A stretch of 49,247 nt of DNA, from NCBI GenBank assembly GCA_016204145.1, contig JACQLK010000022.1, positions 1 through 49,247 of the forward strand. Direction: 5' to 3'. Every line of letters begins with the position of its first letter. Within the stretch, counting starts at the first letter, position 1. This DNA is from Candidatus Pacearchaeota archaeon (GTDB lineage: Archaea > Nanobdellota > Nanobdellia > Pacearchaeales > GW2011-AR1). The position numbers and the translations under genes are program-made. Positions 1 through 49,247 of the stretch are shown in pieces. The notes under the pieces were generated by a model that saw only the letters and a program-made list of their open reading frames with translations, was not told the DNA's origin and made no database searches.

Positions 1-49
1 AAAAAATCCCCCGCCGCCCGCCCCTAAGAAGCAAAGATAAAATTATTTT

Positions 50-178
50 TTAACCGAGTTATCTCGCGAAATTGCCCGCCGCCACCCCGATAAAGCAAAT
101 GTTAATCTATAACAAATTCTATTATTTATGATTGAGATTTTTACATTAGCCATTTTAAATAATCTCCAATTTGAATAT
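50..178 (+). repeat. Dispersed intergenic repeat copy
   Basis: 'cgaaattgcccgccgccaccccgataaagcaaatgttaatctataacaaattctattatttatgattgagatttttacattagccattttaaataatc'. Confidence 0.6.
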
Positions 179-253
179 CCCTTCTAAAATGAATAAATCT
201 TATTTATACAACCGGAAACTTCTTTTGATTAATTTTATATATTTGAAAATTCA

Positions 254-985
254 ATGTCTCTAATGGATAAAAAAGGTCAGCTGACGATTTTTATAATTCT
301 TGCGCTTGTTCTTGTCGGAGCGGTTGTTTTGTTTTTCGCGTTTCAAAATAATTTGATTCGGCAGCCGACAAATCCCGACGCAGGCAGGGTTCAAAATTTT
401 GTGCAGAACTGCATTAAACAAGAAGGAGAAGAAACAATTTATCAAACAGGGAAAAACGGGGGATATTTTTTCCCGCCAAATTTTTCTTTGCCGTCGGGAG
501 TTGCTATTTATTATGCAAACAACAAGAATTACGTTCCTTCAAAAAAACAAATTGAAGATGAAATTTCTTTTTTCATGAATGAGAAATTGTTTTTCTGCGC
601 GAGAAATTTTGCTGATTTTCCCGACTTGGAAATAACACAAGGGGAAATAAAAACACAAACAGATGTTCAAGATAATAAAGTCGTTTTCAATGTGAATTAT
701 CCGATAAGAATTTCAAAGGATAAAGATGTTTCTTTGCTTAATAATTTCAAGCAAGAAATTTCAATAAGGGCGGGAATTGTTTACGCCTCTGTCGCGGAAT
801 TTATGAGAAATAAAACAAGCGAAGGCATTTGCATTTCCTGCATGCTTGAAATTTCCGAGAAAAACGACTTGTATGTTGAAATGATGGATTACGACGAAAA
901 CACGACAATTTTTATCTTTAGAGATAAGAATTCAAAAATAAACAACGAGGATTTCACGTGGATTTTTGCGGAGAGGTATGGATAA
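254..985 (+). CDS. Exported prepilin-like protein (class III-like signal, KKGQLTIFIILALVLVGAVVLFF)
   Basis: 243-aa ORF. N-terminal 'DKKGQLTIFII' followed by a hydrophobic helix, as in archaeal class III/pilin-like signals. Resembles the N-terminus of the 17435..19336 product. Confidence 0.75.
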   Translation: MSLMDKKGQLTIFIILALVLVGAVVLFFAFQNNLIRQPTNPDAGRVQNFVQNCIKQEGEETIYQTGKNGGYFFPPNFSLPSGVAIYYANNKNYVPSKKQIEDEISFFMNEKLFFCARNFADFPDLEITQGEIKTQTDVQDNKVVFNVNYPIRISKDKDVSLLNNFKQEISIRAGIVYASVAEFMRNKTSEGICISCMLEISEKNDLYVEMMDYDENTTIFIFRDKNSKINNEDFTWIFAERYG

Positions 986-3107
986 AATGAAAATAAAAAA
1001 TAAAATATTTTTTGCGCTGATGGGAACGGTTTTAATTGCTAATTTGGTTTTAATTAGTGCAGAATTAACAGATTTAAGCAAGAGTTTGGATTTTAACGAT
1101 AACACCATAACTACATTTAGCTCTGACGGAATATCGTATGAAAAAACAGCCGATGGTGCTACAATAACATTCAAAGGCGGAGAGGTCACTGTTAAAGGAA
1201 ATTCTTTTGCAAACATAAAATCCGAAGAGGAAGCAAAACTTCCGTCTAAAATAAATCTTGACAAAGATGGAAAAGTCACAAACGCGGAATTCACAGTAAA
1301 TGAAAAAGGCGGGAATTATGTTTTTGGAAACACGCAGATTTATGCTCCGCCGAATTCAAGAGTTATGTTTGATGAAAAGACTGGAATTAGGATAAAAATT
1401 CCCGAAGGAAGCGAGATGAGCGATATTCCAAAACAAAAAGACATTTCAATCCCGTCTGAATATACGACGATAATTGAAGGAAATAATTACAAACTCCCAA
1501 ACAAGGCAGTTGTTAATGGGAAATTGGGATTTGATAAAAATGGGCAGGCGTTTGTTTCCCTTGACGACAAAACAATTGTAAATGGTGTTGAATTGACAAG
1601 CGGAATCAGTAAGCGTCCTCGGGAATACGGCGGAGAAGTTAATGTGTTTTTTGACGGACAAAAACATGAGGGGGACTATGCCTCTTTTGATTTGAAAAAT
1701 AAAAAGTTAATTTTATCCTCTGAAAAAAATGAAAATTTTATAACTAATTTTAATGGGGAAAATCCTTTTTTGAAAATTGACGAAGGAGATTATGTTACAG
1801 CAAAACCCTTGCCAGGAGGGGAAATTGAAATTCAGAATAGAGATGAAGAGGGACTGATTCCGAGGGTTACAACAAGAGGAAATTTTATTATAGATGAGGA
1901 TGGAAAATCAATATTTTATAAAGAAGAAGATTATTACAGGAAATTGGATGTTTTCCAAAAACTATTTTCTAATAGTAAGAGTACTACCACGTCTCCTATA
2001 GAACTTGATGTTTTTAATAAAGATGGTTTAAGCGCCTTTAAAAATAAAATACTTGTTGATAATTTTAATAGATTTATTTTTGATATACCCTCAAGTTCAC
2101 AGATTTTTTTTTCTTTTTTTTCAGAATCAGACTCACAAGTAATTAGTCTATCTAAGGTGGAAGGGATACCTTCTGTAGTATCCTCTTCAAGAATAAATTA
2201 TAACTATCCTTCTGAAGAAAGTTTAATTGCTTTAACTGGAAAAGAATTGATTTTCAGTGATGTTTCTCAAGGGGGCAAGGATTTACTTTTAGGAAGATTA
2301 AGGGATTATTGGGGAACTTTAACGCCCGAAACACAAGATTCTTTTAATCGGATTTCTTTTTTAAGCAGGTCTTCTTTCGAAGAACAATATAAACATATAA
2401 ATTTTGGGGAAAACCGGCCTATTGAATCTGTGGGGGCATTTGCAGGATTAAATGATATTGTTATTTCGCAAAATAGATTTGACTTTGAAACCTTTAGGCA
2501 CGAAGCGGCACATGAACTTCATTTATATGGGGTGGTCCATCAAAATGAAAAATATGCCCAGATAACCGATCAAATTAGTAAATTGCAGAATCAACTGGGA
2601 AGTTATGATAAAGAATTTGAAAATTTTGTCGCCGAATCCGATAAAAAAGGAATTTTTTGGCACGATACAGAACGTGGAACTTTTCTAAATTCTAAAATAA
2701 ATGAAATTGGAAATATAATAAGTTCTTTAGATTATGAGAAATGGGGTCTTATAGCTTCAGAAAAACAGTTATTTGATAATCAATGGAATTCTATTGTGGG
2801 AGAAAATTTTTACAACGGAGGAGTAGGAAAACTTGGAAAAGATGGCTATTGGAAATATAAAGATAATCCTTCTAGTAACGGTCCTGAACGAGGATTAATC
2901 ATGCCTTATGGTAGTTGGAATATCCATGAAGACGTCGCAACATTTGTTGGAGAAGTTAATAATCCTAAATTTTTTGCCCCTTTGATAAATCCAGACAGAC
3001 CTGATTACGACATTCGCTACAGACAAAAACTTGATTTATTGCATCAATATAAATTCATTTCTGACTCTGAATATAATAAAATTTTGGAGGTTGCGGGAGT
3101 AAAATAA
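978..3107 (+). CDS. Secreted zinc metallopeptidase-like protein with N-terminal beta-rich region
   Basis: ORF 966..3107. A likelier start is ATG 978 (overlapping the upstream stop) or ATG 987. Signal peptide MKIKNKIFFALMGTVLIANLVLISA; HExxH motif 'FRHEAAHELH' at about 2496-2520; downstream 'NIHEDVATF' is a possible third ligand. Confidence 0.75.
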   Translation: MDKMKIKNKIFFALMGTVLIANLVLISAELTDLSKSLDFNDNTITTFSSDGISYEKTADGATITFKGGEVTVKGNSFANIKSEEEAKLPSKINLDKDGKVTNAEFTVNEKGGNYVFGNTQIYAPPNSRVMFDEKTGIRIKIPEGSEMSDIPKQKDISIPSEYTTIIEGNNYKLPNKAVVNGKLGFDKNGQAFVSLDDKTIVNGVELTSGISKRPREYGGEVNVFFDGQKHEGDYASFDLKNKKLILSSEKNENFITNFNGENPFLKIDEGDYVTAKPLPGGEIEIQNRDEEGLIPRVTTRGNFIIDEDGKSIFYKEEDYYRKLDVFQKLFSNSKSTTTSPIELDVFNKDGLSAFKNKILVDNFNRFIFDIPSSSQIFFSFFSESDSQVISLSKVEGIPSVVSSSRINYNYPSEESLIALTGKELIFSDVSQGGKDLLLGRLRDYWGTLTPETQDSFNRISFLSRSSFEEQYKHINFGENRPIESVGAFAGLNDIVISQNRFDFETFRHEAAHELHLYGVVHQNEKYAQITDQISKLQNQLGSYDKEFENFVAESDKKGIFWHDTERGTFLNSKINEIGNIISSLDYEKWGLIASEKQLFDNQWNSIVGENFYNGGVGKLGKDGYWKYKDNPSSNGPERGLIMPYGSWNIHEDVATFVGEVNNPKFFAPLINPDRPDYDIRYRQKLDLLHQYKFISDSEYNKILEVAGVK

Positions 3108-3246
3108 AAATGATAAAAAATAAAATAACGCTTCCCCCACAGGAGTTCGATAAAATGAAAAATAAAATTTTTCAGCATAAAAGTAGGAAATTTTCAAAAT
3201 TGCCGACTAGGAAATCGGCTCAAATAAATTTCAGAAGAAATTTATA

Positions 3247-3852
3247 ATGAACAAACAAATAATCTTTTTAATTTTTACAATGACTTTCTTAGCTTTTGCT
3301 TTTAACGTTTCCGCAATTCAGCAACCGTTAGTTTATTACAAATTAAATCTTGATTATAATTACGGAAACATAACAATAAATTCCAGCAGCATTGAACTTA
3401 GCAATAAAATTCTGGACAACAATTTTGGATTTTACACCGCAAGCGTTTTGGATTTTAATGGAAATTTAATTAATTTAACTTTTTTTGACGTTCCAAATCA
3501 AATTATTTACGATACCGTTGATTCAAACGGAACAATAAACGGCGGCGGACAATTGGAATTGAACCAAACAAATTTTGATATTTTTGTTCCTTATTATAAA
3601 AATGCGAGGGAAGTAAAAATTTACAATCAAAATTTAAGCGAATTGACAAAAATTGATGTGAGCGAGTTTTCAAAGGAAATACAGAAAGTTGAAAATGTTT
3701 CTAAAACTCCTGAAAGCGGAAAAGAAACAGGAAAAAAAGAAATTCCGACAGAAAGTTTAACGGATAAAATTGCGAAATACTGGTGGGCCTTGGTTATTGT
3801 GCTTGTAGTTCTAATTGGGTATTTGTTTTATTCTTTAACTGGAAAGAGGTAA
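3247..3852 (+). CDS. Exported membrane-anchored protein of unknown function
   Basis: 201-aa ORF with N-terminal signal peptide and C-terminal TM (WWALVIVLVVLIGYLFYSL) plus basic tail. Confidence 0.7.
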   Translation: MNKQIIFLIFTMTFLAFAFNVSAIQQPLVYYKLNLDYNYGNITINSSSIELSNKILDNNFGFYTASVLDFNGNLINLTFFDVPNQIIYDTVDSNGTINGGGQLELNQTNFDIFVPYYKNAREVKIYNQNLSELTKIDVSEFSKEIQKVENVSKTPESGKETGKKEIPTESLTDKIAKYWWALVIVLVVLIGYLFYSLTGKR

Positions 3853-3894
3853 TTTTTTCATGCAAATTCTTAAAAACACCGATTATTTATTTGC

Positions 3895-4851
3895 GTGATG
3901 GAAGACGGGAATTATGAAAAACTTGTGCATTTGATTTCAAAATCCTCGAGTTTGCCAAGGGACGAAATAGAAAAAAAAGTTGTTGCAAAGAGGGAGAGAA
4001 TATCGGGATTGATAAGCAAGGAGGGCGCGGCGCAGATAATCGCCGCCGAACTCGGAGTGAGCTTGGACGGCGGAAAATTGAAAATAGACGAGCTTCTTTC
4101 GGGAATGAAAAAAGTCAATGTCGTCGGAAAAATTTTGAACATTTCTCCGGTAAGGAGTTTCACGACGAAAAATGGAAAAGAGGGAAAAGTAGTGAACTTG
4201 ATTGTTGCAGACGAAACATCAAACGTCAAAGTCGTTCTTTGGGATTTGAATCACATTGTAAAGATAGAGAAAAATGAAATTTCCCACGAAAGCGTCGTTG
4301 AAATAACCAACGGAATGATGAGGGAAAATGAACTGCATTTGGGAAATTTTTCCGAGATAAAACTGAGCGGCGAAGAAATTGGCGAGGTAAAGACCGCGAG
4401 AGTCGTGAAAGAAAAGAAAATCTCGGAACTGAACATGGGAGACAATGCGAAATTAAGGGCTTTCATCGTCCAGGCGTTTGAACCGAAGCCGTTCAACGTT
4501 TGCAAAGAATGCAGAAAAAAAGCGGTTCAGGAAGGGGATTATTTTACATGCGCCGAGCACGGAAAAACAATTCCCGAGAAAAGATTCCTCATGAATTTTG
4601 TCCTTGACGACGGAACAGGAACAATCCGCGCTGTGGCGTTTCATGAAAATTTGAAAAATCTCGGATTCGCCGATTTTGAAAATCCGGAGATTTTGGCAAG
4701 ACAGAGAGAGCAAATTCTCGGAAAAGAAATGTTTTTCTCGGGAAATGTGAGGATGAACAAATTTTTTAACAATCAGGAGTTTTCGATAAATGCGATAGAA
4801 GGAATAAACATTGACGAATTGATTGCGGTTGCCGGAAAAAATGGAATTTAA
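3895..4851 (+). CDS. Replication protein A-like ssDNA-binding protein (OB folds plus zinc finger)
   Basis: 'VNVVGKILNISPVRSFTTKNGKEGKVVNLIVADETSNVKVVLWD' OB-fold signature; CxxC...C..H zinc-finger segment 'CKECRKKAVQEGDYFTCAEHG'. Confidence 0.88.
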   Translation: MMEDGNYEKLVHLISKSSSLPRDEIEKKVVAKRERISGLISKEGAAQIIAAELGVSLDGGKLKIDELLSGMKKVNVVGKILNISPVRSFTTKNGKEGKVVNLIVADETSNVKVVLWDLNHIVKIEKNEISHESVVEITNGMMRENELHLGNFSEIKLSGEEIGEVKTARVVKEKKISELNMGDNAKLRAFIVQAFEPKPFNVCKECRKKAVQEGDYFTCAEHGKTIPEKRFLMNFVLDDGTGTIRAVAFHENLKNLGFADFENPEILARQREQILGKEMFFSGNVRMNKFFNNQEFSINAIEGINIDELIAVAGKNGI

Positions 4852-5245
4852 AAAAATCGTGAAAATCCTAGGATTTTTCATGTATCCGATTTTGCTTTTT
4901 TTGTGGAATGTAATCATTACGTTGCTTGGTTTTTACGATTCTTTTCCGTGGCTTGACATTCCGATGCATTTCCTCGGCGGAATCGCGGTCGGTTACAGTT
5001 TTTTTCTGACGCTGAATTATCTTCAGGAAAGAGAGAATTTTCAGAACAAAAAAATTTACACGGCGGTTTTCGGCATAGCGCTTGTTTCTTTGATTGCGGT
5101 ATTTTGGGAATTTTACGAATTCGGAATGGATTATTTTTTCGGCTTGAATTACCAGCTGTCTGTAGCAGACACGATGCTTGATTTTTTTCTCGGGATTTTA
5201 GGAGGAGCGTTTGTCAATATGATTTTATTTTTGAAGGGCGATTAA
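4841..5245 (+). CDS. Small multi-pass membrane protein (YjdF/DUF2238-like)
   Basis: Several TM segments with 'WLDIPMHFLGGIAVGY', 'FWEFYEFGMDYFFG' and 'VADTMLDFFLGILGG'. ATG at 4841 is likelier than TTG 4823; overlaps the RPA 3' end. Confidence 0.6.
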   Translation: MEFKKIVKILGFFMYPILLFLWNVIITLLGFYDSFPWLDIPMHFLGGIAVGYSFFLTLNYLQERENFQNKKIYTAVFGIALVSLIAVFWEFYEFGMDYFFGLNYQLSVADTMLDFFLGILGGAFVNMILFLKGD

Positions 5246-5289
5246 ATTAATTTTAAATTTGTCCCGCTGTCCGCTTTGAAAACTAGAGG

Positions 5290-5425
5290 AGAAGAAATTT
5301 GCTTCACTTTGCTCAGAGATTAATGGCTTCGCGCCAGATTTTATCAAGGCGCTCCGCGAAATAAAGCGGTTAACGTGAAAAACATCGCGAGTTTTTATTA
5401 TGGCGCTTTGATGTTAACATTCTTC
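5290..5425 (+). repeat. Structured intergenic repeat, copy 1
   Basis: 'ttaatggcttcgcgccagattttatcaaggcgctccgcgaaataaagcggttaac' matches 12987 onward; TTCGCG...CGCGAA stem potential. Confidence 0.7.
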
Positions 5426-5487
5426 TTGGCAAAAACAATATTCTGAATCCGAATAATCTTTATAAAGTTCTTTAATCAAAACTTTTT

Positions 5488-5769
5488 ATGGCGACGCCGA
5501 AAGAGGTATTCTATGGATTTCACGGGAGTGTCGAGAGAGGATTATTGAAGGATATCCTAAAAGATATGGATAAAATTTCGGGAATGCCTGTTCAAGAAAA
5601 AATGGATTTGGAAAAGATGTCCCGGCTGATAGAGTTTAGAGGCAATCCTGCGAGGTATCTTGTCAGAGATGTTCAAATGGAAAATCCAAACGGAAAAAAT
5701 GAAGTTGATTATACCTGTTATTTTGATGAAGATGGAACAATTAAAAAGAAAGAAGGATTGGAGTATTAA
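5488..5769 (+). CDS. Hypothetical protein, first gene of a tight radA operon
   Basis: 93-aa ORF ending 2 nt before the radA ATG. Confidence 0.65.
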
Positions 5770-5771
5770 TC

Positions 5772-6782
5772 ATGGCGAAAAAAGTCGACGATTCCGATGA
5801 AGAAGTTGAAGAGAAAAAAATTGAAGAGGGAAAAGAGCCGCAGCTTACCGACCTTCCCGGAATCGGGCCGGCTGTGGCGGCAAAAATAGAGGCGGCTGGA
5901 ATTTATGATTTGATGTCTCTTGCGGTAATGTCTCCCGCGACGCTCGGGGATATCGCCGGCGTGGGTCCCGCAGTGGCGAGAAAGGCGATTCAAGCGGCGA
6001 GAAATATGCTAAATTTGGGATTTACCGACGGCGCGGAATACGCAAAGAAGAGGGAAAATATTATTTATATCACGACGGGAAGCAAAAATCTTGACTCTTT
6101 ACTCGGGGGAAAAGGCGTGGAAGGAAGAGCAATAACCGAGGCGTTCGGCGCGTATGGAAGCGGAAAAACGCAGGTTGGTTTGAGCTTGGCCGTGAATGTT
6201 CAACTTCCGCTGGAGCAGGGCGGAGCAAACGGAAAATGCGTTTTCATAGACACAGAGGGAACTTTCAGACCCGTGAGAATAAAGCAAATTGCGGAAAAAA
6301 TCGGCGCAAATTCCGAGAAGGTTTTAAAAAATATTTTCGTCGCGCGAGCGTTTAATTCGGATCATCAGATTCTTTTGCTTGAAAAAATCGGCGAAATGAT
6401 AAAGAACGGGGAGCCGATAAAACTTTTGATAATCGATTCTTTGACGGCGCATTTTCGAGCGGAATATGCGGGAAGGGGGCAATTGGCAGACAGGCAGCAG
6501 AAATTGAACAAATATCTTCATGATTTGATGAAATTGGCGGAGACATACAATCTCGCGGTTTACGTGACAAATCAGGTCATGGCGAATCCCGCGCAAATGT
6601 TCGGCGACCCAACGGTCGCAATCGGAGGAAACATCGTCGGACACGCAAGCACTTACAGGATTTATTTGCGACGCGGAAAACAGGGAAGCAGGGTCGCGAA
6701 GATGATTGACTCTCCAAATCTGCCTGAGAACGAAATTATTTTCTACCTTACCGAAGGCGGAGCAAAAGACGAGGGGGAATAA
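5772..6782 (+). CDS. radA: DNA repair and recombination protein RadA
   Basis: N-terminal helix-hairpin-helix '[19 protein letters not shown]'; Walker A '[12 protein letters not shown]'; '[35 protein letters not shown]'; 'VTNQVMANP'. Confidence 0.97.
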
Positions 6783-7175
6783 ATGACAATAGATTACAAA
6801 GTCGGCGGCACGAATATTGAAGCGGCAAGTTTGCCCTCAAGAGTTTATTTTGACGAGGAATGCAGAGAACTGTCGTCGATTTATGATACGAGAAACTGTC
6901 CGGATGAATACGTTCCAAGCACGCTCGGAGATGTTTATGCAGAAATTGGAGTTCAAAAATTTCTCGGTTTTTCAAAACTTAGCGGGAAGTTCGTCGGCGT
7001 TGAGAAGAATGAACTCTTGAATTTTTTAAAAGATTTTGCCGTTGGCGAATACGATTTCGGATTTGCGATGCGAAGCGGTTTTTTCAGAAGTTCGCAAATC
7101 AACGGGAGAGAAATTTTATTTCCGACGCCGTCTCTTTTGGAAAATCAAAAAGTCGGGAAGAGAAAAAGAAAATAA
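6783..7175 (+). CDS. Hypothetical protein abutting radA
   Basis: 130-aa ORF whose ATG directly follows the radA stop codon. Confidence 0.6.
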   Translation: MTIDYKVGGTNIEAASLPSRVYFDEECRELSSIYDTRNCPDEYVPSTLGDVYAEIGVQKFLGFSKLSGKFVGVEKNELLNFLKDFAVGEYDFGFAMRSGFFRSSQINGREILFPTPSLLENQKVGKRKRK

Positions 7176-7213
7176 ATCAAAATCTCCGCTTTATTTTTAC
7201 AATCTTTTACAAA

Positions 7214-7306
7214 TGCCCCCACGAGGAGTCGAACCCCGAACACAACCTGTTTGCAAGAATTTTTCCTTGCCGCAAGGTCGTATTATATCCGTTTAACTAT
7301 GAGGGC
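7214..7306 (-). tRNA. tRNA-Arg(GCG) with 21-nt intron
   Basis: Reverse strand: acceptor GCCCTCA/TGGGGGC, anticodon stem CGACC/GGTTG, T-arm CGGGG-TTCGACT-CCTCG. Intron (+ coords 7249..7269) predicted from a BHB: TTGC/GCAA central helix, GGC and ACA bulges. Spliced loop TTGCGGA gives anticodon GCG. Confidence 0.88.
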
Positions 7307-7341
7307 TTAAAAATATAAATCGGGATTTCTCTTATAAAATT

Positions 7342-7854
7342 ATGCCTGCGAAGAAGATAAGCATAGAAAACGCGAAAGAGGACAAACTTTTCTATTTTGT
7401 CGCAAACGTTGTCGTTTATCGCGAGAGCGACGGGAGATGTCTGATTCTTAAGAGAGACGAAAGGGAGAAAGTTCATCCTGGAAAATACGCGGTTCCCGGA
7501 GGGAAACTTGAATGGAGAGACCTTGACATAAATAATCCGACGAGAATGAACGGAGAGGTTATTGATTTTGAAAATTCCGTCGAGGATTTATTAAAAAGAG
7601 AGGCAATGGAAGAGGCGGGAATAGAAATACAAGACGGACTTTTTTACATAAACAGCGTCGTGTTTGTAAGGCCCGACGGGGTTCCCGTAGTTTTGGTAAA
7701 ATTTGCCGCGAAATACAAATCGGGAGAAGTTGTTCTTGAAGAAAAGGGCTTCACCGATTACGCGTGGGTTAACGGCGAAGAAATTGAAAATTACGACTGC
7801 ATTGACGGAATAGAAGAAGAGATAAGAAAGACGATAAAATTATTTTCCAGATAA
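7342..7854 (+). CDS. NUDIX hydrolase
   Basis: 'PGGKLEWRD...LLKREAMEEAGIEI' with intact REUxEExGU core. Confidence 0.88.
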   Translation: MPAKKISIENAKEDKLFYFVANVVVYRESDGRCLILKRDEREKVHPGKYAVPGGKLEWRDLDINNPTRMNGEVIDFENSVEDLLKREAMEEAGIEIQDGLFYINSVVFVRPDGVPVVLVKFAAKYKSGEVVLEEKGFTDYAWVNGEEIENYDCIDGIEEEIRKTIKLFSR

Positions 7855-7888
7855 ATTCATTTATCTTCCAGTTTCCTTGGCTAATTTT

Positions 7889-8015
7889 ACCCCCGCCCTC
7901 CCGCCCAACAAAACCAATGCTAATCTAAAAAAATCCGTTTGCCGTCTATTTTAACCTATAACTCCTTCCATTAATATACGATTGAGTTTTACATTAACAT
8001 TCTTTAAATGATTCT
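7889..8015 (+). repeat. Dispersed intergenic repeat copy
   Basis: 'caacaaaaccaatgctaatctaaaaaaatccgtttgccgtctattttaacctataactccttccattaat...acattaacattctttaaatgatt'. Confidence 0.75.
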
Positions 8016-8087
8016 TATGCAGAAATCCCTGCCGCCGCCAAAAATAAAACAAAATCAAACTCAATGCCATAATCTTAAAATTCCAAT

Positions 8088-8663
8088 TTATCCCAAAAGC
8101 ATTTCCGTCGCGGTTTTATAATTTTCGTGAATCTCATTCGGAGAAAACCACAAGGAAATTTCGCGTTTTGCGTTTTCAACGGAATCGGAAGCGTGGACGA
8201 GATTTCTCATTACTCTTTTGTTTTCGTCGGCGACGGCATAGGATTCAATTGAAACAAAGTCGCCGCGTATCGTGCCAGGTTGTGAAGAACGCGGCTCTGT
8301 GCTTCCGACAATTTTTCTCACGATTTCAATTGCGTGCGGACCTTGAAGAACAATCGCGATTATCGGACCTTCGCATAAAAAATCGCAGTTCCACGATTGA
8401 ATCGTTTTTCCGATGTGCATGTGGCCTTTGTATGGAAACTTTCTTCCTTCTTTGTCATACGATTTTTTTGACTTCTCGTAAACATTCTTCGCCCATTCCT
8501 CGTCGAGAAAATAATGCTTTTTCGCGAGCTCTTCGTCGGCGGAGAGCATTTTCATCGCGACTATTTTCAAACCCGCCTCTTCAAAACGCGAAATTATTTT
8601 TCCGGAAATTCCGCGCTTGACACCGTCGGGTTTTATCAGAACGAATGTTTTTTCCCGCGCCAT
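8088..8663 (-). CDS. ndk: Nucleoside diphosphate kinase
   Basis: 'KTFVLIKPDGVKRGISGKIISRFEEAGLKIVAMKM', 'PGTIRGDF', active-site 'RNLVHASDS'. Confidence 0.95.
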   Translation of the reverse strand: MAREKTFVLIKPDGVKRGISGKIISRFEEAGLKIVAMKMLSADEELAKKHYFLDEEWAKNVYEKSKKSYDKEGRKFPYKGHMHIGKTIQSWNCDFLCEGPIIAIVLQGPHAIEIVRKIVGSTEPRSSQPGTIRGDFVSIESYAVADENKRVMRNLVHASDSVENAKREISLWFSPNEIHENYKTATEMLLG

Positions 8664-8798
8664 GAATTCCTTTTTGATAAATTCGGTTTATAATTCTTTT
8701 CATAAAAACTTTGGAAACCTTTTTTCAAAGAAAGATTTATAAATGCTATGAATTTGTTTTATAGAATTCACTTACTGGATTAAAAAAACAAAAAAGGA

Positions 8799-10652
8799 TT
8801 GAAAATGATTTTTGACAAAAAAGGGTTGAAAGGAAACAATTTTGTGCATTTGTTTTTTGCATTTTTATTTGTCGCGAGTTTGGTTTATGTGGGAAGTTTT
8901 GCTATGGCTCAAACGGTTATCGGACTTCTTAATATTACAAATGGCGCGGGTGTTCAATTCAATGCAAGTTCCAATCTTACAAGTATCAGCGTTAATAATA
9001 CTGGTGAGGGTGTGCTGTTAAATATTAATGAAGATACTAATTACGTATTTAATTTCAGCATTGACCATATTGCCGCCGCAAGAAACTTGACCGCAATAAA
9101 TATTACTCTGCCTTCAACTTTTGCTTATTGGAATGGTTCAAGTAGAGTTGGAAACGCCAGTACAGGCATCATCTCGTTTAATGTCACTCAAAGTGCTGCT
9201 GGAAATTTTAATGGTTCAGTATTGACTTGGAATGCAACTAATCTCACAAGTTGGATTATTAATCGCACAGGTTTTAACAATTACACTTATATTGCGTTTA
9301 ATGCAACTGCATGGGAACCTGGATATTATAACATGAGCGTCAGATTTTTCTATAATGCCACATTTTCTGCAGCAAACTTGGTGCCCGGAGGTTATAACGA
9401 AACAAACTTTTCAATCAGAGTAAATGACAGAACGAAACCATATGAAATTAATTTGTCCACCATCCCAAAGACATATCCAAATATTTCCGGTTCATTTACG
9501 ATTAATCTCTCTGTTTTGGATAATGGAAATCTTACTGCCGGATTAAGAGAGTATGATGTAACCGGAGTGAATATTACCATTATTAATAGCACAAACGGCA
9601 TGATCGCATCTTATCTTGCAACAAATGTTAGTGATAAATACTGGAATATTACCATACCAACTACCTCATTTTCAGATGGATTATACAACTTTTCTATTTT
9701 TGCCAATGACAGTGATAATAACATAAATGTTACCAATATAAGTAACGTTCGAATAGATAACACTGCGCCAACAGGAAGCGTTTCATGTACGCCCGGGACG
9801 GTTAATTTAGGGGATACTGTAACATGCACATGTTCTCCAAGCGACGGAGGTTCAGGAGAGAACAGCAGCGCAACTTCAATCACCGCGAATCCTTCAACAA
9901 CAAATACTGGAACTTATACTGTATCATGTTCTTTTGCAGATCTGGCAGGAAAGACGGGGACCGCATCAGGAACATACGTTGTTGAGCAAGGAGGAAATGT
10001 TGCTGGAACAGGTACTGGCGGAAGCGGTTCAGCGGCAACAGCAGGAACAACTGCGAAAGTTCAGTCGTTTACAAAAATAACTCCCGGAGCGGCTTCAATA
10101 GTTAAGAATTTCGACGCTGAAACGGGATTAAAAGAAATCCAGATAGATGTAAAGAACGAGGCGCAGAATGTCAAGGTAAGCGTAACAAAATATTCGGGAA
10201 AGCCCGCGGAGGTTTCTGTTGAGAAAGCTGGAAAGGTATTTCAGTATATGCAGATAAAAGTTGACAATGTTGCGGACAAATTAAACAAAGCGACAATTTC
10301 AACAAAGGTCAAGAAGACATGGGTTTCGGACAACGGTTTGACTAAAGATAAGGTCTCGTTGTTCAAGTTTGACGAAACAGCTGGAAAGTGGAATGAGTTG
10401 ACAACAACATTCGCAAGCGAAGATACGACATACTACTATTATGATGCCGAAGTGACGAGTTTCAGTTATTTTGCAATAGGGGAAAGAGGAGTTGTTGAAG
10501 TGACGACGCCTGGCACGGGAACGACTCCCGGCGGAGAAGATACTTCTGGAACGACGACGGCAGGCGGAACAAATTTGACTTGGTTATGGGTATTAATCGG
10601 CGTGGTCGTTTTAGCCGCGATTGCATGGTTTGTTTGGGGCAGAAAAAAATAA
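8799..10652 (+). CDS. Surface glycoprotein with Ig-like domains and PGF-pre-PGF-like domain, C-terminal TM anchor
   Basis: Signal peptide, many N-x-S/T sequons, 'VQSFTKITPGAASIVKNFDAETGLKEIQIDVKNEAQNVKVSV...SFSYFAIGE' typical of PGF-pre-PGF; C-terminal 'WLWVLIGVVVLAAIAWFVWGRKK'. Confidence 0.82.
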   Translation: MKMIFDKKGLKGNNFVHLFFAFLFVASLVYVGSFAMAQTVIGLLNITNGAGVQFNASSNLTSISVNNTGEGVLLNINEDTNYVFNFSIDHIAAARNLTAINITLPSTFAYWNGSSRVGNASTGIISFNVTQSAAGNFNGSVLTWNATNLTSWIINRTGFNNYTYIAFNATAWEPGYYNMSVRFFYNATFSAANLVPGGYNETNFSIRVNDRTKPYEINLSTIPKTYPNISGSFTINLSVLDNGNLTAGLREYDVTGVNITIINSTNGMIASYLATNVSDKYWNITIPTTSFSDGLYNFSIFANDSDNNINVTNISNVRIDNTAPTGSVSCTPGTVNLGDTVTCTCSPSDGGSGENSSATSITANPSTTNTGTYTVSCSFADLAGKTGTASGTYVVEQGGNVAGTGTGGSGSAATAGTTAKVQSFTKITPGAASIVKNFDAETGLKEIQIDVKNEAQNVKVSVTKYSGKPAEVSVEKAGKVFQYMQIKVDNVADKLNKATISTKVKKTWVSDNGLTKDKVSLFKFDETAGKWNELTTTFASEDTTYYYYDAEVTSFSYFAIGERGVVEVTTPGTGTTPGGEDTSGTTTAGGTNLTWLWVLIGVVVLAAIAWFVWGRKK

Positions 10653-10740
10653 TTTTGAGTTTTTTGCGGACATATACCCTGTTGGAAGAACACTTTCTTT
10701 TTTAATGAAACTTTTTCAATCATAAACCAAATTTATTTAA

Positions 10741-10905
10741 AAAATCTTAATTCTTCTTGACTCATTAAACAGAATTTTTTTATCCCTCCGCCAAAATCTC
10801 CCGACTACTCGTCCGAAGAGGTCAAGGTTAATGTAAAATCGCGAATTTATAGTTATCATTCTTTGTCCCCCCGAATGAAGCGAGCCAAATTTTCGCGCAA
10901 ATTTA
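10741..10905 (-). repeat. Dispersed intergenic repeat, reverse-orientation subtype copy 1
   Basis: Contains 'ttcttcttgactcattaaacagaat' and 'taatgtaaaatcgcgaatttatagttatcattctttgt', both echoed at 14560..14720. Confidence 0.65.
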
Positions 10906-10954
10906 AACAATATCTTCTTATTAAACAAATTCCCGCAAACCACAAACTAATTAA

Positions 10955-11635
10955 ATGATTTCTTATAAAAACTTTATTATGGAAGATGTTTTTAGAAATG
11001 AAATTAAAAAATTATCCTCTTCAGAAATTTTAGTTTCCCTTTATGATTTAATTATTCAAGATAGCTTGGAAAAAAATTTAAGGAAAGTTGACGGGTTGTA
11101 TCCCTTTGCAGAGACAAGCGATAATGAAGAATCCAGTTTTTTATCTTCAAGGCGTCTTCTGGACAAAGGGCTTGCCAAACGGGTTTTTATCATTGATGCC
11201 CCAAATAAAAACGGTTTCCCGGGTTTTGATTCTTGGTCGGATAAACTCTTAAAAAAATACGGCATCTCTGCATTGCCTGTTGATTTTTCATATTCCGGAG
11301 AATTTAACACTTTGACTGAAGCAGAGGCGTTAATAAGATATTCGATTAAAAACAACTTAAAGTCACTTTATATTCTTGCACCGAGATTTCATTTGCTGAG
11401 AGCATTCATGACCGCCTCCAGCGTCGTTATAAGGGAAAATCCTGAAATGAATTTATTTGCATATTCCGGAGCAGAGCAGGATTGGAATCAAACCGTAATT
11501 CATTCCCAAGGGATTGTCAAAGGGAAGAGAATTGATTTAATCGCGGGCGAGATGGAACGCATAAAAAAATATCAACTCATGGGAGATTTGGAATCCACGG
11601 AGAAAATTATTGAATATATTTTGCACAGAAAATGA
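10955..11635 (+). CDS. YdcF/DUF218-like protein (tentative)
   Basis: 226-aa ORF with Rossmann-like 'VFIIDAPNKNG...', 'TLTEAEALIRYSIKNNLKSLYILAPRFHLLRA'. Family assignment by eye only. Confidence 0.55.
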   Translation: MISYKNFIMEDVFRNEIKKLSSSEILVSLYDLIIQDSLEKNLRKVDGLYPFAETSDNEESSFLSSRRLLDKGLAKRVFIIDAPNKNGFPGFDSWSDKLLKKYGISALPVDFSYSGEFNTLTEAEALIRYSIKNNLKSLYILAPRFHLLRAFMTASSVVIRENPEMNLFAYSGAEQDWNQTVIHSQGIVKGKRIDLIAGEMERIKKYQLMGDLESTEKIIEYILHRK

Positions 11636-11676
11636 TATATCCAAATTCTTAAAAACTTATTTTTCTTTTTTGTTCA

Positions 11677-12906
11677 ATGAAAATTATAGCGGATTTGCAG
11701 ATACATTCGCGTTATGCGAGAGCGACTTCGAAAGACATAACAATTGACAATCTTGAAAAATGGGCGAAAATAAAAGGACTCGACTTAATCGGGACAGGGG
11801 ATTTTCAGCATCCTCTTTGGCGGAAAGAAATTGACGAAAAATTAATTGAGGATGACAATGGAATTTTGAGGACGAAAGGCGGATTTCCTTTTTTGTGGCA
11901 GACAGAAATCAGTTTGATGTTCTCGGATAACGGAAGAAGGGCCGTGCATCTTCTTGTTTTTGTTCCAAACAGAAAAATAGCCGATGAATTTACAAAATAT
12001 CTTCTTGGGAAGGGAAGAATTGATTATGACGGGAGGCCGATTTTTGGAATTACATGCGAAGATTTTGTCAAGGACTTAAAAAACATCGACGATAAAATAG
12101 AAATAATCCCCGCGCATTGCATGACCCCTTGGTTTGGAATTTTTGGAAGCAAGTCGGGATTTAATTCCCTGAAGGACTGCTTCAAAAGCCAAACAGAAAA
12201 GATTTACGCGATTGAGTCGGGAATGTCGGCAAATCCAGAAATGCTATGGAGATTTCAGGAATTTATCGACGGAAAAATAAACATCGTTAGTTTTTCAGAC
12301 ATGCACAGTTTTTGGCCGTGGAGAATCGGGCGGGAAGCCACGGTTTTTGAAATTCCGGAATTGAGTTATGAAAACATAATAAAAGCGATTCGCACAGGCG
12401 TCGGATTGAAAGGAACAATAGAGACGCCGCCTGAATACGGAAAATATCATTATGACGGGCACAGAAATTGCAATTTTTCATCCTCTTACGAAGAGACGAA
12501 AAAACTCAACGGCATTTGTCCGATATGCAAAAAGCCGCTCATCATCGGCGTGGATTACAGAGTCGAGGAAATTGCAAAAGAGCAAAAAGGATTCAAGCCG
12601 AAAAACGCAAAAGAATTTTATTCGTTCATACCTTTGCATGAATTAATCTCCATTCTTTACGAGACGCCAATGGCCTCAAAAAAATCATGGGCAATTTACA
12701 ACAATATGATTGAGAAATTCGGAAACGAGTTAAATATTTTGATGAACGTTTCAAAAGAGGAATTTGTAAAAAAAGAAACCGACGAAAATCTCACGGAGCT
12801 GATTCTGAAAAGCCGCGACGGAAAAATAAAAGTCAAGCCGGGATACGACGGAGAATACGGAAAAGTTTTGATTGGAGAACGGGAGAAGCAGGGGAAGTTG
12901 ATTTGA
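11677..12906 (+). CDS. endoQ: Endonuclease Q-like PHP-domain protein
   Basis: 'MKIIADLQIHSRYARATSKDITIDNLEKWAKIKGLDLIGTGDFQHPLW', 'IIPAHCMTPWFGIFGSKSGFNSL', C-terminal CPIC zinc motif. Confidence 0.88.
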   Translation: MKIIADLQIHSRYARATSKDITIDNLEKWAKIKGLDLIGTGDFQHPLWRKEIDEKLIEDDNGILRTKGGFPFLWQTEISLMFSDNGRRAVHLLVFVPNRKIADEFTKYLLGKGRIDYDGRPIFGITCEDFVKDLKNIDDKIEIIPAHCMTPWFGIFGSKSGFNSLKDCFKSQTEKIYAIESGMSANPEMLWRFQEFIDGKINIVSFSDMHSFWPWRIGREATVFEIPELSYENIIKAIRTGVGLKGTIETPPEYGKYHYDGHRNCNFSSSYEETKKLNGICPICKKPLIIGVDYRVEEIAKEQKGFKPKNAKEFYSFIPLHELISILYETPMASKKSWAIYNNMIEKFGNELNILMNVSKEEFVKKETDENLTELILKSRDGKIKVKPGYDGEYGKVLIGEREKQGKLI

Positions 12907-12949
12907 TTTTTAAAATTTTATTTTTATTAATTCCGCCCCCCTAAGACCA

Positions 12950-13092
12950 GAAGAGAAAAAATTTGTTTCACTTCGTTTAAATATTAACGGCTTCGCGCCA
13001 GGTTTCATCAAGGCACTTCGCGAAATAAAAACGTTAATTGGCAATTCCGCCCTTTAATTTTTATGGGATTTTCTTGATTAACATTTTTTCTT
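12950..13092 (+). repeat. Structured intergenic repeat, copy 2
   Basis: 'ttaacggcttcgcgccaggtttcatcaaggcacttcgcgaaataaaaacgttaat' matches 5321 onward; same stem potential retained. Confidence 0.7.
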
Positions 13093-13126
13093 TATGAAAA
13101 ACTTATACGACCGTTGGATATAAAAA

Positions 13127-13288
13127 TTATAAATCAATTGACGATACAGCATAGGTTTTATGGGGTTGGAGTTTTTTATATCCAAATTTCAAGAATTTGT
13201 AATGCGCGTCTTTCGTCTGATTTTTGCAGTTTTGGCAGATTTTTTTCAGAGTATGATCTTTGCAGGAAGGGCATTTTTTTAATTTCAC
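13127..13288 (-). CDS. nop10: H/ACA RNP component Nop10 (GTG start)
   Basis: 'MKLKKCPSCKDHTLKKICQNCKNQTKDAHYKF' zinc-ribbon. GTG at 13288 overlaps the upstream TGA as GTGA. Confidence 0.8.
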   Translation of the reverse strand: MKLKKCPSCKDHTLKKICQNCKNQTKDAHYKFLKFGYKKLQPHKTYAVSSIDL

Positions 13289-13713
13289 TTCAACCCCATC
13301 AGATATTCCTTCAGATTCGGATGCAAGGAAACACCGAAACATTTCTCAATCTTGTCGGGAGAGATCCATTTTGAGTCCTCGTATTCTTCGCTCAACTTTT
13401 TCTTTCCTCCGGAGATTTCACACAAATAATACACCGACAGAAGCCCGTTTTTCTCGGAATAGGTTTTTACGAAAACAGAACCCAAAATTTCAATTGCGAG
13501 CCCTGTTTTCCCCCTTATCTTTCTCTTTAATTCCATTTCAATATCGTCGCCATAATTTATCTTTGTTCCGGGAAAGCACCATGTCAATCCGGTTATATGC
13601 GAAGGCTTTTTTCTTTTTACTATAAGAATTTTTTTTGAAGCCGTGTCAAATAAAATTCCGAGGGCTATGTTCAGCGGCGCCTTTCTTTCAGAAAGCTGAA
13701 TCATCTCTGCCAT
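13285..13713 (-). CDS. NUDIX-fold protein with degenerate catalytic box
   Basis: 'ALGILFDTASKKILIVKRKK....GLTWCFPGTKINYGDDIEMELKRKIRGKTGLAI'. The expected REUxEE reads RKIRGK. Confidence 0.75.
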   Translation of the reverse strand: MAEMIQLSERKAPLNIALGILFDTASKKILIVKRKKPSHITGLTWCFPGTKINYGDDIEMELKRKIRGKTGLAIEILGSVFVKTYSEKNGLLSVYYLCEISGGKKKLSEEYEDSKWISPDKIEKCFGVSLHPNLKEYLMGLK

Positions 13714-13786
13714 ACCGACAATAATCCTCTTCTTTATTTAAGCTTTGTGATATTCTGTTGCCATGGAAAAATGAAAGCATTTTTTG

Positions 13787-14494
13787 TCACTTAATGCTGA
13801 ATTCAACCCGATTTTCTTTTGCCTTTTTTTCAATCTTTTCAACCGCTTCCCTCATTTTTCTGTCCGCTTTTTTGAAATCTGTAGATTCCGTTTTTACGGA
13901 ATATTTTCCCGCTGCGAGGTATTTTATTTCAGCGTCGCTGTCCGAGAAGACGGATTTTATGAGATTTATTCCGTCAGGCAATTCCGTCTTTAAAAAAATT
14001 TCCTTTTTTATGACCGCTTTTTTTTGTTTTTGCGCGGTTAAAATTTCAAGAATTTTTTCCGCCCCGGTTTTTCCAACGAGTTTTTCAAGCTTATTCGGGT
14101 TCTCTTTTATTTCTCCAAGAAAATCGTAAACGCTGCTTTCTTTTTTTATTTTTTCGATTATTTCCTCTGATTTTTCGCCGAGAATCTTTCTCAGGATGCT
14201 GAAAAAAGCCATTTCCTGCTGGTATTTCTCCATGACTTCCTTTCTTTCTTTTGAAGAGACCCTCCTCAAAGACAATTCCGCGTTTCCGCTGCCCGAAACT
14301 CTCAATACCTTGCAAACAATTTTCTTTTTCGGAACAACATAATCCCTGAGATTTCGTATTCTCCCCGGAGCAATCTCCGACGTAGTTATGCTTCCGTCCA
14401 CTTCCTTTCCCTCGAAAAATATTTTCACAAACACTATCGTGTTTTCTATTCTTTCAACAGAGCACAAAACAATGTCTCCTTCTTCCAAAGCCAT
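13787..14494 (-). CDS. Translation initiation factor 2 subunit alpha (aIF2-alpha)
   Basis: N-terminal S1 domain 'EEGDIVLCSVERIENTIVFVKIFFEGKEVDGSITTSEIAPGRIRNLRDYVVPKKKIVCKVLRV'; C-terminal alpha/beta domain; neighbours nop10. Confidence 0.9.
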   Translation of the reverse strand: MALEEGDIVLCSVERIENTIVFVKIFFEGKEVDGSITTSEIAPGRIRNLRDYVVPKKKIVCKVLRVSGSGNAELSLRRVSSKERKEVMEKYQQEMAFFSILRKILGEKSEEIIEKIKKESSVYDFLGEIKENPNKLEKLVGKTGAEKILEILTAQKQKKAVIKKEIFLKTELPDGINLIKSVFSDSDAEIKYLAAGKYSVKTESTDFKKADRKMREAVEKIEKKAKENRVEFSIK

Positions 14495-14557
14495 AAATTT
14501 TATAGAGAAAAAAGCTTTTTAATACTAACGATTCACCGGGTTTGTTTAGAAGGTCCC

Positions 14558-14765
14558 GATTCTTCTTGACTTATTAAACAGAATATTTTTTCATCCCGCC
14601 AACTCGTGCCCTGATTTATTATTAATATAAAAATTACTTAAATCAAAGCACTCACCCACTCCAGACAAAAACTTATGTTAGCATAAAATCGCGGATTTAT
14701 CGTTATCATCCTTTGTCATCGCGAGAGAAGCGAGCCGATTTTTCATTGTAAATTTAAACAAAATC
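14558..14765 (-). repeat. Dispersed intergenic repeat, reverse-orientation subtype copy 2
   Basis: 'ttcttcttgacttattaaacagaat' and 'gcataaaatcgcggatttatcgttatcatcctttgt', then 'gaagcgagcc' as in copy 1. Confidence 0.65.
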
Positions 14766-14786
14766 CATTTATTGAACAAAATCAAA

Positions 14787-15152
14787 TCACTCCGAATGCG
14801 CTCTTAATATTCTCAGCTGCGAAAATATCCTGTCTTTTTCCCTCATTGCCCTTTTATCCTGCCTGTTCTTTTCAAAATGTTTCATAACTTTATTGAGCTT
14901 TCCCTCGATGTTTTTCAAATCAGGGTTTACGTATTTGTTTTTTTCCTTTAAAATTCTGGATATCTTTTTCCCGTGCTCTTTAGGATGTATCCCCTGTTTT
15001 CTGAGGGCTTCGCCTATTTTTTCAGACGTTATTCCCGTTTCAGCAAGTTCCAAGACGCGCTTTTCAAACTCCGATCCGGAAAGTTTTTTTGAGATGATTT
15101 TTCCTTCGCTTTCCGAGGGCGCTTTCTTTTTTTCAGTTTTTTTTCTTGCCAT
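14787..15152 (-). CDS. rps15: 30S ribosomal protein uS15
   Basis: 'LAETGITSEKIGEALRKQGIHPKEHGKKISRILKEKNKYVNPDLKNIEGKLNKVMKHFEKNRQDKRAMREKDRIFSQLRIL' matches archaeal S15 architecture. Confidence 0.88.
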   Translation of the reverse strand: MARKKTEKKKAPSESEGKIISKKLSGSEFEKRVLELAETGITSEKIGEALRKQGIHPKEHGKKISRILKEKNKYVNPDLKNIEGKLNKVMKHFEKNRQDKRAMREKDRIFSQLRILRAHSE

Positions 15153-15701
15153 TTTTTTAATTGCCGTTTTTGATTTTTAAATCTATTGATTGATTTTTTG
15201 GAGATATTTATTTCGGTCTAAAAATCCATTTTTTTATCCAAATAATTTGTTCCCACCCGCCCATCCCATAATGAGCGAATAAAAAATAATTTTCAAACTG
15301 AATTTTCTTGCAAAGTCGTTCGCCGTCCGCCCTATTCGCGTCCTGACTTTGCCATTGATAAAATAAAATTTGTCAAAGTCAAAACTCTTGCCATCCGACA
15401 CCTTTGGCGCCGGCAAAAAAGATTCCGACCAATTGATATAAAATTAATTAAATTAAAATACCCATCCCGCAAAATAATATTAATTCTAAAACCCGACGCC
15501 ATAATTGATGAGAATAATTCCCAAATCAACGGATAAAATCGCAACTGAATCCGGAGAGTTAACATTTTTTCAGATGACTTTCGCGAATTTTCTTATATCC
15601 TAAGCGGTTATTTTCTTCCATCCCCTTCCGCAAACAAATTGAAAAATATTTAAATGCGGAAAAATTGGCTTTATAATATAATTGTCTAAAATTGAGGATA
15701 A

Positions 15702-16490
15702 ATGGGGAAAACGATTGGGGTGATGAGTTTGAAGGGAGGAGTCGGAAAGACGTCAAGCGTCGTGGCTCTCGGCGACGCAATTTCTGAATTGGGAAAAAAA
15801 GCGCTTTTAATCGACGGAAACCTCTCCGCGCCGAATCTCGGCCTGCATTTGAATCTTCTCGGGTTTCCGACGCTGCACCACGTTCTTGCGAGAAGGGCGA
15901 ACATTCGCGATTCTATTCACAAAATGGAAAATTTCGACATTATTCCGTCGTCGATTCTTTACAGCTCGAAATTGAATCCCTTGGAATTAAGGGACAGAAT
16001 AAGCCCGCTTAAAAAAAGATATGATGCGATAATAATTGATTCTTCTCCGGCGCTGAACGAGGAGACGCTTGCGGTAATGCTTGCCTCCGACGGAGTTATC
16101 GTCGTGACAACCCCCGACATTCCTTCTTTGAGCATGGCAATGAAAGCAGTGAGAATGGCGAGGCAAAGAGACATCTTGGTAATCGGATTGATATTGAACA
16201 AAGTGCATGACAAATATTTTGATTTGTCAATTGAAGAAATAGAAGACACTCTCGGCGTTCCAGTGCTGGCGGTAATCCCATATGACACGGACATTCAAAA
16301 ATCGCTTTACGAGTTCATGCCCTTGACACAATACAATCCGAATTCAAACGCAAGCACGGAATATAAAAAACTCGCCGGCGTTTTAATCGGAGAAAAATAC
16401 CGTCCGTCCGGATTCAGGGAATTTTTTAAAACCTCTCCAAAGAAGGAAGAAATCAACAGAGAGATTTATTATCATAGGGTTTTTGGATGA
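15702..16490 (+). CDS. minD: MinD/ParA-family ATPase
   Basis: Deviant Walker A 'SLKGGVGKTSSVVALGDAI', 'DAIIIDSSPALNEETL'. Confidence 0.92.
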   Translation: MGKTIGVMSLKGGVGKTSSVVALGDAISELGKKALLIDGNLSAPNLGLHLNLLGFPTLHHVLARRANIRDSIHKMENFDIIPSSILYSSKLNPLELRDRISPLKKRYDAIIIDSSPALNEETLAVMLASDGVIVVTTPDIPSLSMAMKAVRMARQRDILVIGLILNKVHDKYFDLSIEEIEDTLGVPVLAVIPYDTDIQKSLYEFMPLTQYNPNSNASTEYKKLAGVLIGEKYRPSGFREFFKTSPKKEEINREIYYHRVFG

Positions 16491-16532
16491 ATTCATTCAA
16501 AACTTTGGATTATCTTCTTTCAATTTTTTTTC

Positions 16533-16640
16533 ATAGCCCCGCCCGGATTCAAAGCAGAACCGTCCAGCGGGGTTCTGCACCTCCAGCAACCGCAAACAAT
16601 CATGGGGTTTTAGCAAACCCAAACATTCTTTCAGAATGTT
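16533..16640. repeat. Partial duplicate of the tRNA-Gln 3' end plus three small hairpins
   Basis: 18-nt 'atagccccgcccggattc' at 16533 repeats at 16641 inside the tRNA. Hairpins gcagaacc/ggttctgc (16554..16578), GGGTTT/AAACCC, and aacattct/agaatgtt directly 3' of the tRNA. Confidence 0.75.
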
Positions 16641-16641
16641 A

Positions 16642-16734
16642 TAGCCCCGCCCGGATTCGAACCGGGGTCACAGCCTTTCCATATTTCAAACAAATTTCAA
16701 AGGGCCGTATCCTTGACCGCTAGACTACGGGGCT
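16642..16734 (-). tRNA. tRNA-Gln(TTG) with 20-nt intron
   Basis: Acceptor AGCCCCG/CGGGGCT (A1-U72), anticodon stem CGGCC/GGCTG, T-arm CCCGG-TTCGAAT-CCGGG. Intron + coords 16677..16696; spliced loop CTTTGAA. Confidence 0.87.
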
Positions 16735-17208
16735 TTTAGATAAAATGAGATAACAGTTTATAAGAATTTTGAATTTTTTAAATTCAGTTAATTTGCGACA
16801 ACCTTGTTATTTTTCAATTTTTTTGCAAGCATTCCGCTCATCTTCCCAAGCCGATTTTAATCAAAACCGCCCCTGTTCACATTTACGGCATTGTTTGGAG
16901 ATTAATATTTTTCAATCAACAGGAATTAGCGGAGCGGCTTTTATAGGATATTTTATCATAAAATTTCTCTGCCAGTCAAAAGAAAGCAAAAGATAAGTTG
17001 CCTGTTGAACAGTAAAGCGAGGTTAACTCCGACAAATTCGATTAACGGTTATAGCGGGATTTGCACATTAACTTTTTTCAGATAATTCAAAATGATTGCC
17101 ATTCCTGCTACGTCTCAAAAAACAATTTTGATCTTCAACCGCGTTTTAAAGTATTAATTCTATTTTCTGCATTGGAAATATTTAAATATAATGCTCCGAT
17201 AAAATAAC

Positions 17209-17406
17209 ATGGCGTTTGGAAGATTTTTTTGGTTTTTGATTTGCCTTGCGTTCGGAGGATATCTCATCAATTATTCGCTGCAATTTTATCCCATAGACGA
17301 AGTTTTTTCCGGAATGAACAAATACGCAATCCTCATCGCCGGAGCGCTTCTAATCCTCGGCGGAATTAACCGCCTTCTTGCGAGAAAACACGGCAATTCT
17401 GAATAA
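17209..17406 (+). CDS. Small two-TM membrane protein
   Basis: 65-aa hydrophobic ORF with two TM segments, directly upstream of the next gene. Confidence 0.55.
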   Translation: MAFGRFFWFLICLAFGGYLINYSLQFYPIDEVFSGMNKYAILIAGALLILGGINRLLARKHGNSE

Positions 17407-17434
17407 GGTTTATATATATAATTTCCATCTTTTT

Positions 17435-19336
17435 ATGATGAAAAAAAGGGGGAGAAGAGTTTATTTTTCCGGAGAAAGTCCGCTTAAAAAAAACCGCGGA
17501 CAACTCACTATTTTTATAATAATTGCGATTGCAATCGTTTCAGCAGCAGTGTTATTTTTTGCATTAAGGGAAAACATTTTCAACGCAATAATCGTTCCGA
17601 AAGACCTGCAGCCGGTTTACAACACATTTTTAAGTTGCATACAAGACAGCGCTTCCGTCGGAATAAACGTTCTCGGTTCGCAAGGCGGCTACATTCAGTT
17701 GCCGGAATTTTCTCCTGGAAGCTCTCACACTCCTTTTTCATCGCAATTGAATTTTTTGGGAAATCCGATTCCTTATTGGCATTATGTTTCCGGAAACAAT
17801 ATTGAAAGGACGCAAATTCCTTCCAAAACAATAATGCAGAATCAGCTCGGGGAATTTCTTGACAGCAGAATCAGGGGATGCCGATTTGACGAATATTATG
17901 ACGAGGGCTTTCAAATTTTCGTAGGGGAGCCGAAGACAAGCGTGACAATAATGGACGACAGCGTAGAATTTTCTGTTGACGCGGAAATGTCAATAAGCAG
18001 AGAAGATGAAACTGCGCTCGTAAAAAATCACAAGGTGACGATTGATTCGGAAATCGGAAACCTGTACGACTCCGCGGTTAAAATTTACGAGTACGAGCAG
18101 GACAATTTATTCCTTGAAAATTACGGAGTTGACGTTTTGCGGCTGTACGCTCCGGTCGACGGAGTTGAATTGAAATGCTCTCCTTTGGTTTGGAACGCAA
18201 ACGACGTTTTTGAAAAACTGAAAGAAGCGATAGAGTCAAACACTCTTGCAATAAAAACAAAAAGCGGATTGCTCTCTGCAAATGCGGGCGACAAATATTT
18301 CTTCCCGGGAATTTCCGTTCCGCACGACGTGAGATTTTTGAATTCAAGAAATTGGTCGAGCGCGTTCGAAGTGAGTCCTTCAGAGGGAGCAATTCTTTTG
18401 TCGACTCCGGTCGGAACCCAGCCCGGTTTAGGAGCATTGGGATTTTGCTATGTTCCGTATCATTTTGTTTACAGCATGAAATATCCGGTTCTCGTGCAGA
18501 TTTCAGGGAAAAAAGAAACATTCCAGTTTCCCGTTGCAGTAGTCATTCAAGGAAATGTTCCAAGAAAGGCGATGGAAAATTCCACCGCGATTCAGGTGGA
18601 TATTCCGGAATTGTGCAGCCAGAAAAACACTTTGGCAGAGGTTTCTGTTTTTGACGAGAATTTGAATCCGATAAACGCAAATGTTTCCTACTCGTGCGCC
18701 GGAACCGAATGCAGGATAGGAGAAACGTCGTCGGGAAAAGTTTCCGCAATGTTCCCGCAATGCGTCAACGGATTTGTTATTGCAACAGCGGATGGATTTG
18801 AAGAGACGAAACAGCTTTATTCCGTCGTTGAAAACGCAAACGTTAATATTTTCATGAATCAAATTTACGATAAGAACGTAAATTTGAAAATCGACGGAAA
18901 GGATTACGAAGGGCAGGCGACGATAACCTTTGCCTCTGAAGAGGGAAATTCAAGAACCGTCGTTTATCCGGAGCGAAAAACAGTCAAACTCTCGGAAGGG
19001 CAATACGAAGTTCAGGTTTATGTTTACAGGAATTCTTCGCTGACAATAGGCGCGAAAACCGTCGAGGAATGCGTCGACGTTCCTCAAACGGGAGTCGGCG
19101 GATTTTTCGGATTCAACAGGGAGAAATGCTTCAAGATTGACTTTCCGGCGGAGGTTGTTTCAAACGCGCTTGCCGGAGGAGGGAGTCAGAATTATTACGT
19201 TTTGGAATCAGAGCTTAAAAATTCAAACATCATTGAAATAAACGTAGACGGATTGCCTTTGCCGACGTCGATAGATCAGTTGCAACAAAATTATATTTTG
19301 CTTGAGGACAAGGGGTTGAAAATAAATTTCAGATAA
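17435..19336 (+). CDS. Large prepilin-like exported protein (class III-like signal, GQLTIFIIIAIAIVSAAVLFFAL)
   Basis: ORF 17378..19336; ATG at 17435 is likelier. N-terminal KKNRGQLTIFIIIAI helix parallels the 254..985 product, including 'C(I)...GGY...P.FS' after the TM. Confidence 0.78.
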   Translation: MMKKRGRRVYFSGESPLKKNRGQLTIFIIIAIAIVSAAVLFFALRENIFNAIIVPKDLQPVYNTFLSCIQDSASVGINVLGSQGGYIQLPEFSPGSSHTPFSSQLNFLGNPIPYWHYVSGNNIERTQIPSKTIMQNQLGEFLDSRIRGCRFDEYYDEGFQIFVGEPKTSVTIMDDSVEFSVDAEMSISREDETALVKNHKVTIDSEIGNLYDSAVKIYEYEQDNLFLENYGVDVLRLYAPVDGVELKCSPLVWNANDVFEKLKEAIESNTLAIKTKSGLLSANAGDKYFFPGISVPHDVRFLNSRNWSSAFEVSPSEGAILLSTPVGTQPGLGALGFCYVPYHFVYSMKYPVLVQISGKKETFQFPVAVVIQGNVPRKAMENSTAIQVDIPELCSQKNTLAEVSVFDENLNPINANVSYSCAGTECRIGETSSGKVSAMFPQCVNGFVIATADGFEETKQLYSVVENANVNIFMNQIYDKNVNLKIDGKDYEGQATITFASEEGNSRTVVYPERKTVKLSEGQYEVQVYVYRNSSLTIGAKTVEECVDVPQTGVGGFFGFNREKCFKIDFPAEVVSNALAGGGSQNYYVLESELKNSNIIEINVDGLPLPTSIDQLQQNYILLEDKGLKINFR

Positions 19337-19345
19337 AATGATAAG

Positions 19346-22300
19346 ATGAAAATTTTTAATTTTGCATGGATTTTTTTATTTGTAATAATCTTCGCGGGAT
19401 TTGCAAGCGCGGATTATTTTCTTTCAAGTCCTCAAATCACAATGCCCGGAAGCGCGTTCAATTACGGCGGAAATCTTCCTCTCGGTCCGGCGTTCAATTC
19501 AAATTCATGCGGCGCGGGGCAGGATTTCATAATTCAAGTCGCGCCGTTCGGATGTTCTCCAAGCGTTGTGAGAAGCGATTTGCTTGAAGAGCAGAATGTT
19601 CCCGTTTTCTGCCAATTGATGGCGACAAAGTTAAATCCCTTGATTAACGTGCAGTCGATTGATTCAATTTCTTTCACAGGAAATTATCCCAATGAAGTTG
19701 CAGGAATAGGATTTAATCCGGCAAGAGCGGCATTGAGTTCAGCAGGACAGACATTTTTGAATTCTCCCGTGACAAACAACATCGGCTATGCCGTGATTGT
19801 CTTGAAACAGCAGCAAAACGAATCGTCAATGCCCGAATTTGTTTCAGGAAACCTCACGGCAAACATAAGATACAACATACAAAACGCGTTCGGCGTCGGA
19901 GCGGCGAATTATTTTGTTCCGGAATTGACAGAGGAAGAATGGGCGCAGAGATACGCGCAATACGGTTTCATGAACGGAAGGGGTTTTGTGAAAGCGGACA
20001 ACGTAAACGCGGACAGCGCGACAATTTCGCTTTATCTCGACAAAACAAATCGTCTTTCAACATTTAATTTGAGAAAAGGGGAAACATCCGGAGACGCTTA
20101 TCTTCCCGGATTTTATTGCGCCGCTTCGCTGAATGTGAGATTGGAAGGGGTTGAAAATCCCAATACAAGAGCGAGAATTGAAATCAACGGGGAAATAATT
20201 CAGGCGGGAGTCGGAGAGAGATTTCTTAATAATGCGTGCGTTGTTTCATCACCGCCGCAAAAAAGAGGAATGAGCGAGAGCGTTGATATCTCTTGCAGAA
20301 CAGACAGCGGAAACGAAAGAATCAATTTGATTATCGCGCCGAGGATAAAATTAAACGTCGATAATACCGAGAAGGCGTTCGGCGTCGGAGATTACATCGG
20401 AGAGGCGGCTGACAAAAAAAGCATTTATCTCGGATACATCGGAACAAAAGGCGACAGCAGAGACAAAAAGGACTTGTTTGTTTATTTTATTTCAATGCCG
20501 CAGAGAAAAGACAAATTGTCAAACGATGAAATTTCCAGAACAAATACAATTGTAAATTTGATAAGATACAATAAAATCACGACGATTGGCGTCATAGATG
20601 TTCCGCTTAACGCTTTCAAGAATTTTGCAGGAGCGTCAAATCTTGTTTATGAATTTTTCAAGGGGAACGAGTTTGTTTATCTTACTTCCTCGGAAAACGA
20701 GTTTTCCTTTGGCGGAAAAAAAATAAAACTCGTTGATTTCGTCGACGGGCAGGATATTAATTTCCCGGACGCGCAAACATCCGAGAACTACAAAAAAGCG
20801 ATGAGCGATTACAGGGAAATAATAAACAAATATCCCGGCGAGAAAGAGCCGAACAGCCAGGAGGCGTTTGGCAAACTTGCTTTAATCGAGGCGATAAAAC
20901 TTGCAAGTTCTGTTGAGCAGAAGAAAACATTGAGAGAATTGTGCGACGAATTCAGCCAAAAATATCCCGACGCAAAAGCAGAAGCTGTTAATCATTGCGA
21001 CTCTGTGAGAATTTCAAGTTCGGAATCCGCGACGCGCAAATTGCTCATCAACGGAAACGTAAAAGAAATTTCTTTTGACGGAATTTATCAGCCGTCTTTG
21101 GAAGAGTACAGCGCGGAGGTAAAAGTCACTTATCCCGACGGAAGAACCTCGGATATTTTCACGCTGACAAAAGACCAGACAATTATCCTAAATGAAACCA
21201 AAAACGAGTACGTTCAGCTTGTTTCATTGAGCGACAATTACGCGACAATTCAAATAAATCTTGTTCCGACGACAATAAGCGAGGCGTATACCGCTCCTTT
21301 TATCGCAAGCGTTAAAAACATCAACAAGGGAATTCAGGAAACGTTCGGAAGCGGCTACACGTTTACTCTTACGCAGATTAACCTGAAAAAGGTCGCGAAG
21401 GTTTCAATAATTCCCAACATAAAAAATTCCGGGACAACCGGGAATTTCAGCTTTACGGTAGGGATTGAAAAAAGAGCGATACAACTTACCCCTGATCAAA
21501 TTAGAGAGAGAATCCAATCGCTTAACGAATCAATTTCAGAATGGCAGGGAACTTCGGAGAAAGTCGGACAGGTTGTCAAAGGGTTTAATGCCGCATGCCT
21601 TGCCGTCGGAACCGCAATCACAGTGAAAAATCTTTTCCAAGGATTTGACGGAAAGGCGATTGCAAGACAAGAGGTAATGAGAAGCCCCGGGGGATGGATT
21701 GATTCCTGCACGCAAAAAGTAAATGAAAAACAATTCAGCACCGTTGATTCTTGTTTGCTGAAATATTCAGACGATATCGAAAAGGACGTGGGAATTGTCG
21801 AGGGAATAATAAAAAATCAAAAGCCGATAACAAATGAAAATGCGAATATTCGTTTAGCGGAAATAAGAAATTCGCTCGGAGATAAAATAGAAAATCCCAA
21901 TAAAAAAGGAGAATTCATCGAGCTTTCGGAGAATTCCGACGCGGGAGAGGCGTTTACAAACGAGGGAATAAAAAACGGAAGAATCACTTTGAGTCAGGCA
22001 AGGGATTTGGAGCGCCTTAATTCGGAGTTGAATTCCGCAGCGAGCCAGCAGGATAAAGAACTTGCGCAAAGAAAAATTTATTCAATTCTTTCGCAGATAA
22101 AAGCGAATTCAGAACAGCTTTCGTTGTACAATTCAATTCAGAGCGAATTAAATAAAGCAAACATCGGGGAGATAGGCGTTGTCGCTTACGGCGGAAAAAA
22201 CGCGATTGAAGGAAGTTATACCGGCGGGATAATAAAAGGAGACAAAATAATCGGCGCGGGAATTTCCGACGGCAAAGATTATCCCGCGCAAGTTGTTGTT

Positions 22301-25300
22301 TACAACAACAAAAAATATCTTTTGACATTGCAGGGCGCGGGTTCTTCTTATGCCATAAACAAGGTTTATCAATACGACGGAGCCGATTCAAATAGAATTT
22401 ATATCAAGCCGGTTGAGCCGGGGGAAGAAAATACAATAAGGGGCGCGTTTTCAAAATTCACAAGATACGATTTAGGATCTTATCAAAATAATTTCATAAA
22501 TCCAAGAGTAAGATATTTTGAAACAGAGCCGTACAAAGGACTGCCCGCAATTGTTCCTTTTGATACGAAAGCCGGATGGTATGTCGCGACAAAGCAAATC
22601 GTCGGCGGGCTTGCGGGAAGCGTTTCAGGGCAGGGAGGAATACGGGCTTATGATGATTCCGGACGACTGACAAGTTTTTATTTGTGCAACGTCGGACAAA
22701 ACGGAAGGGAAGAGTTCAATTCAAATCTCGGCGACGACGTTTGCAGAAGTTTTAATCCGGGTGTTTCGCAACTTCAGGGAACTTTCCAGGGTTTGAGCGA
22801 GAGCGACACAAATCGGATAATGTCCCGTGCTGTGCAGGCGGTGCAGGAAGCATCGACGCAATACAAACCGAGTTTGAGCGCGAGCGGGACGGTAAAAGTG
22901 CTGAATGAATTCATTCCCGTCGGGGAGCCGTCGATAAACACGCCGGACATTCAATGCCAGGATTTTATGTCTCCGAAAGAATGCAATATTTTATTCAATG
23001 TTTGCGATCCTGTTGTTTGTCCCGCGAGCAGATGCAATCTCGGCGGAGCATATAATGTTCCGGATGTAATTCAGTCGGGAATAATCGGAAGCGTTGCATT
23101 ATGTTTGCCAAATGCGAGAGAAAACATCGCGGTCCCAATTTGTCTTTCAGGAGTGAAGGCGGGAATAGACAGTTTTGTTTCCGTGGAGAAAAATTATCGG
23201 GATTGTTTGCAGACAAATCTCGACACGGGGAAGACGGTGGGAATTTGCGACCAGATACACAGCGTTTATCTCTGCGATTTCTTTTGGAGTCAGGCGCAGC
23301 CGATGGCGAAAGTAATTGTTCCAAAAATATTTGAAAAAATTCTCGGGCAAACGGGAAGGGGCGGCGGAGAATATTTGGGAGTTGCAAGCGCATGGGAAAA
23401 TGCGGGAAGGTCGATTGATTACATGACGCAATATTACGGCGCGGCGTCGTTCGAGGCGTTCAGGACGGGAATAATAAAAGAAGTCGGAAACGCTGTTTGC
23501 AGAAATTTTGTATCTGCGGCTTATCCTTCGAACATGAAATTTTTTGATTCATTGATAGAACCACAGTCGCCGCCGCAATATACCGCGTGGTTTTCAGAGC
23601 AGGCATACGCGACGTCGACAAATCCTCCGACTTCAAGATATAAAGTATTTTATCATATTTACGCGGGAGAAAACACAGGACAGGCGGGAAAAAATGCCGG
23701 AGCGTTTTACAGCGTTTATTTGAAATCGCCGAGCGGAAGTTCGTTTTACCAGTATTCTCCGACGCTGAATGTCGCCTCGGGATTTATTTCTCCGGCGGAC
23801 TATGCGTCAGAGACAAAGGATTTCACAGCTCCTTCGGGATACAAGGAACTTTGCATAAACGTGAACGGACAGGAGAATTGCGGATTCAATCAGGTCTCAA
23901 CCGACTTTGGACTGAAATATCTTCAGGACTCGTATGCGCAGAGCCAAATAAATCAGACGAGCATTCAATCGGAAAAGGATTGCGTTTCGGGAACTCCGTT
24001 TAATTTGTATTCCCTTGCAAATCCAAACATTCAGGAAGGAGCGACTCAATTTGTAGACCCTGCAATTTACAATCAGCAAATCGTCCGCGTTTGCTCTACC
24101 GAGAATCCCGGGAAAGGAACCGATCCGCATTCGGGAACAGAGAACAGCAGATGGATTCCCGTCGGAAATTGCGAGCCAACGGGAAAGTTGAAATGTTATC
24201 TCGATACAAAGAGCATCGGCAGCGCGATACAAGGCGCGGGCTTGAGGAACGAAACGCTTCAAGAACTTTCGAGATATTATTCAACGCAATTGCAAAATCA
24301 GACGCAGTTTGATTTCAATTCCGAATTGGAAAAAATAATCAAACTTGACAACAGCGGAAAAATAAGCCACATCACTCCGAGTTTGATTTCAAAAGCTATT
24401 CTCAACTTTCAGAAAGCAAAGTTCCTTTTGCTCAGGGGAAACGCCTACGGAGAAATTGCAAAGGGATTGTTTGAGAAATTGAAATTGACCACAACGCCGA
24501 GCGGAACGACGGCAGCAGAAGGAGTTATTTGCACGCCTGCTCCAGGAATAACTACAACAACTCCTTCAACGTCGGGAACGGGAATATTTAACATTCAAAA
24601 CATTGCATACGAATATCCGGTTTTAACTTTAAATAATCCCGGGTTTTTCGGAGGAAAAGATTATTATTTCAAATATTCAAATCAAAACAAAAATTGGGAT
24701 TGGTATTGGTCAAATGACAACTCGCAATGGACTGTCGTTGACAGTGATAATCTGCCCGAAAGAGGAAGCACATTAAGAGGGTTGGATGTAGACCTTATTG
24801 TAAATTTAAGGGGAGTTTCTTATGATGATGGAGTTGTAAATATAATTTCCACTGCGAAGAGTTTGCAAAACGATTTGTCAACGGAAAATGTCAAATTTTC
24901 AAACAGTGACAATTTATTCACGGTTTCCCAGAAAGAAAGCGGATTGCCAAGCAGCATTTATCTGAAATATGAAAATAGCAAATGGTTTTGGACATACAGT
25001 TCAACACAAAACGACTTGATTGATTTGTCCGACTTCACAAATTCCAAACTTAGCGTTGTGACAAATTACAACAAGCAAATATTTGCAAGCATTGCTGGAA
25101 AAAGTTATGAGGAAGGAGTCAAGATGATTTTCAGCATTGATGTCAAGGAGAAAATTATTTCAACAACCAGTGAAAGTTTGCCGAGCAATTCTGAACTGTC
25201 GAAAATTCCGGACAGCGGAGTTATTTGCACGCCTGTTCCAGGAACAACTACAACAACTCCTTCAACTTCGGGAACGGGAACATTCAATATTCAAAATATT

Positions 25301-26731
25301 GCATATGAATATCCGATTTTAACTTTAAACAATCCCGGATTTTTTGGAGGACTGACGCAAAAAACATATTACTTCAAATATTCAAATCAGAACAACAACT
25401 GGGCGTGGTATTGGTCAAATGACAATTCGCAATGGACTTCTGTTGACAGCAGTAATTTACCGACGAGAGCCAGCAATTTAAGAGGATTGGATACGGATCT
25501 TATCACAAACTTAAGGGGGGTTTCTTACGAGGACGGAGTTGCACAAATAATTTCAACGGCAAACAGTTTGCAAAATGATTTGTCAACAGAAAATGTCAAA
25601 TTTTCATATAGTGATAATTTATTTACAATTAATCAAAAAGAAGGCGGACTACCAAACAGCATTTATCTGAAATATGAAAACAGCAAATGGTTCTGGACAT
25701 ACAGTTCAACGCAAAACGACTGGATTGATTTGTCAGATTTCGCGAATTCAAAATTGAGCGTCGTGACAAATTATAACAAACAAATATTTGCAAGCATTGC
25801 CGGAAAGAATTTTAGAGACGGAGTAAAAATTATTTTCAGCATTGACGTAAAACAAAAAATAGTTGGAGCTAGCGGCGCTTCTGGAAGTCAGAAGTTAAGC
25901 AACTTGAATCTCGGAACTTGCACAACACGACAAGAATGCCAGAAAGCAATCGGCAACGGAATAATAAAAATCGCAAGAGATGTAAAAAACGCGGCGAACA
26001 TTCCCGATATTGATTCAACAATAAAAGCAGAAGGAGTCGCGGAAAATTTTGAATGTCTTGTACTGCAAATAGCAATGCAGGAAAGTTCGCTGCAGCATTG
26101 CCAAAATATTCAGCAAAATTTGGACCCTGTTTACTGCGACGGAGCCAAGGACAAAGTAAAAACGTTGAGCACTGCAAATGAAAATAGTTTTGGGGTTATG
26201 CAAATTAACACAAATGTTCATGCGGTTCCCGCGCAATATTTTGAAGAAGGGGTTTATTATGCTTCTTATAATATTTTTATTAAAAGCTATCTTGCCTATG
26301 GGCAGGAAGGAATGGCATTTAGACCGACTGGGACGACTTATTCAGGATGGAAAGCCGCGATAAGAAGTTACAATGGATGGGGTTACGGCGGAGATAATAA
26401 TTATGTTGAAAAAATAACAACAGATAGAAAACTTGAAATTCAGCAAATGTTTTCAGACGTTTGCGGCGGCTCAAATGTTGCGCCGATAAAAACTTTCCCG
26501 CAAGTTCCCGCGCCTTGGAGCGTTCAATCCGCGCTTGATTCCATTCAAACAAAGACGGGAAAATATTCAAATAATAAAGAATTCATAGACCAATTGTATC
26601 AGGACGGGATTTTGACGCAACCGGAATATATTGAAATCAGCGGCGACGGGTTTTTTAATCTGGAGGAGGACATGAATTACGTGAAAAATATTTTGCAGAA
26701 TAAGTTGGTTGAGCAGAGGAAAGGAACTTAA
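19346..26731 (+). CDS. Giant (2461 aa) exported protein with tandem internal repeats and C-terminal lytic-transglycosylase/SLT-like domain
   Basis: Signal peptide; long beta-rich and Cys-rich regions; about 232-aa tandem duplication; C-terminal 'LVLQIAMQESSLQHC...SFGVMQINTNVHAV...AIRSYNGWGYGGDNNYVEKI'. Confidence 0.85.
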   Translation: MKIFNFAWIFLFVIIFAGFASADYFLSSPQITMPGSAFNYGGNLPLGPAFNSNSCGAGQDFIIQVAPFGCSPSVVRSDLLEEQNVPVFCQLMATKLNPLINVQSIDSISFTGNYPNEVAGIGFNPARAALSSAGQTFLNSPVTNNIGYAVIVLKQQQNESSMPEFVSGNLTANIRYNIQNAFGVGAANYFVPELTEEEWAQRYAQYGFMNGRGFVKADNVNADSATISLYLDKTNRLSTFNLRKGETSGDAYLPGFYCAASLNVRLEGVENPNTRARIEINGEIIQAGVGERFLNNACVVSSPPQKRGMSESVDISCRTDSGNERINLIIAPRIKLNVDNTEKAFGVGDYIGEAADKKSIYLGYIGTKGDSRDKKDLFVYFISMPQRKDKLSNDEISRTNTIVNLIRYNKITTIGVIDVPLNAFKNFAGASNLVYEFFKGNEFVYLTSSENEFSFGGKKIKLVDFVDGQDINFPDAQTSENYKKAMSDYREIINKYPGEKEPNSQEAFGKLALIEAIKLASSVEQKKTLRELCDEFSQKYPDAKAEAVNHCDSVRISSSESATRKLLINGNVKEISFDGIYQPSLEEYSAEVKVTYPDGRTSDIFTLTKDQTIILNETKNEYVQLVSLSDNYATIQINLVPTTISEAYTAPFIASVKNINKGIQETFGSGYTFTLTQINLKKVAKVSIIPNIKNSGTTGNFSFTVGIEKRAIQLTPDQIRERIQSLNESISEWQGTSEKVGQVVKGFNAACLAVGTAITVKNLFQGFDGKAIARQEVMRSPGGWIDSCTQKVNEKQFSTVDSCLLKYSDDIEKDVGIVEGIIKNQKPITNENANIRLAEIRNSLGDKIENPNKKGEFIELSENSDAGEAFTNEGIKNGRITLSQARDLERLNSELNSAASQQDKELAQRKIYSILSQIKANSEQLSLYNSIQSELNKANIGEIGVVAYGGKNAIEGSYTGGIIKGDKIIGAGISDGKDYPAQVVVYNNKKYLLTLQGAGSSYAINKVYQYDGADSNRIYIKPVEPGEENTIRGAFSKFTRYDLGSYQNNFINPRVRYFETEPYKGLPAIVPFDTKAGWYVATKQIVGGLAGSVSGQGGIRAYDDSGRLTSFYLCNVGQNGREEFNSNLGDDVCRSFNPGVSQLQGTFQGLSESDTNRIMSRAVQAVQEASTQYKPSLSASGTVKVLNEFIPVGEPSINTPDIQCQDFMSPKECNILFNVCDPVVCPASRCNLGGAYNVPDVIQSGIIGSVALCLPNARENIAVPICLSGVKAGIDSFVSVEKNYRDCLQTNLDTGKTVGICDQIHSVYLCDFFWSQAQPMAKVIVPKIFEKILGQTGRGGGEYLGVASAWENAGRSIDYMTQYYGAASFEAFRTGIIKEVGNAVCRNFVSAAYPSNMKFFDSLIEPQSPPQYTAWFSEQAYATSTNPPTSRYKVFYHIYAGENTGQAGKNAGAFYSVYLKSPSGSSFYQYSPTLNVASGFISPADYASETKDFTAPSGYKELCINVNGQENCGFNQVSTDFGLKYLQDSYAQSQINQTSIQSEKDCVSGTPFNLYSLANPNIQEGATQFVDPAIYNQQIVRVCSTENPGKGTDPHSGTENSRWIPVGNCEPTGKLKCYLDTKSIGSAIQGAGLRNETLQELSRYYSTQLQNQTQFDFNSELEKIIKLDNSGKISHITPSLISKAILNFQKAKFLLLRGNAYGEIAKGLFEKLKLTTTPSGTTAAEGVICTPAPGITTTTPSTSGTGIFNIQNIAYEYPVLTLNNPGFFGGKDYYFKYSNQNKNWDWYWSNDNSQWTVVDSDNLPERGSTLRGLDVDLIVNLRGVSYDDGVVNIISTAKSLQNDLSTENVKFSNSDNLFTVSQKESGLPSSIYLKYENSKWFWTYSSTQNDLIDLSDFTNSKLSVVTNYNKQIFASIAGKSYEEGVKMIFSIDVKEKIISTTSESLPSNSELSKIPDSGVICTPVPGTTTTTPSTSGTGTFNIQNIAYEYPILTLNNPGFFGGLTQKTYYFKYSNQNNNWAWYWSNDNSQWTSVDSSNLPTRASNLRGLDTDLITNLRGVSYEDGVAQIISTANSLQNDLSTENVKFSYSDNLFTINQKEGGLPNSIYLKYENSKWFWTYSSTQNDWIDLSDFANSKLSVVTNYNKQIFASIAGKNFRDGVKIIFSIDVKQKIVGASGASGSQKLSNLNLGTCTTRQECQKAIGNGIIKIARDVKNAANIPDIDSTIKAEGVAENFECLVLQIAMQESSLQHCQNIQQNLDPVYCDGAKDKVKTLSTANENSFGVMQINTNVHAVPAQYFEEGVYYASYNIFIKSYLAYGQEGMAFRPTGTTYSGWKAAIRSYNGWGYGGDNNYVEKITTDRKLEIQQMFSDVCGGSNVAPIKTFPQVPAPWSVQSALDSIQTKTGKYSNNKEFIDQLYQDGILTQPEYIEISGDGFFNLEEDMNYVKNILQNKLVEQRKGT
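24521..25870 (+). repeat. Tandem in-frame duplication (about 696-nt period) inside the giant SLT protein gene
   Basis: 'ggagttatttgcacgcctg' at 24521 and 25217. Both units encode GVICTP.PG.TTTTPSTSGTG.FNIQNIAYEYP.LTLNNPGFFGG...KLSVVTNYNKQIFASIAGK. Confidence 0.93.
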
Positions 26732-26931
26732 GTGCGGATATTTTGGAACTAGAATGCGCGGTTTTTTCATATTGTTGAGTTTTGCCCGCCAACTGATAAA
26801 TAAATTTAACTAATAATTAAATTCAAAATAGATTTATCCCGGTTTTTATCAAAGGGCATTAACGGAACTGAGTTCATAAAAAGTTATTATTTTAAAAATT
26901 GGACAAATTTACGCAGATATTTTAAGAAGAA

Positions 26932-27687
26932 TTATTGGCTTTTGTAACCCAAATATTTTTTTGCTTCTTCTTCGCTTAGGAATTTCAATCTTTTGATTTT
27001 GTTTTGTTTTTTATCTCTGTCAACGAACGAGGCATTGCCTGTTTTATTGTCAATTATTAATTTGGTTCTTGTATCAATAAGAACAACGGGCAGATATTTT
27101 GGAGAGTTGCTTCCTGTTTCTGGCGTTGAAATCGGTTCAACTACTTCCGCTGCCGGAAATACAAAATAAAAATGATTATCTCCTGGAAGCTGCATCCTAT
27201 TGTCCCTGAAAAGCTCGTTCAAATCATAACTTTTGCGAACCTCTTTTCCGAGGCCTAGAACGCTTGTTTTTTCTTTGGATTCCGGTTCCGGAAGGTCTAA
27301 TTTATTTTTTAAAGTGATTTTTGCCTCTTGATTTTTTTCTGCAGCAGGAACAAGAAAGTATAATCCTTCTTTATCGCCTCTTTGTTCGTTGGATTTTACC
27401 GAGGGAACTTGTTTGCACGAGGGATCTATCTCCATTCTGGAATGGTCTCTTCTATAAAATCCGTGTTCTATCTCGCCCTTTTTTGACGGAAATCCCAAGT
27501 GATACAATCCAATGTCTTCAATGCTTATGCTTTCAACAGAATAAGTTTTGCAGTTTTTTTCAACAGCGTCATTGCCGATTTCAACTCCGGGAGTTGCGCC
27601 TCTGAAATAATTTGCGCAGCCCGATGCGCCAAGAGCAAGCACTCCGGCAGCAACCAAAGACACCAAGCCGTTCCTTGTTTTATTCAT
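26932..27687 (-). CDS. Putative lipoprotein of unknown function
   Basis: Signal peptide with lipobox-like 'VLALGASGC'; 251-aa ORF; TATA-like 'tttataaatc' just upstream. Confidence 0.65.
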   Translation of the reverse strand: MNKTRNGLVSLVAAGVLALGASGCANYFRGATPGVEIGNDAVEKNCKTYSVESISIEDIGLYHLGFPSKKGEIEHGFYRRDHSRMEIDPSCKQVPSVKSNEQRGDKEGLYFLVPAAEKNQEAKITLKNKLDLPEPESKEKTSVLGLGKEVRKSYDLNELFRDNRMQLPGDNHFYFVFPAAEVVEPISTPETGSNSPKYLPVVLIDTRTKLIIDNKTGNASFVDRDKKQNKIKRLKFLSEEEAKKYLGYKSQ

Positions 27688-27894
27688 GAAAAATGAGAAG
27701 AAATATTATTTATAAATCTTTATATTTTGTAGTAATTATGAAGTTATGACAAAGCGAGACAACCTACGGTTTTCTTCGCTTAACTTTCCCTTGAAAAACC
27801 AAAATTCATTCTTATCAAGCGATTACGCATACGCATCGCGAGGCGCGGAAAAGAAAACCCCTTCCTTAAAATACTTGCGGTTTTCTTTAACTTA

Positions 27895-28080
27895 CAACCC
27901 CGCTCGTTTTAAATTTCACAAACTCATTCCTTCGCAGAAATCTCTCAAAGGAAAGCAAAATTTAACAGCAAACAAATTTCTTTCCCACCCGCCCGCCCTA
28001 GAAAACAAATGTTAACCGACGACAAACTCTATTAATGCTTATAATTGGAATTTACATTAACATTTTTCAGAGAATTTTCA
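27895..28080 (+). repeat. Dispersed intergenic repeat, long form copy 1
   Basis: Near-identical to 29772..29950 over about 90 nt, then continues into the shared 'ttAAcatttttcagataatt' module. Confidence 0.8.
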
Positions 28081-28155
28081 CGCAAAATTATTTGCTTTGA
28101 TACGATGACTCGAATTAAAAATTCTTGTTCCGCATTTTTTCACTTCGCTCAAAAA

Positions 28156-28239
28156 TGCGGGTAGAAGGGATCGAACCTTCGCAAGCACTAAGCTACTGGA
28201 GCCTTAATCCAGCCCGTTTGACCACTCCGGCATACCCGC
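28156..28239 (-). tRNA. tRNA-Leu, apparent anticodon AAG
   Basis: Class II tRNA: GCGGGTA/TACCCGC acceptor, D-stem CCG/CGG, anticodon arm CTGGA-TTAAGGC-TCCAG, long variable arm, T-arm GAAGG-TTCGATC-CCTTC, discriminator A. Confidence 0.85.
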
Positions 28240-28546
28240 ATGAGGAGAACCACGATTCTCCTTACACTAACTTCTCCTTTCAAAAAAGAAGCAACGTGTA
28301 GAATATTTAAACTTTCAGTTTTGCACTCGCTGCCGTTCGCGGAATTGATGCTGTTTCATATCGGGCTTCGCCACGATATTCCACTTAAATTATTTTAATG
28401 CATAAAAAATCTTTATTGACGATTAATAGTTGATTGAGTTGATAAAGTTCGGTTTGACAGTTAACCTTTGATTTTTTGATGGATAATTTATTTTTAGAAA
28501 TGTTTGGGATTATTCTTTAAAAATATTATTACAAAAACATTCAGAA

Positions 28547-29476
28547 TCACTTCGCTCTCGCCTGAAGCTCTTTTTCCTTTTGTTTTATTTTTTCTTCGAG
28601 TTTTAATTTTTCAATCAATTCTTTGTAACGGTTTCTTATTGTGACTTCCGTTATTCCGGCGATGTCAGCGACTTCCCTTTGGGTTTTTTTCTCGTCGTTC
28701 ATCAATGCCGCGACGTACAAAGCGGCGGCGGAAATTCCCGCAGGGCCTCTTCCAGAAGTCAATTCAACGTCTTCCGCATTTTTCAAAATTTTCAGCGCGT
28801 CATTTTGCGTTTTCGGCGACAATTTTAAAACAGAGGAAAATCTCGCAATGTAATCCTTCGGAGAAGATTGTTTTACTTTTATCCCGAGTTTTCTTATTAT
28901 AAATCTGTAAGTTCTTCCGATCTCTTTTCTTTCAACGTCTGAAGCGGTTGCCATTTCGTCGAGAGTTCTTGGAATATTGTAACTTCTGCATGCGGTGTAC
29001 AAGCACGCGGCGATTACCGACTCCATGCTCCTCCCCCTGACCAAACCTCTTTGAAGAACATAATTGTAAACGCGCGCCGCCTCGTCTCTCACGACGTTCG
29101 GAAGATTCAAATAAGACGCGATGACTCTCAATTCCGCCATTGCAAGACGGAGATTTCTCTCAATGCTTGTTGAAACACGCTCCTGCCATTTTTTCAGGCG
29201 GAGGAATTTTCTTGTTTGTCCCGCTTCCAATTTGTAAATATCAGAGATTTCACCGACGTTTGTTGTAAGACCTTTGTCGAATTTTTGTATGCTTATCGGG
29301 GCGCCTCCGCGGCCTTTTTTTTCCGACTTGTCGAATTTTCCCGCCAAATCCACGCCGGTATCGACCATCTTCTCCTCGACGACGAGACCGCAGTCGTTGC
29401 AAATAATCTCTCCAAGATTTGCGTCATAAGTCAAATTTGCGCTTCCGCATTCGGGACATTTTTTTACAAAGGCCAT
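28547..29476 (-). CDS. tfb: Transcription initiation factor IIB (TFB)
   Basis: Zinc ribbon 'CPECGSANLTYDANLGEIICNDCGLVVEEKMVDTG' plus two cyclin-fold repeats with 'RKEIGRTYRFIIRKLGI'. Confidence 0.97.
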   Translation of the reverse strand: MAFVKKCPECGSANLTYDANLGEIICNDCGLVVEEKMVDTGVDLAGKFDKSEKKGRGGAPISIQKFDKGLTTNVGEISDIYKLEAGQTRKFLRLKKWQERVSTSIERNLRLAMAELRVIASYLNLPNVVRDEAARVYNYVLQRGLVRGRSMESVIAACLYTACRSYNIPRTLDEMATASDVERKEIGRTYRFIIRKLGIKVKQSSPKDYIARFSSVLKLSPKTQNDALKILKNAEDVELTSGRGPAGISAAALYVAALMNDEKKTQREVADIAGITEVTIRNRYKELIEKLKLEEKIKQKEKELQARAK

Positions 29477-29632
29477 GTTGAGAATTGATGAGTTTAACGT
29501 GGGTTTATAAACTTTTTGCCTTTATAAAGTTTACTCTTTGTGTAGTTTTGTAAAAGTGATAAATCGCCGCCTATTTTAATTTTGTCAAAACCGCTTCGCA
29601 ATTCTTTTAAACGGCTCTTCTCTTTCTTTTCT

Positions 29633-29704
29633 GTCTCCATAGCTCAGCGGCAGAGCGCGGCTCTCATGAGGCCGAGGTCGGGAGGTCAGCACTCCCTGGA
29701 GACA
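29633..29704 (+). tRNA. tRNA-Met(CAT) with atypical T-loop
   Basis: GTCTCCA/TGGAGAC acceptor, GCTC/GAGC D-stem, CGGCT-CTCATGA-GGCCG anticodon arm, T-stem GGGAG/CTCCC with loop GTCAGCA. Confidence 0.82.
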
Positions 29705-29771
29705 TTTTTTATTTGTCACAACTCCGGCAAATTTTATTTCTCCCCCTCCAAAAAAATCTCCCCGTAGCAAT

Positions 29772-29950
29772 TCCGCTCGTTTTGGATTTCACAAATTCAT
29801 CCTTCCGCAGAAATCTCTTAAAGGAAAGCAAAATTTAACAACAAACAAATTTCTTTCCCATCCAACCAACAAAAACCAATTTTAACAGATAACACTTCCA
29901 TTAGAATTTATGATTGGGGTTTTGCATTAACATCTTTCAAATAGTTTCTG
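29772..29950 (+). repeat. Dispersed intergenic repeat, long form copy 2
   Basis: 'ccgctcgttttggatttcacaaattcatccttccgcagaaatctcttaaaggaaagcaaaatttaacaacaaacaaatttctttccca' aligns with 27899 onward. Confidence 0.8.
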
Positions 29951-30249
29951 CTGGGCGATTATCTACTAATAGAACAAATTAATCCTTTCGTGCTTCGACA
30001 TTGAAATTGATACAAATCTTTACCCAAATCAAGACACTCTGCTCGCGCAGCCCCGCGTTTATGGATTATACGCGAAATCGCCCGTCCGCCAAAGAAAACC
30101 GAGGTTAATTCTAAAGCCCTATAAAATAGTTTTTCATATTAACATTTTTTTCAGATAATTCTTGCAATTTTTTCGTCAGTTCAGGAATATTCTGCAAAAT
30201 ATATCATTTAACAGACAAAACATTATAAATTAAAACAAGAAGTAATTTC

Positions 30250-30651
30250 ATGGTTCTGTGGGTTGAAAGGAAAAGGCATGTCTCAATAATATTTTCCATT
30301 TTGCTTGCAATTGAAATTTTTTACGTTTCATCCCTTCCCGGTTCAAAAGCCACCGCAGCAATTCCCTTTGTTGCGGAGACGTATCATTTCAGCGTATTTT
30401 TTTTGCTTGGATTTTTTCTATTTTTTTCGATAAAAGGCGGCAAAAAGACATCGCCTTTTTATTTGGCGGCTGCCTTGATAATAACTTTGATTTACGCTTT
30501 TTCCGACGAATTTCACCAAAGTTTTGTTCCTTTCAGAAGTCCCGACCTATTTGATATTTTTCTCGATTTAATCGGAGCAAGCATTTCAATTTTAATTGCT
30601 GGATTTATCTCAAAGAAATCTATTCAATTAAACGGGGAAATCATCCAATAA
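30250..30651 (+). CDS. VanZ-like membrane protein
   Basis: Multi-TM with 'YHFSVFFLLGFFLFFSI' and 'IYAFSDEFHQSFVPFRSPDLFDIFLDLIGASI'. Confidence 0.85.
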   Translation: MVLWVERKRHVSIIFSILLAIEIFYVSSLPGSKATAAIPFVAETYHFSVFFLLGFFLFFSIKGGKKTSPFYLAAALIITLIYAFSDEFHQSFVPFRSPDLFDIFLDLIGASISILIAGFISKKSIQLNGEIIQ

Positions 30652-30691
30652 AATTTAGTTATTTTTAATTTTCCCGCGTGAAATAAAACGC

Positions 30692-31042
30692 TCATTCAAA
30701 CAATCTGATTTTATCGCCTTTTTTTCTTGGAATTATGTGAAAATGAACATGTTCTACAACCTGTCCCGCCGGAGAAAAATTATTGTTTACCACATTAAAT
30801 CCCTCTGCCTGATTTTCCTTCATTAATTTTATCGATGTGTTTTTTATGCAATCAACAAGCTCTTGTCCAAACCTCGCCGGAATGTCGAGATATGTTTTAA
30901 AATGCTCTTTTGAAATAACCAAACTGTGTCCTTTTGTAATCGGATTTGCATCCGGAACGGAGAAAAAATTATGATTTTCGTAAATTTTTTTCGACGGAAT
31001 TTTTCCGGAAGATATTTTACAAAAAACACAATCGTCTTTCAT
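30692..31042 (-). CDS. HIT family protein
   Basis: 'DDCVFCKISSGKIPSKKIYEN', 'VVEHVHFHIIPRKKGD'. Confidence 0.95.
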   Translation of the reverse strand: MKDDCVFCKISSGKIPSKKIYENHNFFSVPDANPITKGHSLVISKEHFKTYLDIPARFGQELVDCIKNTSIKLMKENQAEGFNVVNNNFSPAGQVVEHVHFHIIPRKKGDKIRLFE

Positions 31043-31072
31043 TGAAACAAAAAAGAAACATAATTTAAAAAT

Positions 31073-32719
31073 TTATTTGAAGGATTTTCCGGCTTTCTCA
31101 AATTCAATTTCGCCGCCGACTAATCTTCTCACAACTTCATTTATATCCGCTATCTTCACTCTTATTTGTTTTGTTGTGTTTCTTTCCCGGATTGTTACAT
31201 CCCGGTTTTTCGCGGAATCGCCGTCGACGGTTATGCAATACGGCGTTCCCGCCTCGTCGTTTCTGGCGTATCTTCTTCCTATTGAGCCGGATTCATCATA
31301 TAAAATTTTCCACTCTCTGCTCAAATTTTCAAAAACATCAACTGCGATTTTTTCAAATTCTTCTTTTTTTACAATCGGGAAAACCGCGGCTTTTATCGGG
31401 GCCAACTTGGGTGAAATTCTCAAGACGACATTTTGCCTTTTCTCGTCATAGAAATAAGAATCAAATAAAAAAACCAAAAACGCGCGCTCAACCCCGATAC
31501 TCGGCTCGCAAACGACATGCGGAAGAAATTTTTCCTTTGTCTCCTCGTCGAAAATTTTTAAATCCTTGCCGGAAAATTTTTCGTGCCGGCTTAAATCGTA
31601 GTCCTTTCTGTCGGCAATTCCTTCGAGTTCTTTCCATCCGAAAGGAAATTTATATTCCAAATCCCAGCAATCCGAGGAGTAATGCGCGAGCTCGTCTTTC
31701 TTGTGCTGGCGGATTCTGAAATTTTCGGGATTTGCGCCGAGCATTTTGAAAAATTTGAATTCCATCGCGAGCCAATATGCGTGCCAATCCTTCTTTATTA
31801 TCCCTTTTTTCAAGGCGTCTTTTATTTTCATTTTTTCCGAATCGAAATTTTTTTCCTGCGCTTCCGCGGAATAAACAAGCAATTCCTCGTCGGGAATTTC
31901 ATAATCGCATTTTGAATCCGGCTTTATGAAATATTCTATTTCCATTTGTTCAAATTCCCTGCTTCTGAAAAGAAAGTCCCTCGGCGCGATTTCGTTCCTG
32001 AACGCTTTTCCGAATTGCGCTATTCCGAATGGAAGTTTCATTCTTGCGTTTTCGTGAACGAGTTTGAAATCGGCAAAAATCAATTGCGCCGTCTCGGGAC
32101 GGAGATACGCCTCTCCGCCTTCCCCGACATTTGTCTTGAACATCAAATTAAAATCCTTCACGGTTGAAACGTCAAAGTCGCCGCCGCAATTCAAACATTT
32201 GGCTTTTCCCAATTCGTTTCTGTCGACTTTTCCGGGCTTTTTGCATTTTTTGCAAACGACAAAAACATCCGAGAAATTATCAACATGTCCGCTTGCTTTC
32301 CAGACGCTCGGATTTGTGATGATGCTTCCGTCGATTCCGGTCATATCTTTTCTCGAGTAAACGTGATATTTCCACCACTCTCTTTTTATATTGTTTTTTA
32401 ATTCAACTCCGAGGGGACCGAAATCCCAAAAACCGGAAAGTCCGCCGTAAATTTCTCCGGACGGATAAGCAAATCCCTTCCTCTTGCAAAAAACCGCCAT
32501 TTCGTCTATCGAAATTTTTGTCGATTCCATTTTTTCACTTGTTTTTTTTGTTTCATCTATTTTAATTTTTGCAATTTCCTTTGCTTTTTTCTCGGCATCT
32601 TTTTTATTTTTTCCCAAATACGCGAGGGTTTTTGTTTTTACTTTTCCGCCAATTCTTTTGTTCTCATTCAGGTAATAATAATCTTTTCCCCTTATTTTTT
32701 TCTTTACGATAAAAGCCAT
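31073..32719 (-). CDS. glyS: Glycyl-tRNA synthetase with N-terminal extension
   Basis: 'FCKRKGFAYPSGEIYGGLSGFWDFGPLGVELKNN', 'GIAQFGKAFRNEIAPRDFLFRSREFEQMEIEYF', 'PHVVCEPSIGVERAFL'. About 70-aa N-terminal extension 'VKKKIRGKDYYYLNENKRIGGKVKTKTLAYLG'. Confidence 0.96.
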   Translation of the reverse strand: MAFIVKKKIRGKDYYYLNENKRIGGKVKTKTLAYLGKNKKDAEKKAKEIAKIKIDETKKTSEKMESTKISIDEMAVFCKRKGFAYPSGEIYGGLSGFWDFGPLGVELKNNIKREWWKYHVYSRKDMTGIDGSIITNPSVWKASGHVDNFSDVFVVCKKCKKPGKVDRNELGKAKCLNCGGDFDVSTVKDFNLMFKTNVGEGGEAYLRPETAQLIFADFKLVHENARMKLPFGIAQFGKAFRNEIAPRDFLFRSREFEQMEIEYFIKPDSKCDYEIPDEELLVYSAEAQEKNFDSEKMKIKDALKKGIIKKDWHAYWLAMEFKFFKMLGANPENFRIRQHKKDELAHYSSDCWDLEYKFPFGWKELEGIADRKDYDLSRHEKFSGKDLKIFDEETKEKFLPHVVCEPSIGVERAFLVFLFDSYFYDEKRQNVVLRISPKLAPIKAAVFPIVKKEEFEKIAVDVFENLSREWKILYDESGSIGRRYARNDEAGTPYCITVDGDSAKNRDVTIRERNTTKQIRVKIADINEVVRRLVGGEIEFEKAGKSFK

Positions 32720-32720
32720 T

Positions 32721-33080
32721 TTATTTTACAAATTCCACATCTTCCAAATTTTGGAATTCTTTGTCTCCTGTTAAAAATTTTATTCCCAAATCTTTCGCCT
32801 GAAAATAAGAGATGCAATCCGTCATTGATAATTTTTTCTTCTTATTTTTATGCCTGAATTCCATGGCCTTCTCTATAGTTTCTACGTCAAAATCTTTAAC
32901 AAATTTATTATATTTATCAAGATATTTGCTGGCGGTTTCCACACCATAGTTTGAAATTAACCAATAAGCTAATTCGGTTAATATAAATTTATTAATGATT
33001 ATTTGAGAATTAATGTAAAATTTGTAATTTTCATTGCCTTTAATAATCTCTATTATGGCATAAGTATCAAAAAGAAACAT
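32721..33080 (-). CDS. vapC: VapC-like PIN-domain toxin
   Basis: ORF 32721..33110; ATG 33080 is likelier. 'MFLFDTYAIIEII', 'ILTELAYWL', 'MTDCISYFQAKDLGIKFLTGDKEF' retains acidic PIN residues. Confidence 0.85.
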   Translation of the reverse strand: MFLFDTYAIIEIIKGNENYKFYINSQIIINKFILTELAYWLISNYGVETASKYLDKYNKFVKDFDVETIEKAMEFRHKNKKKKLSMTDCISYFQAKDLGIKFLTGDKEFQNLEDVEFVK

Positions 33081-33081
33081 T

Positions 33082-33312
33082 TTAAAATTCACTATCCAAC
33101 TCTTTATCAATCTCTTCCATAATTTCCCGTGTTGTTTTTTTTGTTTTTAATGTTCCAAACATTTCTCCAAGAACATTTTTTGTTTTTTCTTTATTCATCA
33201 AAATAGTCACTTCATCCCCCTCTTTAATTTCAGTTGTTTCAATAGTTTTTTGAGGCACAACTATCCCGAATGAATTTCCCCATTTTCTTAATTTTGTTTT
33301 TATTTCAATCAT
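33082..33312 (-). CDS. vapB: AbrB/SpoVT-type antitoxin (VapB-like)
   Basis: 'IEIKTKLRKWGNSFGIVVPQKTIETTEIKEGDEVTILM' swapped-hairpin AbrB signature; 1 nt before vapC. Confidence 0.85.
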   Translation of the reverse strand: MIEIKTKLRKWGNSFGIVVPQKTIETTEIKEGDEVTILMNKEKTKNVLGEMFGTLKTKKTTREIMEEIDKELDSEF

Positions 33313-33400
33313 GTATAAACCGTATAAACATTTTTATTTAAATCTTTCTGTTAAGTAATTAGGCACTACGCGAGGATATTTAAGTTTTTTTGTTTATTGT

Positions 33401-33472
33401 GTTAATACATATATAATAAGTATTTTTCTAATATTACATACATTTATAATAGTTAATACATACATAGTAAGG
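33401..33472 (+). promoter_or_regulatory. Candidate promoter/operator of the giant surface gene
   Basis: Imperfect direct repeats gttaatacatatataataag (33401..33420) and gttaatacatacatagtaag (33452..33471), with TATA-like 'tttataat' (33443..33450) between them. The second repeat abuts ATG 33473. Confidence 0.5.
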
Positions 33473-36400
33473 ATGGGAGGGACTCGTTTAGCAAAAGCCA
33501 GAATAGCGGAGCTTAAGAAAAGGATAGCTCATGCAGAGCAAAAGAAAAAAGAATTTTCAGATTATTTGCGCGGATTGAAACAAAAATATCATCGCGGCGA
33601 AATTTCATATTCGTCTTTCCTTGAACATTTTTATCAAAAGCGAAACGGGCTTAATCTGAAGGAGTGGCTTCTTCATTTTGACGACTATATCAAGGATTGC
33701 AAAAAGGAAATAAGAAAAGAGAGAATAAAACTCCTTGGGAACTATTCTGTGTTTGCATTTTTGTCTTTAGTTTTTATTTCAATTTTCTTCTTGGCTTTTT
33801 CCAATATGAACATCGGCTTCACGGGCTTTGCAATTCAGGAAGGAGAAAATATTTCCGCAAATCAATCGATTTCAGAAGAAATAAACGGAGAGGTTCAAAA
33901 TGAAACGAGTCCTTCCCATCAGATTGGACAAGAACCTCTCCCGCCTTCTGAGAACATAACTGCAAACGAAAGTTCTATTTCAGGAAATTTCTCTTCGGGA
34001 AATTTAACAGAACAAAATGCGACAGAAATTAATCAAACGCAAATCAACGAAACGCAAAATATTTCCGCGGAAAACGAAACAATTCCGATTCAAAACATCA
34101 CAAATCAAACGACTCAAAACATTGCAGAACAGAATATAACGCAACAAAACGTCTCAATCGTTGAAGATGCCACAATAAACACGACACAAGTAACTCCAAA
34201 AATAAAACTTGGCGAGAAAGTAAAATGGAAAAAAACAATTTCCAGTAATGAAATCGGAAACGCCACAATAATTCTCCCGAAAAATTCAGAAAACATAACA
34301 ATAACAAAAATAAAAGAAAACAAAGAAGAAGACATAACTTCTTCAAGCTCCATAACGGGCGCGGTTGTCGGCGGTTCAAGAGAAAATTTCATTTTCCGAC
34401 TTTTAAAAAACATTTTTGGAAGAATAACGGGAAGAATCGTTGATGAAATCGCGAGGCAAAATGTAAGCGTTGAGGTTGAGATTGAAATTGACGAGATTCA
34501 AGCAGAATATGAAGTTGAATATGAGACGCCCGCGCCTTATTCTATTGAAGAAGACATTGCTTTTGGGAAAAGAGTAAAAATTTTCGGTCCCGACGCGGTT
34601 CATTATGAAAACGTTCTCGCTTTCACGAATATTTCTGAAAATTTGAATTTGAAAAATCCAAGCAAGATAAAAATAAAATGGATTGAGCAAAATATTTACA
34701 TAAATCCGGATTCTGTTCTTGACTCGGATGAAAACGGAATTTACGATTATGTCGAGTGGAATGTTCCGAGTTTGAGCGAGCAGACGTTTGAAATAATTGT
34801 AATCACGAAAGCCGAGCATCTTGATGAAAATTATAATTTTGTTTCCGACATTTATGAACAGGTTAAAGAACTGGATGGGATTTGGAGCGAAGAAATTCCA
34901 GATGCACATTATGTTCGCGTAACGTTTGAAAAAAATCTTACAAATGAAAATGATATAACAATTTATCCGCGAATTACAAGCGGAAATCCGACTATTGAGG
35001 TTTATGAGGAAAACGGAAATGATTTGGTTGCAGAATTTTCTTCGCTGAATGAAAACGAATACAATAAAGTTTTTTTGACGAATCTTATTTCTGAATCTCA
35101 AAATGTTTTCGATTTGAAAGTCGTTGGTGGAACAATTCAAATAGATTACATTGTTGACCCTGTAGAAGTCGGATTTTTTGACGATTTTGAAGGAACATTG
35201 GCAAAATGGGGAACGACGTCTTGGGTTGTGACTACAGCGCAATTTAAAAACGGCGCGCAGTCTCTGCAATCTGCAAACGGGCAGGAAGGAGACATCATCA
35301 CAGACCCGTTTGACACATCCAACGCAACTTCAATCAATATAAGTTTTTGGTTCAGAGACAACAATTTGGATGCGGGCGATATAGATTTTTATTTTTTTAA
35401 CGGCACAAGTTCCGCTTATGAGTTGCAGACAGAAACTCTTGAAACTGAAACGGCAGAAGATATTTGGACATTTAAAAGTTTCACAACTTCAAACAGCGAA
35501 TTCTTCATAAGCAATTTCAGCGTAAGATTCAATGCTAATTTGGGAAACGGAGAAAATTTCTGGGTTGATGACTTTTCAGTAAACAAGACGACTGTCGTCG
35601 TGGATTCAACATCTCCAGATGTCACAATAAACGTTCCACAGAACACGACATATCATGTGCATTTTGATTTGCCATTTAATTTCAATGTTTCTTTAAATGA
35701 AGCTGGAAATGCATTATATTCCCTTGACAATGGTTTTACAAATATTACAATGAACACAACAGACAATTTGAATTTTAATGCGACTCTTCTGGATTTGACT
35801 GAAGGAAGTTACACTTTCCAAGTTTATGCAAACGATACTGCTGGAAATGCAAATTATTCGGAAAGTGTTGTTTTTGATTTAGTCATGGATAATATGCTTG
35901 TCAACGGAACAACCGTTGCTCCAGACGGAATGCCGACAAATACCACTTTTGTAATTATAGATGAATCTTCTTCAAATGTTGTTTACAATGAAACAAACGA
36001 TACACACGAGACGTTGATTCCTTTGAACTCAACTTACACAATTGAAGTTCTTCCTTTGGAAATAGATTCCGTAGACAAAGTTGAATTTAATGACGTTAAT
36101 TTTTCTGAAATAAATGATACTGTCACAAGCATTGTTAAAATAAATGAAAACGAAACTCTTGGAAATTTCAGTACTGTATTTTCCGTAAGACCGCAGTTTG
36201 AAACATTTGAAAACGGAACCTTATTTTTTACCGCGAAAGCGAACGCTTTGTTCAGATGCGGAGAGTGGAATTACACTATGGAATCTTGCCAGGGGAACTG
36301 GAGTTTGTTCATGAACGATTTGATTCCAGGAGAAGAATACAATTTCACATTTTCCGGAACAAGGGGTTACGGAATAATAAACATTACAAATGCGACACAT

Positions 36401-39400
36401 CTTGACTCAAACAGGAGTTACATATCCGACATTTATGACTATGTAAAAGAATATGACGGCAATTGGTCTGAAATAATTCCCGACGGGCATTACGTTCGCG
36501 TCGTCTTTCAAGAAAATCTGACCTCGGGCAACGATATTACAATCGTGCCGAGAAATCTTTCCGGAGATGCGAGAGTTGAGGTTTATGAAAACGGGCAGGA
36601 CGTTTTGCTTTCGGAATTTTATCCTTTGATTGAAGGAGAATTAAATCAAATTCTTCTTACAAATCTTACAGGAACGCAAGATGTATTTGACTTGCGTGTT
36701 TCGGGGAACGATGTTGAATTTGATTACATCGTCGACCCAAACATCACTGTCATTGATACTCAATCCAAAGACGTTGGGATAACTCCGATTAACAGCACCG
36801 CATTTGTAATAGTCTGGAATAATATCTCCTCTGATGTTGCTTCAAACGGTTCATTCTTTAAAATAATGACAACAACAGGAAGCATTGTCCTTGATACTGT
36901 TAAAGTAGACGAAAATAATCCGAGAGTTTCCGTCGCCGCCCTCAATTCAACAACATTTGCCCTTGTTTATGTGAACGCATCAACAGCGGATGAATTAAGA
37001 ACAGTATGGACTACTGACGGAACGAAAGTTTTTGGTCCGACAACAGATGACGGCTCTATAGGGGTTGTTGGTTGGGATGTTTCTGCGACGGCGATAAATG
37101 AAACAGCTTATGTTTCCTGCTATGTTGACATGGGAACAGACGGAGATGGGGACGTTCACATAATAAATTATAATGCCGCATCGTCTGAAATAGGGCTTAA
37201 CGGAGACATTGACGCCAACCAAAATTATGCAAATCTTTTTGATTGCGCGACCATAAATTCAACGGCGTGGGCGGGAGTAACGTATGATGCAGTAGACGCC
37301 GATGTCGGATTGGCGGTTTATAATGACAGGGGAACTGCGATAACTGCGCTTACTCTCATAGATACAAGTGTAGGAACAGGCGGAGCGCAGGTTTCTGTTA
37401 CTGGATTGAATGGCGAGAATTTTGCAATGGTTTGGTTTACAAATCTGAGCACTGCAGACACAAACATAAGCGCAACGGTAAGAACTGCAAACAATGGCGT
37501 TGTAACGGCAAAAACAAGAATTGTAAACATGCCCGGAAATTGGACAAGAATTGATGCTGCAACAGTGGCGAATGACACGGGAGATTATCTTGTTCTCGGC
37601 TGGATTAATTTAACAACAAAAGGTGTTTTGGCTCAAACATTCAAACAAGATTTGACTCCCGCTTCCGGAATAATAACAATTGATACCGCCATGAACAGGG
37701 AATACCCTTTGTTTGACATAATTGGAAAAACAACCACGACATCTTTATGCAATGAGACATTTGCTATTGCCTATACAAATTTCACAAATTCTACTGTTGT
37801 AAAAACATATTGGATGAATGGAAGCATTTGGAATGGAGTTTGTCCTGCCCCCGCGGACAACACAAAACCCGCAATTTCAATTTTTTCTCCCGCAAACTTG
37901 ACAAACACGACGGATAATTTGATTGATATTCTCGCGACATATTCCGACGCCGGCGGGCTTTCTTCCGCGTGGTATAACAATGATACTCATGCCGTGGCAA
38001 ACAAATCTCTTGGAACCGTCGGTTCATTTACAAATATAACAAATCTGACTTGGGGCGAGGGCGGACACAATGTGACGGTTTATGTGAGCGACACTGCGGG
38101 AAATGAAAATTGGACTTCTGTAACATTTGAAGTTGATTCAATAAAGCCCGCGATAGAAATTGTTTCTCCTGCAATAAATAATTCAAACAGTAGCGATACG
38201 GCTCTTGATATTACTTATACTACATCCGATGCGCATCTGTTTAATTTTTGGTATGCAAATGATACGACAACGGGCGCAAACAAATCCCTTGGTGTCTTGG
38301 GAACATCATTTAACATCACGAATATAACTTGGGGCGAAGGAAAACATAATGTTACAATTTACGCAAATGATACTTTTGGAAACGTAAATCAAACAAGAAT
38401 CAGCTTCACGATTGATTCAACAAAACCTCTTGTAACAATAGCAAATCCGACGACAAACAATACAAACACAAGCGACAATCTTCTCGATATAAATTACATA
38501 CCGACGGACACTTTTACGCAAATAGATTCTGCATGGTATACCAACAATTCAGGAAATATAAACAAATCCCTTGGAACACTCGGCTCTTTGACAAATATTT
38601 CAAACATAACTTGGGGCGAAGGAAAACACAACGTTACAATATACACAAATGACACCGCCGGAAACGTGAATTTCACGACGATAAGTTTTACTGTTGACAC
38701 CGTAATCCCTGGAATTTCAATTGATTCCCCAAGCAACCTGACAAATTCAAGCAATCCTGGTCTTGATGTAAATTTCATAGCATCTGATTCCGGTTCCGGG
38801 TTGTTCAATTTTTGGTATGCAAACGACACCTATTCTGTTGCAAACAAATCCCTTGGTGTCTTGGGAACATCATTTAACATCACGAATATAACTTGGGGCG
38901 AAGGAAATCATAATGTAACGATCTGGGCAAATGATTCTGCTGGAAATTACAATTTTGCGTCTGTTACATTTGAAGTTGATTCAATAAAGCCCGCGATAGA
39001 AATTGTTTCTCCGACGGGGAACAACACAAACACAAGCGACACCGCTCTTGATGTTACTTACACGACTTCGGATTTGCATCTTTTCAACTTTTGGTATAAC
39101 AATGATACTCATGCCGCGGCAAACAAATCTCTCGGTGTCTTGGGAACTTCATTCAACATCACAAACATAACATGGGGCGAGGGAAAGCATAATGTCACAA
39201 TTTATTCAAACGACACGTTTGGAAATGTGAATTTCACGACGACAAGTTTCACAATAGATTCAACTCTTCCTTTGATAACAATAACAAATCCCGCAAGCAA
39301 TAACACAAACACAAGCGACAATGGTTTGGATGTAAATTATGTTGCAACCGACACTTTCACGCAAATCAGTTCGGCATGGTATACAAATAATTCTGGGAAC

Positions 39401-41473
39401 ATAAACAAATCTCTCGGTGTTTTGGGTTCTTTGACAAATATTTCAAACATAACATGGGGCGAAGGAAAACACAATGTAACGATTTACACAAACGATTCGG
39501 CAGGAAACGTGAATTTCACGACGATAAGTTTTACAATCGACACAATACAACCAACAATCTCCATCGCATCTCCGTCAAATAATTCAAACAGCAGCGATAC
39601 CGGTTTGGATGTTCTTTACATTCCAACAGACGCGGGAAGCGGTTTGTTTAACTTCTGGTACAACAACGACACTTATACTGCCGCAAATAAAAGTTTAGGT
39701 GTTTTAGGGACTTCATTTAATATCACAAATCTCACATGGGGCGAGGGAAAACATAATGTCACAATCTGGGCAAACGATTCTGCTGGAAATTACAATTTCG
39801 CGTCGATAAGTTTTACGATTGACACTATAAATCCTGATTTAAATATAACTTATCCGATTAACAACTCGGTTGTTTCCGATATTAATGCAGACATAAATTA
39901 CACTCGCTTGGATTCAGGAAGCGGTTTGTTTAATTGTTGGTATTCAAATGACACATATCTTGCAAATACAACGCTTTCAAATTGTGAAAATGTAACCGCG
40001 GTTATATGGGGGGAAGGGGCGCACAACGCCACAATTTGGGCGAATGATTCAAGTGGAAATTTAAACAAGACATCTGTGACTTTTACAATATCCCTAAATA
40101 ATCCCCCTGAGATAAGAAATATTTACAATGACACCGCGACCATAATTGCCGCCGCTTCCGGAATCAGTTCTGGACCTTTGAACACTTCATTGATAGTTAA
40201 CTTTTCTGTTTATGACGCTAACGGCGTTGCAAATATGGATAACTCAACAGCGACGGTAAATTTCTCAAAATCAGGCGAGGCATTGAGACAAAGTCCGACT
40301 TGCGATCAGGTTGAAGTAGGCACAAATGTCGCAAATTACAGTTGCAATGTAACAATGTCTTGGTATGACGGGGCGGGAACCTGGGCGGTTCAGGCGTTTA
40401 TTTCAGATTTGGACAGCAACGACGCTAAAAACAATTCCGCGAATTTCTCTGTTGGCGAGACAACAGGATTTGAATCCGGTTCTTTGACTTTTCCATTCTT
40501 ATCTCCGGGGTTAAAAAATCAAACCTCTGCTGTCGCGTTACGGCTGAACAATACAGGAAACAAGAACATGGCTGCAAACACGACGCAGGTAAACGCGACA
40601 AACCTTCGCGGAGAGATAACCTCTGCATTTGCCATATGGTCCGGAAACATTTCTACAAGTTGGGATTCAACAACGCTTGAGGCGTGCGACACAAGCGGCG
40701 GCGATGGAATAAGGGCAAATAATATGTCTTCCGGCAACTATGTAAATATCACCACTGCTAATTTGACAAAAGGAAATTATTTTGTCAATGACGGAAGCAC
40801 GGGACAGGAGGACTTTTATTTCTGCATAAAAACAGTCGGAGCTGAATTGACTTCGCAGCAATATTCCACTGCAAACGAAGGCGCGTGGACAATAAGAATC
40901 CTTCTCGCATTTGTCGCAATTCCAAGAAAGAGGAAAAAGAAAACTGAAAAAGACAAATTGCTCGAAACAATCTCTCTGCTTGTTGACGAATTCAAGGAAA
41001 AGCACCGATTAAGCAAAGAAGACACTATGAATCTTGTCATAAAAGAAATAAGAAAAAAATATAAAATAAACAGAAGTGAAATTCTTGAACTTTCTGAGGT
41101 TAAGAAAATTTCAATTCCCGCGACAATATTCTCAGAGAAAATGGGAATTTTGGAATCGCTTGTGAAATACATGAAGGAAAATCTTGAAATGAGCTACAAG
41201 GAAATTGCCGAGGAAATCAACAGGGATGAGAGGACAATTTGGACATCTTACAAAAACGCCGTCGAGAAACAAAAAGAAGTCATAGAAGAAACCGAAACAA
41301 ACATAACAATTCCCCTTTCAATTTTCAAAGACAGCAAATCCACAATACTTGAATCAATTGTTGTTTATTTGAAGGAAAACGGAATGAGATATTCGGAAAT
41401 CGGCGAATTGCTCAATCGGGACCAGAGAAACATATGGACTATTTACGACAGAGCCGCAAAGAAAAAAAGATAG
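33473..41473 (+). CDS. Giant (2666 aa) membrane-tethered surface protein: sequon-rich stalk, duplicated beta domains, eight Ig-like repeats, C-terminal tandem HTH-like repeats
   Basis: N-terminal basic coiled region plus TM (YSVFAFLSLVFISIFFLAF); eight 'WGEG.HN.T' repeats; C-terminal 'MSYKEIAEEINRDERTIWTSYKNA' and 'MRYSEIGELLNRDQRNIWTIYDRA'. Confidence 0.88.
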   Translation: MGGTRLAKARIAELKKRIAHAEQKKKEFSDYLRGLKQKYHRGEISYSSFLEHFYQKRNGLNLKEWLLHFDDYIKDCKKEIRKERIKLLGNYSVFAFLSLVFISIFFLAFSNMNIGFTGFAIQEGENISANQSISEEINGEVQNETSPSHQIGQEPLPPSENITANESSISGNFSSGNLTEQNATEINQTQINETQNISAENETIPIQNITNQTTQNIAEQNITQQNVSIVEDATINTTQVTPKIKLGEKVKWKKTISSNEIGNATIILPKNSENITITKIKENKEEDITSSSSITGAVVGGSRENFIFRLLKNIFGRITGRIVDEIARQNVSVEVEIEIDEIQAEYEVEYETPAPYSIEEDIAFGKRVKIFGPDAVHYENVLAFTNISENLNLKNPSKIKIKWIEQNIYINPDSVLDSDENGIYDYVEWNVPSLSEQTFEIIVITKAEHLDENYNFVSDIYEQVKELDGIWSEEIPDAHYVRVTFEKNLTNENDITIYPRITSGNPTIEVYEENGNDLVAEFSSLNENEYNKVFLTNLISESQNVFDLKVVGGTIQIDYIVDPVEVGFFDDFEGTLAKWGTTSWVVTTAQFKNGAQSLQSANGQEGDIITDPFDTSNATSINISFWFRDNNLDAGDIDFYFFNGTSSAYELQTETLETETAEDIWTFKSFTTSNSEFFISNFSVRFNANLGNGENFWVDDFSVNKTTVVVDSTSPDVTINVPQNTTYHVHFDLPFNFNVSLNEAGNALYSLDNGFTNITMNTTDNLNFNATLLDLTEGSYTFQVYANDTAGNANYSESVVFDLVMDNMLVNGTTVAPDGMPTNTTFVIIDESSSNVVYNETNDTHETLIPLNSTYTIEVLPLEIDSVDKVEFNDVNFSEINDTVTSIVKINENETLGNFSTVFSVRPQFETFENGTLFFTAKANALFRCGEWNYTMESCQGNWSLFMNDLIPGEEYNFTFSGTRGYGIINITNATHLDSNRSYISDIYDYVKEYDGNWSEIIPDGHYVRVVFQENLTSGNDITIVPRNLSGDARVEVYENGQDVLLSEFYPLIEGELNQILLTNLTGTQDVFDLRVSGNDVEFDYIVDPNITVIDTQSKDVGITPINSTAFVIVWNNISSDVASNGSFFKIMTTTGSIVLDTVKVDENNPRVSVAALNSTTFALVYVNASTADELRTVWTTDGTKVFGPTTDDGSIGVVGWDVSATAINETAYVSCYVDMGTDGDGDVHIINYNAASSEIGLNGDIDANQNYANLFDCATINSTAWAGVTYDAVDADVGLAVYNDRGTAITALTLIDTSVGTGGAQVSVTGLNGENFAMVWFTNLSTADTNISATVRTANNGVVTAKTRIVNMPGNWTRIDAATVANDTGDYLVLGWINLTTKGVLAQTFKQDLTPASGIITIDTAMNREYPLFDIIGKTTTTSLCNETFAIAYTNFTNSTVVKTYWMNGSIWNGVCPAPADNTKPAISIFSPANLTNTTDNLIDILATYSDAGGLSSAWYNNDTHAVANKSLGTVGSFTNITNLTWGEGGHNVTVYVSDTAGNENWTSVTFEVDSIKPAIEIVSPAINNSNSSDTALDITYTTSDAHLFNFWYANDTTTGANKSLGVLGTSFNITNITWGEGKHNVTIYANDTFGNVNQTRISFTIDSTKPLVTIANPTTNNTNTSDNLLDINYIPTDTFTQIDSAWYTNNSGNINKSLGTLGSLTNISNITWGEGKHNVTIYTNDTAGNVNFTTISFTVDTVIPGISIDSPSNLTNSSNPGLDVNFIASDSGSGLFNFWYANDTYSVANKSLGVLGTSFNITNITWGEGNHNVTIWANDSAGNYNFASVTFEVDSIKPAIEIVSPTGNNTNTSDTALDVTYTTSDLHLFNFWYNNDTHAAANKSLGVLGTSFNITNITWGEGKHNVTIYSNDTFGNVNFTTTSFTIDSTLPLITITNPASNNTNTSDNGLDVNYVATDTFTQISSAWYTNNSGNINKSLGVLGSLTNISNITWGEGKHNVTIYTNDSAGNVNFTTISFTIDTIQPTISIASPSNNSNSSDTGLDVLYIPTDAGSGLFNFWYNNDTYTAANKSLGVLGTSFNITNLTWGEGKHNVTIWANDSAGNYNFASISFTIDTINPDLNITYPINNSVVSDINADINYTRLDSGSGLFNCWYSNDTYLANTTLSNCENVTAVIWGEGAHNATIWANDSSGNLNKTSVTFTISLNNPPEIRNIYNDTATIIAAASGISSGPLNTSLIVNFSVYDANGVANMDNSTATVNFSKSGEALRQSPTCDQVEVGTNVANYSCNVTMSWYDGAGTWAVQAFISDLDSNDAKNNSANFSVGETTGFESGSLTFPFLSPGLKNQTSAVALRLNNTGNKNMAANTTQVNATNLRGEITSAFAIWSGNISTSWDSTTLEACDTSGGDGIRANNMSSGNYVNITTANLTKGNYFVNDGSTGQEDFYFCIKTVGAELTSQQYSTANEGAWTIRILLAFVAIPRKRKKKTEKDKLLETISLLVDEFKEKHRLSKEDTMNLVIKEIRKKYKINRSEILELSEVKKISIPATIFSEKMGILESLVKYMKENLEMSYKEIAEEINRDERTIWTSYKNAVEKQKEVIEETETNITIPLSIFKDSKSTILESIVVYLKENGMRYSEIGELLNRDQRNIWTIYDRAAKKKR
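37859..40100 (+). repeat. Eight tandem Ig-like coding repeats, with a duplicated three-repeat super-unit (843-nt period)
   Basis: Repeats 2-4 and 5-7 share an order (HLFNFWY / FTQI.SAWYTNNSGN / GSGLFNFWY...GNYNFAS). 'acatttgaagttgattcaataaagcccgcgatagaaattgtttctcc' at 38123 and, with one mismatch or none, at 38966. Confidence 0.9.
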
Positions 41474-41621
41474 CTTGCTCGAGGGCGAAGAAAAAATCTA
41501 CCGCGAATAGATGATAAAATTTAACAATAGTTAATTCATTCCAAATTACCCCCCAATTGAAAAGAATAATGTTTAAAAAGAAAAAAAAATTAGTGTAAAT
41601 CAAGCGAGGTTGAAGTATTAA

Positions 41622-42674
41622 ATGCATAAAATTAGGGGGGATAGAAAAATTTTTCTTTTGGCAATTTTGATAATCATGTCACTTTTAATTCCTTTTTCTT
41701 CCGCGGGATTTATTGACGATGCATGGGGAAAAATTACTGGAAAAGCGGCGCAATCGGTGAGTGTTAATATTACCATCGGCGTGCCTGAAATTCGAAATGT
41801 TTACAACAGCACTGCGACAATAATCGCCGCAGGCACAGGATTGAGTTCCGGTCCTGTAAATACTTCTTTAATAATTAATTTTTCTGTATATCTTGGCACA
41901 GGGGTGGCAAACATGGACAATGCGACAGCAACAATAAATTTTTCAAAAGCATCAGAAACATTGAGACAAAGTCCGACTTGCGATCAGGTTGAAGTGGGAA
42001 CAAATGTCGCAAATTACAGTTGCAATGTGACGATGTCTTGGTATGACGGGGCGGGAACATGGGCTATTCAGGCATTTATTTCAGATACCGGCGGAAACTC
42101 AGGAAAAAACAATTCCGCGAATTTCTCTGTTGGCGAGACAACAGGATTTCAAATGGGCGCATTAGGATGGGTTTCATTGTCTCCGGGCAGCACCAATCAA
42201 ACAGCCAGCGCCGCTTTGCGGCTGAACAATACGGGAAACAAAAACATGTCTGCAAACACGACGCAGGTAAACGCGACAAATCTTCGGGGAGAGACAGCGG
42301 CAAATAGATGGATTTCTGCAGGAAATATTTCGGTAAGCTGGGATGCAACAACGCTTGAGGCGTGCGACACAAGCGGAGGCAATGGAATTGCGGCAAACAA
42401 CATGAGCAACGGCACTTTTATAAACATAACAACAGCGAATCTGACAAAAGGACACTATCCTACAAATGATGGAAGCACGGGACAGGAAGATTTTTACTTT
42501 TGCATTAAAACAATCGGAAGCGAATTGACCTCGCAGTCATATTCGACGGCGGCGTACGGGCCTTGGATGGTTCAGATACTTCTAACGCCTTTGGTTTTAT
42601 TAAACATAAGAAGAAAAAATAAAAAGAATTATCGGAAATTAAATATGAATAGAGTTAAAAACTTTATCCACTAA
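41622..42674 (+). CDS. Exported paralog of the distal module of the giant surface protein, lacking HTH repeats
   Basis: Signal peptide. 'PEIRNVYNSTATIIAAGTGLSSGP.NTSLIINFSVY...LRQSPTCDQVEVGTNVANYSCNVTMSWYDGAGTWAIQAFISD' is highly similar to 40111..40900 of the upstream gene. Confidence 0.88.
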   Translation: MHKIRGDRKIFLLAILIIMSLLIPFSSAGFIDDAWGKITGKAAQSVSVNITIGVPEIRNVYNSTATIIAAGTGLSSGPVNTSLIINFSVYLGTGVANMDNATATINFSKASETLRQSPTCDQVEVGTNVANYSCNVTMSWYDGAGTWAIQAFISDTGGNSGKNNSANFSVGETTGFQMGALGWVSLSPGSTNQTASAALRLNNTGNKNMSANTTQVNATNLRGETAANRWISAGNISVSWDATTLEACDTSGGNGIAANNMSNGTFINITTANLTKGHYPTNDGSTGQEDFYFCIKTIGSELTSQSYSTAAYGPWMVQILLTPLVLLNIRRKNKKNYRKLNMNRVKNFIH

Positions 42675-42682
42675 ACGTCAAA

Positions 42683-43249
42683 ATGAAAAAAATATGCCAT
42701 AAAAAGGTTTTTATATTTTTAGCAACATTGATTTTGTTTAGCAGCAGCGTTCTTGCTTTTGCAGTATCTTCACAATATTATGAAGGCAATCCGTTGTATC
42801 TTCAACCGGGCGAGACCAGAGATGTAAAAATAATGCTTCAAAATCATGCCGGAACAGAAGATGTAAGCATAAAAACAGAAATTAGCGAGGGCAAAGAGAT
42901 TGTTGAATTGAAAGATTCTAATGATATTTTTTTGGTTCCACAAGGAGGAAAGACAGACGTGTACTTTAAAATCAGCGCTCCTTTTAATGCCAAGAAAGGA
43001 GATGTTTTCCCAGTTACTCTGATGTTTGCATCCTCTACTGTCGGGGGAGAAGATCCGATAGGGCTCAGCGGCAGCATTGGAAAGGGATTTAACGTTGTAA
43101 TCGGAGAGCCGTCTGATTTTGAGGCAAAAGAAGCCAAATTTTCGCCAAAAGTTATATACGGATTAATAGGAGTTGTTTTGGTGGTTATCGCATTCTTAAT
43201 CGCAAGAAAAAAGTTTTCAAAGAAAAATAAGAAAACCAACAAATTTTAA
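42683..43249 (+). CDS. Exported membrane-anchored protein with Ig-like/NEW3-like beta domain
   Basis: Signal peptide, 'YLQPGETRDVKIMLQNHAGTEDVSIK', C-terminal TM (VIYGLIGVVLVVIAFLIARKKF). Confidence 0.75.
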   Translation: MKKICHKKVFIFLATLILFSSSVLAFAVSSQYYEGNPLYLQPGETRDVKIMLQNHAGTEDVSIKTEISEGKEIVELKDSNDIFLVPQGGKTDVYFKISAPFNAKKGDVFPVTLMFASSTVGGEDPIGLSGSIGKGFNVVIGEPSDFEAKEAKFSPKVIYGLIGVVLVVIAFLIARKKFSKKNKKTNKF

Positions 43250-43272
43250 TATACCCTTTCTTATTTTAATAA

Positions 43273-44982
43273 ATGAAAAAAGAGGTTTTATTTGTTCTTT
43301 TAGCCGCAATAGTATTCTTAACAATAATTTATCAAACGAAGGCCGAAAATAATGTTATAACCGGAGAATCGGTTACGGGAGATGTTACAAATATTCTTGT
43401 TTTGAACATAACCGTCTCGGGACCGCCAGGATTGACTCTTCTGTCCCCAAAAAATCATACTTATTTCTCAAGCCAAAATTTGGTTTTGAATTTTTCAGTA
43501 AGCGACGAAGAATGGATAAAATATAGCATTGATTCCGCCGCCAATGTGACAATAACGGGAAACATAAAATTCAATACAAGCGAAGGAAGCCACAGCTTGT
43601 TTCTTTATGCGAACAACAGCAACGGACTTACAATAGAAAACGTGACATTTTTTGTAAACTCAAATCAAATTAAAATTAATTATACGAAATATTCCAATTC
43701 TTACAAGGGAGAATCTACCGATTTTAATGCTTCGTCTTATTCAGAGATACAAAACATATCGGGAATAATTTTAGAGCATACAAGTTTTGGGAAAATTTTG
43801 TTCAACGAAATTATTAATGTAACTGACGATGCGGATTTCAGCGATAACACGGTTGATTTGGACAATTATATTAATATTTCTTTAAATAGAACTTATGTGA
43901 ATTCAACCGCACTGCCGAATTTCAACAAATCAGCGACGCTGACTTTGCATAATTTGACTTTCACAAATCCGAGGGTTTTGCGCGACGGTTCTGTTTGTTC
44001 TTCAACAATTTGCACAGAGCAGAGTTATTCCGGAGGAACTTTTGTTTTTAATGTCACGGGATTCAGCGTTTACAGCGCGGAAGAAACGCCTTCCGAAGAT
44101 ACACCTTCAGGAACAATCTCTCCGGGAGGAGGCGGCTCTTCGGGAGGATCTTCAGGCAGCAGCAGCGGAGTCCTATCAAAAATCCTTCCGACAAAAAGGG
44201 GAATTGAAATAAGCGAAGAAGATGTAAAAGTAAAATTAAGGCCGGGGCAGGTCGTGACAAAAAAAATCACAATAACAAACAACGATTACAAAAAATTAAG
44301 CGTTAACATTGAAAATCCGCGACTGAAGGATTTTATCATAATCAAAGAGCCGGCTTTTGGTTTGGTTCCGGGAGAGTCAAAAGAAATTCTAATGGACATA
44401 ATTGCGAGAGAAGACGCAAAGCCGGATTTGTATCTTGGATATTTGCTTGTGAAGACGGAATTTGAAGAAAAGCAAATCCCTGTCGCAATTGAGGTCGAAT
44501 CCTTAAAATCATTGCTTGATGCAAGAGCGGAAATATTAAAAGAATACAAAGAGATTCTTCCGGGAGAAGAAATTCTGGCAGAAGTGAAATTGTTCAATCT
44601 CGGATATACCGGAAGAGTTGACGTCTCCATGGAATACATAATAAAAGATTATGACGGAAATGAAATCAGCATCAAGCACGAAATTCTTGCAATAGAAACG
44701 CAGACAAATTTTATCCGGGAAATAAGCATTCCTAAAAATGCAAAATACGGAGAATATGTCCTTTATGTCCGCGCGACTTACAACGGCGAAATCGCCAGCG
44801 CTTCCGATGGATTTGAAGTCGTGCAATACAAGGTCACGAACAAAGAAAAGATATTTATAGCCGCGATTATTGTTTTAACAATATTATTGGCTTTGTTTGC
44901 ATATTACGAAATAAGGGAAAAAACAAATTCCGTAATGAGCATAAGAAAAAAAGTCGGCGTAAAAGAGATGATAAAAAAATAA
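43273..44982 (+). CDS. Exported membrane-anchored multi-beta-domain surface protein
   Basis: Signal peptide, sequon-rich region, Gly/Ser linker 'SPGGGGSSGGSSGSSSG', Ig-like domains, C-terminal TM plus basic tail. Confidence 0.8.
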   Translation: MKKEVLFVLLAAIVFLTIIYQTKAENNVITGESVTGDVTNILVLNITVSGPPGLTLLSPKNHTYFSSQNLVLNFSVSDEEWIKYSIDSAANVTITGNIKFNTSEGSHSLFLYANNSNGLTIENVTFFVNSNQIKINYTKYSNSYKGESTDFNASSYSEIQNISGIILEHTSFGKILFNEIINVTDDADFSDNTVDLDNYINISLNRTYVNSTALPNFNKSATLTLHNLTFTNPRVLRDGSVCSSTICTEQSYSGGTFVFNVTGFSVYSAEETPSEDTPSGTISPGGGGSSGGSSGSSSGVLSKILPTKRGIEISEEDVKVKLRPGQVVTKKITITNNDYKKLSVNIENPRLKDFIIIKEPAFGLVPGESKEILMDIIAREDAKPDLYLGYLLVKTEFEEKQIPVAIEVESLKSLLDARAEILKEYKEILPGEEILAEVKLFNLGYTGRVDVSMEYIIKDYDGNEISIKHEILAIETQTNFIREISIPKNAKYGEYVLYVRATYNGEIASASDGFEVVQYKVTNKEKIFIAAIIVLTILLALFAYYEIREKTNSVMSIRKKVGVKEMIKK

Positions 44983-44983
44983 A

Positions 44984-45307
44984 ATGGCGTTCACTTATTT
45001 TGAAATCGGGATAAGTTTGATAATATTGCTATTTCATTTTTTCATTTTATACGCTTTGCTTAAACTAAAAATAAGCTTGATTGAGGATTTTTCAGAGGCG
45101 ATAGTTTATTTCAGGGTTTCGGTGTTTGTTTTAATTGCGCTTAGAATTCAGGCAATCTTCAGCAGGGCGGGACTTTTGAATATGCTTTATCTTCAGGATA
45201 TTTTAGCGCTTGTTTTGGCGATATTTTTGTTTTTGGCTTTTCACAGTTTTTACAAGTCAGTAGTTCTTGTTTCAGGAAAAAAAAGAAAGAAAGGCAGGTT
45301 AATCTGA
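44984..45307 (+). CDS. Three-TM membrane protein, paralog of the next gene
   Basis: 107-aa hydrophobic ORF, 2 nt after the previous CDS; similar TM layout to 45312..45845. Confidence 0.7.
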   Translation: MAFTYFEIGISLIILLFHFFILYALLKLKISLIEDFSEAIVYFRVSVFVLIALRIQAIFSRAGLLNMLYLQDILALVLAIFLFLAFHSFYKSVVLVSGKKRKKGRLI

Positions 45308-45311
45308 GACA

Positions 45312-45845
45312 ATGGGACTGGATTTGATAATAATCGGACTCAGCATTGCGACACTTTTGATTCTTTTAGCGGTGCTTTTTTTTCTTCTTGAGATAAAATT
45401 AAGGATTGGCGGAGAGTTAAGGGCGACTTTCGTTTATCTCATATTGGCGATATTAATTCTTATTTCGAGGAGAATTTATTATATTTTTTACCAGTCGGAT
45501 CTGGCGAAATGGCCGTATGTTTCGGATGTTTTGTCTTTGATATTCGCAATCTTGCTGCTTTTGGCGGCGTATGATTTTTACAGAATTTTGGCTGGAATCA
45601 CCGACGCGAAAGTAAAAAACAGTTCGGACAAAAAAAGAAGAAAAACCGGAAAAACCAAAAATGTTCGCGCCGTTTCAGCAAGAATTTTCGGAAACCCAAA
45701 AATTGCCGCACAGGGGAATCTTGGGGCGCAAAGTTCTTTATTGGAGCAGGCGTTTGAAAAGGGCTATATAAGCAAAGAGTCGTATAAGAGAGGAAAAGAA
45801 AAAATAAATAAAGTTTATAATAATCTTAAACAGAGATATTTATAA
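45312..45845 (+). CDS. Three-TM membrane protein with cytoplasmic C-terminal tail
   Basis: 177 aa. TM segments as in the previous gene; basic linker; C-terminal 'SLLEQAFEKGYISKESYKRGKEKINKVYNNLKQRYL'. Confidence 0.7.
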   Translation: MGLDLIIIGLSIATLLILLAVLFFLLEIKLRIGGELRATFVYLILAILILISRRIYYIFYQSDLAKWPYVSDVLSLIFAILLLLAAYDFYRILAGITDAKVKNSSDKKRRKTGKTKNVRAVSARIFGNPKIAAQGNLGAQSSLLEQAFEKGYISKESYKRGKEKINKVYNNLKQRYL

Positions 45846-45886
45846 ATATCAATATTGAATAAGTTTAAATATATTCAAATTTTATA

Positions 45887-46300
45887 ATGGAAGAAGAAGA
45901 TGCACAGGAAATCATTGATGAAGTGTCTGATGAAGACGACGGAGAAGGGATGATGAAAAAGAGGGAAGAAACAAAATCCTATAACAGGGCAGATTATATT
46001 GAAAGAGATGGAAGAGTCGGAAACACGGGATTAGTCAGCGAAGCGGTTACCGATTTGGATAAAGAGATAAACCGGATAAAAAGCGACAAATCCGCTTTAA
46101 ACTTGGAACTTAATAATTTGGATCAGGATTTGGACAATGCGCAACAATTGGAAAAAAAGCTGCAGGAAAAAATTGCAATGCTGGAAGCCAAAGAAGCGGA
46201 ACTCATCAGCGAAAGAAAGAGATTGAAGCAAAAAGGGGATTCTTTGGGAGAGAGGTTAGACAAAGTCAAAGAAATAAAAGACAAACTCACTGAAATATAA
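45887..46300 (+). CDS. Acidic coiled-coil protein
   Basis: 137-aa ORF with a long heptad-like region (DKEINRIKSDKSALNLELNNLDQDLDNAQQLEKKLQEKIAMLEAKEAEL). Confidence 0.65.
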   Translation: MEEEDAQEIIDEVSDEDDGEGMMKKREETKSYNRADYIERDGRVGNTGLVSEAVTDLDKEINRIKSDKSALNLELNNLDQDLDNAQQLEKKLQEKIAMLEAKEAELISERKRLKQKGDSLGERLDKVKEIKDKLTEI

Positions 46301-46384
46301 AATAATTTTTTCTGTTTTAACAACCGGTACATTGTTTTGACGAAATGATTTTTATTGTGTAATTCGCGCGGATATGCAAATTTA

Positions 46385-46528
46385 AATCAACTAAAAATTT
46401 CTCCCCGCTCACCCACCCCAACAAAACCAACACTAATTTAAAAAACCCGTTTGCCATCTGTTTTAACCGATAACAACTTCCATTAATTCTAAGGCGCGGG
46501 TTTGGGGTTAACACTTTTCAGATAATTT
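46385..46528 (+). repeat. Dispersed intergenic repeat copy
   Basis: 'caacaaaaccaacactaatttaaaaaacccgtttgccatctgttttaaccgataacaacttccattaat' aligns with 7906 onward; ends in 'gttaacacttttcagataatt'. Confidence 0.75.
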
Positions 46529-46624
46529 CAGCGAATTTGTTCAATCAAAAAAACAATACCGACGATAAAATGCGGCATGATAAACGACGATAATAATTTA
46601 CAGATTATTTTTGCGTTAAAATTA

Positions 46625-47170
46625 TCATCCCCTTTGATTCCATGGCATACGTGTCCCTATAAATTCAAACCGCGGGACTTCTGTTCCGTTGACGACGACA
46701 TTTTCAAGAAACATTGTTTTTGTTCTTATCCACTTTGTTCCCCTTGGGAATTCTTTTCCGTCATAAAATTGCTTATACCATACGACTTCTTCTTTTGTTT
46801 TTCTGTCTAATGCGATTCCTAAAACTTTGTAAATGCCGTATCTTTCATTCGCAGAACTTCTGCTTTTGTAATGCCTATAAACTCCATGCACTAATTTTTC
46901 ATCAACTATGACTTTTAATTGGAGACAGCTGTGTTCAAATTTAGGGATTTCTTTTCCAATGACGGGAATATTTCTAAGGAAATCCTCTTTTGCTTCCGCC
47001 CATCTTGTTCCTTTTGGGAACTCTGAATTGCCGCAAAACTGCTTGTACAAAACATTTTCTTCTTTTGTTTCGCTGTCCAATCCGGTTCCGAAGACCCCGT
47101 AAAATTGCGTTGCCATTTCGCAATCCCGGTACACTCCGCGCAAAACCAATTCCCGTTCCATAAATTTCAA
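46625..47170 (-). CDS. Tandem DUF1653-like protein
   Basis: Two repeats of 'GVYR....YGV/I....G.ALD..TKEE.V.YKQF......FP.GT.W.....F......NG.E.P.FE'. Confidence 0.75.
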   Translation of the reverse strand: MKFMERELVLRGVYRDCEMATQFYGVFGTGLDSETKEENVLYKQFCGNSEFPKGTRWAEAKEDFLRNIPVIGKEIPKFEHSCLQLKVIVDEKLVHGVYRHYKSRSSANERYGIYKVLGIALDRKTKEEVVWYKQFYDGKEFPRGTKWIRTKTMFLENVVVNGTEVPRFEFIGTRMPWNQRG

Positions 47171-47241
47171 GCGAAGATTTAGTTTTTAAATCTTGGGAAA
47201 CAAAAGATAACTCTGTTTAAAGATATCTCTATATTCGAAAA

Positions 47242-47314
47242 AGCGAAGGGTGGGACTCGAACCCACGAATAATCGCTCTGCAGGCGATTGCAGTAGCCGC
47301 TGTGCCACCTTCGC
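47242..47314 (-). tRNA. tRNA-Cys(GCA)
   Basis: GCGAAGG/CCTTCGC acceptor, ATCGC-CTGCAGA-GCGAT anticodon arm, GTGGG-TTCGAGT-CCCAC T-arm, discriminator U. Confidence 0.95.
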
Positions 47315-47364
47315 AATGAAAACCTCCGGGCGGGTTTTTCACAATTCCAGCATACAACTGGAAA

Positions 47365-47492
47365 CGCCCGAGACAGGATTTGAACCTGCGACCCCCTGCT
47401 TCCCTCTTCTCTCCAAAAAGGAGATGGTGCGGAAGAACCTTGGTTCTTCTGGTTAGAAGGCAGGTGCTCTCTCCAGGCTGAGCTACCCGGGC
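47365..47492 (-). tRNA. tRNA-Arg(TCT) with 53-nt intron
   Basis: Acceptor GCCCGGG/CTCGGGC, D-stem GCTC/GAGC, anticodon stem CCTGC/GCAGG, T-arm GCAGG-TTCAAAT-CCTGT. Intron + coords 47401..47453; spliced loop CTTCTAA. Confidence 0.88.
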
Positions 47493-47539
47493 TTTAATAT
47501 ACAGATGAGAAAAAAATCTATTTAAAATGTTTTGTTATT

Positions 47540-48067
47540 CTAAATCCTCATCAATCTTATCGCTTCTTCGCAGGTTTCTTTGAGATTGTCATAAATTTTC
47601 ACATCAGGGCAATCGTCGGAGAATATTTTTCTTATGTATCTCTCGCCGCTGAATCCGCTTTCAATTCCCATGACTAATTTTGACCAGTTTATTTCATGCC
47701 TCAATTTTGATTCCGCCAATTCAACTCTTGACGTCTGTGCGTAAGACCTATCGCAACGATGCTCGTATTCTTTCGCAAGCCAAAACATAACCACGCCGTT
47801 TTTCCATGTTTTTTTCAAATGCGCCCTTTCCCAATCAATTTGCTCAAAATATTTCTCCCGAGAATAATCCCCGACGTTTTTTTCATTTCTTCTCGGAGAG
47901 AATATTATTATTTTGCTTTCCAACGAGCGCAGATGTTTTATTGCGTCGCTTTGCCAGTCGGCAGCGCCCTGAATCGGTCCGCCGATGAAAACAAAATTTC
48001 GCCCAATTTTTTCCCATTCCTCAACGCTTAAATATGTTGGCGGAGTAATAATCCTGTTTTCGTCCAT
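47540..48067 (-). CDS. Nucleoside 2-deoxyribosyltransferase-like protein
   Basis: 'NFVFIGGPIQGAADWQSDAIKHLRS', 'IDWERAHLKK..NGVVMFWLAKE', 'SRVELAESK'. Confidence 0.72.
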   Translation of the reverse strand: MDENRIITPPTYLSVEEWEKIGRNFVFIGGPIQGAADWQSDAIKHLRSLESKIIIFSPRRNEKNVGDYSREKYFEQIDWERAHLKKTWKNGVVMFWLAKEYEHRCDRSYAQTSRVELAESKLRHEINWSKLVMGIESGFSGERYIRKIFSDDCPDVKIYDNLKETCEEAIRLMRI

Positions 48068-48295
48068 TAGAATAATTAGAAAAAGAGAATAAAAACTTTT
48101 ATGTGATTTGTCACATGAATCTGAAAGTTGCAGGAAAAGATGTTATCCGTCAAAACCCCGTTAATATTACAATTCGGTTTGGACATTAACATTTCCCAAA
48201 AACAGGGCGGCGTTTATCGGACTTCAAAACTTGATTTGCACGTTAATCCCCTTTCAAAACATTTTTGCGAATAGTTTTCCCGAATAATAGGGTTT

Positions 48296-49189
48296 TCAAA
48301 CGCCAACAACATCCAAATCGTTTACAAGAACCGTGTTTTTGAAGACCTTTTTAGCTTCGGCAAGAATTTTATCCGTCTCTCTTTCATGCCTCTGGCTTAT
48401 ATGGGTTATTATCAATTTTTTTGAGTTTGATTTTTTTGCTATTTCTCCCGCTTGTTTTGACGTGAGATGATGAAACTCTTTTGCTTTGTCTTCCCATTCT
48501 GAAGAATAACTCGCTTCGCAGACGAGCAAGTCGGAATTTTTCACGAGTTTTATTGCTTGATTGTTTATTGAAGTATCGAGGACAAAAGAGATTTTCAAAT
48601 CGTCTTCCTTGTAAGTAAGATTTTTCGCAAGATATTTTTTTCCGCCATAAACAATGTCTTTTCCCTCTTTCAATTTTCCGAGAATCGGCGAGTTCGGGAT
48701 TTTTGTTTTTTTCAGTTTTTCCCGGTCTATTCTTATTTGTCCTTTTTTCACAAAGGAATACGCGTTGCACGGAACGCCGTGAGTCATTTTTTCGGCTTCA
48801 AGATAAAAATCATCCGTCTCAAAGAATTTCCCCCCGACTTCTTCAACGGAGATTTTATATTCGTCGATTCTTCCAAATGCTCTGAAAATATTTTCCATAA
48901 ATTCCCTTGTTCCTTTCGGACCGCAGATGAAAAGCTCTTTGTTATATCCCGAAAGGGCAATTGTCTTTAACAATCCTATAAGCCCGAGAGAATGGTCCGC
49001 GTGCTTGTGCGTCAGCAAGATTCTTGTTATTTTGCAAGGATTCAATCCAATTTTTCTGAACTGCCTTTGGGTTCCCTCGCCGCAATCAATCAGAATATTT
49101 TCTCCGCCGTAAGTCAGCAATATCGCGGTGTGATTTCTTTTTGCGCTCGGAATGGAATCCGAGGTTCCGAGAAATGCGAGTTTTATCAT
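48296..49189 (-). CDS. rnz: Ribonuclease Z
   Basis: 'FLGTSDSIPSAKRNHTAILLTYGGENILIDCGEGTQRQF', 'LLTHKHADHSLGLIGLLKT', 'HHLTSKQAGEIAKKSNSKKLIITHIS'. Confidence 0.95.
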   Translation of the reverse strand: MIKLAFLGTSDSIPSAKRNHTAILLTYGGENILIDCGEGTQRQFRKIGLNPCKITRILLTHKHADHSLGLIGLLKTIALSGYNKELFICGPKGTREFMENIFRAFGRIDEYKISVEEVGGKFFETDDFYLEAEKMTHGVPCNAYSFVKKGQIRIDREKLKKTKIPNSPILGKLKEGKDIVYGGKKYLAKNLTYKEDDLKISFVLDTSINNQAIKLVKNSDLLVCEASYSSEWEDKAKEFHHLTSKQAGEIAKKSNSKKLIITHISQRHERETDKILAEAKKVFKNTVLVNDLDVVGV

Positions 49190-49247
49190 TTACGGAAAAG
49201 GAAAAAATTGTTTATATAATTATTGAATTCGCAGATTTGTTCCCCGC

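Follow-up and report, generated by a model that had tools for sequence, protein, structure and literature searches.

A giant, predicted secreted protein of Pacearchaeota with a conserved core and an exchanged tail, ending in a divergent lytic-transglycosylase-like domain

Large murein-transglycosylase proteins of the archaea considered here have already been published as fam00969 (Castelle 2021, PMC8204110). In the available part of that account they are extracellular, of the SLT type and up to 3000 aa in size, and an action on bacterial walls is proposed for them; the transglycosylase alone is described. Archaeal peptidoglycan hydrolases can kill bacteria, according to the accessible text of Strock et al. 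2025 (PMC12352652), in which these enzymes are prominent and diverse in Nanoarchaeota. That set consists of secreted archaeal proteins with bacterial-type catalytic domains, whose patchy spread was read as an arms race; a known wall-binding domain was required, and the proteins described there in detail are haloarchaeal M23 enzymes. Such enzymes were also discussed by Vigneron et al. 2022 (PMC9723730) and in studies of an oxygen-deficient zone (PMC10936187) and of vent chimneys (PMC11537232), the last of which, in the part available, states that chimney Pacearchaeota lack such an enzyme. As regards the domain itself, the GH23/Pfam SLT enzymes (MltC, MltE, Slt70) and goose-type lysozyme have the E-S, G-x-M-Q and Y-N motifs and profile matches in common with the protein treated below. 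Bacterial polymorphic weapons consist of a constant carrier and a variable enzymatic tip.

The stretch of DNA analysed here (the window) comprises 49,247 nucleotides of a contig from Candidatus Pacearchaeota archaeon (JACQLK010000022.1). An open frame of the + strand at 19346-26731 (ATG at 19346, the stop ending at 26731) encodes a protein of 2461 aa. The original prediction, which placed a lytic-transglycosylase-like domain near the end of a secreted archaeal protein, had claimed this frame, and it is real, being open over its full length. The features of the gene and its neighbours are as follows:

17435..19336, + strand: partner gene, about 633 aa (ORF 17378-19336, likely start about 17435), ending 9 bp before the giant gene
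19346..19411, + strand: predicted Sec-type signal peptide, residues 1-22 (FAGFASA/DYF boundary), from sequence and hydrophobicity
19346..24481, + strand: Cys-rich conserved core, residues 1-1712, in 133/138 family genomes, 36-46% mean column identity
21188..21208, + strand: internal insertion slot, core residues about 615-621, without SLT in the window; SLT inserted in L126, L075 and L080
24587..25177, + strand: linker repeat 1, residues 1748-1944, sharing 81.5% identity with repeat 2 across 200 columns
25283..25882, + strand: linker repeat 2, residues 1980-2179, from comparison with repeat 1
25934..26464, + strand: SLT/GH23 lytic-transglycosylase-like domain, residues 2197-2373, from homologue searches, profiles, hhalign and a confident AlphaFold model
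26081..26083, + strand: codon GAA of the predicted catalytic Glu, E2246, invariant in 33/33 domains and aligned by hhalign with the Glu of the canonical group
26192..26203, + strand: G-V-M-Q motif, residues 2283-2286, Gly invariant, M and Q above 90%
26369..26377, + strand: Y-N-G motif, residues 2342-2344, Tyr invariant, N and G above 90%
28547..29476, - strand: TFB gene, syntenic downstream neighbour (Pfam TFIIB, 8.9e-48)

Within the giant protein, no hydrophobic segment other than residues 1-22 exceeds the cut-off. Read by eye, these residues form a Sec-type N-terminal signal, by which the protein is predicted to be exported, in agreement with its being called secreted at the outset. Conservation runs from residue 1 to about 1712, and the sequence beyond is a variable tail. 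Many Cys are invariant in the core alignments, and the core is probably a disulfide-rich body of about 1700 residues. It found no match in Pfam, in the PDB profile search or by Foldseek. Pfam matches to GH101_N and Beta_lactamase3 in the giant protein were weak, lay below the family cut-offs and were discarded.

The whole-protein search found a homologue in 133 of the 138 genomes of the same GTDB family, and the core was present in 117 of 280 genomes of a class-level sample, mostly within ORFs near 2000 aa. Most of the closest relatives that bear a name are Candidatus Pacearchaeota or Nanoarchaeota. The clades and the giant size agree with fam00969 (PMC8204110), whose distribution is in Pacearchaeota/Woesearchaeota, and the giant protein very probably belongs to the same family, as judged from the available description of that family rather than from its sequences. 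TFB homologues lie downstream in most orthologue loci and are about 85-95% identical among those listed. Since the gene is found in 133/138 genomes of the family, with conserved synteny to TFB, bacterial contamination, against which the flanking genes had been cited from the start, is excluded. The contig JAHYJW010000006.1, titled Patescibacteria group bacterium, has a copy of the core with 47% identity next to a TFB gene and is probably mislabelled or from a mixed bin.

As a single sequence, the SLT domain of the window gave no match in Pfam, NCBIfam or PDB searches. Used as a query, it matched domains at the same position in the tails of Pacearchaeota relatives (44-46% identity, E down to 3e-36), and the iterated HMM search brought together 34-35 aligned copies, conservation being scored on a 33-row alignment. 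The profile of these 33 domains matched 287 PDB sequences at E <= 0.01. The matches listed, 60 of the 287, consist of lysozymes and lytic transglycosylases, EtgA among the latter; the best is lytic transglycosylase C (MltC; 9vi7, E 1.1e-10), and MltE and Slt70 were also matched. Pfam SLT was reached at E <= 0.01 by 23/33 domains, the window copy lying below detection. The set was split into a window-type and a canonical sub-group as a safeguard against circularity. The canonical profile alone matched MltC (3e-17), MltE (9e-11) and Slt70 (1.6e-10), and the window-type profile alone had goose-type lysozymes as its top matches, at marginal values (E 0.02-0.2). The two sub-groups were aligned to each other by hhalign with E 2.4e-15 and Prob 98.5, the Glu and the GxMQI coinciding. 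The single window sequence scores nothing, and the SLT identity is settled because the homologue alignments match MltC, MltE and Slt70. Residues 2197-2373, approximately, are a divergent GH23/SLT lytic-transglycosylase domain by profile-level homology. The SLT/goose-lysozyme-like reading from which the analysis started is supported by these matches together with the invariant Glu.

Only three columns are invariant in the 33 aligned domains, namely those of E2246, of the GxMQ Gly and of the YNG Tyr. As the active-site columns are the sole invariants among copies so divergent, it is the active site, and not a scaffold, that is under selection. The motif positions proposed beforehand (the E2246 codon at 26081, GVMQ from 26192, YN from 26369) proved correct, the three motifs being no mere chance resemblance, and the candidate Glu, on whose conservation among orthologues the original prediction had been made to depend, is kept in every one of the 33. 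The third motif, N-x-x-G, is altered in the window copy, which reads FEEGVYYA against FEENVKYG in its neighbours; only the canonical sub-group has an invariant N and an invariant G there, and the motif is variable in the window-type sub-group. This motif is accessory in GH23/SLT and is not strictly required. Its alteration leaves some doubt about the activity predicted for the window copy.

The AlphaFold model of the SLT stretch is helical, with a block-mean pLDDT mostly above 90. Among the matches that Foldseek listed for the tail model in PDB and viral structures there was no lysozyme, and no match at E <= 0.001 was obtained with either the tail model (PDB, viral structures) or the core model (PDB). 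Since Foldseek gave no lysozyme, the assignment of a lysozyme-like fold rests on the sequence profiles: the expected lysozyme-like domain was borne out by the GH23/SLT profiles and not by Foldseek on the AlphaFold tail. Matches to frataxin-like folds probably reflect the linker repeats.

These repeats (24587-25882, about 200 aa each) are, from their sequences, a recent duplication. The AlphaFold model, whose confidence is low to moderate here, gives them a small alpha-beta fold. They may possibly bind the wall; a known wall-binding domain was not found in the giant protein by Pfam.

The tail varies from one relative to another. A census covered 74 relatives with a complete C-terminus, chosen by core similarity alone and leaning to near relatives. 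SLT was recognised in 25 of them, an NlpC-like domain in 7, DUF2272 in 2, a trypsin-like domain in 1 and nothing in 39; 34/74 carry some type of peptidoglycan hydrolase in the tail, these hydrolase counts being lower bounds. One of the 25 SLT-bearing relatives also carries Amidase_3 and M23. Searched with Pfam, orthologue tails contained SLT in many cases and also Amidase_3, Peptidase_M23 and DUF2272. Examples are a tail with Amidase_3 (L110, 3.1e-40), a protein combining Amidase_3 (7e-24), M23 (6e-9) and an SLT-like domain (L079) and another combining SLT with DUF2272 (L076). An NlpC/P60-like domain, weak in Pfam, recurs in tails, with Cys and His both kept in 8 and both lost in 4 of 12 copies. 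In three relatives (L126, L075, L080) the SLT domain lies inside the core near residue 618 rather than at the C-terminus, which makes this a second slot. Ankyrin repeats were met in the tails of two orthologues (strong in L114:878-3862, weak in L083), and a trypsin-like domain in L141. An SLT ORF beside the core in L181 was considered as part of a split protein; its start resembles the core end, there may be a frameshift, and it was left uncounted.

On a core tree (FastTree, 88 rows, a set enriched in SLT carriers), 19 changes are required to account for the presence of SLT, and well-supported branches force no fewer than 14 of these. All tail labels taken together need 26 changes against a shuffled mean of 38, so that the labels are clustered, yet often changing. 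Strongly supported sister pairs are among the SLT changes. The window protein bears SLT whereas its nearest relative (L099) has no recognised tail hydrolase, and SLT stands against DUF2272 in the pair L091/L119. Lineages keep the core and repeatedly exchange the tail enzyme. The combination of a conserved core with an exchangeable tail is the main feature, and it was missing from the original prediction.

Of 85 orthologue loci that could be tested, 72 have a homologue of the partner gene as the immediate upstream neighbour in the same orientation, the two frames frequently sharing 4 bases. At its N-terminus the partner has RGQLTIFIIIAIAIV, a membrane/pilin-like anchor, and the N-termini of its homologues are of the K/R-G/A-Q-x-T-I-F type; the pilin-like character is a reading of the sequence. 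Pfam assigned the partner to no family and detected no class III signal there.

Three further proteins with SLT domains, separate from the giant protein, were observed. The same genome encodes a stand-alone SLT protein of 318 aa (L223:4071-5027, G000:C28; 8e-21) with a Tat-like signal, and a secreted SLT protein of 451 aa with two LysM stretches (L222:2246-3601, G000:C5), the latter divergent from an adjoining gene that resembles an archaeal type IV pilus/secretion ATPase. A separate SLT protein of another genome (L093:1393-4845, G038) has CarboxypepD_reg-like and weak reprolysin-like matches. The window also holds a second giant protein (33473-41473, + strand, 2666 aa) with Big_13, a bacterial Ig-like domain, in 9 stretches and with OmpL47-type domains; by these it looks like an adhesin, and a match to Sigma70_r4_2 at its C-terminal end is perhaps spurious.

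Unlike the GH23/SLT enzymes, the window domain is fused to an archaeal core of about 1700 aa, stays below the Pfam threshold and has its third motif altered. From the bacterial polymorphic weapons the giant protein differs in that its core has no detected homology to such carriers, although here too the carrier is conserved and the C-terminal enzymatic domain exchanged; an archaeal producer, moreover, would need no immunity gene against murein hydrolases. The secreted archaeal hydrolases of Strock et al. (PMC12352652), as far as their description is available, differ in the required wall-binding domain. The account of fam00969 (PMC8204110), in its accessible text, covers neither the swapping of tips nor the internal slot or the partner gene. 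In the accessible text of the published accounts, an exchange of wall-cutting chemistry on one carrier, the internal slot and the partner gene were not found, and supplements or other papers may hold them. The window protein thus falls into an already reported kind, and tip exchange on a conserved carrier appears to be the new part.

The giant protein is probably a tool, secreted or at the cell surface, that is directed against bacterial peptidoglycan and acts through an exchangeable tip. A Sec-exported, disulfide-rich protein would probably have its body of about 1700 residues on the archaeal cell surface, alongside the membrane-anchored product of the upstream gene, and this partner would hold the carrier there. 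The C-terminal tip, carried on the repeated linker, would cut peptidoglycan; in the window, the GH23/SLT tip would use E2246 to break the MurNAc-beta-1,4-GlcNAc linkage in bacterial peptidoglycan. Both the enzymatic activity and the substrate of the tip are thus predicted ones. To our knowledge archaea make no murein, so the target would be a neighbouring bacterium, be it host, prey or competitor. Peptidoglycan is the favoured substrate on two grounds: one carrier bears several unrelated families of murein hydrolases at the same position, and archaeal murein is lacking. An exchange of tips with a constant body would be expected if targets differ or change. Three roles had been offered originally: attack on a bacterial or host wall, domestication for surface polysaccharide, and a structural role; the attack on bacterial walls is now favoured, as the same core occurs with Amidase_3, M23, NlpC/P60-like and DUF2272 domains. 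The 39/74 relatives with no recognised tail hydrolase are a counter-point to wall cutting as a universal job of the core.

Exchange of the tip is explained less well by three other readings. It is unlikely that the SLT domain and its substitutes digest the peptidoglycan debris of dead bacteria as food, with no live target. Very small genomes (about 0.4-1.6 Mb among the listed relatives) are expected to scavenge, and dead-bacterial peptidoglycan was proposed as an amino-acid source of Pacearchaeota in the available part of the chimney study (PMC11537232). However, a giant surface-type protein of about 2000 aa with a fixed anchored partner and fast tip exchange would be oddly built for digestion, a task for which a small lysozyme, if secreted, would be enough, and the genome already has two small SLT proteins. 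It is quite improbable that the domain trims the glycan or pseudomurein of the archaeon itself or of an archaeal host instead of bacterial murein. Surface polysaccharides do occur in archaea, and all DPANN archaea cultivated to date need and grow on other archaea, as stated in the accessible text of PMC11291902. Yet remodelling of its own surface predicts no exchange of chemistry between sister lineages. Characterised members of Amidase_3, M23 and NlpC/P60-like, the alternatives found on the same core, act on D-amino-acid-containing murein peptides. A catalytically inactive SLT domain, serving as a glycan-binding or structural cap, is the least probable reading, for although the third motif is changed and the score below Pfam detection in the window copy, the Glu, the GxMQ Gly and the Tyr alone are invariant among 33 divergent copies.

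With attack on the bacterial wall as the preferred reading, a wider proposal is offered tentatively, at somewhat less than even chances: the anchored partner and the Cys-rich carrier may form a near-universal surface machine of Pacearchaeota with two fixed slots for swapped wall-cutters, a cross-domain weapon or entry device against bacteria that would set the host range. For the question of Pacearchaeota hosts, a near-universal giant protein with several unrelated peptidoglycan-hydrolase tips speaks more strongly for bacterial partners than a single lysozyme domain does. The swapped wall-cutting tips point to bacteria as hosts or prey, and the tip enzymes provide a testable handle on whether the type of tip predicts the host.

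Follow-up and report, generated by a model that had tools for sequence, protein, structure and literature searches.

A giant surface protein of a Candidatus Pacearchaeota archaeon is probably its own transcription regulator, acting through a membrane-tethered tail that would bind the promoter of its own gene. The window that we analyzed is one contig of 49,247 bases from a genome of 756,625 bases (34 contigs, 88% complete), and it carries at 33473–41473 on the forward strand an ORF of 2,666 amino acids with an ATG start, which matches its earlier description exactly. Computational analysis establishes the architecture of this protein, the fold of its tail, the coupling of tail genes with surface-protein genes, the specificity of the operators, and an association between residues of the tail and bases of the operator. 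What these results suggest first is an autoregulated surface-protein operon.

Architecture of the giant protein

33473–41473, forward strand: giant surface protein with C-terminal tandem helix-turn-helix (HTH) units, 2,666 aa (ORF)
33473–33736, forward strand: basic N-terminal domain, probably cytoplasmic, aa 1–88 (zero sequons; gNterm profile)
33746–33802, forward strand: first transmembrane segment (TM1), aa 92–110, SVFAFLSLVFISIFFLAFS (hydropathy; predicted insertion energy about -2.2 kcal/mol)
33803–40882, forward strand: Ig-like, sequon-rich ectodomain, aa 111–2470 (Big_13 in Pfam; sequon counts)
40883–40924, forward strand: AWTIRILLAFVAIP, aa 2471–2484, final strand of the terminal beta-domain plus a hydrophobic extension, candidate short second transmembrane segment (TM2)
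40925–40942, forward strand: RKRKKK polybasic run (conserved basic run in fused homologues)
40943–41104, forward strand: helical linker, aa 2491–2544 (AlphaFold helices)
41105–41269, forward strand: HTH1, aa 2545–2599 (residue 44 is Thr2588, the proposed reader of the right half-site)
41300–41470, forward strand: HTH2, aa 2610–2666 (residue 109 is Asn2653, the proposed reader of the left half-site)

The initial annotation had described a basic N-terminus, one clear transmembrane segment and a sequon-rich ectodomain, followed by a short hydrophobic stretch, the RKRKKK run and two tandem repeats, and all of these are present as quoted. Specifically, the ectodomain holds 157 sequons (N-x-S/T), compared with 58 in shuffles of its own residues, and Pfam detects Big_13 Ig domains within it; the giant protein as a whole matched no named Pfam family. 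The N-terminal domain (aa 1–88) is shared with the partner proteins of standalone HTH genes described below, and its gNterm profile matches 43 proteins across loci.

The same architecture is seen again in about 30 other loci, including contigs of 829 and 575 kb, and is therefore not an assembly artefact. The window also contains a second giant ORF (19346–26731; 2,461 aa) with a signal-like N-terminus, for which we found no HTH tail, operator or convincing Pfam match.

The tail is predicted to fold as a pair of HTH units

The C-terminal repeats had been likened to HTH units of the sigma region 4 type, a resemblance borne out by a Pfam match of the tail to Sigma70_r4_2 (E = 4e-9, score above the gathering score) and by its predicted fold. 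AlphaFold, proposed by the same annotation as a check on the C-terminal region, gives two HTH units for the tail core when run with 91 homologues (mean pLDDT 92.3, pTM 0.84), each consisting of a short strand and three helices. In Foldseek, single units match DNA-bound sigmaE region 4, SigR region 4 and other DNA-binding HTHs; for these models, such matches are a resemblance in fold. The whole tail model returned nothing in Foldseek at E ≤ 0.001, and sequence searches gave no convincing homologue of the tail with a solved structure.

Some relatives elaborate on this plan. In loci L063 and L075, one giant protein ends in two complete HTH pairs in tandem, and an HTH-fused giant protein of L034 has a long insert (about 7099–8926, beginning CYDSETEIFTDKGWKLFN) that looks like an intein or Hint domain.

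Distribution of the family and its two forms

The annotation had also suggested looking for the C-terminal repeat on other archaeal proteins, and this search is productive: the tail profile matches 158 of 371 genomes sampled across the phylum, and 121 of the 243 that are more complete. Matches at E ≤ 0.01 occur in 30 of 140 relatives, about 21 of them strong and the others weak. These tails make up a genuine family of regulators. Scanning species genomes yielded 122 loci, and the best 80 of these, which were kept, are mostly labelled Pacearchaeota, Woesearchaeota or Nanoarchaeota; among the matches kept, the closest named relatives of the tail come from Candidatus Pacearchaeota and Nanoarchaeota genomes. 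Going by their titles, all genomes are uncultured assemblies, and the loci are phylogenetically related. The genome of the window has a single copy of the tail. A viral origin was considered and rejected, as the viral contigs searched yielded no tail relative.

The family takes two forms. In the fused form, found in Pacearchaeota, the HTH pair lies at the C-terminus of a giant protein with the order basic N-terminal domain, TM1, ectodomain, terminal beta-domain (ending Y-S-T...G-[AS]-W-[TI]-x-I), hydrophobic stretch, basic run and HTH1-HTH2. In the standalone form, found in Woesearchaeota, it is a separate protein of about 180 aa without a clear membrane segment or signal. A tree of the core places 33 fused and 4 standalone rows in one supported set, and the HTH fusion may have a single origin.

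One Woesearchaeota clade (L078, L083–L086, L091 and L124) has its first, standalone HTH gene after a conserved gene of about 736 aa, which we take by eye to be topoisomerase-like, and before a gene for a small membrane protein. The second HTH gene of L078, L083, L084, L086, L088 and L091 has a degenerate HTH1, with EIALAV replacing ERTIWT, and the right half-site is likewise degenerate.

Coupling of the regulator with surface-protein genes

Among the 57 standalone HTH genes with room downstream (one of which, in L071, is probably a truncated fused gene), the next ORF has an early transmembrane segment in 51. The HTH gene overlaps the start of 47 of these 51 ORFs, most commonly by 4 bp. A sequon-rich surface protein comes next in 41 of the 57, compared with 2 of 205 soluble control genes at the same loci; the P-values for this coupling are very small (3e-32) but overstated because the loci are related.

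Fused genes are followed by a conserved series, which the window also shows between 41622 and 44982:

41622–42674, forward strand: operon gene 2, 350 aa, a copy of the giant protein's terminal domain, no HTH
42683–43249, forward strand: operon gene 3, 188 aa, two transmembrane segments (order conserved downstream of fused genes)
43273–44982, forward strand: operon gene 4, 569 aa, Ig-like, two transmembrane segments (order conserved downstream of fused genes)

Most fused loci whose downstream sequence is long enough keep the order giant-HTH, terminal-domain copy, 188-aa type and 569-aa type. Together with the coupling of standalone genes to their partners, it follows that one kind of surface protein has this regulator either next to it or fused to it, which we read as a first independent sign that HTH pair and surface protein cooperate. 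The 350-aa gene of the window repeats much of the giant protein's terminal region nearly verbatim and, unlike its relatives, ends in a hydrophobic and RRKNKK tail, again with no HTH; this is perhaps the result of a recent exchange with the 3' end of the giant gene.

Predicted operators before the gene

From aligned upstream regions we derived an operator pseudo-palindrome, TACAYAHATARTAAGTA, and the promoter of the giant gene contains two copies:

33406–33422, forward strand: operator O1, TACATATATAATAAGTA (TACAYAHATARTAAGTA matched exactly)
33443–33450, forward strand: TATA-box-like TTTATAAT (sequence and distance, 30 nt 5' of the ATG)
33457–33473, forward strand: operator O2, TACATACATAGTAAGGA (1 mismatch to the pattern; ends at the first base of the start codon)

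The operators are spaced 51 bp apart, and the arrangement suggests a leaderless geometry at the giant gene. Allowing up to 2 mismatches, 0.03 matches are expected in the window, compared with the two found. In the entire 756-kb genome, sites with at most 1 mismatch are O1 and O2 only, both directly 5' of the giant gene; a control pattern read backward has one match.

This specificity extends to other genomes. The 140 relatives hold 27 exact sites in 18 genomes (2 for the backward control), nearly all lying 5' of the gene start for a giant protein that has the typical N-terminal domain. Some of these genomes lack an HTH end, probably owing to contig breaks. With a slightly wider pattern, exact sites occur in 29 of the 371 phylum genomes, 26 of which carry the HTH (6 for the backward control). 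Allowing 3 mismatches at most, 16 of 20 fused genes and 38 of 56 standalone genes have a site before them, compared with 9 of 581 control upstream regions; for the bare dyad with one mismatch, the counts are 13 of 20, 41 of 56 and 6 of 581. Of 77 promoters, 58 contain sites by weight matrix and 47 of these at least two, compared with 1.2 of 77 after shuffling; since these promoters also served to train the matrix, the contrast is somewhat flattering. The site thresholds are our own choice, and for some family members these searches found no upstream operator.

Where several operators share a promoter, their spacings cluster at 21, 31, 41, 52 and 62 bp, i.e. with a period of 10.5 bp and phase zero (R = 0.72, n = 102), so the operators lie on one helix face. 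One divergent clade of fused genes uses a 15-bp operator variant of its own, AACACATATTAAGTW, with a spacer two bases shorter: two copies precede the gene in L105 and six, at 20-bp steps, in L119, while L127 has two related copies. The upstream region of L116 also shows this variant.

Phased sites, up to 6–7 per promoter, together with a membrane-bound DNA binder, would also suit an anchor, in which operator binding mainly holds the operon or chromosome at the membrane beside the surface protein and does not control transcription. We consider this improbable, since the sites flank the TATA box and adjoin the start codon, and the soluble standalone form keeps the same sites.

A proposed two-residue recognition code

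Position 5 of the operator, counted in a 19-mer and corresponding to the n in the left half TACnTA, was set against each core residue in turn. Its strongest associate by a wide margin is residue 109, at the third place of the HTH2 recognition helix: promoters with A at this position belong to proteins with N109 in 26 of 26 cases, and those with T to proteins with T109 in 25 of 27. The two exceptions (L085 and L097) also have A at promoter-proximal sites. The trend is the same, though noisier, in an unbiased template scan (19/2 and 5/24), and on contigs with two HTH genes the operator types lie mostly before the matching paralogues.

On the tree, residue 109 requires about three changes (1–3 independent pairs, too few for significance), so the P-values of the covariation are overstated. 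Given so few independent N/T switches, the prediction was tested on held-out loci, namely 73 further unused HTH genes, using a matrix that ignored the variable positions; a site was present in 41 of these genes. All 40 informative cases agree for residue 109: N109 goes with A in 2 of 2, and T109 with T (36) or C (2) in 38 of 38. For the homologous residue 44 of HTH1 and the right half, read on the opposite strand, T44 goes with T or C in 28 of 28 and N44 with A or G in 4 of 4. Most simply read, Asn would go with a purine and Thr with a pyrimidine, the left half being contacted by HTH2 and the right half by HTH1. The protein of the window, with T44 and N109, has exactly the site that this code predicts. 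The left-half code varies in standalone proteins only: every fused protein with a scored site has N109, so the fused form agrees with the code without showing any variation in it.

With operators at their own promoters and residue-base covariation, the repeats behave like sequence-specific DNA binders, in keeping with the DNA- or protein-binding module that the annotation had envisaged. As the operator motif is a computational find, another cellular factor might in principle bind it, leaving the HTH tail a different role. The HTH is encoded in 26 of the 29 genomes that have exact sites, and the operator base tracks the recognition residue also out of sample; both make such a factor very unlikely.

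Topology and the second hydrophobic segment

The membrane topology, which the annotation had asked to be predicted, comes out clearly for TM1, whereas the second segment is short and marginal, and the accompanying caveat about its length stands. The hydrophobic stretch and basic run follow one another in 30 of 30 aligned fused homologues, with a median of about 15 residues from the conserved W to the basic run. The predicted insertion energy of the TM2 candidate is 0.7 kcal/mol in the window, with a family median of 1.2, on a scale with approximate parameters. In 28 of 30 proteins the candidate outscores every ectodomain segment, the automatic pick being wrong for two of the proteins. In L105 and L119 the segment is full-length (21–22 residues), and G200 has just 7 hydrophobic residues before the arginines. 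In the AlphaFold model, TIRI is a strand belonging to the terminal domain, and the remainder of the segment is unstructured, with no helix after it. A second transmembrane segment is plausible but short.

Several observations, mostly indirect, bear on the side of the membrane on which the tail lies. Sequon density per 100 residues is 0.74 in the tail and 0.84 in standalone HTHs, compared with 1.9–8.0 in ectodomains. The hydrophobic extension is absent in 20 of about 21 downstream terminal-domain copies, which end at the strand; only the 350-aa gene of the window departs from this, with a hydrophobic and basic tail. The HTH tail is best read as a cytoplasmic C-terminus, because it has soluble homologues with an equal sequon rate, a conserved basic run and operators at its own promoter, and because the hydrophobic extension accompanies the HTH. 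Binding of DNA in the cytoplasm is well supported as a prediction. The weak TM2, for which AlphaFold shows no transmembrane helix, would suit an HTH pair that is extracellular and binds external DNA; set against the own-promoter operators, the sequon-poor tail and the soluble homologues without signal or transmembrane segment, that placement seems extremely improbable.

Proposed mechanism

In the mechanism that we favor, TM1 would anchor the giant protein with its N-terminus inside and the Ig ectodomain outside, and the chain would re-enter the cytoplasm via the short hydrophobic segment, with RKRKKK behind it. The HTH pair would act as a built-in pseudo-dimer on the 17-bp operator TACnTA-N5-TAnGTA, with HTH2 (Asn2653) reading the left half and HTH1 (Thr2588) the right. 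O1 and O2, 51 bp apart on the same helical face, flank the TATA-like box, O2 lying over the start region. As O2 ends on the ATG and the TATA-like box lies 30 nt upstream, bound protein would cover the start region, and with operators on both sides of the box the full-length protein probably represses its own operon, setting the number of giant proteins per cell. Repression rather than activation is probable from operator geometry alone, and we infer copy-number homeostasis as the minimal function. In Woesearchaeota, this regulator is instead a soluble protein in its own right, its gene being coupled to that of the surface protein.

A variant of this mechanism has the tail cut at or near the hydrophobic stretch, so that a free HTH fragment regulates the promoter. 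The linker past the stretch is basic and of low confidence in AlphaFold, and the freed piece would equal the soluble standalone protein; however, we identified neither a conserved cleavage motif nor a protease gene, and the linker length varies, so that we regard release as unlikely. An internal translation start yielding a free HTH was rejected, as by eye the aligned linkers have no conserved Met.

The initial annotation had in mind a one-chain surface-to-nucleoid sensor. Here this would mean that the tail's hold on the operator shifts when the ectodomain meets a host or ligand, so that an outside signal reaches the promoter through a single chain. This reading is autoregulation by the tethered tail plus a sensing step, and our confidences in the two overlap. 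The architecture suits a one-component transmembrane regulator, HTH and operator are real, and the standalone versions look like a regulator gene coupled to a membrane partner. Yet in its own genome the operator is confined to the protein's own operon, with no other target seen, and we put the sensor forward tentatively.

Relation to known systems

Archaea use TBP/TFB. In pairs of ECF sigma factors and membrane anti-sigma factors, the sigma gene lies alongside the membrane anti-sigma gene. The standalone form is similar in that its sigma-4-like HTH gene overlaps a gene for a membrane protein, whose N-terminal cytoplasmic part is joined to an external domain; it differs in its tandem HTH pair with palindromic operators, and the N-terminus of many partners is short. 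The tail does have the sigma region 4 HTH (Sigma70_r4_2 and the single-unit Foldseek matches), but an ECF sigma factor was rejected, as Pfam finds no region-2 match and NCBIfam sigma70-ECF scores 20.4 bits against a cut-off of 42.9. An archaeosortase-type C-terminal sorting signal (PGF-CTERM and similar) was rejected too: NCBIfam shows no match to one, and the protein does not end with the basic run but continues into the HTHs.

Transmembrane transcription regulators (TTRs), which combine a DNA-binding domain and a transmembrane region in one chain and control transcription while in the membrane, are reported to be widespread in bacteria and archaea (PMC10269533). The giant protein has a predicted DNA-binding domain (Sigma70_r4_2; HTH pLDDT 92) and at least one transmembrane segment (TM1), and so fits the broad TTR definition, with the cytoplasmic placement of the DNA-binding part predicted. 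It differs in its Ig ectodomain of about 2,400 aa, its C-terminal tandem sigma-4-like HTHs and an operator that occurs at its own operon only. DPANN are not mentioned in the main text of the TTR survey (PMC10269533). ArnR and ArnR1 of Sulfolobus acidocaldarius are membrane-bound HTH regulators of a surface structure, and the ArnR target promoter has two inverted-repeat boxes with a 5-bp spacer, TCGAC-N5-GTCGA (PMC6396743). An archaeal membrane HTH regulator and inverted repeats with a 5-bp spacer are common to both systems, although the boxes differ in sequence from the giant protein's operator. ArnR has an N-terminal HTH, HAMP, a sensor domain and two C-terminal transmembrane segments, and is not itself a surface protein; an ArnR-type regulator was rejected, since the HTHs of the giant protein are C-terminal and Pfam finds no HAMP match. 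Other DPANN giant surface proteins, e.g. those of nanohaloarchaea, are likewise very large and belong to presumed episymbionts, and the available part of that work describes no attached DNA-binding tail (PMC10266531).

As predicted from its sequence, the giant protein would be a variant form of TTR. The literature searched, with subscription papers outside the search, held no earlier report of such a protein. To our knowledge, it would be the first adhesin-like surface protein with its own operator-binding domain. DPANN archaea are mostly uncultured, and their surface proteins are presumed to contact hosts. For this group, the analysis provides a regulator family that occurs in roughly half (121/243) of the sampled genomes of higher completeness, and the family comes with a predicted binding site, a two-residue recognition code and target operons. 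It is conceivable, on a par with any sensing step at all or slightly less so, that engagement of the ectodomain alters operator binding by the HTH tail, such that surface-protein production answers contact without an intermediate. If that were true, one polypeptide would link the exterior of an episymbiont cell directly to its own promoter.
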